Translations under genes and position numbers: made by a program
Shown here: positions 1-49,438 of the stretch, in pieces
Layout: each line of letters begins with the position of its first letter
Numbering within the stretch: the first letter of the stretch is position 1
The notes under the pieces: generated by a model
What the model saw: the letters and a program-made list of their open reading frames with translations, nothing else
Database searches by the model: none
What the model was told of the DNA's origin: nothing
DNA from: Teichococcus aestuarii
Lineage (GTDB): Bacteria; Pseudomonadota; Alphaproteobacteria; Acetobacterales; Acetobacteraceae
Assembly (NCBI RefSeq): GCF_003116135.1
Contig: NZ_PDOA01000024.1
Location: forward strand, 1 to 49,438
Direction of reading: 5' to 3'
DNA: 49,438 bases

Positions 1-127
1 TCCGCCACGACGCCGCGGAAGGCCGCCCAAGCCAAGAGGTGCCGATCCCAGCAACGGCTGATCCCCAAAACCCAAACTGGGGAATTTTACCTCGGCACTT
101 CTGAGGATGATTCAGGCGGCGTTGACA
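1..127. repeat. Left copy of a 127-bp terminal inverted repeat; end of an IS
   Basis: Bases 1-127 are the exact reverse complement of the last 127 bases of the window, and the flanks diverge immediately inside. Read outward from the window, the repeat begins TGTCAACGCCGCC, compatible with the TG...CA termini of integrase-type ISs such as IS21, though the family is inferred only. A reading frame ending at bases 58-60 gives a basic C-terminus (RRRGRPPKPRG), probably the end of a transposition gene. The element interrupts virB6 here. Exact 127-base identity is also what a k=127 de Bruijn assembly would leave at a repeat boundary. Confidence 0.85.
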
Positions 128-195
128 CCAGCGATGACATTGTCCATCGCGCGGATGGTCAGGCCATCGAAGTATGTGACCCATTGCTCGTACAT
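112..195 (-). pseudogene. virB6: virB6/trbL-like T4SS inner-membrane channel gene, only the N-terminus left
   Basis: An ATG at 195 lies 6 bases after the eexN stop. About 22 codons (starting MYEQWVTYFDGLTIRA) run to the IS boundary near 128, and the frame then hits a stop inside the IS at 112. VirB6-type polytopic proteins normally follow virB5 and eexN in this operon type, so position and spacing support the call. The remaining peptide is too short to prove it by sequence. The IS insertion should have inactivated mating-pore assembly unless another copy exists elsewhere. Confidence 0.5.
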
Positions 196-201
196 AGCCG
201 C

Positions 202-531
202 TCAGATCCTGCCGCAGTACTGACCGAACATCCCACGCTGGCTCTCTGGCTTCTTGCATGCGTCCTGGATGGCACCGCGCATCAGCGGGCTTTCCGTCGG
301 ATCGAAGCCGGGAATAGGCGAGGATGGCGCGATCTTCTTGGCGCGCTCGCGATCCTCGGCCTTTTGCGCGTTGCCGCAGACCGGATCCTGACCCAGCCGC
401 ATGTCGTCGCGACATTTCCGCAGCCAGGCGCCGCGCTCCGCCGGATGCGCCTGGAACCACGGGATGTCGTGCTCCGCCGCCATGGCGGCGGTCGCGGTGA
501 GCAGGAGCATCGCCAGAGCGAAACGGCGCAT
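202..531 (-). CDS. EexN/TrbK-like entry-exclusion protein
   Basis: 109-aa product starting MRRFALAMLLLTATAAMAA, a clear signal peptide. The mature part has WFQAHPAERGAWLRKC, then DPVCGNAQKAE, matching the family layout of a tyrosine/tryptophan-His-Pro-x-x-Arg segment, a Cys, and a second Cys followed by NAxxA. EexN proteins sit in the envelope and block redundant conjugation from donors with the same plasmid. The ATG shares one base with the virB5 stop (TGATG), so translation is probably coupled, which favours this start over the upstream one at 591. A lipobox is not obvious. Confidence 0.7.
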   Translation of the reverse strand: MRRFALAMLLLTATAAMAAEHDIPWFQAHPAERGAWLRKCRDDMRLGQDPVCGNAQKAEDRERAKKIAPSSPIPGFDPTESPLMRGAIQDACKKPESQRGMFGQYCGRI

Positions 532-1226
532 CACCAGCCTCCCAGGGCGCCAGCGGTGGCCTCGGCATGGCGATCCACGTCCTGCCGCCATTGCTGCTCG
601 TAGCGCTGCTGCGTCACCCTATTGTCCGCTTCCAGCAGCATCTGCGTCTGCTGCAGCTGCACCTGCTGCAGCGCCAGCTTCTGGCCCACCAGGGCGATCC
701 CCGCCTGATGCGCGGCCACCGCGGTGCCGTCCGGCTGCGCCTCGATCTCGGCCTGCATACGGTCGAGTGAGGCCATTTGCGCCTGCGCATCCACCAGCGC
801 CTGCTCGCTCATGGCCTTGGCATTGGCGGTGACGGTCTCACGGCGGGTCATCTCGCGGGTCCATTGATCCACCGTCGGCGGGATGTAGAGGCGATCGAGG
901 TCGATCTGCCCGGCGGCCCTCCCCAGGGTGGAGGCGCCGCGCATGGCGCCCATCAGCTCGCCCGGCAGCGGCAGGTTGGAACTGGACAGGCCCCCCACAG
1001 CGCCGGTCAGCCCGCCGATGCTGGTGGCGTGGCTGATGGCGTTGTAGGTGGCGACCAGCTGGCGGTACTGCATCTGCATCTCGCGGATCTGCGTCAGCAG
1101 CCGCTCGGCCTGCAGGATGTTGTAGGTGGCGTTGCCGGGATCCCAGACCACCCATTGCGCCTTGGCGGACGGAGATCCGGCGCCGAGGAGGGCCGCGCCG
1201 ACCGAGGCCAGCAGGAAGCGCTTCAT
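531..1226 (-). CDS. virB5: VirB5/TrbJ-type T4SS minor pilin
   Basis: 231 aa. The N-terminus is a signal peptide (MKRFLLASVGAALLGAG..AKAQ). Residues 35-75 and 130-215 are long Gln/Ala/Met-rich helices typical of VirB5 and TrbJ, which sit at the tip of the conjugative pilus and help contact the recipient. It lies 111 bases downstream of virB4 and is coupled to the following exclusion gene. A small overlapping frame between the two genes (1223-1420) is a shadow. VirB5 versus TrbJ naming is uncertain because the two families share this architecture. Confidence 0.75.
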   Translation of the reverse strand: MKRFLLASVGAALLGAGSPSAKAQWVVWDPGNATYNILQAERLLTQIREMQMQYRQLVATYNAISHATSIGGLTGAVGGLSSSNLPLPGELMGAMRGASTLGRAAGQIDLDRLYIPPTVDQWTREMTRRETVTANAKAMSEQALVDAQAQMASLDRMQAEIEAQPDGTAVAAHQAGIALVGQKLALQQVQLQQTQMLLEADNRVTQQRYEQQWRQDVDRHAEATAGALGGW

Positions 1227-1337
1227 GGGGTTCTCCCTCCGCTATCGTCCGGCGCCGTCAGGTCAGCACCTCGTGGTGGTCCACTTGCCGGGGCTCGTCT
1301 GGTCAGTGTCCGGCTCTCATGATGGTCCACTGCTCTC

Positions 1338-3746
1338 TCAGGGACCGGCCTGGGCGCCTTCCCGCAGCCGCCGCCAGAACACCGGCAGCCAGACCGACGG
1401 ATCCTGGCCATGGTTGCCAATGGTGTCGGCCATCAGCCTGATCGTGCCGGCGCGGCTGGACAGCACCGCCAGGTGCTCGGGCAGCGCTCCAAGATCCATC
1501 AGGCAGCGCACAGCGTAGCTCTCCCGCATCAGGATCTTGGAGCGCGGGCCGACCAGCATGTCGCGGCTGACCGCCTGATAGATGCGCGGTGAGCAGCCCA
1601 GCCCCTCGACATAGCTGTCGCGGCGGGCATCCGGATTGGCGTAGAGCACCCTAGTCTTGGCCTGGGCGATCAGCGAGGCGCCCACCGGGTGCTCCAGGAT
1701 GTGCTCGGGCTGCTGAATGGCGAGGTCGAGCGAAACCTCCTTCTTGCGCCCGGTGAGCACCAGATCCTCGAAGCCGCGCGCGAAGCGCATCTCCGGGGCG
1801 CCGTTCACCATGGCAATGGGCGGCATGTAGGCGCGCCCCTCATCGGCATGCACCACGACGCGGCGGCCATCGGCGACCAGCCCGGTGCGGTAGAGCAGGT
1901 AGGCCGCCAGCGGCGGCATCACCGCCGCGTCCTCCAGCACCTCGGTCGGATCGACGCTGGCGAAGGGCGAGTCGAAGTCCAGGCGATCCACCTCGCCATC
2001 GAAGGCCCAGCCGCGCGCGTTGCCGCGGCACCAGACCTCCAGCCGGGCGCCATCGCCCAGGGCATCCCCGTGGTCGAGGAACTGGCGCACCCCGGCCAGG
2101 CTGCGCAGGGCGGCGGGCATGCGCATCACCCAGGCGATGCCCTTGTCGAGGCGGCGGTTGCTGTCGGGCCGCAGCGCGCCACGCCCATCGGCCATGATCA
2201 GGCCGGAGATGAATTCGTGCAGCCAAGCGCGATTGGTCTCGGTGTTGTCGAGGCCGCGCAGCGGTGCCGCGCCACTGTCCTGGCCGCGGCGGATGCGGGC
2301 CACCGGCCCGCCCATGGCGCGCACCAGGATCTCGTTGGCGCCGTCCTTGTCAAAGAGGATCTGACTGCCGCCCTGGCCGCCGACCAGCGGGTCCAGCATC
2401 ACCGCGTCGAAGGCCATGTCCAACGTCTTGCCGGAGCCGGTCGGCCCAAAGCGCAGCCGGTGGCCGACATCGCGCAGGTGCCACGGCACCTCGTAAGGCG
2501 TGTTGCCGACCGTGCGGACGCGGTAGAGCGGCCTGCCCCAATGGTGACTGGCATCGCCCCGGGGATGCGCGTGCATCGATGACATGGCGGCGAACGCGAC
2601 GCTCGGCAGCCCGCCGGCCCGGCCGCGCAGATAATGCGGCGAGCCGGGCAGCTGCGCCCAGAAGGCGCCCTCGACCCCAGCATCCTCGGTGGCCACCACA
2701 GCGCCGGCATCGGTCACCGCATTGCGGGCCCGGGCGCCCCATTCCTCCAGATCCGCCAGCCGGTCGGCGTGCACGGCGAGCGACCAGAGATGCTCGCCCA
2801 GCACATGCTCACCCCGGTCCACCGCATCCATCGCCTCGTCCAGTTCCAGGCGGAGCGACACGGCGCGGTCGCCAGCATTGCTCATATGGCGCGCCCGCAG
2901 CGCCATCTTGTCGCTGGCGCTGGTGCGGCCGAAGAACCCGAAGGAATTGGTCAGCACAAAGCGGAAGGGCTGGCCGATCAGCTGGTCGAACATGCCGACC
3001 CGCCAGCGGGCCGGATAGATCCGGAAGCCCAGCATCAGCCCGTGCGGGCACTCGGCATAGTCCCGGGCCGGGACCTCGACGCGAAACGCCTTGTCGGCGA
3101 AGGTGATGCGGTCATTGTACAGCGCGGCGCCCATCTGCCCGCCCTCGACCAGCGGCATCGGCATCCAGCGGGCATAGAGCACCATCCGGTGCGCCTCGGC
3201 GATCTCGCTGAACAGCACGCCGCCCTCCTCCCGCACACCGAGCCGGCGCGGCTGGAAACCCGCCAGGGCACTCAGGGCGGCGCGGACCTTGTCCTGCAGC
3301 ATGGACAGACGCCGATCGAGCCCGAGGTCGCGCCCAGGCTTGCGGCGGCGCAGCACCAGCGGTGCGCGCGGCCGGACGATCAGGGTCAGGAACCAGGTGG
3401 TGCCGCGCAGCCCAGCCAGGCAGGCCTGGTAGTCCCGCACCAGCGCGTCGCCGTAGAAGGTACGATGTTCCGCCGGCGGAAGAGGGCGCACGCTGTCGTG
3501 CTGAACCAGGTGTTCATAGATGGTGAGTTCCGGCTCCGCAATGTTGCGGAACAGCTCGGCCCGGACGGCATGGACGGTGTTGAGCGCCGCATTGCCGGCA
3601 AGCTCGAAGGGGTGGCCCTCCACCTCAATGACAGCGCAGAGCGAGCCGTCCCGCATCATCACCACGTCCGGTGCGACATGCCCGTGGTGGGTCGCATAGG
3701 TCGTCGCGGTCCGCTCGAACAGCGCGGAGGCCAGGCTGTCAAACAT
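1338..3746 (-). CDS. virB4: VirB4 family T4SS ATPase
   Basis: 802 aa, the usual length for VirB4/TrbE. The N-terminal half (about 1-400) is the CagE/TrbE/VirB domain. The C-terminal half is a RecA-like ATPase with Walker A GPTGSGKT at residues 434-441 and a Walker B-like VVHADE at 631-636. VirB4 powers pilus assembly and substrate transfer at the inner membrane. The start overlaps the stop of the virB3-like gene by 8 bases, so the two are translationally linked. No truncation is visible. Confidence 0.95.
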   Translation of the reverse strand: MFDSLASALFERTATTYATHHGHVAPDVVMMRDGSLCAVIEVEGHPFELAGNAALNTVHAVRAELFRNIAEPELTIYEHLVQHDSVRPLPPAEHRTFYGDALVRDYQACLAGLRGTTWFLTLIVRPRAPLVLRRRKPGRDLGLDRRLSMLQDKVRAALSALAGFQPRRLGVREEGGVLFSEIAEAHRMVLYARWMPMPLVEGGQMGAALYNDRITFADKAFRVEVPARDYAECPHGLMLGFRIYPARWRVGMFDQLIGQPFRFVLTNSFGFFGRTSASDKMALRARHMSNAGDRAVSLRLELDEAMDAVDRGEHVLGEHLWSLAVHADRLADLEEWGARARNAVTDAGAVVATEDAGVEGAFWAQLPGSPHYLRGRAGGLPSVAFAAMSSMHAHPRGDASHHWGRPLYRVRTVGNTPYEVPWHLRDVGHRLRFGPTGSGKTLDMAFDAVMLDPLVGGQGGSQILFDKDGANEILVRAMGGPVARIRRGQDSGAAPLRGLDNTETNRAWLHEFISGLIMADGRGALRPDSNRRLDKGIAWVMRMPAALRSLAGVRQFLDHGDALGDGARLEVWCRGNARGWAFDGEVDRLDFDSPFASVDPTEVLEDAAVMPPLAAYLLYRTGLVADGRRVVVHADEGRAYMPPIAMVNGAPEMRFARGFEDLVLTGRKKEVSLDLAIQQPEHILEHPVGASLIAQAKTRVLYANPDARRDSYVEGLGCSPRIYQAVSRDMLVGPRSKILMRESYAVRCLMDLGALPEHLAVLSSRAGTIRLMADTIGNHGQDPSVWLPVFWRRLREGAQAGP

Positions 3747-4110
3747 GCCAGAGCCCCCTCACCTCCTGCCGGCGATGCCGCGGGCTGAGCGGGAAATGGG
3801 TGATTGTCGCGCCGCCCCAGCGCGGCGCGTCAAAGGCGGCGCTGGAGGTGCGGAACCAGACCCCGATCACCGCCAGCGCGTACCAGTCGCGCTCCACCCA
3901 CCAGCGCAGCGGCGCCCAGATGGCGACAAAGAGGCCGGCGGCGCTGATGGTGCCCGACAGCCCGCCCCAGAACATCGCCAACTCGACACAGACCAGCCCC
4001 AGCAGCAGGCAGGCCGAGAACGGCAGACCGATCCAGGGCACCAGCGGTGGCCGGGTGGCACCCAGCGGGATCATCCCCTCCCTGCGGTCGACCTCCTCGG
4101 CCCCGCTCAT
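3739..4110 (-). CDS. virB3: VirB3/TrbD-like T4SS inner-membrane protein
   Basis: 123 aa from MSGAEEVDRREGM. Two adjacent hydrophobic segments (about residues 27-70) are followed by a soluble tail containing WWVERDWYALAV, a pattern typical of VirB3/TrbD, which anchors VirB4 to the membrane. The start was chosen because it falls one base inside the virB2 stop region. The longer frame to 4191 would overlap virB2 coding. Order virB2-virB3-virB4 is standard. Confidence 0.8.
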   Translation of the reverse strand: MSGAEEVDRREGMIPLGATRPPLVPWIGLPFSACLLLGLVCVELAMFWGGLSGTISAAGLFVAIWAPLRWWVERDWYALAVIGVWFRTSSAAFDAPRWGGATITHFPLSPRHRRQEVRGLWHV

Positions 4111-4111
4111 C

Positions 4112-4429
4112 TCAGATGCCCATCCAGCCGACGATGGTCTCGAGATTGGCCACCACCAGGCCACCACCGAGGACGCAAAGGATGGCGGCACCGCGGAACT
4201 GCCACAGGAACAGCATCACGCCGACCAGACCAACCGCCGCCATGGCCAGGCCGCGGATCCAGGTGCTGCGGGCCCATTCGACACCCAGGGTGAAGGGATC
4301 GCCGCCCTGGGCCAGGGCGACATCCGGCAGGAGAAGCCCGGCCAGCAGCGCGAGGGAAAGGGCGCCGAGGATGCGGTGTCGCGCGCCAGCCCGGCGGGCC
4401 AACGCTTTATGGGCGAAGAGGGACGTCAT
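4112..4429 (-). CDS. virB2: VirB2/TrbC-like major pilin (prepilin)
   Basis: 105 aa from MTSLFAHKALARRAG. A long signal sequence ends near DVALAQG, typical of VirB2 prepilins. Two hydrophobic helices follow, separated by a short QFRG-containing turn. VirB2 subunits polymerise into the conjugative pilus. The chosen ATG at 4429 overlaps the 3' end of virB1 by 23 bases. The upstream 85 codons of the longer open frame are antisense-like arginine-rich sequence and were discarded. Confidence 0.8.
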   Translation of the reverse strand: MTSLFAHKALARRAGARHRILGALSLALLAGLLLPDVALAQGGDPFTLGVEWARSTWIRGLAMAAVGLVGVMLFLWQFRGAAILCVLGGGLVVANLETIVGWMGI

Positions 4430-5129
4430 TCGGACCTTCCATGGTGATGCCGCGCAGCCTGGCCGGCGCCGCCGGTTCAGGATCGGACGGCGGGGATTCC
4501 GCAGCATCCGGCTGCGGGCAGCGCGCCCAGACATCCCACGCCGGCACATCACAGCGCAGGCGTGCGGAGATGGGAGCGTCAGGGCGAGGCGGCGGCACCG
4601 CGGTCGTGCCATCGGCATCGCGACGGCGGAGCGCGGGCACGATCTCGGTCTGGTAGGCGGTGTGAACCTTGCCAACATAGCCATTGCTCAGGCCGCGCGC
4701 CGGGGTGCCGGTGTTGTAGCAGGAGAGCATGGCGTCCAGGCGCTCGGGCTCGGGCCGGTCGCCGCCAAAGCGCGACCAGCAATCGACCAGGACGTCGGCG
4801 GCCACGGACAAGGCCGTGCAGGGGTCAAAGGCAGCGGTGACCGGCAAACTCAGACGCTGCAGATGACCGGCGCGGTAGTTGATCTGCGCCAAGCCCAGGT
4901 CGATGTTGTCGATGCCGCCCGACAGCAGATCCTCGACCGCGGCGGCTGCCTCGTCAGCCGAGCCAAAACGCCGCGAGGAGGTGGTGCGGCCTGCCGCGTT
5001 CGTCGCGACGGCGAAGGGATGAAAACCGCTTTCCGTGCTGATGACGGCCAGAAGCGTGCCACGATCCACGGTCGGCGCGCAGACAGGGGCCATGGCGAGC
5101 ACGGCAGATAGGGTCAACGCAGCACTCAC
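4407..5129 (-). CDS. virB1: VirB1-like lytic transglycosylase
   Basis: 240 aa. The SLT fold is visible: the catalytic glutamate is E33 in STESGFHPFAV, followed by GLAQINYRAGH and LSCYNTGTP, the usual second and third motifs. The enzyme opens peptidoglycan locally for T4SS assembly and is exported by a short N-terminal signal (MSAALTLSAVLAMAP). The C-terminal 60 residues are Pro-rich. It heads the virB2-6 run on the same strand. Confidence 0.9.
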   Translation of the reverse strand: MSAALTLSAVLAMAPVCAPTVDRGTLLAVISTESGFHPFAVATNAAGRTTSSRRFGSADEAAAAVEDLLSGGIDNIDLGLAQINYRAGHLQRLSLPVTAAFDPCTALSVAADVLVDCWSRFGGDRPEPERLDAMLSCYNTGTPARGLSNGYVGKVHTAYQTEIVPALRRRDADGTTAVPPPRPDAPISARLRCDVPAWDVWARCPQPDAAESPPSDPEPAAPARLRGITMEGPNDVPLRP

Positions 5130-5159
5130 CGGGGGTTTCCGTCCGGCGGTGCATGGCGC

Positions 5160-5516
5160 TTAGCGGTCGGATGCCCCGTCGGGCCGATCCGAAGGCATTG
5201 GCTCGCCCGCTGCCGCGAACAGCGTGCGGTACTTGCGGAGCTTGGGATCGTCGGCCTCATGCAGGACCATTGGGCCCGGGTAACGCAGCTCCTCGCGGAC
5301 AAAGCCGACCAGACGGGTAAGGTCGCGCCAGGAACGGGTGCCCTGGCCGCCCCACAGGCCAATGGCCACGTAGCCGCGGCGCCAGGAGGCGGCGAAGTAA
5401 GGCACAAATTCGGCCCGGCCGTCGGCCCCGCGCTTTGTGACGACAATGACGTTCTCGATGCGGCCACCCTCGGCAATCGCCGCGCGCGCGTCCCCCTCGG
5501 CCATGAACTGTGGCAC
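5160..5516 (-). CDS. Conserved-looking hypothetical protein upstream of virB1
   Basis: 118 aa starting MPQFMAEGDARAAIAE. I do not recognise the family. It contains a mixed alpha/beta pattern (NVIVVTKRGADGRAEF, then YVAIGLWGGQG) and no signal peptide or membrane span. It ends 30 bases before virB1 on the same strand, so it is probably the first gene of the T4SS operon and could be a regulator or accessory protein. A second ATG at codon 5 is an equally good start. Confidence 0.55.
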   Translation of the reverse strand: MPQFMAEGDARAAIAEGGRIENVIVVTKRGADGRAEFVPYFAASWRRGYVAIGLWGGQGTRSWRDLTRLVGFVREELRYPGPMVLHEADDPKLRKYRTLFAAAGEPMPSDRPDGASDR

Positions 5517-6518
5517 CCGGCCTGCTCTCCCTTTTGGAGGAGAGGGGTATCGGATGATTCGGGGCCGCTGGGCAACTCACGGGCTGAAAGGGCAGCCGCC
5601 CTTGCCCAGGCCGGGCCTTGATCAAGGCTTCCGGAGCCGAGCGACAATGGGGCAAGGCGAATGGGCGCAGGAGCCTCCGCAGGGGCTGCAATAGAAGATG
5701 GCGTTCCAGCAGAGCAGGCACGAGGCCGTACCGACGGACGCAGGATGATCAGTGCCGTCGCGTGCCATTGGTTGCCCGCCCCGGGCTTGGTCTTCGAGAT
5801 CACAGACCTGCCCTCATCACCATCCGAGCCGCTCATCGCTGCATCACCACTGTCGCCAAGCTCGAAAAGAGGATTTGCCAATTCTCTAATCCTCTCGGAC
5901 CTCAGGAGTGGAGAGTAGGAGTGTGTTAATGCTTCAGCAACCCGGTTTTGGCGAGAAGGAAAAGAAAATGCAACCCAGGCGTGTCCGATCTTATTGATGA
6001 TTCTGCACAGGCAATATTGCGCTCTCGCAAGATCGAGTTCGTCTTCTTCAAGGTGTGATCTACAGAGATGCGGGCTCTGCGCTTCATAGAAGCAGAATCG
6101 ATCGCTGCATGTTGGCGCTGAGAAAGCGGTTGAGCGTTGTGGGGATCGGTGAGCAGATCCATGTCAGTCGATATCGGCCCTGCGGCTACACCCAACATCG
6201 TGCGGGTTGCTCCCCAAGGGATAAACGACGCGGTGCATTCGCGGCTCCGCCTCCGCAGATCTGCGACGGGAAGCCGTCAGCAAAGGCGCGGCGACCCCTC
6301 GGCGTTGAGGAGGTCGACGGCCTCCAAGGAACTCCTCAGAGGGCGATGATCTCGCCCCTGCCGGCGATAGCCCGGCTCAAAACCTGTCATTCTGGCTCAT
6401 TCGGGGGTTTTCGGGCATCCTCCCTGCGGGAATCCACTCCGCGGTGGAGCCCGCCAAGGGAACTGGAGCCTGTTGGATACCGAGCATGGTGCGCCCGCTG
6501 ACCGAGAGAACGGCCAAC
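5517..6518. other. Intergenic region between the T4SS operon and the RHH gene
   Basis: About 1 kb without a gene I can support. A minus-strand frame from 5881 has a plausible first 50 codons (MANPLFELGDSGDAAM) but then turns into low-complexity Ala/Arg/Ser sequence, so it may be a decayed gene. The stretch 5925-6060 is relatively AT-rich and could hold the divergent promoters. A 90-aa minus frame at 5926-6198 has no recognisable features. Plasmids often carry the transfer origin beside the T4SS operon, but no relaxase gene or nic-like site was found. Confidence 0.4.
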
Positions 6519-6857
6519 ATGGCCAAGCTGGACGCCCCTCTGCCCGCAGGCTTTGTGGAAGCCATCCAGCAGCTCGTGGAGGAGCGCAACCGCCAGGGTG
6601 GCCCTGGCCACAAGCGGCTCTACGCTCGGGACCTGCACGAGGAAGCTCTTCGTGAACTGATAGGACGAGCTGAGGCCGGGGAGGCCATCCTGTTCCTGGC
6701 GCCGCCATCCGCGAAGGGCCGCAGATCGTTCTGGATCGACCAGGATCTCAAACAGGGCATTGATCGATTGGCGACTAAACATGGCGTCACAAGAACGGCC
6801 GTATTCTTGACGGCCTTGCACAGCTACCTGGAGCGGCAACACGCTCCTTCCAGCTGA
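6519..6857 (+). CDS. Ribbon-helix-helix-like plasmid protein
   Basis: 112 aa from MAKLDAPLPAGF, with GAGAG as a weak ribosome site; an alternative ATG lies at 6486. The C-terminal part RSFWIDQDLKQGIDRLATK, followed by GVTRTAVFLTALHSYL, has the strand-helix-helix spacing of CopG/Arc DNA-binding proteins. The N-terminal half is Gln/Arg/Glu-rich helix. It lies about 330 bases upstream of repC on the same strand and may regulate copy number or replication. The function is inferred from position only. Confidence 0.6.
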   Translation: MAKLDAPLPAGFVEAIQQLVEERNRQGGPGHKRLYARDLHEEALRELIGRAEAGEAILFLAPPSAKGRRSFWIDQDLKQGIDRLATKHGVTRTAVFLTALHSYLERQHAPSS

Positions 6858-7107
6858 GCCTCCAATTATAAAAATACGCGGTATGCGGATCTTTATGGCT
6901 GGACATCCGCTCCACCCTGGCGGCAAGCTGGTTCTGCTCGCTTCGGTTGAACCAAAGCGGGCATGATCTCAACCGCCTTACAAGAGCGATGATGGCGCGC
7001 TGATACAAGAAAACGGCCGGTGCCTGGCAGCACCGACCGTTCCTGAATTTGGAAACCCTAAACTGGGCCCCTCTTGCAGACCCAGGATAGGAATTGGCCT
7101 CCCTTCC

Positions 7108-7131
7108 CGTCAAGCAACGTCTTGCCTGACG
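7108..7131 (+). promoter_or_regulatory. Hairpin in the repC leader
   Basis: CGTCAAGCAA and TTGCCTGACG form a 10-bp stem with one mismatch around a 4-base loop, 54 bases before the repC start. RepC-type genes are commonly controlled by leader RNA structure and a counter-transcribed RNA. Whether this hairpin does so is inference. Confidence 0.4.
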
Positions 7132-7185
7132 AGAGGACAGCCATGCCTGCCGAGTTCAGGCGGCGCGCTCGCGAGGAGCGAGCCT

Positions 7186-8544
7186 GTGACAAGATACCAA
7201 TTTGTGCCACGGAAGACCGGCCGGAGACGCACAACCGGCGCTCAGCTGCGAGCCACCGCGGATCTCTCCGGACGCCTCGAGGAACTCGAGCGTGGACGCG
7301 TGCTCGCGGCCTTCAAGGCGGCGGCTCCGGCCCTGGGCTATGCGCCTTGCGTGGTGCATATGCTGGACCTGCTGTTCCGCTACTCTCGAGACGAAGACTG
7401 GCAGGCCGGGCAACGCCGCTACGTCTGGCCCTCCAACGAAGTGCTGATGGAGAGCACGGGATTGACGCTCAGCGGCGTTCGTAAGCGGCTACGACGGCTC
7501 ATCGATCTCGGCCTGATCCGCGCCCACGACATCGGCACAGGGCGGCGCTGGGGACAGCGAGACTCCCAGACCGGGTGCATCCTGCAGGCGTCGGGCTTCG
7601 ATCTCAGCCCCGTGGGCGAGCGCATGGCCGAGTTCACCGCATTGGCTGACGCGGTGAAGGCGCGTCGTCGTGAGGTGAAGATCCGGCGCCGGGAGTGCAG
7701 CGCCTGGTCACGCAGAATACTCTCGCTCACCGACCATGGGATCGCGGTCGAACTGGTCGAGGTGGATTGGCCATCCCTGGCATCAGAGGCCGAGAGGCTC
7801 GCCGCCCTGGCCCGGACCGAGGACGATCCCCTGGAGCTTGCTTCGATTGAGGTCCGTCTCCGTCGCCTGCACGAGGAGGCCGAGCGGCGATTTCGGGTCG
7901 TCTCGTCGAGCGTGGAAGCGGTGGACAGTGCACCCCAGGATGCGCTGCAGGACACCCTTATTACACCTACAAACCAGCTTTCTATTGCTGAAGCAATTGC
8001 AGCAGGGGGCAGCAGTCCAGCGCGCGACGCTGGCGTTGGAACGACCAGCTCCGGCATGATCAAGCAGCCTGCGGCAGGGGAGCGATCTGGCCGAAGCAAC
8101 GACGTACTCCATGGATTTCCCATGAGTCCGGCCCTATTGCTGCATCTCATCCCCGCCTACAGGGATTGGGTGCGTTCGGCCGCACCAGCCTGGGACGACA
8201 TCCAGCAGGCTTGTGACGTGGTGCGCAGTCAGCTGGAGATCTCGCCACAGGTCTACGGTCATGCCAGGGTGGCGTTCGGGACGACCGGAGCACTGGTCGC
8301 GATCGGCACCATTGCCGTCAAGCACGCCGCGCAGCGCGTCCACAATCCTGCAGGCTACCTGCGGCGCATGATCGAGCGGCATCGGACCGGTGATCTGCAT
8401 CTCGATCGAACATTGCACGGACTTGCCGCAGCCGCGGCCCAGGAAAGTCGAGGTCGCGGACTGTCGCGTGGCCCGGCGCATCGCCAGAAAGTTACAGAAC
8501 CCTCGGCTCTTCCTCTATCCCAACGCGGAGCCTCAACACCTTGA
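7186..8544 (+). CDS. repC: Plasmid replication initiator RepC
   Basis: 452 aa starting with GTG. The N-terminal third contains the RepC winged-helix region (VWPSNEVLMESTGLTLSGV, then RKRLRRLIDLGLIRAHD, about residues 82-122). A middle helical segment follows, then a C-terminal domain with LEISPQVYGHARV and HNPAGYLRRMIER (about residues 345-405), as in repABC plasmids of Alphaproteobacteria. RepC initiates replication in cis, usually at an origin inside its own gene. Here it stands without adjacent repA and repB. The only partition genes in the window lie 6 kb away beside a different initiator. Confidence 0.9.
   Translation: MTRYQFVPRKTGRRRTTGAQLRATADLSGRLEELERGRVLAAFKAAAPALGYAPCVVHMLDLLFRYSRDEDWQAGQRRYVWPSNEVLMESTGLTLSGVRKRLRRLIDLGLIRAHDIGTGRRWGQRDSQTGCILQASGFDLSPVGERMAEFTALADAVKARRREVKIRRRECSAWSRRILSLTDHGIAVELVEVDWPSLASEAERLAALARTEDDPLELASIEVRLRRLHEEAERRFRVVSSSVEAVDSAPQDALQDTLITPTNQLSIAEAIAAGGSSPARDAGVGTTSSGMIKQPAAGERSGRSNDVLHGFPMSPALLLHLIPAYRDWVRSAAPAWDDIQQACDVVRSQLEISPQVYGHARVAFGTTGALVAIGTIAVKHAAQRVHNPAGYLRRMIERHRTGDLHLDRTLHGLAAAAAQESRGRGLSRGPAHRQKVTEPSALPLSQRGASTP
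7955..8010 (+). other. AT-richer segment inside repC, possible oriV
   Basis: This segment (containing TTATTACACCTACAAACC and TTTCTATTGCTGAAG) is clearly less GC-rich than the rest of repC. It lies in the variable linker between the two RepC domains, where the origin of repABC plasmids is usually located. The assignment is by analogy only. Confidence 0.35.
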
Positions 8545-8624
8545 TCGGCCGAAGAGTGGCCTCGTTTGGGGGTGTTTTCTGCCGGTCCCCCCTCTCCTAC
8601 GCCGCCTTTGTCAATCGCCTCTTT

Positions 8625-8639
8625 GTTCTTGATTCGTTC
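8625..8639 (+). promoter_or_regulatory. LexA (SOS) box, alphaproteobacterial type
   Basis: GTTC-TTGATTC-GTTC is a perfect match to the GTTC-N7-GTTC site bound by alphaproteobacterial LexA. It sits 27 bases upstream of the small gene that precedes the imuA remnant. ImuA-imuB-dnaE2 cassettes are classical LexA targets, so site and gene remnant support each other. Confidence 0.75.
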
Positions 8640-8665
8640 TCAGAGTCGCATTTAGCGTCACGCTC

Positions 8666-8908
8666 ATGCCCGAGCACCCTGCCCTTCCCGCCCCCCTTCC
8701 CCTGCCGCCCGGCCACAGCGTCGCCGCCTCCGAGGAGGTCGCCGACGCCCTGGCCTGCGCGCTGCGCTATGACGAGCGCGGCAAGCCGCGCCCCTCCGGC
8801 GGCGAGCTGGTGGCCAGCCTCGCCGCCGAGCATCTGGTGAAGCATCTGGAGCGCGTGGGCTTCCTGGTGCTCAAGCGGCCGCCGGCCCCGCTGCACAGCG
8901 CCGGCTAG
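8666..8908 (+). CDS. Small protein preceding the imuA remnant
   Basis: 80 aa, MPEHPALPAPLPLPPGHS, then a helical part with SEEVADALACALRYDERGKP and LAAEHLVKHLERVGFLVLKRP. The family is not recognised. It is the first gene behind the LexA box and ends 9 bases before the imuA start, so it was presumably co-transcribed with the SOS mutagenesis cassette. The reading frame appears intact even though the downstream cassette is destroyed. Confidence 0.6.
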   Translation: MPEHPALPAPLPLPPGHSVAASEEVADALACALRYDERGKPRPSGGELVASLAAEHLVKHLERVGFLVLKRPPAPLHSAG

Positions 8909-8917
8909 GAGCGTGCC

Positions 8918-10219
8918 ATGCCGGCCCCGGACGCCACGCTGCGCGATCTCCGGGCCACGCTCGCCAGGATCGAGCGCGGCGGCCCGGGCGAGACGCAGCC
9001 CTCCCTTTCCCTCTCTCCTCCAATCGATGAGCACCTGCCCGGCGGCGGCCTGGCGCGCGGCGCGCTGCACGAGGTCCAGGCCACCGATGACTGGGCCCGG
9101 CGCCGCGGCCACCGCTACGGAACCATCCTCGTTGACCTGGAGCGCAATCGGGTGCTCGATCTTCTGCCCGACCGGCAGGCGGAGACCCTGAGTGGCTGGC
9201 TGCGCCGGCATCCTGGCATCGAGGTCATCGCCCGCGACCGGGCCTGCGCCTATGCCGATGGCGCTCGCCAGGGCGCGCCCAGCGCTGTGCAGGTTGCCGA
9301 CCGCTGGCATCTGCTCCGCAACCTCGGCGATGCCGTCCAGGCGGTGGTGGAGCGCCACCATGCTGTCATTCGACGGGTCGGGAGGGACGTGGTGGCTGAT
9401 GGCGCCATCAGAACGGCGGCAGCTGTTGCCACCCTGGCCATTCCCTCCGCGGCCCAGCCGCGCAAAGCGTCCGGACAGTCGTGGCGGCAGGCGCGCTACG
9501 AGGAAGCCGCCCGAATGCACGCCGCTGGCGCCTCTATCAGCCACGTGGCCCGCCAGCTTGGCGCCGATCGCAAGACGCTCCGTCGCTGGCTGCGGGCCGG
9601 AGTTGCCCCAAGCTGGCGCATGCCGCGGCGAGGCAGCATCCTTGATCGATACCACGCCACCCTTGAGCGGCGCTGGGCGGAGGGCTGCCGCAACGCGGCC
9701 CGGCTGTGGCGGGAACTGGTGCGCGCTGGCTTTGCAGGTCGTCCTTCCGTTGTCAGGGCCTGGGCTACCGAGCGGCGTCGGCACGAGCCTGCCGCATCGC
9801 CGGCCGGAGCAGCCGGAGGGCAGAGCTGGCAGCGACCGCCATTTCGATGCACGACGCGCCTGCTCATGGCAGGCAGCGAGTTGCTAGCCGACCCAGACCG
9901 TACATTCGTCACACGCCTGCTGGAGAAAGCACCGGCGCTGCAGGCAACGATAGGTGCCGCAAAGCGCATCATCCGCCTGCTGCGGCGGCAAAGTGACGAC
10001 AGGCTCGATGAGCCGCTGGACGACGCTGCCGCCACCCCTCTCGCAAGCTTCGTCGCCGAGTTGCGCAAAGACATCGCGGCTGTGCAAGCCGCACTTGATC
10101 TGCCCTGGAGTACCAGCCCTGTCGAGGGGCAGATCAACCGGCTCAAGATGACCAAGCGCACCATGTACGGCCGCGCGAGCTTCGAGCTCCTCCGCGCCCG
10201 CGTCCTCCATGCCACATGA
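8918..10219 (+). pseudogene. Chimera: imuA N-terminus fused in frame to a 5'-truncated ISL3 transposase
   Basis: 433 codons without a stop. Residues 1-55 (LRATLARIER...HLPGGGLARGALHEV) resemble the start of ImuA, the RecA-like partner of the ImuB/DnaE2 mutagenic polymerase. From about residue 57 (DDWARRRGHRYGTILVDLE) the sequence is an ISL3-family DDE transposase to its natural end. The ISL3 zinc-ribbon N-terminus is missing, so transposition is unlikely, but the chimera keeps a LexA box and an intact frame. The rest of imuA, and imuB and dnaE2, are absent from the window. Confidence 0.75.
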
Positions 10220-10261
10220 CATCGAACAGCAGCACGGGAAATGCGGGAGAACCCGGTTCTC
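9083..10261 (+). mobile_element. ISL3-family element, 5'-truncated
   Basis: The left boundary is the protein-level junction inside the imuA chimera. On the right, the sequence after the transposase stop (AACAGCAGCACGGGAAATGC, then GGGAGAACCC) is the terminal repeat; a related one occurs at the other ISL3 fragment near 42719. The left terminal repeat and the transposase N-terminus are lost, so it is not a functional unit. Confidence 0.7.
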
Positions 10262-10273
10262 AGTGGCAATCAA

Positions 10274-10485
10274 CAGCTTGGCTATTCGCAGGCAGTGGCC
10301 GTGGCGGCGAGCGGGCCGCGATGATCTACGCGCTCATCACCACCGCGAAGCTGAACGACGTCGACCCGCGCGCCTGGCTCGCCGATGTGCTCGCCCGCAT
10401 CGCCGACCATCCTGCCTCCAGGCTCGATGAACTTCTGCCCTGGAACTGGCAGCGCTCCCGAATGCCTGCGACCGCCGCCGCCTAA
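10274..10485 (+). pseudogene. IS66 TnpC transposase, C-terminal fragment
   Basis: The frame WLFAGSGRGGERAAMIYALI, followed by TAKLNDVDPRAWLADVL and a closing LDELLPWNW, is the conserved C-terminus of IS66 transposases. The 5' side is replaced by the end of the ISL3 element, so about 70 codons remain. It is not functional. Confidence 0.85.
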
Positions 10486-10527
10486 ACGTCAATCGCGGCA
10501 ATCACCGGATGAGTACCTCCATCAGCG

Positions 10528-10680
10528 GCTGGAGCAGCTGCTTCGGGGCTTCAATGCCGCCTACAATGCCCGCCGTAGGCTCACTCGTGGCAAGCCTGAA
10601 GGGCAGGCTGGGCCAGAAGACATCGCCAGGGCCTGCCTCATCGTGGAAAGCGCCAAGGACGTCTCACAACCCGACACTCG
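10528..10680 (+). pseudogene. IS481-type transposase remnant with internal deletion
   Basis: RLEQLLRGFNAAYNARR, then GPEDIARACLIVESAKD and VSQPDT, closely matches the C-terminus of the intact IS481 transposase at 33059, except that roughly 70 bases between the two blocks are deleted. The end CCGACA corresponds to the right end of that element. It is a decayed relative of the full copy. Confidence 0.75.
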
Positions 10681-10740
10681 CAGATCTCCGGCGAGATATG
10701 GGATGGAAGGGCTAGCTCTGCCTAGCGAGCAAGCGTGCTG

Positions 10741-11169
10741 TTGATGCGTCGGGTCGCCTCGTTCCAAAGCTGCCGCGGATCGAGCGCTTATTGCTGACAA
10801 TTATGGGGCTGCAGGCCTGGCCTAATCAATCCGACCAGCAGGCAGAAATCTGCACCCGGACAGGGGAAGGGGAGCAGGGGTCTGTGCCCCTAGGAACCCC
10901 GGGAGCACCGGAGAACAGGGGAGCACACGGAGCACGCGAGCACATGGAGCACCCGAAAATCTATTCATCTGACTGATATTGCTTTCGAATATTAAAATAA
11001 CCTGCGCCAAATCGCGCGTCCCATGAGAGCAAGGGCAGCAAATTCGCTATATCCAGTGCCCCCTACTGCCTCTTTAAGGCGATCCAATCCCGCGTTCTGC
11101 TGCGCCCAACCAATCATGTTCAGGACAGCGGCGCCATGGCATTTGGTCATCAGCAAGACTGTGCAGTGG
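10741..11169. other. Intergenic stretch, no gene seen
   Basis: It contains a repeated AGCAC/GGAGCAC word cluster (10900-10955) and an AT-rich patch (10960-11000) that could be the promoter of the following gene. No protein with recognisable features is encoded on either strand. Confidence 0.4.
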
Positions 11170-11763
11170 ATGAAGGTGATGGCTAACGGACGACAATCAA
11201 AGGCTAAACGGGCGAACATGGCTGAACGGGCTCAGCAGATGATGGAGGTGCACTTTCCGAATGTCTCGCCGGTCTTCCTGTGGCATCGCAAGAAGAACGA
11301 CGGCTTCACCACCATCCTCCGCACCATGCCCATCATCATGCAGGCGATCGACGATAACTCGAAGGGCACGCCGGCCGGGCACACCTTACTTTCGCTGTGG
11401 GCACGATCACCCGATCACTCGGTTGTGGTGATCGAGAACCCGTCTACCTTTGCCGCCGAAGCAGGCTTCATTGGCGAGCGCGCCGTAGATACGTGGCGCA
11501 AGCGCATGAAGAAGCTGCGTGAGATGTGGATGATCACGACGAAAGAGGGGCCATCGGGTGAATTCCATTATGTGCTTCTATGGAATCCCAACGTCGGCCT
11601 CGAATACATGAGGATGGCGAAGAAAGTACAGGACGGAGTTTATGGTCGATTTATTGATCAACTTATGGAAATTGGCGCATATTCAGATCTAGAAGAATTT
11701 CGCGAGTTTCTAAAGGAACACCAAGAAGCGGAAGCGCAGAAAGCTGCAGCGACTACAGTATAA
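11170..11763 (+). CDS. Winged-helix-like plasmid protein of unknown function
   Basis: 197 aa from MKVMANGRQS; a start at 11179 is equally likely. The middle part (LLSLWARSPDHSVVVIEN, FAAEAGFIGERAVDTWRK, LREMWMITTKEGPSGEFHY) has the spacing of a winged helix with a beta wing, reminiscent of RepA/RepC initiator domains. The C-terminus is an acidic helix. Codon usage is less GC-rich at the 3' end. It could be a small replication initiator or a regulator. It is followed by a terminator. Confidence 0.55.
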   Translation: MKVMANGRQSKAKRANMAERAQQMMEVHFPNVSPVFLWHRKKNDGFTTILRTMPIIMQAIDDNSKGTPAGHTLLSLWARSPDHSVVVIENPSTFAAEAGFIGERAVDTWRKRMKKLREMWMITTKEGPSGEFHYVLLWNPNVGLEYMRMAKKVQDGVYGRFIDQLMEIGAYSDLEEFREFLKEHQEAEAQKAAATTV

Positions 11764-11795
11764 ATGCAAGAATAGAACAGAATTCAAGCAAAGAA

Positions 11796-11818
11796 AAACC
11801 CCGCTTAGGGCGGGGTTT
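11796..11818. terminator. Rho-independent terminator, probably bidirectional
   Basis: AAACCCCGC, loop TTAGG, GCGGGGTTT: a perfect 9-bp stem 32 bases after the preceding stop. The run of T is better on the minus strand (TTTTTCTTT) than on the plus strand. Confidence 0.85.
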
Positions 11819-11890
11819 CTCAGGATCTTCTGCTGTCCTCGGGAGGAGGCTTACGCCAACAAGACCCAAGGCTAGTGGTATCTATATAGG

Positions 11891-12574
11891 ATGGAATCAG
11901 TCGTGTTGTCAATGAAAGAGCAGATTGTCGCTGTGAAGGGAGCCCTCTCGCCTGCGAGGGTGGGCACCTACGAGACGGCAGCCGGCACGCAGGGCGACAC
12001 CGACCCTTCCGCGCTGAACCTCTATATCTGGAACGCCCAGATCTCGGGAGCGTTCCTGACACCTCTGCATATCTGTGAGGTGGTGCTGCGCAACGCGGTC
12101 GCGGATGCGGTCGAACAGCTCTATGGCGCACGCTGGCCCTGGGCACCAGGTTTCGAGCAGAGCCTTCCAACACCGCGTGCCGGATATAATCCGCGCCAGG
12201 ACCTGTTCAACGGCCGCCGAAATGCTCACTCGGTGGGCAAGGTCATCCCCGAGCTGAAGTTCATGTTCTGGCAGAGCATGTTCACCCGCAGGCATGACGT
12301 GCGGCTTTGGAAGCCCTACCTTCGCGGTGTGCTTCCCGGCCTCGATGCTACCAAGCCGATCGCGGATCTGCGAAAGGAGATCTATGACGATCTGGAGCAT
12401 GTGCGGTTGCTTCGCAACCGGATCGCCCATCACGAGCCCATCTTCACCCGCAACCTACCGGATGATCTACAGCGCATTTACCGGCTGATTGGGCTGCGAT
12501 CCCAGGAAGCTACCGCATGGGTGATGTTGCACCATGATGCCCAGCTTCAGGCGCTCCTGCAGGCCAAGCCATAG
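11891..12574 (+). CDS. Abi-family HEPN-domain protein (putative abortive infection)
   Basis: 227 aa. Near the C-terminus, LLRNRIAHHEPIF contains the R-x4-H motif of HEPN ribonucleases, and the N-terminal part (ALNLYIWNAQISGAFLTPLH, EVVLRNAVADAVE) fits the Abi_2/AbiF-like architecture. Proteins of this kind are RNases in phage abortive infection or toxin-antitoxin systems. No antitoxin or partner gene is visible next to it. It starts 73 bases after the terminator and has its own AT-rich upstream region. Confidence 0.75.
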   Translation: MESVVLSMKEQIVAVKGALSPARVGTYETAAGTQGDTDPSALNLYIWNAQISGAFLTPLHICEVVLRNAVADAVEQLYGARWPWAPGFEQSLPTPRAGYNPRQDLFNGRRNAHSVGKVIPELKFMFWQSMFTRRHDVRLWKPYLRGVLPGLDATKPIADLRKEIYDDLEHVRLLRNRIAHHEPIFTRNLPDDLQRIYRLIGLRSQEATAWVMLHHDAQLQALLQAKP

Positions 12575-12784
12575 CATGGCCTGCAAACCCATTGCCCATT
12601 TGCCAGCAATTTACATTGTCAGCAATATAGCTTTCACCGTTCCCGCATACTATTGGCACCCGCCCGGGGTGCCAATGTTCAACCAATTCAGCTCGCGGGC
12701 GATCTTGCGCCGGCCTTTGCCCCTGCAGCCGCCAGCCATGAGGTCCAATGCCCGCGGCGCCGGCCGCTCCAAGAGCCCTTGCGG

Positions 12785-12929
12785 TATTGGCCAGCTTCAG
12801 CGCATCGAGCGGGCGTCCTGCGATGGACACCCTGAAGGGCAGCAAGCTCACGAACTGAAGGAGCTGCGTTTCACGGCCGACGATGGGGTATGGCGAATTG
12901 CCTTTGCCTTCGGCGGTCGTAGACATTGA
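12785..12929 (+). pseudogene. Decayed RelE/HigB-type toxin gene
   Basis: Two frames together resemble a HigB/RelE toxin: SSGRPAMDTLKGSKLTN in one frame, then LKELRFTADDGVWRIAFAF after a one-base shift near 12856. Intact members have ...DTLKGS..NMKELRF...GVWRVAFAFDP. The gene stops early at 12929 and no antitoxin frame follows. This is evidently the remains of a toxin-antitoxin module. Confidence 0.55.
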
Positions 12930-13069
12930 AGAATCCAGGCTGGCTCCCGTTTACTGAAGCTAATGAATTAGGTCAGCATTGCCCGCTCGAGGTTTCCGAG
13001 ACATTTGGCTGATCCACAACAGCGTACTGGACTTCGGTAGGAAAACGAGAGCTGGATTCTAGAAGGACT

Positions 13070-14017
13070 CTAGCATTTTGGCAGAGAGCGAGATGCCACC
13101 AGTGTGAGCCGTCCGTTTCGCCCGGCCACCGGGGGATGGCTGGGCTTTAGGAGTAGACCTCGCTCCTCCTCGTCGATTTGGGCATCAGGGTAGACAGCGA
13201 GAGCCAATGAGAGGGTCTCGCGAAATTTACGGCGGAAGTTGTCAATCCTACCATAGCCCTGCCCAAACTGTGCGTAGAGCGCCCGCCAAGATACTGGTGT
13301 TGGCCCGCTCAGGGCATGTAACCGGTAGGCTAGCCAGCAATACACATCTAGTGCCATTGAGTTATTAGCGAGCTGCCGTACCGCTGATTCTTCGATAGGT
13401 ACGGGATGTTTTTTTAGCTGATCGTAGAAGGTCTGCGACAGCGTAGCGGTCTCGATAAACATCGAGCCCTTCTTATCGCCATCGTCTACGAACATCGCGG
13501 TATCTAGGATAAGCTGGTTGACCAGCCCTGCCCGCCCACCCTGCATGATCTGAAAGGACATACGGCAGCGGCTGATACGGTCAGCTTGGTCCCGTACGTC
13601 CCTCATGGATTTGCCGCCGATAGGAATAGATAGTCGCCGTAGCCAGGCGTGTAGTGAGCGTCCCAGTTCGATTTCGCGTGAGCTAGTGCGGAGCGCCTCT
13701 GATTGCAAATAGAGCAGAATCAGCCGGGCACGTGAGCCGTAGGGTACGCCGACATGCATAGGCGGACCGTCCTCGACTACCCGCACGCCGGGCTGCACTA
13801 TCAGCGTAACTCGGTCATTCTTTACTTGCCAGAGCGCATCGTCCGCTAAACGCTTGTGCGGTAAGGCCGCTAGTGCCCAGCCAGAATAGAGATAGCCAGT
13901 ATCAGCGTCCTCGCAGGCCAGATAGGCTGCAGCGGTATCGACCACTGTGCGGTCAATGTCGGCTTCAAGTGCCTTTTCTCTGCCGAACTCCAGCAGAAGC
14001 TGGTGGACGCTGCCCAT
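13070..14017 (-). CDS. repA: RepA-family plasmid replication initiator
   Basis: 315 aa. The region VGVPYGSRARLILLYLQSEA, with RSLHAWLRRLSIPIGG and MALDVYCWLAYRLHAL, is characteristic of plasmid RepA_C initiators, which bind iterons and open the origin. It is homologous to the truncated gene at 34056-34922, with the same motifs in the same order. It reads away from the repeat-rich region at 14078-14296 and the par operon, a typical initiator/iteron/partition layout. The start ATG at 14017 is the first in frame. Base composition is less GC-rich than the virB and copper genes, suggesting separate ancestry. Confidence 0.85.
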   Translation of the reverse strand: MGSVHQLLLEFGREKALEADIDRTVVDTAAAYLACEDADTGYLYSGWALAALPHKRLADDALWQVKNDRVTLIVQPGVRVVEDGPPMHVGVPYGSRARLILLYLQSEALRTSSREIELGRSLHAWLRRLSIPIGGKSMRDVRDQADRISRCRMSFQIMQGGRAGLVNQLILDTAMFVDDGDKKGSMFIETATLSQTFYDQLKKHPVPIEESAVRQLANNSMALDVYCWLAYRLHALSGPTPVSWRALYAQFGQGYGRIDNFRRKFRETLSLALAVYPDAQIDEEERGLLLKPSHPPVAGRNGRLTLVASRSLPKC

Positions 14018-14077
14018 TGGCCCCTATCCCTCTCCTGAGCCTATTGCTTTGTACCCGAACCAGCCGGCCTGCAAATG

Positions 14078-14296
14078 CTGGACTCTGGAAGGGATAGCTA
14101 GAGCTATTTGGTTATATTCTAGTATTGCCTTCCAGAGTCCAGTGGATAACAATTATAACGCACTGATTATGCTTGGCATCCCAAAGCTTTGCTCCTACCA
14201 AAGATCAGGTGAATCCTCCCAAAGTTCAGCCCAGGGGGGGATAACTGCGGGAACAGACTCGGCGAGCACGATCCCAGCACCCTCCCAGAGTCCAGT
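14078..14296. repeat. Iteron-like repeats upstream of repA, putative origin
   Basis: CTGGACTCTGGAAGG at 14078-14092 is the perfect inverse of CCTTCCAGAGTCCAG at 14128-14142. The core recurs as CCCAGAGTCCAG at 14284-14295, and a diverged copy CCTCCCAAAGTTCAG lies at about 14214-14228. Spacing and position directly upstream of a RepA-type gene are what iteron-controlled origins show. Confidence 0.65.
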
Positions 14297-14587
14297 CTTG
14301 AGATGAGTATTGATCTGCGGCTTAGCAGTGGAGGTGCCTGCCCTCCAAGCCACTCGGCCTGCGGTGGTGGCTAGGGGTGTTGACGCGACGAAATGATGAG
14401 GCGGACCCGTTGGTATTTCAGCGAGGTAAAGCTGCTGGAGAAGAAGGAGCCCCTCCACTTGATATTCTTCAAGGAATGCCGCCTGAGCGGTAGATCAAGG
14501 AAAACATATTCAAAGGTATAGGTTCGAACGAATGATTGACTGATTGCAATCACTCATTCAATCATGAGTGTAAGAATAAGGGATTGA

Positions 14588-15205
14588 ATGATGCACGTTC
14601 TAGTACTGGCGAGCCGCAAGGGCGGGGTGGGCAAGACCACCATCGCCTGCCATCTCGCCGTGGAGGCCGAGCGCAGCGGCGCCGGGCCGGTCGCGGTGAT
14701 CGACACCGACCCGATGCAAGGTATGGCGCAGTGGTGGGACAGCCGCACCGAGGAGACCCCGGCGCTGATCAAGGGCACGGTGGCCGAGGCCATCCCGACG
14801 CTGAAGAAGCAGGGCTTCAAGCTGCTGGTGGTCGATACCCCGCCTTCCATCGGGCCGGAGGTGGCCGAGGCCATCAAGCACGCCTCGCTGGTGATGATCC
14901 CGGTGCAGGCCAGCCCCAACGACCTGCGCGCAGTCGGCTCCACCGTTGAGGTGGTGAACGCCGCGAAGAAACCGCTCTCCTTCATCATCAACCGGGTGAA
15001 GCCGCGCGTGCGGCTGACCACCCAGGCCTATGAGGCACTGAGTCCGCACGGCACCATCGCGCCGCTGCTGGCCGACCGCACCGACTACGCAGCCGCCATG
15101 GTCGATGGGCTGACCGCCCCCGAGCTGGGCGGCAAGGGGCCAGTGCCGGAGGAGATCGGTGCCCTATGGGAATACACCGCAAAACGCCTGGAGCTGACCC
15201 CATGA
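14588..15205 (+). CDS. parA: ParA-family plasmid partition ATPase
   Basis: 205 aa. The deviant Walker A KGGVGKTT is at residues 11-18, the A' motif around VIDTDPMQG at 38-46, and Walker B LLVVDTPPS at 79-87. It lacks an N-terminal HTH, so it belongs to the short ParF-like class that uses a separate small DNA-binding partner. AAGGG lies 6 bases before the ATG. The stop overlaps the next gene (ATGA). ParA gradients on the nucleoid position plasmid copies. Confidence 0.92.
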   Translation: MMHVLVLASRKGGVGKTTIACHLAVEAERSGAGPVAVIDTDPMQGMAQWWDSRTEETPALIKGTVAEAIPTLKKQGFKLLVVDTPPSIGPEVAEAIKHASLVMIPVQASPNDLRAVGSTVEVVNAAKKPLSFIINRVKPRVRLTTQAYEALSPHGTIAPLLADRTDYAAAMVDGLTAPELGGKGPVPEEIGALWEYTAKRLELTP

Positions 15206-15477
15206 GCAAGCGTCCCCTGTCGCCCCTGTCCCTTGGATCTACCCTGGCCGCCAAGGGGGAAGGCACCACCCCGGAGAACCCGGTCCCTACGGTAGTGGCA
15301 CCGCCCCCGCAGCCGGCACCACCTCCTGCCACCGAGCCCCGCATCCTGCTGTCCTACCGGCCGCGCGTGTCGGTCCACGACAAGCTGCGCCGGCTGAGCT
15401 TCGATACCCGCCGCTCCATGCAGGAGATGGTCGACGAAGCCGTCGAGACATGGCTGGCCGGGCAGGGGCGTGACTGA
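15202..15477 (+). CDS. ParG-like ribbon-helix-helix partition/regulator protein
   Basis: 91 aa. The N-terminal 50 residues are flexible, Pro/Ala-rich. The C-terminal part RVSVHDKLRRLSFDTRRSMQ, then EMVDEAVETWL, is an RHH domain. Overlap with parA (ATGA) and small size match ParG-type centromere-binding proteins, which also repress the operon. The GATTGA repeats begin at its own stop codon and are the obvious candidate binding sites. Confidence 0.75.
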   Translation: MSKRPLSPLSLGSTLAAKGEGTTPENPVPTVVAPPPQPAPPPATEPRILLSYRPRVSVHDKLRRLSFDTRRSMQEMVDEAVETWLAGQGRD

Positions 15478-15513
15478 TTGATTGATTGGATGACTGATTG
15501 AGGGAATGACATA

Positions 15514-15813
15514 ATGGCGTCAGATATGGAAAGGTACCAGGAGTTCGTGGACTGGCTGAGAGAGGCCGGCGGGTACAAGACAGTGGAGGTGAGGCGCCTT
15601 GGACGCTGGAAGGGGCTGAAGCAGAGCCAAGCCGGTGTTCAGATCATCGAGGGCAAGATGTTTGACGAAGCTGCGGCTCAGGTGTGGGTCTATGACAACC
15701 TGGGCCCGGCCATCATGGCCTTCCACGGCTGGATCGATAAGGAACCCGAGCCTAGAGGGTGGATCAGCCATCAACCATCAGGGCGCCGGCAGGACAGGAA
15801 AGTTTTTGAGTGA
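15514..15813 (+). CDS. Hypothetical protein, third gene of the par operon
   Basis: 99 aa starting MASDMERYQEFVDWLREAGG. The sequence is soluble, with Trp/Tyr-rich patches (VWVYDNLGPAIMAFHGWID) and a polar C-terminus. The family is not recognised. It lies 36 bases behind parG, separated by a repeat cluster, and ends at another cluster, so it is probably co-transcribed with the partition genes. Confidence 0.6.
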   Translation: MASDMERYQEFVDWLREAGGYKTVEVRRLGRWKGLKQSQAGVQIIEGKMFDEAAAQVWVYDNLGPAIMAFHGWIDKEPEPRGWISHQPSGRRQDRKVFE

Positions 15814-15841
15814 ATGGTTGATTGATTGAAGGAAAGACGTC

Positions 15842-16132
15842 GTGAAGTCGGCGCCCGTAACTTGTCGCTCCGCTGGTTGGTACTGCCTGCAGCTTGGCGT
15901 AGAGAAGGCTCGCAAGGACTTCCCTGGCCAGATCGGGGCGCCGGACCCGGCGAAGGTCGAGGCCGTTTGCCTAGATGAAGCGGCTGGCGAGGCCCGCACT
16001 CTGCATGACCTGGATATCGCCCTGGACGTGATCCACATAGCGCAGATGGGCACGCTGGGCATGGATCAAGCCCGCTTTCACATCAACGCCGTGGATATGG
16101 AAGATGCCATTACCGAAGCGATGAATAAGTGA
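15842..16132 (+). CDS. Hypothetical protein, fourth gene of the par operon
   Basis: 96 aa starting with GTG behind AAGGAAAG. The sequence is acidic and helical (EAAGEARTLHDLDIALDVIH, GMDQARFHINAVDME). The family is not recognised. It is flanked on both sides by the GATTGAATGA-type repeat clusters, so it is placed in the partition operon by context. Confidence 0.55.
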   Translation: MKSAPVTCRSAGWYCLQLGVEKARKDFPGQIGAPDPAKVEAVCLDEAAGEARTLHDLDIALDVIHIAQMGTLGMDQARFHINAVDMEDAITEAMNK

Positions 16133-16168
16133 ATGAATGGATGAATGAACGATTGATTGAATGAGGTC

Positions 16169-16234
16169 ATGAAAGCACCAGAAAAGCCGCCCTCCATCAC
16201 CTGGACACTTCGAAGAACCCGCCGTTGGACCTGA
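16169..16234 (+). pseudogene. Fifth gene of the par operon, truncated
   Basis: An ATG preceded by GAGG at the right distance follows the last repeat cluster. The frame MKAPEKPPSITWTLRRTRR stops after 21 codons. The downstream sequence leads into the IS5 element, so this is probably the start of a gene lost through IS-related rearrangement. Confidence 0.4.
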
Positions 16235-16334
16235 TCAAGGGAGCAATTCGGAGCGCAGTGGTGAATCGGCCGACTGATGGAGCAGGATGACCCGCTCTGT
16301 ACGGCACGCGCCAGTCTCTGGAGGGGCTGCGGTG

Positions 16335-17417
16335 CTAGGCGGGCGCAACTCGGGTACTGAGCCAGGCTAGGCGGGTGAAGTTATAGGCCAGATTGGCCAT
16401 GCCGATTTTCACCTGGGCACGTGCCAGACCGATGGTACGCACGAACAGTGCCATGCGGTGCTTTTGCGCGGCAAAAACATGCTCGATGCCGGAGCGGATC
16501 CGGGCGCGGGTAGCATTGGCCTTGGCCTGCAGTTCGGAGAGGGGACGCCGCGGTGGCCGGCGGAACTGGATCCTCTCAGACAAGCCGCGCCGCTCCAGCA
16601 CCTCCAGATTGCGCTTGGTGCGGTAGGCGGTGTCGGCCCAGACGCGGCTGGCCGTGTTCTCGGGATCGAGCAGACCATCAAAGCTCCGGCTGTCGTGCTG
16701 GGCGGCGTCGGTGACCGCCCAACGGCGGATCAGCCCATGGCGCCGGTCGATGCCGATATGGCTCTTGTAGCCGAAGACCGGCACCGCGATCTGAATGGCC
16801 TGGCGCTGATGGCCTTCTGATTTGGGCTTGGTCCTGCCGCGCTTGAGCGTCCAGCGGGCATCCTGGTCCTTCTGCGCCCGCTTGGCACGGGACCAGCCCT
16901 CTGGCGTGCCGCCCTCCCGGATGGTGGCCTTCTCCTCCAGGGTGAGCTTCTGGCGCGGTGCGGCAATGATCGTCGCGTCGATGATCTGCCCACCCATGGC
17001 CAGATAACCCTTGGACACCAGGACCTCATCAAAGCGGCGGAACAGTGCCTCGATGGCACCGGCCTGCTTGAGCTGCTCGCGATAGAGCCAGATCGTCTTG
17101 GCATCCGGCACCGTCTGGTGCAGGCCGAGACCTGCGAAGCGCATGAAGGATAGACGGTCGCGGAGCTGGAATTCGGCTTGCTCATCGGAGAGGCTGTAGA
17201 GCGCCTGCAGTACCAACACGCGGAACATTAGCACTGCGTCATAGGGTGGGCGCCCACCACGGCTGCGGTCCGACCGCGCCAGCGCCGCATCCAGCACGGG
17301 CCGGAAGATCTCGAAGTCGACCACGGCCGCGAGCCGCTCCAGCGGATCACCGGCCGCCGACAAGGCCGCGTACCGCTCGTCGACATCGAAGAAGCCAGGC
17401 TGCCCCGCCATCGCCAC
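16335..17417 (-). CDS. IS5-family transposase
   Basis: 360 aa and complete. DDE residues are visible: D in IIDATIIAAP, D in RVWADTAYR and E in RSGIEHVFAAQK. The N-terminal MAGQPGFFDVDERYAALS is typical of IS5-type transposases with the DUF772 domain. I could not match clear terminal repeats on both sides, so element ends are not assigned. Short right-hand sequence between 17418 and 17480 leads into IS3 debris. Confidence 0.9.
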   Translation of the reverse strand: MAMAGQPGFFDVDERYAALSAAGDPLERLAAVVDFEIFRPVLDAALARSDRSRGGRPPYDAVLMFRVLVLQALYSLSDEQAEFQLRDRLSFMRFAGLGLHQTVPDAKTIWLYREQLKQAGAIEALFRRFDEVLVSKGYLAMGGQIIDATIIAAPRQKLTLEEKATIREGGTPEGWSRAKRAQKDQDARWTLKRGRTKPKSEGHQRQAIQIAVPVFGYKSHIGIDRRHGLIRRWAVTDAAQHDSRSFDGLLDPENTASRVWADTAYRTKRNLEVLERRGLSERIQFRRPPRRPLSELQAKANATRARIRSGIEHVFAAQKHRMALFVRTIGLARAQVKIGMANLAYNFTRLAWLSTRVAPA

Positions 17418-17484
17418 TGCCCCCGCTGATCGACCTGAGTGAATCAGCTCAACCCGTCGGACGCGAGGTTTTTAGAGGCATCCA

Positions 17485-17765
17485 GTCGTCGCAGCGCGTG
17501 CCGTGTCGCCTGTCAGGCGCCGCTTGCCAGCTTCGAGGAACTCCTTGGACCAGGAGTAGTACAGGCTTTCGGCAATGCCTTCGCGGCGGCACAGGGCAGC
17601 GATGCTGTCCTCGCCGCGCAGGCCCTCCAGCACGATCCGGATCTTCTCCTCGGATGAATGCTGCTTGCGGGTCGCACGGCGGATGTCGCGGACCACCCGC
17701 TCGGCAGGCGGCTTGGCTCCAGCGGCATGGGTCCTGGTGATAGGGGCGGAGGATTTCTGGCTCAT
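17485..17765 (-). pseudogene. IS3-family OrfA, C-terminally truncated
   Basis: Starts MSQKSSAPITRTHAAG and contains the HTH_21-type region RKQHSSEEKIRIVLEGLRG, CRREGIAESLYYSWSKEF, LEAGKRRLTGDTARAAT. The IS3 sequence ends there, about 93 codons in, and the frame runs into unrelated bases. OrfB is absent. Confidence 0.8.
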
Positions 17766-17805
17766 CTTCGTTCCTTGGCGGCTACGATGAGCCAGAAATC
17801 CTCCG
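17747..17805. repeat. Perfect 20-bp palindrome joining two head-to-head IS3 OrfA starts
   Basis: Bases 17747-17766 are repeated inversely at 17786-17805 with a 19-base spacer. Each arm is the start of an IS3 OrfA (MSQKSS): the minus arm belongs to the fragment above, the plus arm reads MSQKSSVPQPPKP for about 13 codons and then diverges. Confidence 0.75.
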
Positions 17806-17953
17806 TTCCTCAACCACCCAAACCTGTCCCATGGGCCCTGACGTCGGACAAGTGCTTCAGCCTCAACGATGAGCCTCGGGTTGGTGGCGGCCGACGCCTG
17901 AGAGCATCGGCCGCAGTGAGGGAGCCGCCCGGTCGGACGCTCCCTCCATTCGG

Positions 17954-19450
17954 TCAGGCGATCGCGCCGCTGCTCTCCGGGAAGATGTACCAGGAGCCGA
18001 AGTCGCCGATACCCTCTACGTACTGGGGCCGATCGCCGAACATGAAGTCGGTTTGCCGCAGGTCACCCTTGGCGACACCCTCGAGCAGGATGGATCCCTC
18101 GAAGCCACCATCCTCGCCCATACCCCAGCCGATCAGGGCACCTTCAGCGGTGTCCCGCACCTCGACATCCTCAGCCTGTATGTCCATGAAGGCGATGTGG
18201 TCGAAGGCGCCCTGGGCATCGCCTGTGGCTTCAAAGTCCTGGACAACGTCGTGACCGCTGTTCATTGACACCATAAAGGCGTCAGCACCAGTGCCGCCCA
18301 CCAGGGTGTCATCGCCCATGCCACCGTTCAACATGCCATGTGCGGCGCCCTCATCGAGGTAGTCATCCCCGTCACCACCCATGAGCTCATCGGATTCTGC
18401 CCCGCCCGAGAGCCGGTCATCGCCAGCCTCGCCCATCAGGCGGTCCATACCGTCGCCGCCTGCCATGGTGTCGCGGCCGTCATCGCCCTGAAGATGGTCG
18501 TCCCCGGCCATGCCCGAGATGTTGTCATCTCCCGCCAGACCGAAGACGGTATCGTTCTTCTCCGACCCGCTCAGGGTATCCGCACCCGCAGTGCCGCGGA
18601 CCACTGCATCTTCGTCGATGTCGAACCGCAGGGTACGGTCGTTGAAAACATGGTCTACGAGCTGGTCAAAGACCGTTCCGGCCTGCACTTCACCGGAGAT
18701 CTCGGGGCCTGCCTCGCTGGCGGTGCGCGCCTCATCATTGGGGCCTGCTGGGTCCCTCAGACCGGGCGGCAGGTCGGGTGCGTCGGCGAACATAAAGTCG
18801 TCCTGCGCCAGATCCGACTTGGCCACGCCCTCCAGCAGGACGGAGCCGCGCTCCCAACTGACCTTAACCCCTTCAGCCGTATCCGCGACGCTGAGGTCCG
18901 TCCATTGAAGGCCATCCATGACCGCCAAGTGGTCGAACATGCCGGGACCGGCCGTGAAGTCCTTGATGACGTCATGGCCGCTCATCCGGCCAATCATGAA
19001 GGCATCTGGGCCGCCTCCGCCAACCAGGGTGTCGTCACCCATACCGCCGTCGACGGTGCTGTGCCCTTCACCCTCGTCGAGGTAGTCATCTCCGGCGCCC
19101 CCGCGCAGGGTGTCGGCGCCCGGTCCACCGTAGAGGGTATCGTTGCCATCGCCGCCCTCGACCTCATCATCGCCCATGTTGCCGGAGACGAGGTCGGCGC
19201 CAGGACCGCCGTGGAGGATGTCCTCCATGCCGCCTCCGCCGATCCGGTCGTCACCCTCAAGGCCCCAGGTGAACTCCGCGCCTTCGCTGCCGCCCAAGGT
19301 GTCCTTGTTCTCACCGCCGAAGGTGATGTTGTGGACGTGACCACTGGCCTCGAAGTCGAAATGCAGGCCTCCCAGGGCGCCGTGGAGGGTATCAGCTACC
19401 CGATCCGTAAGGTTCGTTAGGAAGCAGCTGAGATGCTGGTTTTGGCTCAT
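17954..19450 (-). CDS. RTX (hemolysin-type calcium-binding) protein with two tandem modules
   Basis: 498 aa, very acidic. Nonapeptide repeats GGxGxDxLx fill about residues 60-150 (for example GGDGNDTLYGGPGADTLRGG) and again 288-390. Each array is followed by a homologous closing segment (SGHDVIKDF..., VLLEGVAKSDLAQDDFMFAD / ILLEGVAKGDLRQTDFMFGD). Calcium folds such arrays into beta-rolls after secretion through a type I system. There is no N-terminal signal, as expected. No type I transporter genes are in the window. No enzymatic domain is visible, so the role (adhesin, S-layer-like, metal buffering) is open. Confidence 0.85.
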   Translation of the reverse strand: MSQNQHLSCFLTNLTDRVADTLHGALGGLHFDFEASGHVHNITFGGENKDTLGGSEGAEFTWGLEGDDRIGGGGMEDILHGGPGADLVSGNMGDDEVEGGDGNDTLYGGPGADTLRGGAGDDYLDEGEGHSTVDGGMGDDTLVGGGGPDAFMIGRMSGHDVIKDFTAGPGMFDHLAVMDGLQWTDLSVADTAEGVKVSWERGSVLLEGVAKSDLAQDDFMFADAPDLPPGLRDPAGPNDEARTASEAGPEISGEVQAGTVFDQLVDHVFNDRTLRFDIDEDAVVRGTAGADTLSGSEKNDTVFGLAGDDNISGMAGDDHLQGDDGRDTMAGGDGMDRLMGEAGDDRLSGGAESDELMGGDGDDYLDEGAAHGMLNGGMGDDTLVGGTGADAFMVSMNSGHDVVQDFEATGDAQGAFDHIAFMDIQAEDVEVRDTAEGALIGWGMGEDGGFEGSILLEGVAKGDLRQTDFMFGDRPQYVEGIGDFGSWYIFPESSGAIA

Positions 19451-19547
19451 GCCGAAGCTCCGTCAGGTTGTCACAGTTTGCTCAGGAAGCATCCGCTTCC
19501 GGTGGATGGGGTTGGCAGGCTGGACCATGGGTTCGGCCTTCGCGGCT

Positions 19548-19880
19548 TCAAGCGCTCATCTCGCGGCAGGACGCGGCGCACTTGCGGCACTGTGCGACGC
19601 AATCCTCCATGCCGCCGACGGCCTCGCAGCTTGCGGCGCACTCTTCGCAGATTGCGGCGCACTCGGCACAGGTGTGCTTATGGTGGTGCGTGCCGATCAG
19701 CATCATGTCAGCGGCCGTCTGGCAGATGGTGGCGCAAGCCATCATCAGCCTGAAGTGTTGCGGCTCCACGTGCTTGCCGCCTGCTTCGATGCAGTGGTTC
19801 ATGGCCATGCCCAGGCAGGTGGAGTGACAGCGCAGGCATTCCTCAATGCAAGCCTGCATGGCGGAGGTCATCTGGTGCAT
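19548..19880 (-). CDS. DUF326 four-helix-bundle, cysteine-rich copper-storage-like protein
   Basis: 110 aa starting at MHQMTSAMQ, with AGAGGAAAAAACG as ribosome site (the longer start at 19961 is unlikely). About 12 Cys and 11 His residues line the helices (ACIEECLRCHSTCLGM, TCAECAAICEECAASCEA, CVAQCRKCAASC). The Csp1/Csp3 family binds many Cu(I) ions in the core of such bundles. The lack of a signal peptide points to a cytosolic Csp3-like form. The neighbouring copper island supports the function. Confidence 0.85.
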   Translation of the reverse strand: MHQMTSAMQACIEECLRCHSTCLGMAMNHCIEAGGKHVEPQHFRLMMACATICQTAADMMLIGTHHHKHTCAECAAICEECAASCEAVGGMEDCVAQCRKCAASCREMSA

Positions 19881-20046
19881 CGTTTTTTCCTCTGAAAGAT
19901 CGTCGTGATGGGGCACACCGGATGGCATGGCCGTTCCGATGGCGCTCAAAGGCCGAGGCAACGTCCTGCATGACCTTAACGGGCAAGGCGGGCGATCCTG
20001 GCTTTCTGTCCTGAAGCTGAGAGCGGATCAGGACTGCTCGGACGTC

Positions 20047-20454
20047 TTATCGAGGTGGTGGAGAAGGAAGATCTAGCGTTACGCCATTGGCCTCACGCTG
20101 CGGGGCGGCGTCGTAGCCATTCTCGCTTGCCAGCAACACATGCGGAACCTGCGGAAGGGAAAACAAGGCAGTTCCGCCGCAATGTCCGATTGCGCAACAT
20201 CCTGGTCGGAGGCCAGGGCTGTCGCAACCTGGGCAACACTTCTGCCCTACCATCCGGGATGCAGTGATCCTGTTGTGCACCAGGAATGGAACGGATGGAG
20301 AGGGTAGGTTTCCCGTGTGTATGGACACCGCGCCGATATCAGTTTGCGAGGCTGCGCCCACACCGTGCGCGGCAAGCGGCGCCGTGGCTGTGGCGAGGTA
20401 AAGCGTCAGCACTACTATCAGCAAAGTCCGGATTGTCCTCACCATAAGGCGCAT
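20047..20454 (-). CDS. Small cysteine-rich exported protein, probably metal-related
   Basis: 135 aa from MRLMVRTIRTLLIVVLTLYL, a clear signal peptide or membrane anchor. The mature part has a Cys cluster (GQKCCPGCDSPGLRPGCCAI, then GHCGG) and ends in GVTLDLPSPPPR, a tail seen in small proteins linked to metal resistance. The start was chosen by the signal sequence; an upstream ATG at 20529 would bury it. The family is not identified with certainty. The location between DUF326 and the copper genes suggests metal binding or sensing. Confidence 0.55.
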   Translation of the reverse strand: MRLMVRTIRTLLIVVLTLYLATATAPLAAHGVGAASQTDIGAVSIHTGNLPSPSVPFLVHNRITASRMVGQKCCPGCDSPGLRPGCCAIGHCGGTALFSLPQVPHVLLASENGYDAAPQREANGVTLDLPSPPPR

Positions 20455-20728
20455 CAACGGTGTGTCCCAGCGTCCTACAGACCTCACTGTAAGGAATAAT
20501 CGGCCTGCTGGTTTCGATGCGGGGGACACAATTCACGGTGTGCATGCGAATGCACAGCATCTATGCCGCTCACAAACAAGCACGGTGCCCACGAGTCACT
20601 TCGATCGACATATCAGGACTCAGTCGGGCAGTGCCGGTGCTGAGTTCGTACAGTTCCCGCTTGTGGTTGAATAGCTCCGTCTCGTATTGTTACTCACAAG
20701 CACCACCCATCCCAGGGCACTTCAAAAC
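20455..20728. other. Divergent promoter region
   Basis: Spacer of 274 bases between the minus-strand exported protein and the plus-strand nuclease. No gene or clear dyad is seen. An AGGGC ribosome-like site lies just before the nuclease ATG. Confidence 0.35.
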
Positions 20729-22042
20729 ATGGACTTCGCAACAGACTTCCCGGCCTTCTCGGGAAGGATGGACCTGGCTGACCCACTGGCTGTTCTGCTG
20801 CGGCGTTGGCGCGATGATTCAGGGGCTACATACCGAACATGGTTCCTGTGGGAAGAGCGGGTTAAGAACTTCCGTTCCATCCGCCGCGGCATTCAGCAGG
20901 TTGTCGCAGAAATCAAAGCAGGCACCTTCGGCGTTGCCTACCGCGGATCTTCCCTGGAGACGATAGTTCACTCCATCGCGGAGCAACGGCAGATCTTCAG
21001 GGGCGCAGATCATGCTTTCTTGTGGAAGCCCAAGCTGCGTATCCCAGACATCTACGAAAATCCGGAGAACCAGCGCGCCTTCGGGCGCCTGCTCGACACC
21101 TGCGTCTGCTGCACCACCGAACAGCAAGTCATCGCGGCAATCGCCGAGATCGACGCGAAGCATATCAAGGGGCTCGGCCCGGCTGTAGCAAACCTCCTTT
21201 ACTTTCTGCACCCGACCATTGTGCCGCCCTTCAATACGGCGATCGTAAATGGCTACAACACACTGACTGCTGCGAAGGTAAAGCTAGGTCGCTGGGACGA
21301 GTATCTAACCATGCGGCGAGGCATTCTTGCCTTGAATGCTGCCCACCGCGGCCTACTCTCGAATGACCTTGGTGCGATCGGAGGCTTGCTCTTCGACGTC
21401 GGCAGCGGCCGGTATCCGGCGCCTCCGCGGGAGGATGATGTGGCGGCGCGCGCCGCCTGGGAGGCAGACCTCGCTCGGGTACGCGAAGAGGGCGCTAAGG
21501 CGGCCAAGGCACTGGCTGAGGCGCGCCAGGAGGATGAGACTCACACCCAGATCCAAGGCTGGCTCCGCGACCTTGGCCTGTCGCTCGGCTTCGACGTCTG
21601 GATTGCGGCAAACGACCGCAACCGCTCGCTCAATGGTGGCAAGCTGGGCGATGGCTGCTTGGTTTCGCTTCCGGGATTCGACACCGGCTCCGGTCCTGAC
21701 GCTGTCCGGCTCATCGACGTGCTGTGGTTGGATAAGCCGACGAAGCACATCGTGGCGGCTTACGAGGTCGAGCATTCGACCTCGATCTACTCCGGAATCG
21801 TGCGGATGCTCGACCTCGCGCTCGGGCCGGAGGCGCATGCGCTCGAGGGCATGTTCCTAGTGGCACCAGATGGCCGGGAGGGTGAGGTCCGGGATCAGCT
21901 ATCCCGCCCCGCCTTCTCCCGCGTTGCCGACCTCAAAGTGCGGTATCTGCCTTACGGTGAACTCAAAGCGAACAGGGAAAGCATTGCCAAGTTCGGCCAT
22001 GGAATGAAGCCGATCCAGGCCATTGCGCGCGAGCTCGTCTGA
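20729..22042 (+). CDS. Predicted PD-(D/E)XK nuclease with HhH-like region; candidate defence gene
   Basis: 437 aa from MDFATDFPAFSGRMDL. Residues 145-177 (KHIKGLGPAVANLLYFLHP, then PFNTAIVNGYN) resemble a helix-hairpin-helix DNA-binding unit like that of DNA glycosylases. Residues 238-270 are a likely coiled coil. The C-terminal domain has LIDVLWLD (D330) followed by AYEVEHSTSIYSGIVRMLDL (E346 and E348), a D...ExE arrangement of PD-(D/E)XK restriction-like nucleases. No methyltransferase is adjacent. It stands alone on the plus strand among metal genes. It may be a modification-dependent or standalone restriction enzyme. Activity is predicted from motifs only. Confidence 0.65.
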   Translation: MDFATDFPAFSGRMDLADPLAVLLRRWRDDSGATYRTWFLWEERVKNFRSIRRGIQQVVAEIKAGTFGVAYRGSSLETIVHSIAEQRQIFRGADHAFLWKPKLRIPDIYENPENQRAFGRLLDTCVCCTTEQQVIAAIAEIDAKHIKGLGPAVANLLYFLHPTIVPPFNTAIVNGYNTLTAAKVKLGRWDEYLTMRRGILALNAAHRGLLSNDLGAIGGLLFDVGSGRYPAPPREDDVAARAAWEADLARVREEGAKAAKALAEARQEDETHTQIQGWLRDLGLSLGFDVWIAANDRNRSLNGGKLGDGCLVSLPGFDTGSGPDAVRLIDVLWLDKPTKHIVAAYEVEHSTSIYSGIVRMLDLALGPEAHALEGMFLVAPDGREGEVRDQLSRPAFSRVADLKVRYLPYGELKANRESIAKFGHGMKPIQAIARELV

Positions 22043-22158
22043 GAACTCACGGGTCTACCCTGGGCAGAAACGCCGCTGGCTTAACTCCAGCCCACTCCCG
22101 GATACTTGGCTTGCTGGGCGGCTAGGCCGACGGCAAGCCAGTACCCGGTGCGCGGTCA

Positions 22159-22419
22159 TCAGACGTTTTTCTGAGGCTTATCGTGCCCCATTCTGGGCTC
22201 AGCCTGCCAACCCCGCGCGCTATGCCCCTCATGCCCATCGTGGCCATGGTGCATGAACAGGTGCATCAGCGGGCAGGCCAGGAGGAGCAGATATGGCAGC
22301 GCTCCGAAGGCGTGCGCGTAATGTTCCCGCAGGACATAGAACGCTGCGACCAAGCAGAAGCCGATCACGGCGACGCCGACCTTGGTGCGCCACCATGGCG
22401 TTGTTGTATGGTCATGCAT
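22159..22419 (-). CDS. DUF2933 small membrane protein
   Basis: 86 aa from MHDHTTTPWWRTKVG. One or two hydrophobic segments (VGVAVIGFCLVAAFYVL and ALPYLLLLACPLMHLFMHH) end in a His-rich tail (HHGHDGHEGHSARG). DUF2933 proteins typically sit in copper and heavy-metal resistance clusters; the biochemical role is not known. The start at the MHDHT ATG is preferred over 22473. It follows the P-type ATPase on the same strand after 137 bases and may share its regulation. Confidence 0.8.
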   Translation of the reverse strand: MHDHTTTPWWRTKVGVAVIGFCLVAAFYVLREHYAHAFGALPYLLLLACPLMHLFMHHGHDGHEGHSARGWQAEPRMGHDKPQKNV

Positions 22420-22556
22420 CTTGGATTCCCTTTCCGGATCCGGATTATGTCCGCTGCTCTGGCTACCTAGCATTGATTTGGCTCAAGGTACCTGAATTCG
22501 AGTGGCAGATTCCTTCCAGAACTGCGGCTGCGGCCCTTCGCCAAGTAGGGCCGGTG

Positions 22557-24938
22557 CTACAAACGGACTGCTCGCAAACGCAGCGAGTTCCCGATCACCG
22601 AGACCGAGCTCAGCGCCATGGCCAGGGCCGCGACGATGGGGCTGAGCAGGAGGCCTAGCAGCGGGTAGAGCACGCCCGCCGCCAGCGGCACCCCGGCCGC
22701 GTTGTAGACGAAGGCAAAGAACAGGTTCTGCCGGATGTTGCGCATCACCGCGCGCGACAGGTGCCGCGCCCGCGCGATGCCGGCGAGGTCGCCTTTGACC
22801 AGCGTCACACCCGCGCTCTGCATGGCGACGTCCGTACCAGTACCCATCGCGATGCCGACGTCAGCCTCCGCCAGCGCCGGGGCATCGTTGACGCCGTCAC
22901 CCGCCATGGCAACGACCTTTCCCTGGGCGCGGAGCTCCCGAACGATGCGGTGCTTGTCCTCGGGCAGCACGTCGCCCTGGAACTCATCGATGCCGAGCCT
23001 GCGGGCCACTGCCTCCGCCGTTGTGCGGTTGTCGCCCGTCAGCATGACGATGTGAATGCCCTCGGCGCGCAGGCTCTCGAGCGCGGCGGGCGTCGTCTGC
23101 TTCACGGGGTCAGCGACCGCGATGACGCCGCCCGGCTTGCCGTCCACCGCCAGGAACAGCGCCGTGCCGCCCTCATGCCGGAGATCCTCGGCCTTGGCGG
23201 CGAGCTCGCCCAGTTCCACGCCAAGCTCCCGCATCAGCCGCGCATTGCCCAGCGCGACCCGGCGCCCACCGACGGTACCGGTCACGCCCTTTCCGGTGAC
23301 GGAGGCGAAGTCGGCGGGCTCGCCGAAGGCCACGCCGCGCTCCTTGGCGGCCGCCACCACGGCCGCCGCCAGCGGATGCTCGCTGGACCGCTCCAGGCTG
23401 GCGGCCAGCGGCAGCACCTCGGCTTCGGTCAGACCGGGCGCCGGGACCACGGCCACCACCTTGGGCTTGCCCTCGGTCAGGGTGCCTGTCTTGTCGACGA
23501 CCAGCGTGTCCACCTTCTCCATGTGCTCGAGCGCCTCGGCGCTCTTGATGAGCACACCCGCCGTCGCGCCCTTGCCGACGCCGACCATGATGCTCATCGG
23601 CGTGGCTAGGCCGAGCGCGCAGGGGCAGGCGATGATGAGCACCGAAACGGCGGCGATCAGGCCATAGGAGAGCGCCGGGGACGGGCCCCAGGTCGCCCAG
23701 GCCACGAAGGCCAGCACCGCGACGACGATGACGGCCGGAACGAAGTAGCCGGACACGGTGTCGGCCATGCGCTGGATGGGTGCCCGGCTGCGCTGCGCCT
23801 CGGCGACCATGGCGACAATGCGCGAGAGCATGGTGTCGGAGCCGACCTTATCGGCCCGCATCACCAGCGCGCCGGTGCCGTTCACGGTGCCGCCGATGAC
23901 GTTGGACCCCGGCGCCTTCTCCACGGGCAGGGATTCCCCGGTGACCATCGACTCATCGACGGCGCCGCTCCCCTCCAGCACCTCGCCATCCACCGGCAGG
24001 CTGTCGCCCGGCCGCACGCGCAGCCGGTCACCGAGCTGCACCTCGGCCAGCGCGATTTCCTCGTCCGAGCCGTCCGCACGGATGCGCCGCGCCGTCTTGG
24101 GGGCCATGTTCAGCAGGGCGCGGATAGCGCCGCCCGTCTGCTCGCGGGCGCGCAGTTCCAGCACCTGGCCAAGCAGGACGAGCACCGTGATGACAGCGGC
24201 CGCCTCAAAGTAGACGGCCACGGTGCCCTCGGGGCCACGGAAACCCTCGGGGAAGACCTCGGGCGCGAAGGTGGCAACCAAGCTGTAGAGGTACGCGGCG
24301 CCGGTGCCGAGCGCGATCAGGCTGAACATGTTCAGGCTGCGGTTCACCACCGATTGCCAGCCGCGCAGGAAGAACGGCCAGCCCGCCCAGAGCACGACCG
24401 GCGTGCCGAGGAGGAACTGGAGCCACACGGAGATCCTGGGTGACACCAAGTGATGGAGGTCGAGGCCGGGGATGTGCGCGCCCATCTCGAGGACGAGGAT
24501 GGGGAGGGTCAGCAGGAGGCCGACCCAGAACCGCCGGCGCATGTCGGCAAGTTCCTCGCTCGGCGCGGCTTCGGCGGTGACCTCCAGCGGCTCCAGGGCC
24601 ATGCCGCAGATCGGGCAGTTGCCCGGCCCTTGCTGGCGGATCTCCGGGTGCATCGGGCAGGTGTAGATGGCCGCCTTCTGCGCCGTCGTCGGCGCGGCCG
24701 CCGTCTCCGGCTTCAGGTACTTGTCCGGCGCCGCCTCGAACTTCGACTTGCACCCTGCCGAGCAGAAGTGGAACGCGGTGCCGTGATGCTGGAGGTGGTG
24801 TGGCGTCTTAGCCGGGTCGACCGTCATGCCGCAGACAGGGTCATGGACGGCAGCCTGATCGCCATGGGCTGGCGCATGCCCCCCCCGGTGTGCGCCGTGT
24901 CCATTATGATGGTCGTGATGGTGGTGGTGCTCGTCCAT
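22557..24938 (-). CDS. P1B-type Cu(I)-exporting ATPase with N-terminal YHS and metal-binding domains
   Basis: 793 aa from [15 protein letters not shown]. After a His-rich start come a YHS domain ([10 protein letters not shown]...[10 protein letters not shown], about 34-76) and a CPMHP...CPICGM metal-binding domain (92-117). The transport core has TGES, the CPC membrane motif ([11 protein letters not shown]), DKTGT with the phosphorylated Asp, HP in SSEHPLAAA, and [10 protein letters not shown]. It exports cytoplasmic Cu(I). There is no classical HMA domain; the YHS arrangement is typical of cop-island ATPases. It is divergent from copZ across CueR-like dyads. Confidence 0.95.
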
Positions 24939-24995
24939 CGGCCATTCCTCCGCGACTGCTGTGCTCGTCGTGCTTGGCTGCTCCCAGAGGATGGA

Positions 24996-25018
24996 GTTTC
25001 CCATTGTGGGAAGGTCAA
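24996..25018 (-). promoter_or_regulatory. CueR/MerR-type operator-promoter for the copper ATPase
   Basis: On the minus strand, TTGACC (-35) overlaps the dyad CCTTCCCACAATGGGAA, the spacing seen in CueR-type elongated promoters. The dyad half-sites ACCTTCCC/GGGAA are typical of Cu(I)-responsive MerR regulators. No CueR gene lies in the window, so a chromosomal or off-window regulator is implied. Confidence 0.65.
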
Positions 25019-25046
25019 GACATGCAACAGAGATATCTCCGCCACC

Positions 25047-25072
25047 TTGACCTTCCCATGGGGGCAAGCCCC
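25047..25072 (+). promoter_or_regulatory. CueR-like operator in front of copZ
   Basis: TTGACCTTCCCATGGGGGCA is almost the same left half-site in the plus direction, with a weaker right half. Together with the site above it would allow coordinated divergent induction. No good -10 is visible at 19-base spacing, so the promoter may be weak. Confidence 0.5.
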
Positions 25073-25106
25073 ACCTTCGAGGTGATCGACCGCAACGGAG
25101 ATTACG

Positions 25107-25307
25107 ATGTACCGCTTCGAAGTTCCCGGCATGAAATGCGGTGGCTGCGCCAAGAAAGTGGAGCGCGCTGTCAAGGCGAAGGACGGTTCAGCCGCGTTCA
25201 GCGCCGACCTCGAGAACAGGCGCGTGAGCGTCACTTCATTCGTGTCTCAGGCTGACGTCGCGGCAGCCATCCAAGACGCCGGTTACCCCAACCATGTGGC
25301 AGCCTGA
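25107..25307 (+). CDS. copZ: CopZ-like copper chaperone (HMA domain)
   Basis: 66 aa. The metal-binding loop is [14 protein letters not shown] (CxxC, Cys 11 and 14). The remainder follows the ferredoxin-like fold with [17 protein letters not shown] and [10 protein letters not shown]. It delivers cytoplasmic Cu(I), probably to the neighbouring ATPase. GGAG lies upstream of the ATG. It has Gly in the CGGC loop rather than the usual Ala/His, a common variant. Confidence 0.88.
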
Positions 25308-25405
25308 ACCTCAAGGGCGACATCCCGCCCACTGCGGCATAGCGTGGCCGGAGCTGGGTGCTCCGACCGCGCTCATGCCGCCCAGGACACAACATGGCCT
25401 CGAGG

Positions 25406-25768
25406 TTACATGTGATGCCGCACGTGCGGGTCACTCATCACAGCAGCCGTCTGCTGGCCATAGTGGTGGTCAGGTGCGATATAGGCGACACCGCCCGCCT
25501 CGCCGCCTGTGGGAACTGGCACGCCAGGGACCGGATGTGCGGTCTCGGGATCCAGGTAGCGGATCCGCACGTTCTCGCCACGGCCAGCAACGTCGACACG
25601 TCCCCCACCAGCGACGTTCTCGTCATGACCAGGTGGATACTTCACGGCGAAGTTCTCACCTTGTGCAATGACTTCGATGGGGCCATTGGCGTAAGCCGCT
25701 GCCGCGGAACCGCCAACTGCAGCAATGAGAGAAAGCGCAAAGATTGCGGACTTACTGCGCGGCGTCAT
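25406..25768 (-). CDS. Small exported protein at the end of the copper operon
   Basis: 120 aa from MTPRSKSAIFALSLIAAVGG, with GGAG upstream. A signal peptide ends near AAAAYANG. The mature part is Gly/His/Val-rich (GENFAVKYPPGHDENVAGG, RIRYLDPETAHPV, PDHHYGQQTAAVMSDPHVRHH), with His near the C-terminus that may bind metal. The family is not recognised. The long frame to 26437 merely joins this gene to antisense sequence of the next one. Confidence 0.6.
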   Translation of the reverse strand: MTPRSKSAIFALSLIAAVGGSAAAAYANGPIEVIAQGENFAVKYPPGHDENVAGGGRVDVAGRGENVRIRYLDPETAHPVPGVPVPTGGEAGGVAYIAPDHHYGQQTAAVMSDPHVRHHM

Positions 25769-25989
25769 AGCGAACTCCTCAATCAGGCTTGCTGTTCTTT
25801 CCGGCACCTGAAGAGAATAAGGGGCGTTTATGTCTGCGATCTTGCGCCATTCTTTCATTTGATGACAGCGCGCTCTTGTGCCCACTCCTAGTTCTTGCAT
25901 GACGCGCCAGAGATCACGATTGAGGCTTCCAACCGCCATCTGCGCGCTGCAGGTTGGCGGAGCACGCTTAAGTGCTCCGCCGTGTCCAG

Positions 25990-26367
25990 TCAGTGGTTCA
26001 TCATCTGGCAGTGCTGCATCATCTGTTGCATCTGCGGCGACAGCGTGCCCTGCCGGGCCTGCGCCCGCATCTGCTGGCAGTGCGCCATCATCTGCTGCAT
26101 GTTCATGCCGCCCATGTTGTGACCCTGCATGCCGCCCGCGCTTTGGCCCTGCATGCCTGACATGTTGTGGCCTGGCATGGAGCCCATACTGCCTTGGGCA
26201 GCGGAGGTTCCGGGTGGCGTTGTGGATGTTGGCGGCAAGGACATCTGCGACGAGGTTGGGGTCGCCGCCGGGGGCCCTCCGGGCTGCGACGCGCAGGCAG
26301 CGACGCCGAGCAGCAATGTTGCAGCCAGCGTGGCCTTGCCAATCGCTTTCTTGGCGGTGTGGACCAT
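25990..26367 (-). CDS. Met/His/Gln-rich lipoprotein, putative copper binder
   Basis: 125 aa from MVHTAKKAIGKATLAATLL. The lipobox GVAAC places a lipidated Cys near residue 26. The mature part is low complexity with MPGHNMSGMQGQSAGGMQGH and MQQMMAHCQQMRAQARQ repeats, like copper-binding Met/His motifs. The second half resembles short CopA-type Met-rich stretches. It follows the DUF411 gene after 179 bases. Metal binding is inferred from composition and location. Confidence 0.65.
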   Translation of the reverse strand: MVHTAKKAIGKATLAATLLLGVAACASQPGGPPAATPTSSQMSLPPTSTTPPGTSAAQGSMGSMPGHNMSGMQGQSAGGMQGHNMGGMNMQQMMAHCQQMRAQARQGTLSPQMQQMMQHCQMMNH

Positions 26368-26546
26368 GTGCCCTCCTTGAGGTGATAGGGGTTCGGCAGG
26401 CACCCCGACCTGCCGCGGCAGGTCGGAGTGACGACATTGCACGACGAGGTTGCGGTCACAGGCCGTAACCGGCGCGCCCTGCAAGGCGTGGAGTGGCAAC
26501 ACGCCTTGAGGCGGCATGTTGCAGGCGGGGACGGTGGAGGGCGCGT

Positions 26547-27026
26547 TCACACGACTTCCAAGCCGCGGAAGCGCATCCATGGCCGCCAGGCGCCGTTCCG
26601 ACCAAAGGCGACGACGTCATAGGTCGAGGGCGGAGATCCCGGCATCTCCATGCCTGGCACGCCAATAGGCATCTCGGGCACGGCGAGCCCGGCGACCCCC
26701 TCGGGCTTTTCCCTGAGCAACCGCCGGATGGCGGCCACGGGAACATGGCCCTCCAGGGCGTAGCGGCCGACCTTTCCGGCGTGGCAGGAGATCAGGTCGG
26801 AAGGCGTCCCGAGTGCCTGCCGGTGCGGGCCGACGGCATCCACCACCTTGTCGTCCACCTCGAAACCCTCGTCCCGCAGGTGCGCGACCCAGCCGCCGCA
26901 GCAGCCGCAGTTGCGGTCCCGCCAGGCTTCCACCTTGGGCGGGCCGCCACAGGCGGCGGGGAGCACGGCCAGACCGAGCAAGCCAATCGTGAGGTTCCGG
27001 CGCGTGCTCCAGGGGTGCATCGTCAT
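26547..27026 (-). CDS. DUF411 metal-binding protein
   Basis: 159 aa. An N-terminal signal (STRRNLTIGLLGLAVLPAAC) is followed by VEAWRDRNCGCCGGWVAHLR with the CGCC cluster, then the conserved SCHAGKVGRYALEGHVP and GLAVPEMPIGVPGMEM. DUF411 proteins sit next to copper and silver resistance genes and probably act as periplasmic metallochaperones. It is 4 bases downstream of the kinase and part of its operon. Confidence 0.85.
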   Translation of the reverse strand: MTMHPWSTRRNLTIGLLGLAVLPAACGGPPKVEAWRDRNCGCCGGWVAHLRDEGFEVDDKVVDAVGPHRQALGTPSDLISCHAGKVGRYALEGHVPVAAIRRLLREKPEGVAGLAVPEMPIGVPGMEMPGSPPSTYDVVAFGRNGAWRPWMRFRGLEVV

Positions 27027-27030
27027 TCTC

Positions 27031-28266
27031 CTAGGCGGATCGGGGCAAGCGGATGCTGGCGCGAAGGCCGCCGCCCGTGAGGTTCTGAAGCGTCACCGAT
27101 CCGCCATGGCGGCCGACCGCTTGGCGGGCGATGGCCAAGCCGAGGCCAGAGCCGCCGGTCCGGCGATTGCGCGAGTGCTCCAGACGGTAGAAAGGCTGGA
27201 AGACCCGCTCCAGCTGCTCCTCCGGCACCCCTGGCCCGGCGTCGTCGACATGGACGACGAGCTCCCGCCCCAGATCAGACAGCGTGACCCGGGCCGAGGT
27301 GCCGTACTTCACCGCGTTGTCGATGATGTTGGCGAAGGCGCGCTTCAGGGCGATGGCCCGGCAGGGCAGCCGTGCCTGCGGTGGTCCCTCATAGATCACC
27401 GACTTGCCCATGTCCTCAGCGTTGCCGCAGAGGGTCTGGAGCATCGCCGCGATGTCGGCGGACCGCACCTCCTCCTGCTCCTCGTCGCCCCGTAGGTAGG
27501 CCAGCGTGGAGCCGATCATGGCGTCCATCTCGTCGAGGTCGGCGTCGATCTGCCTTTGCGTTTCGGCGTCATCCAGGAAGCCCGCGCGCAGCCGCAGCCG
27601 CGCCAGAGGGGTCCGGAGATCGTGGCTGACGGCCGCCAGCGCCTGGGTCCGGTCGGCGATGAGGCGGTCGATGCGCGCTTGCATGCGGTTGAAGGCCTGC
27701 GCCGCCTGCCGGACCTCCCGGGGCCCCTCCTCGGGCACGGTGACCGTCTGCCCCGGCCTGCCGATGCGATCGGCCGCGTTAGAGAGCTCCCGCAGCGGCC
27801 GCGCGATGAGGCGCACCACCAGCAGGCCCAGCACCAGGATGCCGAAGGCCATCGCGGTGGTGGAGAGCAGCGTCGCATGCTCCGGCTGCGCTTGCAGAGG
27901 GTCGGCGTGGTACCAGAGGTGGCTGCCATCCGGCAGATCGACCGTGCCTTCAGCCTCCAGGTGGCCCGAATGGGCAAGATCTTGCGCTGCAACGGCGCCC
28001 GCCGCGCCACCGGGTTGCCAGCGCACCTGGAAGCCCGGCGACGACAAGGCCTGCGCCACGGCCTCGCGGGCGTCTTGCGGCACCATGCCGATGGCGCGGG
28101 CAGCGGCGGCAACCCGCTCAGCAGTGACGTTCTGCTGCGTGCTGCCCAGCAGGATGTCGCTGCCCGTCTGATGCAGCCACAGGCTGCCGACGTGGAAGGC
28201 CATCAGGCCGACCAGTAGCACCAGGATGATACGTCCGGCCAGGGTGCTGGGCAGCAGCCGCCTCAT
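27031..28266 (-). CDS. copS: Two-component sensor histidine kinase, copper-responsive (CopS/CusS-like)
   Basis: 411 aa. TM1 about residues 12-31, a periplasmic loop to about 130, TM2 about 133-154, then HAMP (about 154-206). The HisKA motif AAVSHDLRTPLARL has the phosphorylated H215. ATPase boxes are NIIDNAVKYG (313-322), DDAGPGVPEE (341-350) and GGSGLGLAIA (371-380). It autophosphorylates and passes phosphate to the response regulator. ATGA overlap with the regulator gene indicates coupling. Metal specificity is inferred from neighbours. Confidence 0.9.
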   Translation of the reverse strand: MRRLLPSTLAGRIILVLLVGLMAFHVGSLWLHQTGSDILLGSTQQNVTAERVAAAARAIGMVPQDAREAVAQALSSPGFQVRWQPGGAAGAVAAQDLAHSGHLEAEGTVDLPDGSHLWYHADPLQAQPEHATLLSTTAMAFGILVLGLLVVRLIARPLRELSNAADRIGRPGQTVTVPEEGPREVRQAAQAFNRMQARIDRLIADRTQALAAVSHDLRTPLARLRLRAGFLDDAETQRQIDADLDEMDAMIGSTLAYLRGDEEQEEVRSADIAAMLQTLCGNAEDMGKSVIYEGPPQARLPCRAIALKRAFANIIDNAVKYGTSARVTLSDLGRELVVHVDDAGPGVPEEQLERVFQPFYRLEHSRNRRTGGSGLGLAIARQAVGRHGGSVTLQNLTGGGLRASIRLPRSA

Positions 28267-29042
28267 CCGCGCGTAACGGTCGGAACGAACATGTAACCAG
28301 CGCTACGGATCGTCTTGATAATGGAAGGGCTATCGGCGAGCGGTTCCAGCTTGCGCCGGAGGCGGCTGACCATGACGTCCACCGAGCGGTCGACGCTGTC
28401 CGAGATCCGGTTGCGGGCGAGGTCTAACACTTGGTCGCGCGACAGTACGCGCTGCGGGTGCTCGCAAAAGGCCAGCAGCAGGTCGTACTCGCCGCTGGAC
28501 AGGTCGACGGCCGAGCCGTCGGGAGCTGTGAGTTCCCGCCTTCGGGTGTCGAGCACCCAGTTGGCGAAGGTCATCCGGTCTCCCATCGTCACGCCGGTAC
28601 GCCCTGTTCCGGCCTGGGCGCGCCGCAACACAGCCCGGATGCGAGCCAGCAGTTCTGGCCGACTGAAGGGCTTGGGGATGTAGTCATCGGCACCCAGCTC
28701 GAGTCCCGCGACCCGGTCCGCCTCCTCTCCCCGAGCGGTCACCATGATGATGGGAACCTCTGTCTTCGCGCGTAGTGCCCGGCAGAGGTCGAGCCCGGAC
28801 TGCCCCGGCAGCATCACGTCGAGCAGCACGAGATCCACGGAGGATAGCGCCAGAGTGTCCCACATCTCGGCGCCATTGCGGGCGCCGGTGACCCGGTAGC
28901 CGTTCTGTCGGAGGAACTTGGCGATAAGGATGCGCATTTCGCCATCGTCTTCGACAACGAGGATGTGCGCATCGGGAAGCAGCGGGCTGCCCCGCCCCTC
29001 CCGCTCGCTTGCAGGGCTAACCGGCTGCACCTGCCAAAGCAC
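28263..29042 (-). CDS. copR: OmpR-family response regulator (CopR-like)
   Basis: 259 aa from a GTG. The receiver domain has acidic residues E31/D32/D33 and the phospho-acceptor D75 (VLLDVMLPG), with the conserved Lys in PKPFSRPEL. The C-terminal winged helix ends in RLRRKLEPLADSP and IKTIRSAGYMFVP. The first 20 residues are unusual and overlap the upstream cupredoxin stop, so a downstream GTG or TTG may be the true start. It probably controls the operon it lies in. Confidence 0.9.
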   Translation of the reverse strand: MLWQVQPVSPASEREGRGSPLLPDAHILVVEDDGEMRILIAKFLRQNGYRVTGARNGAEMWDTLALSSVDLVLLDVMLPGQSGLDLCRALRAKTEVPIIMVTARGEEADRVAGLELGADDYIPKPFSRPELLARIRAVLRRAQAGTGRTGVTMGDRMTFANWVLDTRRRELTAPDGSAVDLSSGEYDLLLAFCEHPQRVLSRDQVLDLARNRISDSVDRSVDVMVSRLRRKLEPLADSPSIIKTIRSAGYMFVPTVTRG

Positions 29043-29466
29043 TCAATTTGGCCTTGGCCTTAGGCGCGAGGCCGGAAGCCGATGACACGCGCGGCACAAA
29101 TGCAGCTAGGTCGGCATCTCCCACCACGATCAGCGCCACCATTCCCAATCCCGCGTGAGGAGTGCACTGCACGGGGTAAACGCCGGGCCGTTCAAAGGTC
29201 ACCGTTCCTTCGGCGTTGAAGGGCACCGTGACCGGCGGGGCCCCCGCAGGCCACAGCGATTGGATCGGGGTGACGTTGTGGCCCTTGTCGGTGGGCTCAA
29301 AGCGGACGGAGCCGCCGACAGGAATTCTGATAATGGCGGGGTCATAGGCGAAGGTCTCGTCCTGCCCAGGGCCACGGTTCAACTCTCGCACGGTCGCAGC
29401 GGGTTCCGCCGCAACAGCGGAAAGGCTGGTAGTAGCGAGCATCGCAGTCAAGAGGAAGCGGATCAT
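29017..29466 (-). CDS. Pseudoazurin/plastocyanin-like cupredoxin
   Basis: 149 aa from MIRFLLTAMLATTSLSAVAAE, a signal peptide. Type 1 copper ligands are visible: His in KGHNVTP and Cys-His-Met in QCTPHAGLGM. The fold segment FAYDPAIIRIPVGGSVRFEP is also typical. This is a small periplasmic electron-transfer or copper-binding protein. It is inserted between copB and the regulator gene on the same strand. Start selected by the signal peptide; ATG at 29517 is unlikely. Confidence 0.9.
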   Translation of the reverse strand: MIRFLLTAMLATTSLSAVAAEPAATVRELNRGPGQDETFAYDPAIIRIPVGGSVRFEPTDKGHNVTPIQSLWPAGAPPVTVPFNAEGTVTFERPGVYPVQCTPHAGLGMVALIVVGDADLAAFVPRVSSASGLAPKAKAKLSALAGAAG

Positions 29467-29480
29467 CCCAAACGCCTTTG

Positions 29481-30248
29481 TCAGAAGAACAACCGGACGC
29501 CAGTTACGAAGTTCCACGCTCCCACCTGCTCACCTTCTTCGCGAGCATAGCGGGCAGTATCTCCAATCTTGCGTTCGTAGTTGATCCCAATATAGGGCGC
29601 CACTTCGCGAGTGACCTCGTAGCGGAGGCGGAAACCGGCTTCCACGTCATTTATGCCGCTACCGACACCCAGTTCCGGAACCTTTTGAAGTGCGAAATTG
29701 GCCTCCACGTTCGGCTGGAGCACAAGCCGCTGCGTGATGTAGACATCATAGGAAACTTCGGCCCGTGCGGACAGATCCCCCTCCTGGCTGACGAAGCCCT
29801 GAAGGCCGACCTCAAACAGCCCGGGCGCTAACCCTTGCAGCCCGATGACGCCATAGGCGCGGTTCGGAAGCGGCCGAATATCATAGCGGACACCAGCTTG
29901 GATGTCCCAGTAGTAGCCGAGCAGACGCGAGTAGAGCAGCTGAATCTCCGCCTGCTCGACGCGCCCGCTGCGGGTGGTCTCGCCTTCCGTCCTCAACCAC
30001 ACGCGATCCGTGTCGCCGCCGTACCAGGCTTGGCCATCCCAGCGGCCGACATTGGGCCCGTCGAGCCCAAAACCGTACTCTAAGGTCTCGAACAGCACCG
30101 CGCCGGTGTAGACCTCATGGCTAAAGGGCGGCTCGGTGCTGTGCTGCATCGCCTGCGCGCGGGCGGTGCTAGCCCCGAAAGACAGCATGATGGCCGTTCC
30201 TGCAGCCAATCCCATCCGCTGGAAGTTCATCCCTGGCATGCGCTTCAT
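29481..30248 (-). CDS. copB: Copper resistance protein CopB (outer membrane)
   Basis: 255 aa from MKRMPGMNFQRMGLAAG. A signal peptide precedes the CopB domain (HSTEPPFSHEVYTGAVLFETLEY..., LLYSRLLGYYWDIQAGVRYD, ...GVRLFF). The C-terminal aromatic ending fits an outer-membrane beta-barrel. The Met-rich N-terminal copper-binding repeats of classical CopB are missing, so it is a short form. The ATG overlaps the copA stop by 4 bases (ATGA). Confidence 0.92.
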   Translation of the reverse strand: MKRMPGMNFQRMGLAAGTAIMLSFGASTARAQAMQHSTEPPFSHEVYTGAVLFETLEYGFGLDGPNVGRWDGQAWYGGDTDRVWLRTEGETTRSGRVEQAEIQLLYSRLLGYYWDIQAGVRYDIRPLPNRAYGVIGLQGLAPGLFEVGLQGFVSQEGDLSARAEVSYDVYITQRLVLQPNVEANFALQKVPELGVGSGINDVEAGFRLRYEVTREVAPYIGINYERKIGDTARYAREEGEQVGAWNFVTGVRLFF

Positions 30249-32185
30249 CCTGCGGAGGCGGTTCGAGGGGAGTTGACGACGGAGATCTTGCGCATCATGC
30301 CGGTTTCCATGTGGTAGAGCATGTGGCAATGGAAGGCCCAGCCGCCCGGTGCATCGACCTCCATGTCGATATCCAGGGTTGACCCCGGCTTGATATTCAC
30401 CGTGTGTAGCAGCGGGTTCTCGGCTCCGTTGCCCACCTGCGGGATCATCCACATGCCGTGAATGTGCATAGGATGGGCCATCATCGTCTCATTGACGAAG
30501 CGGAAACGAACCCGCTCACCGAGGTGCAGTTGGATGGGCTGCGCCTGGCTGAAGCTGTTGCCGTTGATGGACCAGAAGTACCGCTCCATGTTGCCGGTCA
30601 GCCGGATCTCGATGACGCGGGTTGGCTCGCGCACCGGGTAAAGCGGCTTGGCGGCGCGCAGGTCGCGGTAGGACAGCACGCGGGCACCCGGCGGCGCGCC
30701 GACGTCGTTCACCAGCGGGTCCGGCATTGCCATGCCGCCATGGCCCATGGCGCCGTGGTCCATTCCGGCCATGGCACCGGCGCCCGCCGCGCCATTGTTC
30801 ATGCCGGGCATGTTGCCGTGGTCCATGCCCGCCATGCCGCCCATGGCACCGTGGTTCATCCCGGGCATGGAGGAGTGGTCCATGCCAGCCATGCCTCCAT
30901 GATTCATGTCGCCCATGGAGCCGCCCTGCATGCCCTGGGAGCCTCCGGCGGGCATCTGCATGGAGGAGTGGTCCATCCCCCCCATGCCGCCCATGTCCAT
31001 AGGTGCGACGTGGCCCGGGGCGTCCACCTCCGGCATCGGGGTGCCGCGATCCAGGCCGCTGGGCCCGTAGTTCATGCCCATGTCGGCCATGGTCAGCACG
31101 GGACGCGGACGGTGTGGTGGCAGCGGCAGGGCAGGCAGGCCTTCCTGCGTCGCCAGGCTGAACTGCGCGAAGCCCTGGCGGCCCATGGACTCTGCCAGCA
31201 TCTGGTACTGGCGCCCGTCGCGGGGGCGCACCAGGACGTCGAAGGTCTCGGCCGGGGCAATGCGGAACTCGTCCACGGTTACGGGGCGCACGTTGTTGCC
31301 GTGCGCCTGAACCACCGTCATCTGCAGCCCGGGGATCCGGACGTCAAAGTGCGTCATGGCGCCGCTGTTGATGAACCGCAGGCGCACCGTCTCGCCCGGC
31401 CGGAACACGCCGGTGAAGTTCTGGGCCGGGGTATAGCCGTTGACCAGATAGGTGTAGCCGCCGACGTCCTCGATGTCGGTGGGGTCCATCCGCATGTCGC
31501 CCCACATGATGCGGTCGGAGACGATGGCAGAGCGCGCGGCGGCGTCCGGCGCCCGGCGGAGCTCGCCGACCAGGCTGGCCAGGGTGCGCTTGTTGTAGTT
31601 GTAGTAGCCGGGGTCGCGCTTGAGGTTGGCGATGACATGGCTCGGCGTCTCGTCCGTCCAGTCAGACAACTGGACGATGTAGTCGCGGTCATAGCCGAAA
31701 GGCTCCGGCGTCGCGGGGTCGATGACGATGGAGCCGTAGATGCCGGACTGCTCCTGCACGCCCGAGTGGCTGTGGTACCAGTAGGTGCCGGCCTGGACGA
31801 GCGGGAAGCGGTACTGGTGCGTGCCGCCCGCGTCGATACCCTGGAATCCGTCGCTGATGCCGGGCACGCCGTCCTGGCTGCTCGGCAGAATCAGGCCATG
31901 CCAGTGGATCGAGGTGTGCTCGCGCAGCCGGTTGGTGACGTTGATCACCACCTCTTCGCCCTCGCGGAAGCGCAGGACGGGTCCCGGGATCTGCCCGTTG
32001 ATGGCCATGGCCGGGCGGCGGCGCCCGGTGATGTTGGCCGTCACGTGGGACAGGGTCAGGTTGAACTCGCGCGGCATCGCCCGCCCGACGGCGGGCTGCG
32101 CCAGGGCGCCGGACGCGGCCGGGAACGCCAGGGCAGCCACGCCAAGGCCCAGTGCCTGCCGCCTGCTCAAGGTTCTGTCGTGCAT
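30245..32185 (-). CDS. copA: CopA multicopper oxidase
   Basis: 646 aa from MHDRTLSRRQALGLGVAAL, a twin-arginine signal. Copper motifs are HWHG (about 94-97), YWYHSHSG (135-142), HPMHIHGMW and HCHMLYHMETGM at the C-terminus, giving the type 1 and trinuclear sites. Residues about 375-480 are a Met/His-rich linker with MDHSSM, MNHGAM and MDHGNM repeats, much longer than in many homologues. It oxidises and sequesters periplasmic Cu(I). Operon overlap with copB. Confidence 0.95.
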   Translation of the reverse strand: MHDRTLSRRQALGLGVAALAFPAASGALAQPAVGRAMPREFNLTLSHVTANITGRRRPAMAINGQIPGPVLRFREGEEVVINVTNRLREHTSIHWHGLILPSSQDGVPGISDGFQGIDAGGTHQYRFPLVQAGTYWYHSHSGVQEQSGIYGSIVIDPATPEPFGYDRDYIVQLSDWTDETPSHVIANLKRDPGYYNYNKRTLASLVGELRRAPDAAARSAIVSDRIMWGDMRMDPTDIEDVGGYTYLVNGYTPAQNFTGVFRPGETVRLRFINSGAMTHFDVRIPGLQMTVVQAHGNNVRPVTVDEFRIAPAETFDVLVRPRDGRQYQMLAESMGRQGFAQFSLATQEGLPALPLPPHRPRPVLTMADMGMNYGPSGLDRGTPMPEVDAPGHVAPMDMGGMGGMDHSSMQMPAGGSQGMQGGSMGDMNHGGMAGMDHSSMPGMNHGAMGGMAGMDHGNMPGMNNGAAGAGAMAGMDHGAMGHGGMAMPDPLVNDVGAPPGARVLSYRDLRAAKPLYPVREPTRVIEIRLTGNMERYFWSINGNSFSQAQPIQLHLGERVRFRFVNETMMAHPMHIHGMWMIPQVGNGAENPLLHTVNIKPGSTLDIDMEVDAPGGWAFHCHMLYHMETGMMRKISVVNSPRTASAG

Positions 32186-32230
32186 CACTCTCTTCTCACT
32201 CCAGGCGGCCAACCGAGGCCTTGTCCAGGA

Positions 32231-32791
32231 TCAGCGTGCGAAATCCACCTTGCCCACCATGCCGGACTCGTAGTGACCCGGGATGTTGCAGGCGAACTCC
32301 AGGGTGGCGGCCTTGGTGAACTTGAAGATCATCTCCTCGGTCTTGCCGGGATCAACCAGCACCGCATTCGGGTCGTCGTGGCGCATCGCGCCATGGTTCA
32401 TGGCGCCATGGTTCATCCCAGGCATCTTGGAGTGGTCCATGCCAGCCATGGCGTCCTTGCTGGTCGCCGACATCATGCCGCTGTCGAACATGGCCTGCAT
32501 CTCGCGCTGGTGCTGCTGGTGCATGGCCGCGGTGCCGATGTTGAACTCGTGCAGGAGCTCGCCCGCGTTGCGCACCCGGAAGCGGACAGTCTCGCCAGCC
32601 CGAACCTGAATCCGCTGCGGCTGGTATGAGTTGTCCCGCATGACGACATCAATGGTGCGCTTGACATCTTGGGCGCGGCCGCGAGTGCCGAAAGCTTGGT
32701 AGGCGGAGTCCGCCACGGCGGGGGACACGTTGATTGCGGCGACGCCCAGAGCCATCAGTGCTGCAGTCGCTAGGCTGGTGCGGAAACCCAT
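32231..32791 (-). CDS. Periplasmic cupredoxin of the CopI type
   Basis: 186 aa. Signal MGFRTSLATAALMALGVAAI, then a cupredoxin domain with RAGETVRFRVRNAGELLHEF and C-terminal ligands Cys-His-Met in FACNIPGHYESGM. A Met/His insertion (MAGMDHSKMPGMNHGAMNHG) sits between them. CopI-like proteins confer copper tolerance, mainly in Proteobacteria cop clusters. It is the first gene of the cop operon, with the promoter presumably in 32792-32953. Confidence 0.85.
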   Translation of the reverse strand: MGFRTSLATAALMALGVAAINVSPAVADSAYQAFGTRGRAQDVKRTIDVVMRDNSYQPQRIQVRAGETVRFRVRNAGELLHEFNIGTAAMHQQHQREMQAMFDSGMMSATSKDAMAGMDHSKMPGMNHGAMNHGAMRHDDPNAVLVDPGKTEEMIFKFTKAATLEFACNIPGHYESGMVGKVDFAR

Positions 32792-32953
32792 TCATCTCAC
32801 CCCATGTGATACCTGACGGGCCAGCGGACCAAATCCGCCCCCGCGCAGGCCATGAGGATGAGCTAGCGCTCAATTAAGAACGCTAGATTGCTCAAGTATG
32901 ACAAAATATTTCAGGATGGTGTGCCTTCCTACCACGCCACAATTGTCTCTAGC
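32792..32953. promoter_or_regulatory. Leader region of the cop operon, cut by IS481
   Basis: About 160 bases between the first cop gene and the IS481 end. An AT-rich patch (AAATATTTTGTCATACTTGA on the minus strand, near 32900-32920) could be the promoter. No CopR-type direct repeat could be assigned confidently. The IS481 insertion bounds the region 160 bases upstream of the first gene, so original upstream control elements may have been lost. Confidence 0.4.
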
Positions 32954-34055
32954 TGTCTGGTCGCGGAACATTGTTGGGACCCGGTGGGGCTGGCGATCGT
33001 AGACCACGCCTATCGTTTCGAGCGCCTGAAGGGCGCCGTGCCGGGAGGTAGGTGAGCCATGCACCAGATCCACCCCAATGCCCGTACCACCCCCGCCGTC
33101 CGGGCTGAGATCGCCCGCTCTTCCGAGCCCTCGGGTGTCCTGGCTCGCCGCTTTGGGGTGAGCAGCGAGACCATCCGCAAGTGGCGCCAGCGCGGACCGC
33201 AAGACTGCCTCGACCACTCGGCCCGGCCCCATAAGCTGCCCTGGAAGGCCACCGAGGAGGAGCGCGCCATCGTCTGCGGCCTGCGCCGGGCCACCAACTT
33301 CGCCCTCGATGACCTCACCTTCGTGGTGACCCACTTCTTGCCGCATCTGAACCGCGACAGCATCTGGCGCATCCTCAAAGCTGAGGGGCTGAGCCGCAGG
33401 CGCCCTTCCACTTCCGAGCGGCCTATCCGGGGCAAGGGCACCTTCCGGGATTATGATCTCGGCTTCGTCCACATCGACATCAAGCATCTGCCCAAGCTGC
33501 AGACCGCCAATGGTGAGCGCCGCAAGCGCTACCTCTATGTCGCCATTGATCGCCGGTCCCGCTCCGTCCACCTGGCTGTCAAGGATGACGAGACGGAGCG
33601 CAGCGCCATCGCTTTCTTGCGCGAGGCAGCCAAGGCCTTTCCGTTCCGCCTCACCCACGTGCTGACAGACAACGGCAGTTGCTTCACACCCGCTTTTGCC
33701 AAGGTGTGCGCCGAGCTCGGCGCGGAGTATCGCCACACCCGGCCCTACTCGCCGCAGACAAATGGCATGGTAGAGAGGTTCAACGGGCGGGTCGGCAGCG
33801 AGGTGCTCGGCATCACCATCTGGTCCCATGCCCAACTGGAGCAGCTGCTGCGAGGCTTCAACGCCGCCTACAATGCCCGCCGTCAGCGCGTCCTCGGCGG
33901 AAAGACACCCGACCAAGTCGTCAAGGAACGCCTCCGAACGCGACGAAAGCTCGCCCGACCCAAACCCGAGACACCTGAAGGTCGAGCCGGCCCAGAGGAC
34001 ATCGCCCGCGCACGCCTCATTGCTGAAGCTGCCAAGGAGGTTTCACAACCGGACA
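32954..34055 (+). mobile_element. IS481-family element, apparently complete
   Basis: Left end TGTCTGGTCGCGGAACATT and, inverted at the right, TGTCCGGTTGTGAAACCTC match at most positions and begin with the TGT typical of the family. The element replaces the start of a repA gene on its right. No clear target duplication: left flank CTAGC and right flank CTGGC differ at one base. Confidence 0.8.
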
Positions 34056-34204
34056 CTGGCCGACGACGAGCTGGCCTTTACCCATTCGGGCCTCTGCCAG
34101 ACCTGCCTGCCTCATGCCCGCCCCGACAGCAACGATGCGATCTGGGAGCGCAGTTCCGGGCGCTTTCACTTGATGGTCAGCCCCGGCGTGGTGCGCGGCG
34201 CTGA
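33059..34204 (+). CDS. IS481-family transposase
   Basis: 381-aa reading frame. An N-terminal HTH (GVLARRFGVSSETIRKWRQR) precedes the rve core with D in FVHIDIKHL, D in LTDNGSCFTP and E in NGMVERFNGR. The conserved protein ends near VSQPDT at the right end of the element. The frame has no stop of its own and reads about 50 codons into flanking repA DNA, in a different frame from repA, before ending at 34204. Confidence 0.9.
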   Translation: MHQIHPNARTTPAVRAEIARSSEPSGVLARRFGVSSETIRKWRQRGPQDCLDHSARPHKLPWKATEEERAIVCGLRRATNFALDDLTFVVTHFLPHLNRDSIWRILKAEGLSRRRPSTSERPIRGKGTFRDYDLGFVHIDIKHLPKLQTANGERRKRYLYVAIDRRSRSVHLAVKDDETERSAIAFLREAAKAFPFRLTHVLTDNGSCFTPAFAKVCAELGAEYRHTRPYSPQTNGMVERFNGRVGSEVLGITIWSHAQLEQLLRGFNAAYNARRQRVLGGKTPDQVVKERLRTRRKLARPKPETPEGRAGPEDIARARLIAEAAKEVSQPDTGRRRAGLYPFGPLPDLPASCPPRQQRCDLGAQFRALSLDGQPRRGARR

Positions 34205-34922
34205 CGGGCGCGCCGCGCGTGTTGGCGTGCCCTACGGCACCCGGGCGCGGCTGATCATGATCTTTCTCCAGACCGAGGGCGTGCGCGGGCGCACGGTCAA
34301 TCTCGGTCCCAGCATGTCGGCCTGGATCCGCTCGCTCGGCCTGCCCGTGACCGGCGGGCCGCGGGGCACCATCCAGGCCATCCGCGAGCAGTCGCTGCGC
34401 ATCGCTCGCTGCGAGTTCACTCTTCAGTGGAGCGCGCCCGCCTCCTCGCTCGGCGGCGGAGAGCAGATGATCATCCGCGACCAGCGCCTCGTATCGGGCC
34501 TGTCGCTATGGCAGGGCCAGGAGGACGGCGATGGGCCGGGATGGTCGGCCACGGTGGAACTGACCAGCGAGTTCCACGAGCACCTGCGCCAACACGCCGT
34601 GCCGCTCGCGCGCGACGCCATCGCCCACCTCAAGGACAACTCGCTCGGCCTGGACCTCTACACGCTGCTGGCCTATCGGCTGCAGCGCCTGGAAAGGCCG
34701 CTCTTGCTGCGCTGGCAGGCGCTCGCGGCGCAGGTCGGCTCCGACACGACGCGGGTCTCGCACCTAGCGCAGCGTGTGAAAGCCGTGCTGCCCGACGTGC
34801 TTGCCGTGTACCCGGACGCCGAGGTGGAGGTGGTCCACCACGGCCTCAAGCTCATGCCCTCGCGTCCCCCCGTGCCCAAGACCCTGGTGCGCGGCCTCAG
34901 GCTGATCCCGTCGGCCGGGTAG
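34056..34922 (+). pseudogene. Second RepA-family initiator, N-terminus removed by IS481
   Basis: The frame LADDELAFTHSGLCQTCLPH...VGVPYGTRARLIMIFLQTEG...LGLDLYTLLAYRLQRLE...LTLMPSRPPV-type ending aligns along its length with the repA at 13070-14017, although clearly diverged and much more GC-rich. About the first 30 codons and the start are missing. A fusion from an upstream start could still make protein, but native expression is lost. It marks a third replicon in this plasmid. Confidence 0.85.
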
Positions 34923-35182
34923 GCCTACCTCCGGGGTTCCTGCGCGGCTTCCTCCTCAGGCGCCATGCGAATCGCAGGCGAGGTCGATCAACCCGCCGGG
35001 CACGTAGAATCCGCGGCCTTTTTGGGCCTTCAAAGCTCTCACGACCTCGACCACCAGTTGGGTCAGAGCGGCCATTAGCGGCGCAGATATTCTAGCAGCC
35101 TGTCGGGTTTGGGTTGGCTGCCAGCGGGATAGTTGGGTGGTGGATCAGTTGGTCAGCCTCAGGCGGTGCAGCCTGCGGCAGT
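34923..35182. other. Intergenic sequence downstream of the truncated repA
   Basis: A 39-codon minus frame at 34956-35075 (MAALTQLVVEVVRALKAQKG) looks protein-like but has no clear ribosome site or known family. It could be the tail of a lost gene or a genuine small protein. The last 80 bases before the IS6 end carry no feature. Confidence 0.35.
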
Positions 35183-35235
35183 GGTTGTGTTGCAAATTTT
35201 GTGGCACGTCGCAGATGGCTTGGAGAGCAGGTAGA

Positions 35236-35632
35236 TCAGGCAGCACCCTGGAACAGCTCGGCGATGAAGGTGGCCTGAGCCCGCATGTCCTGTCCGCCGA
35301 TATCCCGAAGTTGCCCCTTCCTGATCATCGCCATCGCCTCGTAACCCGCCAGTGTTCGTCGTGCGGTTTGGAAACTGCCGAAGCCGAGCCCAGGCCTGAT
35401 CAGACGCTTCACGCGTCGATGGTCTTGTTCGACGATGTTGTTGAGGTACTTGCGCTGCCGTAGCCGCGAAAAGCGCCAGAGCTCGCCGGCTCGCTTCATG
35501 TCTGCCACGGCACGCGGATAGGCCGGGTTCTTGTCCACTGTGATCGTACGCGGGTTCACGGTATGCGGCTGGGCCAGCGCCCTGCGGAAGAAACGCTTCG
35601 CGGCCTCCGCGTGCCGCCTGGCCGAGAGCAGG
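35236..35632 (-). pseudogene. IS6 transposase, C-terminal half
   Basis: LSARRHAEAAKRFFRRALAQ, TITVDKNPAYPRA with the second Asp, and NNIVEQDHRRVKRL with the Glu of the DDE triad. The reading frame is intact up to the IS3 insertion. The first half lies at 36917-37264. Confidence 0.88.
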
Positions 35633-35661
35633 TGATCTTCCCCTGATTTGATGGACAGGGA

Positions 35662-36522
35662 TCAGGCGGCGGCGCGTTCCATCTGCTCGGGGGTCCTGTA
35701 GCCCAAGGCGGAGTGGATACGCTGCCGGTTGTAGTAGCTTTCGATGTAGGCGAACACGTCGCGCCGGGCCTCGTCCCGTGTGGCCCATCGACGCTGCTGG
35801 GCGAGTTCGACCTTGAGGGTGTGGAAGAAGCTTTCCATCGGCGCATTGTCGAGGCAATTGCCGCGGCGGCTCATGGACTGCCGCATCCCAGCTGCCTTCA
35901 GGAGCTGGCGATAATCTTCGGCAGCATACTGCGAGCCGCGATCCGAGTGCTGCAGCAGGCCAGGTGGCGGCCGCTGCCGCTGGATGGCCATGATAAGCGC
36001 GGCGCAGGCGAGTTCCGCACGCATGTGGTCGCGCATCGACCAGCCGACCACCTTGCGCGTCGCCAGGTCGAGAACGGCGGCGAGATAGAGCCAGCCCTCA
36101 CCGGTGGGAAGATAGGTGATGTCGGCCAGCCAGACCCTGTTGGGACGGGTGACCGAGAACTGTCGGTTCAGCAGGTTCGGAGCGACCGGAAGGGCATGGC
36201 GGCTGTTGGTGGTCGTCGGCCGGCAGCGGCGGCCCGCGATCGCCCGGATCCCGGCCCCTCGCATCAGCCGCTCGACCCGGCCGCGGCTGACCAGGCGCCC
36301 CTCGGCGCGCAAGGCAGCCTGCAGGCGCGGGCTGCCGTAGCGGCCGTGATGGCTGGCGTGCAGGCGCCGGATGTCGGCCAGGATCTGCCGATTGGCCACG
36401 GTTCTGGCGCTCTCGGGGCGCGCCCGCCAGGCGTAGTAACCTGAGACGGACACGCCGAGCACACGACAGGCGGTCCTGATTGGCCAGGTATCGGCATGGG
36501 CGGCGATGAAGCGGAACCTCAT
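35662..36522 (-). CDS. IS3-family transposase OrfB
   Basis: 286 aa. HTH_21-like N-terminus (YYAWRARPES...RYGSPRLQAALR), then the rve core: D in VWLADITYL, D in LLQHSDRGSQYA and E in DNAPMESFFHTLK. Starts with ATG overlapping the OrfA stop (ATGA). A -1 frameshift in the A7 run complementary to 36552-36558 would give the OrfAB fusion, the active transposase. Confidence 0.93.
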   Translation of the reverse strand: MRFRFIAAHADTWPIRTACRVLGVSVSGYYAWRARPESARTVANRQILADIRRLHASHHGRYGSPRLQAALRAEGRLVSRGRVERLMRGAGIRAIAGRRCRPTTTNSRHALPVAPNLLNRQFSVTRPNRVWLADITYLPTGEGWLYLAAVLDLATRKVVGWSMRDHMRAELACAALIMAIQRQRPPPGLLQHSDRGSQYAAEDYRQLLKAAGMRQSMSRRGNCLDNAPMESFFHTLKVELAQQRRWATRDEARRDVFAYIESYYNRQRIHSALGYRTPEQMERAAA

Positions 36523-36854
36523 CTCGGGGTTTCCGAGAAGATGCCGATGGCTTTTTTTAAAATGTCACGCTCAAGGCGTGCGCGTTCCAGCTCGCGCCGC
36601 AGGCGCGCGATCTCGGCAGCCTGATCCGCTGGCGAAGATGCTGGGGCAGATGGCGAAGCAACAGAGCCGCTGCCTGCCGTGACGGGCTGCGGCCGCGGCG
36701 CCTCACCATTCTGCCGTCGCCGCCAGCTGCGCAGCATGGAGGGCTGGATGCCCAACTCGCCGGCCACCTGCGTCAGCGGGCGGCCGCTGGAGCGCAACAG
36801 CGCGACCGCCTCCCGCTTGAACTCCGGCGTGAACTCGCGCCGTGTCTTGTTCAT
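36519..36854 (-). CDS. IS3-family OrfA
   Basis: 111 aa, MNKTRREFTPEFKREAVALL with HTH motif GRPLTQVAGELGIQPSMLRS and a C-terminal leucine-zipper helix (EIARLRRELERARLERDIL). It binds the element ends and is fused to OrfB by frameshifting at a run of seven A on the coding strand. Confidence 0.92.
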   Translation of the reverse strand: MNKTRREFTPEFKREAVALLRSSGRPLTQVAGELGIQPSMLRSWRRRQNGEAPRPQPVTAGSGSVASPSAPASSPADQAAEIARLRRELERARLERDILKKAIGIFSETPR

Positions 36855-36916
36855 CGGACACCTTCCTCGCTCCGTAGAGCTTACTCAGGGGTGTCCATCA
36901 ATTCGAAGGAAGATCA

Positions 36917-37264
36917 CAGGAAATCGATAGTCTGGCCGAGGCTGTCGACAGCCCGGTACAGGTACATCCAGCGGCCTTTCACCTTCACATACGTCTCATC
37001 CACCCGCCAAGACCCATTGCTCGGCCGCAGGTTCGGCCGGATCCGCTTCTCGATCTCCGGTGCGTAGGTCTGGGTCCAGCGGAAGAGGGTGGTGTGCGCG
37101 ACATCCACACCACGGTCAGCCAGCATCAGCTCGAGATCGCGATAGCTCACCGGGAACATCAGGTACCAGCGAACCGCCCAGAGGATCACCTCGGCGGTGA
37201 ACTGCCGCCCCTTGAAGGACTGGTCCGGCCTCACCGAGGCCATTCGCCGCCGTCTCGCCATGCC
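36917..37264 (-). pseudogene. IS6 transposase, N-terminal half
   Basis: Starts MARRRRMASVRPDQSFKGRQ, followed by YRDLELMLADRGVDVAHTTL and WRVDETYVKVKGRWMYLYRA with the first catalytic Asp. The frame ends at the IS3 junction (SLGQTIDFL). Intact before the IS3 insertion. Confidence 0.88.
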
Positions 37265-37311
37265 AAGGTTTGTACCTGCTCGGGGAGGCTCGGCAAACTT
37301 GCAACGGAACC

Positions 37312-38523
37312 ATCGCGTGAACCACGCGGGCCATCTTGGCGGTGATGGCAGTGAACGCCTTGCGCCGGAGGTCCGGATCCTCCCGGTCCTTGGCGACGTA
37401 GCGCTCGAACTTGGCGCGGAAGCTGTTCTCCCGCTGACGGATGGCCACCTGGGCGGCCATCCAGAGCGTCCGGCGCAGGCGGGCATTGCCGCGCTTGGAC
37501 AGCCTGGTCTTGCCGCGGAACTGGCCAGACTGGTGGGTGGCGAGGTCGAGGCCGCAGAACTTCAGGAACTGGCGGTGATGACCAAAGCGGCGCAGGTCAC
37601 CTGCCTCGGCCAGGATGGCAAGCGCGTTGATTGGCCCGATGCCCGGGACCTGCTGCAGGCGGCGGAAGTCGGCGTGCTCGCCCAGCAGCTCGCCCGCGAG
37701 CCGCTCAATGATGTCGCGCTGCGCGATCAGGTGCCGTGCCTCGGCGATGACGAGCCGGAACATGGTGACCGCAGGCGCCTCGGGCGGGATCGGCAAGGCG
37801 ATGGAAGGCCGGGCGGTGTCGTAGATGTCGCCGAGCAGGCGCGCTTGGCGACCTTGCGGCCGGCGAGATCCCAGGCCGCCGCGACGAAGGCTTCCTTGCT
37901 GAGGGCGGTGATGCTGCTTGGCTGAGGGCGGTGATGCTGCTTGGCACGGGGAAGCGCTCGAGGAGGGCGAAGAACCAGTCGCTGCGGGTGTTGTTCCGGA
38001 AGCGGTCAACCTCGGGGAAGTACAAAGGCAGGTAGTGGGTTTGGATGCGGTGCAGCGTCTCGGTCTTGGCCTTGGACACCACCTCATGGGTCAGGGACAG
38101 CTCCTGGATGTCGTTGATCCCGTGCTCCAGCGGGTCATGGTAGGGCTTGGCCGCGCCGATCCGCAGCATGTGCAGGATGACCCGGGCGTCCTTGGGATCG
38201 TTCTTGTCCCAGCCGTTGTGCAGGGCCTCCCTCGTGCGGGCCAGGGCCACGGAGGAGATCAGCCGGACGTCGAAGCCGGCCTGCACCAGCCGCCAGGCGA
38301 GCGGGCGGTGGTAGTGGCCGGTTGGCTCCAGCCCCACCATGATCGGACGCTCCAGCGCATGGAGCTCGGCCACCAGCCGGTCGTGCTCGGCACGGGTGTT
38401 GGTCACCGTCATCCTCCGGCGCCGCCGGGCCTCAGGCACCTCGATCAGCACCTCGTTCCTGAGCTTGGCGATATCGATGGCGACAAGGACAGCGGCAGGG
38501 GGTGTAGGCTGGAACGTGGTCAT
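37312..38523 (-). pseudogene. IS110-family transposase with two frameshifts and lost C-terminus
   Basis: Starts MTTFQPTPPAAVLVAIDIAK with the DEDD-type first Asp, continues through GLEPTGHYHRPLAWRL and NDPKDARVILHML. The frame shifts at the 23-bp duplication near 37920 and again near 37850, then resumes as LLGDIYDTARPS...LLGEHADFRRLQQVPGIGP...FLKFCGLDLATHQSGQ. The last part is cut off by the IS6 end at 37311. It is not functional. Confidence 0.88.
37898..37943. repeat. Perfect tandem duplication of 23 bp
   Basis: GCTGAGGGCGGTGATGCTGC plus TTG occurs twice, at 37898-37920 and 37921-37943. As 23 is not a multiple of three, it shifts the IS110 frame. It appears to be a replication slippage event. 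Confidence 0.95.
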
Positions 38524-38635
38524 GGCCGGTCGGCTCCTTTCCGTGTGGCTGGACACCATCACTGTGGAGGCTTGCTGACCGGCCGTGGCCGTCTTTGAAC
38601 CGGATCATGCCCAATCCGGTTCAACCTTCCCGATG

Positions 38636-38926
38636 TGCTACGGCCCGGAGTTCGTGTCGAAGGCGCTGGACCGCTGGGCCTATAAGCGCGGCGTGATGCT
38701 GGACTTCTCCCGACTGGGCAAGCCAATCGACAACGGCTTTGTGGAAAGCTTCAACGGCCGCCTCCGCGACGAATGCCTGGACACGCATTGGTTCTTGTCG
38801 CTGGAGGATGCCAGGAGCAAGATCGAGGCCTGGAGACGGGACTACAATGCGTGCCATCCTCACAGTGCCCTGGGGCACCTGACGCCCCAGGAATTTGCTG
38901 CCAAAGCAGCCCGTAAGGGCTGCTGA
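38636..38926 (+). pseudogene. IS3-family OrfB, C-terminal fragment
   Basis: YGPEFVSKALDRWAYKRGV, DNGFVESFNGRLRDECLDTH with the catalytic Glu, and YNACHPHSALGHLTPQEF are the end of an IS407-type OrfB. The front part is missing, replaced by the IS110 region. The following bases to about 39000 are its 3' end. Confidence 0.88.
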
Positions 38927-39074
38927 TGAAGCCGGAAAGCTCTCCCTGCCGACGGATCAGTTTCAAGGCTACGGTCAAACTGCGGCATTTGGCACGGATT
39001 ACGGTCCGTGCACCGGCGCTTTCGTCCGCTCCGCATGGATCGAGCACCTTTCGCATCTTCCGCCAAACGGCTTA

Positions 39075-39089
39075 CGACATAATTTGTCG
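39075..39089. promoter_or_regulatory. Perfect 15-base palindrome, possible operator
   Basis: CGACA-TAATT-TGTCG with AT-rich centre and flanking TTA/CAA, 106 bases before the exported protein at 39195. It looks like a dimeric regulator site. No regulator can be named. Confidence 0.35.
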
Positions 39090-39194
39090 CAAGCCAGCGA
39101 AAGAGCCGTAATGTTCGTTGTCTAAATCTGAAAACGCAGGAGCACGAGGTTAGTTAGGCCGACCGTGCATCATCCATCAGATTTGGGAGTTCCC

Positions 39195-39566
39195 ATGCCG
39201 TTTTCTAAGATTTTTTCTCTTGGTCTGGGTGTTCTTCTCCTGGCGGGTCCCGCGTTCGCGCACGAAGGTGCGGGGACGTCGGAGAACCCTACTCGCTTTA
39301 GCATTGCGGCGAGCCGGGGAGAGGTTGGAGCTGGTGCTCCGGGAAACAGCCGCTCCGCCGAGGGCAATCCTCTGAACGTGCCCATCGAGATCAGCAAGCG
39401 AACCTTGCCGCCGCTCGAGGAGAGCATCGCGCTCATGAACAACGCGCCGAGCAGCGACGCCAATCAGCTGAGCTACGACGGTCATCCTTGGAGCCATCAC
39501 TTGTCCCAGCTGCAGATCCGCCCCGACGGCGGCTCTCAGGTTCCAGCTGGCGCGCTCGGCGGCTGA
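39195..39566 (+). CDS. Small exported protein of unknown function
   Basis: 123 aa from MPFSKIFSLGLGVLLLAGPA, with signal cleavage near AFAHEG and GGAG upstream. The mature region is polar (ENPTRFSIAASRGEVGAGAP, LPPLEESIALMNNAPSSDAN) with HPWSHHLSQLQ near the end. No membrane segment or Cys. The family is not recognised. It is isolated between IS remnants, so it is probably a cargo gene left behind. Confidence 0.55.
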   Translation: MPFSKIFSLGLGVLLLAGPAFAHEGAGTSENPTRFSIAASRGEVGAGAPGNSRSAEGNPLNVPIEISKRTLPPLEESIALMNNAPSSDANQLSYDGHPWSHHLSQLQIRPDGGSQVPAGALGG

Positions 39567-39622
39567 GCAACTCCCCCGTTAGCACAGTTGCGTTCTATAA
39601 TGATCTTGCTTTGTTGAAAGGC

Positions 39623-39892
39623 TCATGCGGTTGCGGCGAGGAGCATGAGGTTGTGGGTAAGGACACGCAGGATGAGTTCACGCCGCTGAGCCTGATGTCC
39701 TCGCGCGGTCAGCGCTGAGCCGAGGCAACGCTTGTGCTGGCTAAAGCCACTCTCGATGTGCCCGCGCTGATGATAAAGCACCCGAGGAAAGCGTTGCCGG
39801 AGCGCTCGCCTATAGGGCGTCTTCGGCCAGCGCCGTCCGGTGTTGCGGTGGTTCAGGGCAATGATATCAAGCGACATCTGAAACCCATCCAT
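39623..39892 (-). pseudogene. IS5-type transposase, C-terminal fragment
   Basis: RRALRQRFPRVLYHQRGHIE, SGFSQHKRCLGSALTAR, LRVLTHNLMLLAA: the E-containing C-terminal motif of IS5/DDE_Tnp_1 transposases. The N-terminal two thirds are absent. Confidence 0.8.
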
Positions 39893-39912
39893 CGTGTTGC
39901 CTCACGACGGGA

Positions 39913-41582
39913 TGTTACCGGAGCTTTTTGTGTCGCCGCCAGCCCACGCAGCAGCATCAGCCGCCATGATGCCGGGCACCTAGGTTGTCCCATGTGGCAG
40001 CAGACCCAATAGGATCTCCCGTGCCATCGTCAGGCGCTGCACTTTCATGAACCGCTGCACCGTGCGCAGGTGATCCGCCGTGAACCGGTCTGGATACAAT
40101 GCTCGCAGCTGGTCCAGCGCAGCCACAGCCGTCAACGCAGGCTTCGCTTCCAGCCATATCAGCAGGTGGTCGCGCACCGCATCCAGCATCGATGGCCGCA
40201 CGATCGGCTTGATCCGCACGTAGCGGCGCCGATGCGTAGGCCGTTGTTCCCCGGCTTCCCACGCCACCTTCAGGCTTGCCGTGAACAGTGCCAAATCCAG
40301 TGGCGCCGGTGTCTCCGCCCGGCCAGCCTTTATGCCGCGCGCGTCCACACGTTTGCCCAACTCCACCTGTGCGGCACGGATCCCAGCTAGCAGCAGCACC
40401 GGGTCAGCGTCAGCCAGCATACCACGCAGCTGCACCTTGTCGGCCTCCGACACTGAGGCATGTGCCAGCGTCCGCATCACCGGCGGCTCCGGGGCGTGGT
40501 AGTGCTTGATCACCCGGGCGCCTTCCCGGCGCTTTTCCCTTAGCTTGAACGAGGGCTGGAACAGGTTGCCGTGTAAACGCGCCGACGCGTACAGTCGCCC
40601 CAGGCTTTCTCCAGCCAGCACGCCCTCGAACCGGCCATACCCGACTAGGCGACGGACGATCGCACCGTTCTTCTGCTCCACCCATGCCTGATCATTTTTG
40701 CGATACGCGCGTGAGCGCGTCACTTCCAGCCCCTCCGCCCGGCACCAGCCTACGACCAGGTCGTTCATGAACAGGCTGTCGTTGTCGAAATCCACCCCCC
40801 GCAGCGGAAATGGAAACAGCTCCCGCGCCCGGCCAAGTGCATGCACCACCATCTCGGCCTCGCGTATCACGATCGGGATGCACTCCGTCCACCCGGTCGC
40901 CACGTCCGTCAGCACCATCGTCTGCACGAACCCCCCAGAGACCGTTGTGCCGCCGTGCGCCACGAAATCCACTTCGACCCAGCCCGGGATGGGGTTGCTC
41001 CAGTCATTGAACGTCCGGATCGGCACGCTGCGTCGCACTGCTGAGCCGAACCCTGCCGGCCGACGACGCCCACTGCCCGCCACCAGGCGCACCCCGGCAA
41101 GCAGTCGGTCGATCGTTGCGGCACTCACCTCCAGCAGTTTTGCCCGGCTGGTCTCGTCCAGCATCACCTGGCCATGCCGTTCCAGCGCTGGCAGCAGCAC
41201 AGCGATCATCGGCTGCAGACGCTTCGAACAAACCCGGTCAGCGACTTCGCAGAGTTGGATCAGCGCATCGCGGATTTCGGGACCATAGCGGCAGCGTTGG
41301 GATCGCGCCTGATCTCGGTTATCGCCATGCAACGCGTCCATTTCCCGGGTGCCCCAACCCGATAGCAACCGGATCGCATGCTTGCGATGGTAGCCTGTCA
41401 CCGCCGCAAACTCGTCCAGGATGCGCGAACGCTCCAACCGCGTCGCACCTCCGTACCGCGTGCTCACCGCCGCCAGAAGCTCAGTCCGTCCTGCCATGCT
41501 GATCCGCCGTGCCATCCCGTTGCTTCCCGAGCCTCGTCCGCCGGTAGCAAACCACCTGAGGCAACGACGTGAGCCGGTAACA
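39913..41582 (-). mobile_element. ISNCY-like element, approximate ends
   Basis: TGTTACCGG occurs at 39913-39921 and inverted at 41574-41582, just outside the transposase. These are the best terminal-repeat candidates, but the match is short and no target duplication is seen. Confidence 0.45.
39980..41515 (-). CDS. Integrase-type transposase of an unclassified (ISNCY-like) IS
   Basis: 511 aa from MARRISMAGRTELLAAV. N-terminal HTH region (RILDEFAAVTGYHRKHAIRLL), then an rve-like core with D in VEVDFVAHGG, D in VDFDNDSLFMN and E in WVEQKNGAIVRRL. The long C-terminus contains ADKVQLRGMLADADPVLLL. It lacks an IstB-type partner of its own: the next istB belongs to another element. The frame is intact. 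Confidence 0.8.
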   Translation of the reverse strand: MARRISMAGRTELLAAVSTRYGGATRLERSRILDEFAAVTGYHRKHAIRLLSGWGTREMDALHGDNRDQARSQRCRYGPEIRDALIQLCEVADRVCSKRLQPMIAVLLPALERHGQVMLDETSRAKLLEVSAATIDRLLAGVRLVAGSGRRRPAGFGSAVRRSVPIRTFNDWSNPIPGWVEVDFVAHGGTTVSGGFVQTMVLTDVATGWTECIPIVIREAEMVVHALGRARELFPFPLRGVDFDNDSLFMNDLVVGWCRAEGLEVTRSRAYRKNDQAWVEQKNGAIVRRLVGYGRFEGVLAGESLGRLYASARLHGNLFQPSFKLREKRREGARVIKHYHAPEPPVMRTLAHASVSEADKVQLRGMLADADPVLLLAGIRAAQVELGKRVDARGIKAGRAETPAPLDLALFTASLKVAWEAGEQRPTHRRRYVRIKPIVRPSMLDAVRDHLLIWLEAKPALTAVAALDQLRALYPDRFTADHLRTVQRFMKVQRLTMAREILLGLLPHGTT

Positions 41583-41614
41583 ATCAACGTGCGGCAATGC
41601 GGCCACCTCGGTTT

Positions 41615-42403
41615 CTATGACGCCCCGACGGATGCCGGGGCGGGTGTTGCCTTGAACAGCCCCAAGCGTCGCTTCTCGCGCAGCCGGTAGCTGTCGCCGC
41701 GGATGGTCAGCACGTGGCTGTGGTGCATCAGGCGGTCCAGGATGGCGGTGGCCACGACCTCGTCGCCCAGCACCGTGCCCCAGTCACCGACCGCGCGGTT
41801 GGCGGTGATCAGGATGCTGCCCCGCTCGTAGCGGCGGCTGACGAGCTGGAACAGCAGGTGCGCCGCCGCGGGCTCGAACGGCAGGTAGCCAAACTCGTCC
41901 ACGATCAACAGCTTAGGCTTGGCCAGCTGCGCCAGGCGTTGCTCCAGCTTTCCCTCCGCGTGCCCGCCCACCAGTGTCGTCACCAGCGCCGTCGCCGGGG
42001 CGAACAGCACCGAGTGGCCGTGCCGGATCGCCTCACGCCCCAGCGCGATCGCCAGATGCGTCTTGCCCACGCCGGGCGGCCCCTGGATCAGCAGCGCATC
42101 GCCGTTGGCCACCCAGCGGCAGGCCGCCAGGTCGCGCACCTGCCGGGCGTCCAGCGAGGGCTGCGCGGCAAAGTCGAACCCCTCCAGCGTGCACTGATGC
42201 GGGAACTTCGCGAGGCTGGTGCCCATCTGGATACGCCGCTCCTCGCGGTGCGACACCTCCGCCCGGCACAGCAGCGCCAGCGTCTCGCGCAGCGACAGCT
42301 CGCCCTGCGCGGCCTCGTCCAGCAACCCGTCGAGCCGGTCGCGCAGCGCTGTCAGTTTCAGCCGCGCCAGCATCTCCGGCAGCGCATCCCCGTCGGCGCT
42401 CAC
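41615..42403 (-). CDS. istB: IS21-family helper ATPase IstB
   Basis: 262 aa starting with GTG. Walker A IQGPPGVGKTHLA (about residues 107-119), Walker B LLIVDEFGYLPF (about 169-180) and RANRAVGDWGTV-type sensor region SILITANRAVGDWG. IstB loads on target DNA and activates the IstA transposase. Its start overlaps the istA stop. It looks complete but its istA is truncated. Confidence 0.93.
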   Translation of the reverse strand: MSADGDALPEMLARLKLTALRDRLDGLLDEAAQGELSLRETLALLCRAEVSHREERRIQMGTSLAKFPHQCTLEGFDFAAQPSLDARQVRDLAACRWVANGDALLIQGPPGVGKTHLAIALGREAIRHGHSVLFAPATALVTTLVGGHAEGKLEQRLAQLAKPKLLIVDEFGYLPFEPAAAHLLFQLVSRRYERGSILITANRAVGDWGTVLGDEVVATAILDRLMHHSHVLTIRGDSYRLREKRRLGLFKATPAPASVGAS

Positions 42404-42715
42404 CAGCCGCCTCCCGCAACCTGCTCATACTCGGCAAGCGGCCGCAGCAGATCGGCAGCAGGCTGTGTCCCGGCTGGCGCGGCCTCGGGGAGGCTGCCCT
42501 GCTCCGGGCCTCGCTGGTCGGGCACGATGCCCAGGAGGTGAGCCCGCTCGACAGCACGCTCGCGGCGGCCCAGCCGCTGGTCATGGCAGGCCACCTCGCC
42601 CCCGGCATGGTGGATGCGCACCAAGCCATCGCCAACCCGGATCGTGACCGTGGCCCCGATCAGCCGCCACGGCACGCTGTAGTGGTTGGTGTCGACTGTC
42701 AACGCTGCTCGAATT
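42400..42715 (-). pseudogene. IS21 IstA transposase, C-terminal remnant
   Basis: VDTNHYSVPWRLIGATVTIR, VGDGLVRIHHAGGEVACH and RRERAVERAHLLGIVP are the C-terminal beta-barrel domain of IstA, ending in LLRPLAEYEQVAGGGW. The catalytic domain is missing, cut off by the ISL3 end at 42719. Confidence 0.88.
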
Positions 42716-42718
42716 GTG

Positions 42719-43003
42719 GTTCTCCCGCACTTCCCGTGCTGCTGGATGAGGGTCATGCCGCCTGCAGAACACGGGCGCGGAGCAGCTCAAAGCCCGCACG
42801 GCCGTACATGGTGCGCTTGATCATCTTGAGCCGGTTGATCTGCCCCTCGACGGGGCTGGTGGACCAAGGCAGCTCCAGTGCCGCCCGTACCGCAGCGATG
42901 TCCTTGCGCAGATCGGCGACAAACCTCGCGAGGGGACTGGTGGCAGCCTCGTCCAGTGCTTCCTCGAGCCTGGCATCCTCTTTCCGCCGCAGCAGGCGGG
43001 CAA
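42719..43003 (-). pseudogene. ISL3-family fragment, C-terminus and terminal repeat
   Basis: The terminal repeat GTTCTCCCGCACTTCCCGTG is followed on the minus strand by the end of an ISL3 transposase (PWSTSPVEGQINRLKMIKRT, YGRAGFELLRARVLQA). It is cut at 43003 by an IS3 element. It is closely related, at protein level, to the ISL3 copy at 9083. Confidence 0.85.
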
Positions 43004-43054
43004 TGGACTTGCTTCGGGGAAGTGGAGAGGTTCCGATGATGCAAGAGGAGCTCC

Positions 43055-43345
43055 ATGAAGCAGCGCCGGTTTACGAAGGAATTTGAGGACGAGGCGGTAC
43101 GCCTGGTTTGGACAAGCGGTCGTGCCCAGCGGGAGATCGCGGAGGATCTTGGGGTTGGTCTTTCGACGCTGGTCCGCTGGATCGGCAGGAGCCGGGACCG
43201 GCAGATCGATGAGCCGGACCGCTCTGGGCAGGAAGACGTCGTGGCCGAGCTGAAGCGGCTGCGTCGGGAGAATGAAATCCTTCGCCAGGAAAGAGAGATC
43301 CTCAAGCGTGCTACAGCTTTTTTCGCTCGGGAGGGAAGTCGGTGA
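43055..43345 (+). CDS. IS3-family OrfA
   Basis: 96 aa: MKQRRFTKEFEDEAVRLVWT, HTH GRAQREIAEDLGVGLSTLVR and a zipper helix ELKRLRRENEILRQEREIL. A T6 run at 43318-43323 near its end is the probable -1 frameshift site, giving OrfAB. Its stop overlaps the OrfB start. Confidence 0.92.
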   Translation: MKQRRFTKEFEDEAVRLVWTSGRAQREIAEDLGVGLSTLVRWIGRSRDRQIDEPDRSGQEDVVAELKRLRRENEILRQEREILKRATAFFAREGSR

Positions 43346-44202
43346 GGTTTGCGCTCATCGATAAAGCGAAAGAAGAGTTCCCCGTGCACCGTCTCTGCCA
43401 CGTTCTTGGCGTCAGCCAGAGCGGCTACTTTGCCTGGAGGGGCCGCCCGGCCTGTCGCCGCCAGCACGATGACATGGTCCTCCTGGCCCATGTTCGATCG
43501 GCGTTCGCGCTATCGAACAGCACCTACGGCAGCCCGCGGATGACGCGGGAGCTGCAGGACCACGGCTTGGCTGTCGGACGCCGCAGGACGAGCCGCCTGA
43601 TGCGGAAGAAGGGCCTCCGTGCCCGGCAAAAGCGGCAGTTCAAGCGGACTACCGACAGCCATCATGCCTGGCCGATCGCGCCCAACCTGCTGGATCAGGA
43701 CTTCTCGGCGGAGGGTCCCAACCAGAAGTGGGGCAGCGACATTTCCTATATCTGGACCCGCGAAGGCTGGCTGTATCTGGCCGTGGTCATCGACCTGTTC
43801 GCCCGCCGTGTGGTCGGCTGGGCCGTGGCGGACCGGCTGCATCGGGAGCTGGCGATGGCTGCCCTGCGCAGGGCCCTCATCATGCGCCGTCCGACCCCAG
43901 GGCTGATCCATCATGCGGACCGTGGAAGCCAATATTGCTCCGCCGACTACCAGGCGGAACTCCGAAAGCACGGCATCCTGATCTCGATGTCGGGCAAGGG
44001 GAATTGCTACGATAACGCCATGGTCGAGACGTTTTTCAAAACGCTGAAGTCGGAACTCATCTGGCGCACCATGTTCGAAACCCGCCAGGAGGCCGGGCAG
44101 GCCATCGGCCGCTACATCGACGGCTTCTATAACCCCATCCGGCGCCACTCCGCGCTCGACTTCACAAGCCCAGCCCAATTCGAAAAAATGGCTGGTAGCT
44201 AA
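43342..44202 (+). CDS. IS3-family transposase OrfB
   Basis: 286 aa. rve core with D in WGSDISYIW, D in IHHADRGSQYCS and E in DNAMVETFFKTLK; C-terminal FYNPIRRHSALDFTSP. Starts with a GTG/ATG overlap inside OrfA and would be translated mostly as the OrfAB fusion. Intact, so this copy could be active. Confidence 0.93.
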   Translation: MRFALIDKAKEEFPVHRLCHVLGVSQSGYFAWRGRPACRRQHDDMVLLAHVRSAFALSNSTYGSPRMTRELQDHGLAVGRRRTSRLMRKKGLRARQKRQFKRTTDSHHAWPIAPNLLDQDFSAEGPNQKWGSDISYIWTREGWLYLAVVIDLFARRVVGWAVADRLHRELAMAALRRALIMRRPTPGLIHHADRGSQYCSADYQAELRKHGILISMSGKGNCYDNAMVETFFKTLKSELIWRTMFETRQEAGQAIGRYIDGFYNPIRRHSALDFTSPAQFEKMAGS

Positions 44203-44292
44203 CCCAATGCCTCTCCACTAAAGCGGGACAAGTCCAGCCTGCATGGCACTCCACCAGACGCCCCGCCAGAGGAGCGGGCGACGCCGGCAGGC

Positions 44293-44490
44293 TCAGCGGC
44301 AGAGCCGCTCGCATGGCACGCCGTCCCGGTCGCCATCCAGCCGGGTCATCCCGCACTGGCGGACGTGGAACTGCGCCTCGGCGCAGCTCAGCAGCTTCAG
44401 TGCCACCAGCTTCCTGACCCTCGCGCATCGGCCCCGAGGCTGGACAGTGCAGCGCTGGTCCGGGCAGCCTGACGCGATCCGGCCCGCCAT
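44293..44490 (-). CDS. Small excalibur-domain-like protein
   Basis: 65 aa from MAGRIASGCPDQRC. The C-terminal LSCAEAQFHVRQCGMTRLDG, DRDGVPCERLC has the DxDxDGxxCE calcium-binding pattern and cysteine spacing of excalibur domains, usually found at the end of secreted nucleases. Here only the domain remains, without a signal peptide. It may be a truncated gene or a plasmid small protein. Confidence 0.6.
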   Translation of the reverse strand: MAGRIASGCPDQRCTVQPRGRCARVRKLVALKLLSCAEAQFHVRQCGMTRLDGDRDGVPCERLCR

Positions 44491-44516
44491 TCCGGCGCCC
44501 CCGCGCGGAGGACATG

Positions 44517-44897
44517 ATGCGCCCATCCCCACTCTTGCCGCCCTGCCCCCTCTCGGCCGCGGAACGCGCCCTCATCCGCGGCGAGTTCGGCCCCCGCTTC
44601 GGGCAGAACCCTCTGCTGGCCGCGGGTATCTTCCTGCGCCGCTGGCGTAGTGGACCGCAGGCCGGGCAGCCTAAGATCCCGGCGGCGATGCAGAGCCTGC
44701 TCGACCGCGGGATGGTGGAGATCCGCACCACCGAGGTGCACCCCCGCGCCGTCTTCACCGCCGCCGGGCTGGAGGTACTGCGGCGGCTCGCCCATCAGCC
44801 GAGGCTGCTCGATCCGGTGCGCTTCCGCCATCTCCGGGTTGAACTCGGGCTGGAGGCGGCGGAGCCGTGCGGCCCAACCCCGCTTGTCCCAGCCTGA
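44517..44897 (+). CDS. Hypothetical winged-helix-like protein
   Basis: 126 aa (ATG also at 44514). LSAAERALIRGEFGPRFGQ, AAMQSLLDRGMVEIRTTEVH, AVFTAAGLEVLRRLA suggests a compact helical/winged fold, possibly DNA-binding. Family not recognised. Overlaps antisense with nothing supported; it starts 26 bases outside the excalibur-like gene, divergent from it. Confidence 0.55.
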   Translation: MRPSPLLPPCPLSAAERALIRGEFGPRFGQNPLLAAGIFLRRWRSGPQAGQPKIPAAMQSLLDRGMVEIRTTEVHPRAVFTAAGLEVLRRLAHQPRLLDPVRFRHLRVELGLEAAEPCGPTPLVPA

Positions 44898-44948
44898 ACG
44901 TGGCCGGGTGTGTGCAGGAAGCCCAGCCTGGATTACGGCCAGACGGTA

Positions 44949-44957
44949 TTATCCACA
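44949..44957 (+). other. Perfect DnaA box in a short intergenic region
   Basis: TTATCCACA matches the strongest DnaA box. A second TTATCC on the opposite strand lies at 44990-44995 (GGGGATAAGT). Such pairs occur in plasmid or chromosomal origins, but there is no initiator nearby and a chance match is possible. Confidence 0.35.
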
Positions 44958-45000
44958 GCCTTGTCCGCAGCCCTGTCCCCGCGATCTGGGGATAAGTGGT

Positions 45001-45026
45001 CCCCCCCAGGAGCCGGCCTGGGGGGG
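45001..45026. terminator. Very stable GC hairpin
   Basis: CCCCCCCAGG, loop AGCCGG, CCTGGGGGGG: a perfect 10-bp stem. It lacks a T run, so its role as terminator is uncertain. It lies between the plus-strand hypothetical gene and the minus-strand ATPase fragment, as a shared transcription end would. Confidence 0.45.
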
Positions 45027-45113
45027 AGCAATGGCGGCGGCGCCGAGCACGCAAGTGACGGCGCGGCGTGTGACCGTGAGCAAGGGCATGGGCGTCTCCT
45101 TCGGTTGGCGCGT

Positions 45114-45839
45114 TCAGTTGGCGCGTTGGGGCGACGCGAGGGCCGGTCGCGTGGCGGGCGCTGTCCCGGCGCCGTGTCGCGTATCGCTGCCGCTGTCTAC
45201 CGATGGCCGCCAGGCGAGCAGCCGCAGCGCGTTTAGCGTCACCAATACCGTTGCTCCGGTGTCGGCAAGGATGGCGAGCCAGAGCCCCGTGGTGCCGGTG
45301 ATCGTGGTCACCAGGAAGACGAGCTTCAGCCCGACCGCGACCGCCATGTTCTGCTTCACGTTGGTCAGGGTGGCGCGAGAGAGCTCGACGAGGTCGGCCA
45401 CGCCCGAGACCCGCTCCCGCAGGAGCGCGGCATCTGCCGCCTCGAGCGCCACCTCCGTCCCGCTGCCCATCGCGACGCCGGCTGTCGCGGCGGCCAGCGC
45501 CGGGGCGTCGTTGATGCCGTCGCCGACCATAACCACCGGACCGCGTTCCTTCAGCGCCGCGATCTCGCGCAGCTTGTCGGCGGGCAGCAAGCTGGCCTTC
45601 ACCTCCACCCCCAGCGCGCCCCCGATTGCGGCGCCGGTGCGCGGGTTGTCGCCGGTGAGCATCACCGCCTCGACGCCGAGGCGCCGCAGCCGGGCCACCC
45701 CCTCCGCCGCATCCGGGCGAGGCTCGTCGCGCAGGGCGAGCAGGCCGAGCGCGGCCCGGCTGACGGTGACCACCGCGACAGTCTTGCCCGCCTCCTCAAG
45801 CCGAACCCGCGCTGCCTCCAGAGCGGGCGGCAGCGTCAC
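45114..45839 (-). pseudogene. Zn/Cd-type P1B ATPase, C-terminal fragment
   Basis: 241 codons. GDN in AVMLTGDNPRTGAAIGG, GDGINDAPALAAATAGVAMG and the last two membrane segments (GLKLVFLVTTITGTTGLWLA) with the C-terminal NALRLLAW typical of ZntA/CadA. The CPC motif, DKTGT and all upstream segments are missing, so it cannot pump. The new N-terminus MTLPPALEAARVRLEEAG is just inside the ATPase nucleotide domain. Confidence 0.88.
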
Positions 45840-46076
45840 GCCGCCGCGGCGGCTTCAACAGAAGCGCGGTTTTGCAAGGTTTTGGTCCGATCCTGATCGG
45901 GGCTTTGCAATCGCGGATACTTCCCCAGATCGGAAAACTAAGGAAAACCGCGGGCTTCAGCGTTGTTCACGGCTGACTGCGTAACCCGTCTTTTCGGTGA
46001 GCGAAGACGAAACAATTAGCCGCTCGTCCGGCAGGTCGGCATCACAGGGCAAGCCATAAGGGGATGCGTTCTCGAC
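45840..46076. repeat. Short inverted-repeat element at the ATPase breakpoint
   Basis: CAACAGAAGCGCGGTTTT (from about 45856) is mirrored by AAAACCGCGGGCTTCAGCGT (from about 45944), about 100 bases end to end. The ATPase gene breaks at its left edge. It may be the end of an unidentified element or a small non-autonomous one. The bases to 46076 carry no gene. Confidence 0.4.
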
Positions 46077-46274
46077 CTAGACCAGACCATTGCCATGCAG
46101 GACCAGCGTCGCCGCTGAGACGCCTAGCTCGCGCTGGATGCTCGGCAGGGCGATGTTCGCGATGGTGTCGTCCAGGACGAGCATGAGCTGCGCCGTGGCG
46201 ATGACGAGGAGGGACAGGCCGAGCCCGCGGCCGCCCGGGGAGGTCCCGGGCTGGCCCATCTGCACGGAAGACAT
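46077..46274 (-). pseudogene. MFS drug-efflux transporter, N-terminal fragment
   Basis: LSLLVIATAQLMLVLDDTIA followed by NIALPSIQRELGVSAATL is the first membrane helix and motif of DHA2 (EmrB/QacA) transporters. The frame diverges after about 60 codons at 46077-46090. The rest of the gene is absent. Confidence 0.85.
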
Positions 46275-46314
46275 GATAAATCCTTGAAGGCTAGGTGGGG
46301 TGCGGAGCGCCGGG

Positions 46315-47127
46315 TTACATCGCGTGTCCGGCGCCGACCGGCAGGCCCAACGCGGCGAGCGCCATCCACACCGCCATGGCGACCATCATCAGGTTCTCGG
46401 TCAGCGAGACGAACCCGAGGGGGACGTTGCTCGACCCGCCGACGCAGGCGCACTTGAGCTCGCGCCGGTCGATGTAGACGGCCTTGAACACCGAGGCCGC
46501 GCCGACAGTGCCGATGAAGAGGGCGATCGGTACCGACAACCAGGTGAGCGCACCCGCGACCATCAGCACGCCCGCCAGCCCTTCAGCGAAGGGATAGATG
46601 TAGCTGTAGGGCACCCACCGCTTGGCCAGCAGGTCGTAGTTCAGGAACATGGTGGCGAAGCCCTCGACGTTCTGGAGCTTCAGCAGCGCCAGCACGACCA
46701 TCGAGAAGCCGATGAACCACTCCGCCGCGCGGACGGTGAACACATTCCCTGTCACGGCGTAGCTCGCCGCCATCGCCGTCAGGGCGGTCATGGCGAACAG
46801 CGCGACCACCGGGCGGTAGCTCGTCGCCTTTGGATCCACGACGGGCTTGCCGAGGAAGCGGCGCAGGTCATCGTAGCCGCCGACGCGCTCGCCGCCGATG
46901 AAGACCTGGGGCGTCGTTGCGACCCCATGTTCCGCCTTGAAGGCGTCGGTCTGCTCGCGCGTGGTGAGGTGGTGGTCCTCGACCTCGTAGCCGGAGCGTT
47001 CCAGCAGGTCCTTGGCCTTGAGGCCGTAGGGGCAGGTGTGGTGCGGCATCACCATGCGGTGGATGACCACCTTCTTCGCCGTCGCAGGGCGGCTCGACGC
47101 AGGGGAAAGGACGGTTATGGCCGACAT
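46315..47127 (-). CDS. Glutaredoxin-MauE/DoxX fusion membrane protein
   Basis: 270 aa. The N-terminal domain (about 18-95) is glutaredoxin-like: HHTCPYGLKAKDLLERSGYE, then TTPQVFIGGERVGGYDDLR with the cis-Pro. The rest is a four-helix MauE/DoxX-type membrane domain with a Cys pair in ELKCACVGGSSNVP. Such fusions probably move electrons or thiols across the membrane. It is divergent from a MerR regulator and controlled by the dyad between them, suggesting a metal or thiol stress role. The substrate is unknown. Confidence 0.85.
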   Translation of the reverse strand: MSAITVLSPASSRPATAKKVVIHRMVMPHHTCPYGLKAKDLLERSGYEVEDHHLTTREQTDAFKAEHGVATTPQVFIGGERVGGYDDLRRFLGKPVVDPKATSYRPVVALFAMTALTAMAASYAVTGNVFTVRAAEWFIGFSMVVLALLKLQNVEGFATMFLNYDLLAKRWVPYSYIYPFAEGLAGVLMVAGALTWLSVPIALFIGTVGAASVFKAVYIDRRELKCACVGGSSNVPLGFVSLTENLMMVAMAVWMALAALGLPVGAGHAM

Positions 47128-47166
47128 GTTCGGTTTCCTTGAAATCCGGTCGGCGCGAATATAGGT

Positions 47167-47186
47167 TCCGTACCATGGTACGGAGT
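47167..47186 (-). promoter_or_regulatory. MerR-type operator-promoter
   Basis: On the minus strand, TTGACT, then the perfect dyad CCGTACCATGGTACGG within a 19-base spacer, then CTATAT. This is the elongated promoter geometry twisted open by MerR proteins. It drives the glutaredoxin-MauE gene and overlaps the leader of merR. Confidence 0.85.
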
Positions 47187-47198
47187 CAAGGGACTTGG

Positions 47199-47612
47199 TT
47201 GCCGCCCGTCAGCGAGCCCCAAGGGGCCAAGTCGCTGACCATCGGCGAGCTTGCCGCCGCCGGAGGCGTAGGCGTCGAAACGATCCGCTTCTACCAGCGC
47301 AGAGACCTGCTCAGGACACCTGCGCGAGGGGGCGGGATCCGGCACTACGACCGGGCGGACGTGCGCCGCCTGCGGTTCATCAGGCAGGCACAGGCGGCGG
47401 GGTTCACGCTGGAGGAGATCAGGGAGCTGCTGGAGCTGGACGCCGGCGAGGACCGCAGCCGTGCCCGCGAGCTTGCGAAGGCCCGCATCGAGGCGCTGGA
47501 CGCCAAGATCGCTGATCTCCAGCGTGCCCAAGACGCCCTCCGACGACTAGCGCGAGAGTGCGCTGAGGGAAGCGCCGGGCCCTGCCCCATCCTAAGTTCC
47601 TTCGATGTCTGA
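47199..47612 (+). CDS. MerR-family regulator, Hg-MerR-like but lacking the first Cys
   Basis: 137 aa if translation starts at the TTG at 47199 (with AAGGGA upstream). The longer frame from 47139 would run through the operator. HTH: LTIGELAAAGGVGVETIRFY and YDRADVRRLRFIRQAQAAGF. The C-terminus has RECAEGSAGPCPILSSF, matching Cys117 and Cys126 of mercury MerR. The position of Cys82 is Asp/Arg (LDAGEDRS), so metal geometry must differ. It probably controls the divergent fusion gene and itself. Confidence 0.85.
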   Translation: MPPVSEPQGAKSLTIGELAAAGGVGVETIRFYQRRDLLRTPARGGGIRHYDRADVRRLRFIRQAQAAGFTLEEIRELLELDAGEDRSRARELAKARIEALDAKIADLQRAQDALRRLARECAEGSAGPCPILSSFDV

Positions 47613-47680
47613 CGCGGGCAGAGCGTCCATGTGGGTCCTGCTGGCTGTTCCAGTATCAAGCCCACAGCTTCTCAAACTAA

Positions 47681-48544
47681 CAGCGCCTTTCAAAACCAGG
47701 AAAAGCTGTAGGGCTGCGCCGATCTGAAGGGCATGGCGAAGCCCCTGATCCCGGACGAACTCTGGTTGGTCATTGAGCCGCTGTTGCCGCCCGAGCGGCC
47801 CAAACCGAAGGGCGGACGGCCGGTTGTACCGCCCCGTGCCGCCTTGAGCGGCATCCTCTTCGTGCTGCGCTCCAGCATTCCGTGGGAGATGCTGCCGCGG
47901 GAGATGGACTGCGGATCCGGCGTCACCTGCTGGCGGCGACTGCGGGACTGGCAGGAAGCCGGCGTGTGGGACCGGCTGCACCGGGAGTTGCTGCGGCGCC
48001 TGCGCCAAGCCGACCGCATCGACTGGACTCGTGCCTGCGTGGACAGCGCGTCCATCGCGGCGAAAAGGGGGGTGCCGGAACCGGGCCGAACCCGACGGAC
48101 CGCGGCAAGGCGGGCATCAAGCGGCACCTCGTCACCGACCGACGCGGCACCCCGCTCGCCTTCCTGCTGAGCGGCGCCAACACCCACGACAGCAAGCCCT
48201 TCGAGGACCTGCTCGACGCCGTGCAACCTGTTGCAGGAAAACCCGGGCGACCCCGCCGCAGGCCGGACAAGTTGCACGCCGACAAGGCCTATGATCATCG
48301 CCGCTGCCGCCGCGCTTGCCTCCGGCGCGGGATCAAACATCGGATCGCACGCCGTGGCATTGAAAGCAGCCAGAGGCTGGGCAAGCATAGGTGGGTCATC
48401 GAGCGCACATTCGCATGGATCAACCGCTTCCGCCGCCTCGCCATGCGCTACGAGCGCAGGCTCGATATACACCATGCCCTCACCGCGCTCGCCTGTTCCC
48501 TCATCTGCCTCAACGCGCTTCAGGGGCGGTTTTGAAAGGCGCTG
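47681..48544 (+). mobile_element. Complete IS5-family (IS427 group) element
   Basis: 864 bp with perfect 16-base inverted ends CAGCGCCTTTCAAAAC and a TAA duplication on both sides (47678-47680, 48545-48547), as IS427-group elements give TA-type duplications. It contains a two-frame transposase. Confidence 0.92.
47733..48535 (+). CDS. IS427-group transposase in two frames, programmed frameshift
   Basis: First frame to 48170: MAKPLIPDELWLVIEPLLPP...WTRACVDSASIAAKRG with the first Asp. Second frame, entered near the A4G6 run at 48063-48072: GGAGTGPNPTDRGKAGIKRH, then DKLHADKAYDH with the second Asp and KHRWVIERTFAWINRF with Glu. IS427 elements normally make the active protein by frameshift here, so this is likely functional rather than broken. 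Confidence 0.9.
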
Positions 48545-48562
48545 TAAGCTCGACTTTGGCCA

Positions 48563-49311
48563 TCAAGCGGCATGGCAGATGGCGTAAGCCAGGGCGCGTT
48601 GAAGTGCTGGGCGGGGTTTCGTGACATGGCGGTTTCGTTGCGACGTGAGCAAACCCTGCTCTCGCCAGATATGATGTCGCACGGCGGCGAGGGTGTCGCT
48701 GAAGGTTGGACGTGGTTTGCGGTACGAGGCACTGCTGGCCGCGGCTTCTCGCTCCGCAGGCTTGAGCCGGGCGGCCAAAAGGGTAACGAGGGAGAACAGC
48801 GCGAGCAGGCATGGGGTGGTGCGGGCGATGGCGAGGTCCGACCACTGGCGCTGGGTTTCGACGCCGAGGTGGGCGCGGGTCTCCTGGAACGTGACTTCCA
48901 GCTGCCAGCGCTGGACGAACCAGCCCAGGATCTGTTCCGGCGCGCGGTGGAGGTCGGTGCACAGCAAGGCCTGCGGGGTGAACCGCTGCCGGGGATCGCG
49001 GATCAGCACCCAGCGGATCGGCACGACGGGCATGCCGCCACGACGCCAGACGGCAGTCGCGGTGCAGATTTCGACCTCGCGCTCGCCCTCGCCGTACCAG
49101 CCCGGAACCGTTACCAGTTGCCAGCGCGTGTGGGTGCTCCTCAGCACCTCGGACAAGTCCGGGAGCCGGGCGCCTTTGGTTCGCGGGCGACCGTTGGTCC
49201 CGGGCAGCCGGGGCGGTGCCGGGTCGTATAGCGCCGCGTCGAGGCGCAAGCGCGTGATGCTGGTGACCTTGTGGCGGTTCAGGGCGGCCAGCAGCTCCAG
49301 GGCGGCAAAGC
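48563..49311 (-). pseudogene. IS701/DDE_5-type transposase, N-terminus cut by the terminal IS
   Basis: The frame DSFAALELLAALNRHKVTSI, TRLRLDAALYDPAPPRLPGT, RWVLIRDPRQRFTPQALLCT, FVQRWQLEVTFQETRAHLGV to ICHAA* is the C-terminal two thirds of a DDE_5 (IS701-like) transposase. The catalytic N-terminal part is replaced by the terminal repeat at 49312. Most of the frame is intact. Confidence 0.85.
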
Positions 49312-49438
49312 TGTCAACGCCGCCTGAATCATCCTCAGAAGTGCCGAGGTAAAATTCCCCAGTTTGGGTTTTGGGGATCAGCCGTTGCTGGGATCGGCAC
49401 CTCTTGGCTTGGGCGGCCTTCCGCGGCGTCGTGGCGGA
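49312..49438. repeat. Right copy of the 127-bp terminal inverted repeat
   Basis: Perfect reverse complement of bases 1-127. Here it interrupts the IS701-type transposase. The same IS end is therefore next to virB6 on the left and next to this transposase on the right, in opposite orientation. Confidence 0.85.

Follow-up and report, generated by a model that had tools for sequence, protein, structure and literature searches.

The gene at positions 20729-22042 (+) of the window, by which we mean the whole 49,438-nucleotide stretch of the Teichococcus aestuarii contig NZ_PDOA01000024.1, is a CopL-family accessory component of mobile copper-resistance loci in several phyla. The protein joins a probable base reader, a helical linker and a nuclease. 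Taken together, this anatomy and the linkage of the family to metal-resistance genes are highly probable. The family is real, under selection, widespread and already named, and both what it is built of and where it lies point to something other than simple phage defense. A base reader joined to a nuclease is a known kind of fusion; copper loci are an unexpected place to find one.

The open reading frame of 437 aa was confirmed and is open upstream to a TTG at 20687. Because most homologue alignments begin at about residue 16-23 of the 437-aa protein, the ATG at 20768 (residue 14) appears to be the likelier start codon. Comparison of the window gene with three homologues gave dN/dS values of 0.05, 0.09 and 0.06; dS exceeded 1 for two of the three. 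The protein is therefore under purifying selection. Scans of the protein against Pfam and NCBIfam returned no family match, and the PHROGs scan only hits at E 0.25 and 0.33. Searches of PDB sequences by phmmer and hmmsearch matched the HR1 helices of coronavirus spike proteins (best E 0.005 and 1e-6). The fold searches give glycosylases instead, and we therefore dismissed these hits as fortuitous similarity between helices. Around the gene no sigma-70-like promoter was found, and terminator-like sites were no more common than in shuffled sequences. The coiled coil that the first-pass annotation had placed at residues 238-270 is recovered as part of one long predicted helix. The parts of the gene are as follows:

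20768..22042 (+): CopL-family protein, 424 aa from ATG 20768, 437 aa from ATG 20729
20768..21445 (+): N-terminal HhH-GPD (OGG2-like) domain, predicted, model residues 1-226
21101..21112 (+): C125-x-C127-C128 motif, possible metal site, cysteine in 32, 31 and 31 of 34 sequences
21161..21259 (+): helix-hairpin-helix and next segment, residues 145-177, KGLGPAVAN...VPPFNTAIVNGYN, from sequence and conservation
21182..21184 (+): A152, where OGG has its catalytic lysine; of 34 sequences, 31 have A, 2 have T and 1 has S
21233..21235 (+): N169, where glycosylases have the catalytic aspartate; all 34 sequences have N
21440..21583 (+): predicted long helix or coiled-coil linker, residues 238-285 (model numbering 225-272)
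21539..22039 (+): PD-(D/E)XK nuclease domain, residues 271-437, including D330, E346 and E348

Judged by its sequence, the C-terminus is a PD-(D/E)XK nuclease of restriction type with an intact D...ExE core. The signature ID(330)VLWL...E346-V-E348-HSTSIYSGIVRM is present, and D330, E346, E348, T351, S355 and R359 are invariant in all 34 aligned family members as well as in the distant relative L087. The PADLOC profile REase_II (PDLC03534) matches at E 2.6e-11, limited to residues 271-411 of the protein and positions 177-319 of the 351 in the profile. Fold matches (VIA) of the nuclease part include the cleavage domains of BspD6I and FokI, and the conserved D...(D/E)xK-type residues lie in the core alpha/beta fold of the superfamily. 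The nuclease proposed earlier from D330...E346-x-E348 is thus borne out by conservation, by the profile and by the suggested comparison of folds. In contrast to BspD6I and FokI, the window protein has no visible methyltransferase partner and carries a different N-terminal domain. Two further proteins, L087 (634-2016) and L103 (460-2049), have a homologous nuclease behind another N-terminus and share the signature D...ExE-x-xTxxYSGxxRM with the window protein, which suggests that one nuclease has been combined with exchangeable base readers. L103, a protein to which L087 is similar, gives a weak EVE match in its N-terminus (20.6 bits, below the cut-off of 23), whereas the reader of the window protein has a glycosylase fold rather than that of a PUA-type EVE domain. 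Unlike most homologues of the window gene, L087 and L103 had no copper markers on their short flanking stretches.

In the fold search with the N-terminal domain, rows 1-33 were all DNA glycosylases or homologues of these, representing 11 different proteins, and the first unrelated row stood at rank 34. The closest predicted fold is that of 8-oxoguanine glycosylases (OGG2): MjOgg, TmOgg and SsOgg match over 157-166 residues of their 205-214-residue chains. Identity of OGG2-type glycosylases to the window domain is 9-13%, and they have no nuclease fusion. Accordingly, the predicted structure has the all-helical HhH-GPD glycosylase fold over about 200 residues. The hairpin noted earlier at residues 145-177 does exist but is part of this larger domain, and its interpretation as a unit for non-specific DNA binding was not supported, as the entire N-terminus matches DNA glycosylases. 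The OGG/EndoIII motif G-x-G-x-K...(V)D-x-H, aligned by eye with KGLGPAVAN...VPPFNTAIV, is what we take to identify residues 152 and 169 as the lysine and aspartate positions. On this placement the family lacks both the catalytic aspartate that follows the helix-hairpin-helix in HhH-GPD enzymes and the lysine of bifunctional OGG: OGG2-type glycosylases have Asp and Lys where the window family has Asn and Ala, Thr or Ser. Because a glycosylase fold without its catalytic residues adjoins an active-looking nuclease, we propose that the N-terminal domain is probably a base reader with a disabled catalytic center. In 552 of 561 sequence pairs, identity is higher in this domain than in the nuclease (on average 72% versus 63%), the pairs being mutually dependent and L087 being left out here as in the residue counts. 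Specificity domains of restriction enzymes usually diversify, and a conserved reader therefore speaks for a constant target.

The first-pass annotation was half right in calling the gene undescribed: a homologue already bears the name copL, whereas the accessible parts of the papers on copL give it no function. CopL (Rmet_6120) from the cop1 cluster of Cupriavidus metallidurans plasmid pMOL30 is 65% identical to the window protein over 96% of its length, and its gene, like the window gene, lies within a copper cluster next to P-type ATPase and DUF2933 genes. Full-length homology to pMOL30 copL and residence among copper genes place the window gene in the CopL family. The pMOL30 homologue was identified as copL because the antisense start mapped in copL at 181,548, according to the accessible text of PMC7563307, falls within its coordinates 181088-182353. 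The same text describes the product as a cys-rich cytosolic protein, gives copL a separate start site that has a putative CopR1-type motif, and reports that acute copper did not up-regulate copL, in contrast to the rest of cop1 except copE. Under a metal mix, sense and antisense transcripts of copL were both up-regulated (PMC11647585, accessible part), and the CopL protein was among the cop1 products, ten others included, that are given as not detected in the accessible part of PMC11647595. Since the accessible part of PMC9045368 puts a start at 181,983, 14 bp upstream of Rmet_6120, the older copL gene model probably falls short by about 128 N-terminal codons of the reader domain. Our literature search, which reached few subscription journals and not the original pMOL30 papers, found no paper that treats the gene as a nuclease of copper loci.

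The contig carries a RepA_C replication gene and a ParA gene and is therefore a plasmid or derived from one. The following genes, these two included, were identified in the window:

13070..14017 (-): RepA_C replication protein
14588..15205 (+): ParA-type ATPase
19548..19961 (-): four-helix-bundle copper-binding-like protein, 59% identical to a gene so annotated in Sphingomonas FARSPH, no Pfam or NCBIfam match
22159..22473 (-): DUF2933 protein, a recurrent neighbor in copper clusters (Pfam PF11666, 1.8e-23)
22557..25067 (-): Cu-type P1B ATPase with YHS and HMBD domains (TIGR01511, 597 bits, cut-off 397)
26547..27026 (-): DUF411 protein (Pfam PF04214, 2.9e-21)
27031..28266 (-): sensor histidine kinase
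28263..29042 (-): OmpR-type response regulator
30245..32212 (-): CopA multicopper oxidase (TIGR01480, 672 bits, cut-off 479)
32231..32791 (-): cupredoxin (Pfam PF13473/PF00127)

The earlier claim of a plasmid-borne gene among metal-resistance genes therefore stands, and the remark that no partner gene is adjacent is misleading, given copper genes on both flanks. A 498-aa protein with six stretches of RTX calcium-binding repeats, encoded at 17954-19450 (-), also adjoins the copper genes.

This setting recurs in the family. Copper or metal markers were found in 64 of 80 homologue loci compared to 1 of 33 control loci with Mrr_cat nucleases (Fisher p 4e-15, a value that ignores kinship and uses control loci from Alphaproteobacteria only). 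The markers were 51 proteins, sought up to 8 kb on each side of the gene and drawn from the near-gene regions of nine plasmids and the window, thus biased towards what lies there; one of the 80 loci, L001, is nearly the window itself. With CusA/CzcA-family pumps added, 67 of the 80 loci were positive; after flanks had been merged, since the loci are rich in Sphingomonas, 41 of 51 non-redundant neighborhoods were. A stricter copper set, which drops P-type ATPases, HMA proteins, regulators and DUF305 as non-specific for copper, was present in 49 of 80 loci and 27 of 51 neighborhoods versus none of 33 controls (p 3e-8 by neighborhood), rising to 55 loci and 32 neighborhoods with CusA/CzcA-family pumps. 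Fifteen loci have weak markers only; the loci of Planctomycetota (L041, with a partial pump match in addition) and Myxococcota (L039) are of this kind. Thirteen are free of markers (L003, L005, L018, L020, L021, L023, L025, L026, L029, L033, L034, L035 and L043), several of them on short contigs. Annotated metal-handling genes occur in 16 of 17 plasmid regions that were hand-picked to span taxa rather than drawn at random and one of which holds a 31% fragment only. Regions with a homologue include pMOL30 cop1, the Enterococcus tcr cluster and regions from Listeria, Deinococcus, Hymenobacter, Rhodococcus, Roseomonas mucosa and Sphingomonas. The Streptomyces region offers a metal-sensitive regulator and an HMA protein only, the Magnetospirillum region an RND efflux system of unstated substrate, and in the Lactococcus region a broken copy lies between two small metal-binding genes on the operon strand.

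A scan of GTDB species genomes yielded 195 relatives. Among the best 80 of these, which were kept as loci, identity was 83-99% in Roseomonas and its kin and 67-79% in Azospirillum, Acetobacter and its kin, Sphingomonas, Gemmatimonadota, Planctomycetota, Acidobacteriota, Myxococcota and others. Of 72,556 plasmid records, 181 gave a match at E 1e-3, and in 169 of these a single place covered 80% or more of the length; Enterococcus accounts for 65 of the 181, and among the 60 records listed are Streptomyces, Rhodococcus, Deinococcus, Hymenobacter, Listeria and Lactococcus. Occurrence is rare and patchy, with 6 of 58 genomes of relatives and 4 of 385 in the class, the own genome being counted in both and some matches comprising the nuclease part or fragments only.

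The best reading, to which we give somewhat less than an even chance, is a pseudo-glycosylase reader fused to a nuclease that is directed at damage or adducts, an unchanging feature of DNA under copper stress. The disabled glycosylase domain would flip or sense a particular base state, a lesion or modification, and recruit the nuclease for a cut close by, in the manner of EVE- or SRA-reader nucleases. The target would more likely be something constant in the cell's own DNA during copper stress, such as a base that is oxidised or carries a copper adduct; variable phage modifications are less favored because conservation is higher in the reader than in the nuclease and because the gene goes with copper and not with phage defense. 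A more specific version, in which a disarmed OGG-like domain has been reused as a reader of lesions or copper adducts that guides the nuclease and is perhaps gated by copper at the CxCC motif, is conceivable but doubtful. Work by Macomber et al. from 2007, going by its title, reportedly counts against a role directed at damage. So do the absence of acute copper induction of copL in the accessible text of PMC7563307 and the lack of a common operator. The CopY operator (TACANNTGTA) was not present within 200 bp upstream of the Gram-positive copies L090, L091 and L096, and CueR-type operators occurred at 3 of 91 loci, no more than by chance. On pMOL30 (L089, 11705-12000) an exact CueR-type inverted repeat lies between copL and the divergent DUF2933 and ATPase genes; its direction, judged by eye, suggests that it serves the ATPase side.

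As the main alternative, the protein could be a modification-dependent, type IV-like restriction enzyme whose reader recognises modified bases of phage or foreign DNA and which copper plasmids carry for defense, a possibility that we hold only tentatively. The REase_II match agrees with it, as do the annotation of several homologues as type II restriction endonucleases and the nuclease shared with L087 and L103, the latter with its weak match to a modified-base domain (EVE); the accessible text of PMC7641849 regards EVE-PD(D/E)XK proteins as putative enzymes of type IV restriction. In Gluconacetobacter azotocaptans (L020, 9478-13390), a locus without copper markers, Hachiman HamA and HamB lie directly downstream of the homologue, and the homologue of L033 adjoins a helicase. 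Against it stand the metal linkage, compared to 1 of 33 for Mrr, and the conservation of the recognition domain above that of the nuclease. Furthermore, PADLOC assigned no family to more than three of 150 neighbor ORFs (mad2 3, PDC-S31 2, others 1, among the best 25 of 46 families), whereas P-type ATPases, the most common Pfam family among them, account for 11; the 150 come from 170 neighbor ORFs, 20 being left out and ORFs above 1000 aa skipped. Phage records contained no match to the window protein, and of 17 stretches matched by two peptide patterns in IMG/VR none was confirmed, an absence from phages that is also compatible with defense. A defense gene carried as cargo, as the first-pass annotation had it, is thus not the best-supported account: homologues lie with copper or metal genes far more often than control Mrr nucleases do, and few defense families recur among their neighbors within the best 25 listed. 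Its observation that no methyltransferase is adjacent is correct for DNA methyltransferases within the regions and neighbor ORFs covered. None is annotated in the 17 plasmid regions, and no DNA methyltransferase family is among the 25 most frequent of the 152 Pfam families in the 150 neighbor ORFs. Of six methyltransferase-named genes in the regions, four were scanned, three being of Methyltransf_11/25 type and one having no Pfam match; the other two are a pMOL30 gene 8.6 kb away and an isoprenylcysteine carboxyl methyltransferase. Within this coverage, the adjacent cognate DNA methyltransferase of type II restriction-modification systems is missing, and in place of the PUA-superfamily reader of modification-dependent enzymes, for which there was no Pfam match, a glycosylase-type fold is predicted. 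Anti-phage DNA glycosylases (PMC11078745, accessible part) resemble the window protein as DNA glycosylases in phage defense, but in the window protein the glycosylase center looks dead and the nuclease would cut.

It is unlikely that the gene merely hitchhikes, that is, belongs to accessory plasmids in general and lies near metal genes since such plasmids are metal-rich. This would agree with the 13 of 80 marker-free loci, the 15 with weak markers only and the unlinked copy L169 in genome G086, a 77% alphaproteobacterial homologue with no copper marker in 16 kb and with neighbors that look chromosomal by eye. It would also agree with the distance to the nearest Cu ATPase within ten plasmids with 2 to 6 ATPase matches each, which was not significant (p 0.07). 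Because of that result, a broader marker test was made on five complete plasmids out of the ten, leaving out those of Enterococcus, Listeria, Roseomonas mucosa, Streptomyces and Rhodococcus. Here 4-7 markers lay within 8 kb of the gene versus the 0.65-1.5 that random positions would give (p 0.04-0.19 for single plasmids and 0.002 combined, with the tested plasmid's own markers excluded), so that the gene clusters with other copper genes inside these plasmids, contrary to hitchhiking. Arrangements also differ between loci, with the ATPase upstream or downstream and on either strand, and the linked region is therefore not one frozen segment. In a midpoint-rooted tree of 60 rows, reduced from 87 by dropping L025 (internal stop), sequences below 390 aa and near-copies of at least 97%, the outer branches are copper-linked; the nine tips without linkage are dispersed, with five falling in the Acetobacter-Komagataeibacter clade, and do not cluster beyond shuffles. 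Finally, a degraded, incomplete second copy carrying 5 stops in the same genome (L082, G000:C25:33122-33691) likewise adjoins copper markers, namely P-type ATPase, DUF411, four-helix and CueR genes.

A copper-gated nuclease, in which Cu(I) at C-x-C-C toggles cutting for plasmid maintenance or copper-triggered DNA turnover, is improbable: the motif is kept in 31-32 of 34 sequences and the accessible text of PMC7563307 calls CopL cys-rich, yet homologues from Enterococcus and Listeria lack the motif and Hymenobacter has an incomplete one, although all of these lie in copper loci.

If the lesion- or adduct-directed reader-nuclease proved true, there would be a class of metal-resistance protein that targets DNA instead of metal and that plasmids have spread across phyla. 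Pumps, oxidases and metal-binding proteins are the usual explanation of copper resistance. The presence in copper loci of a conserved nuclease whose reader derives from repair suggests that plasmids manage the effects of copper on DNA or couple metal selection to restriction. An orphan cop gene thereby gains a mechanism that can be tested, and the name type II restriction endonuclease, under which databases list the CopL family, is probably misleading. A few individual copies are worth recording. On a Hymenobacter plasmid (L093, 11297-12493) a second annotated restriction endonuclease, with no PADLOC match, directly follows the homologue. In the Lactococcus lactis plasmid (L096, about 10001-11185) the copy is broken across frames and carries no annotated gene, but lies within a copper operon.
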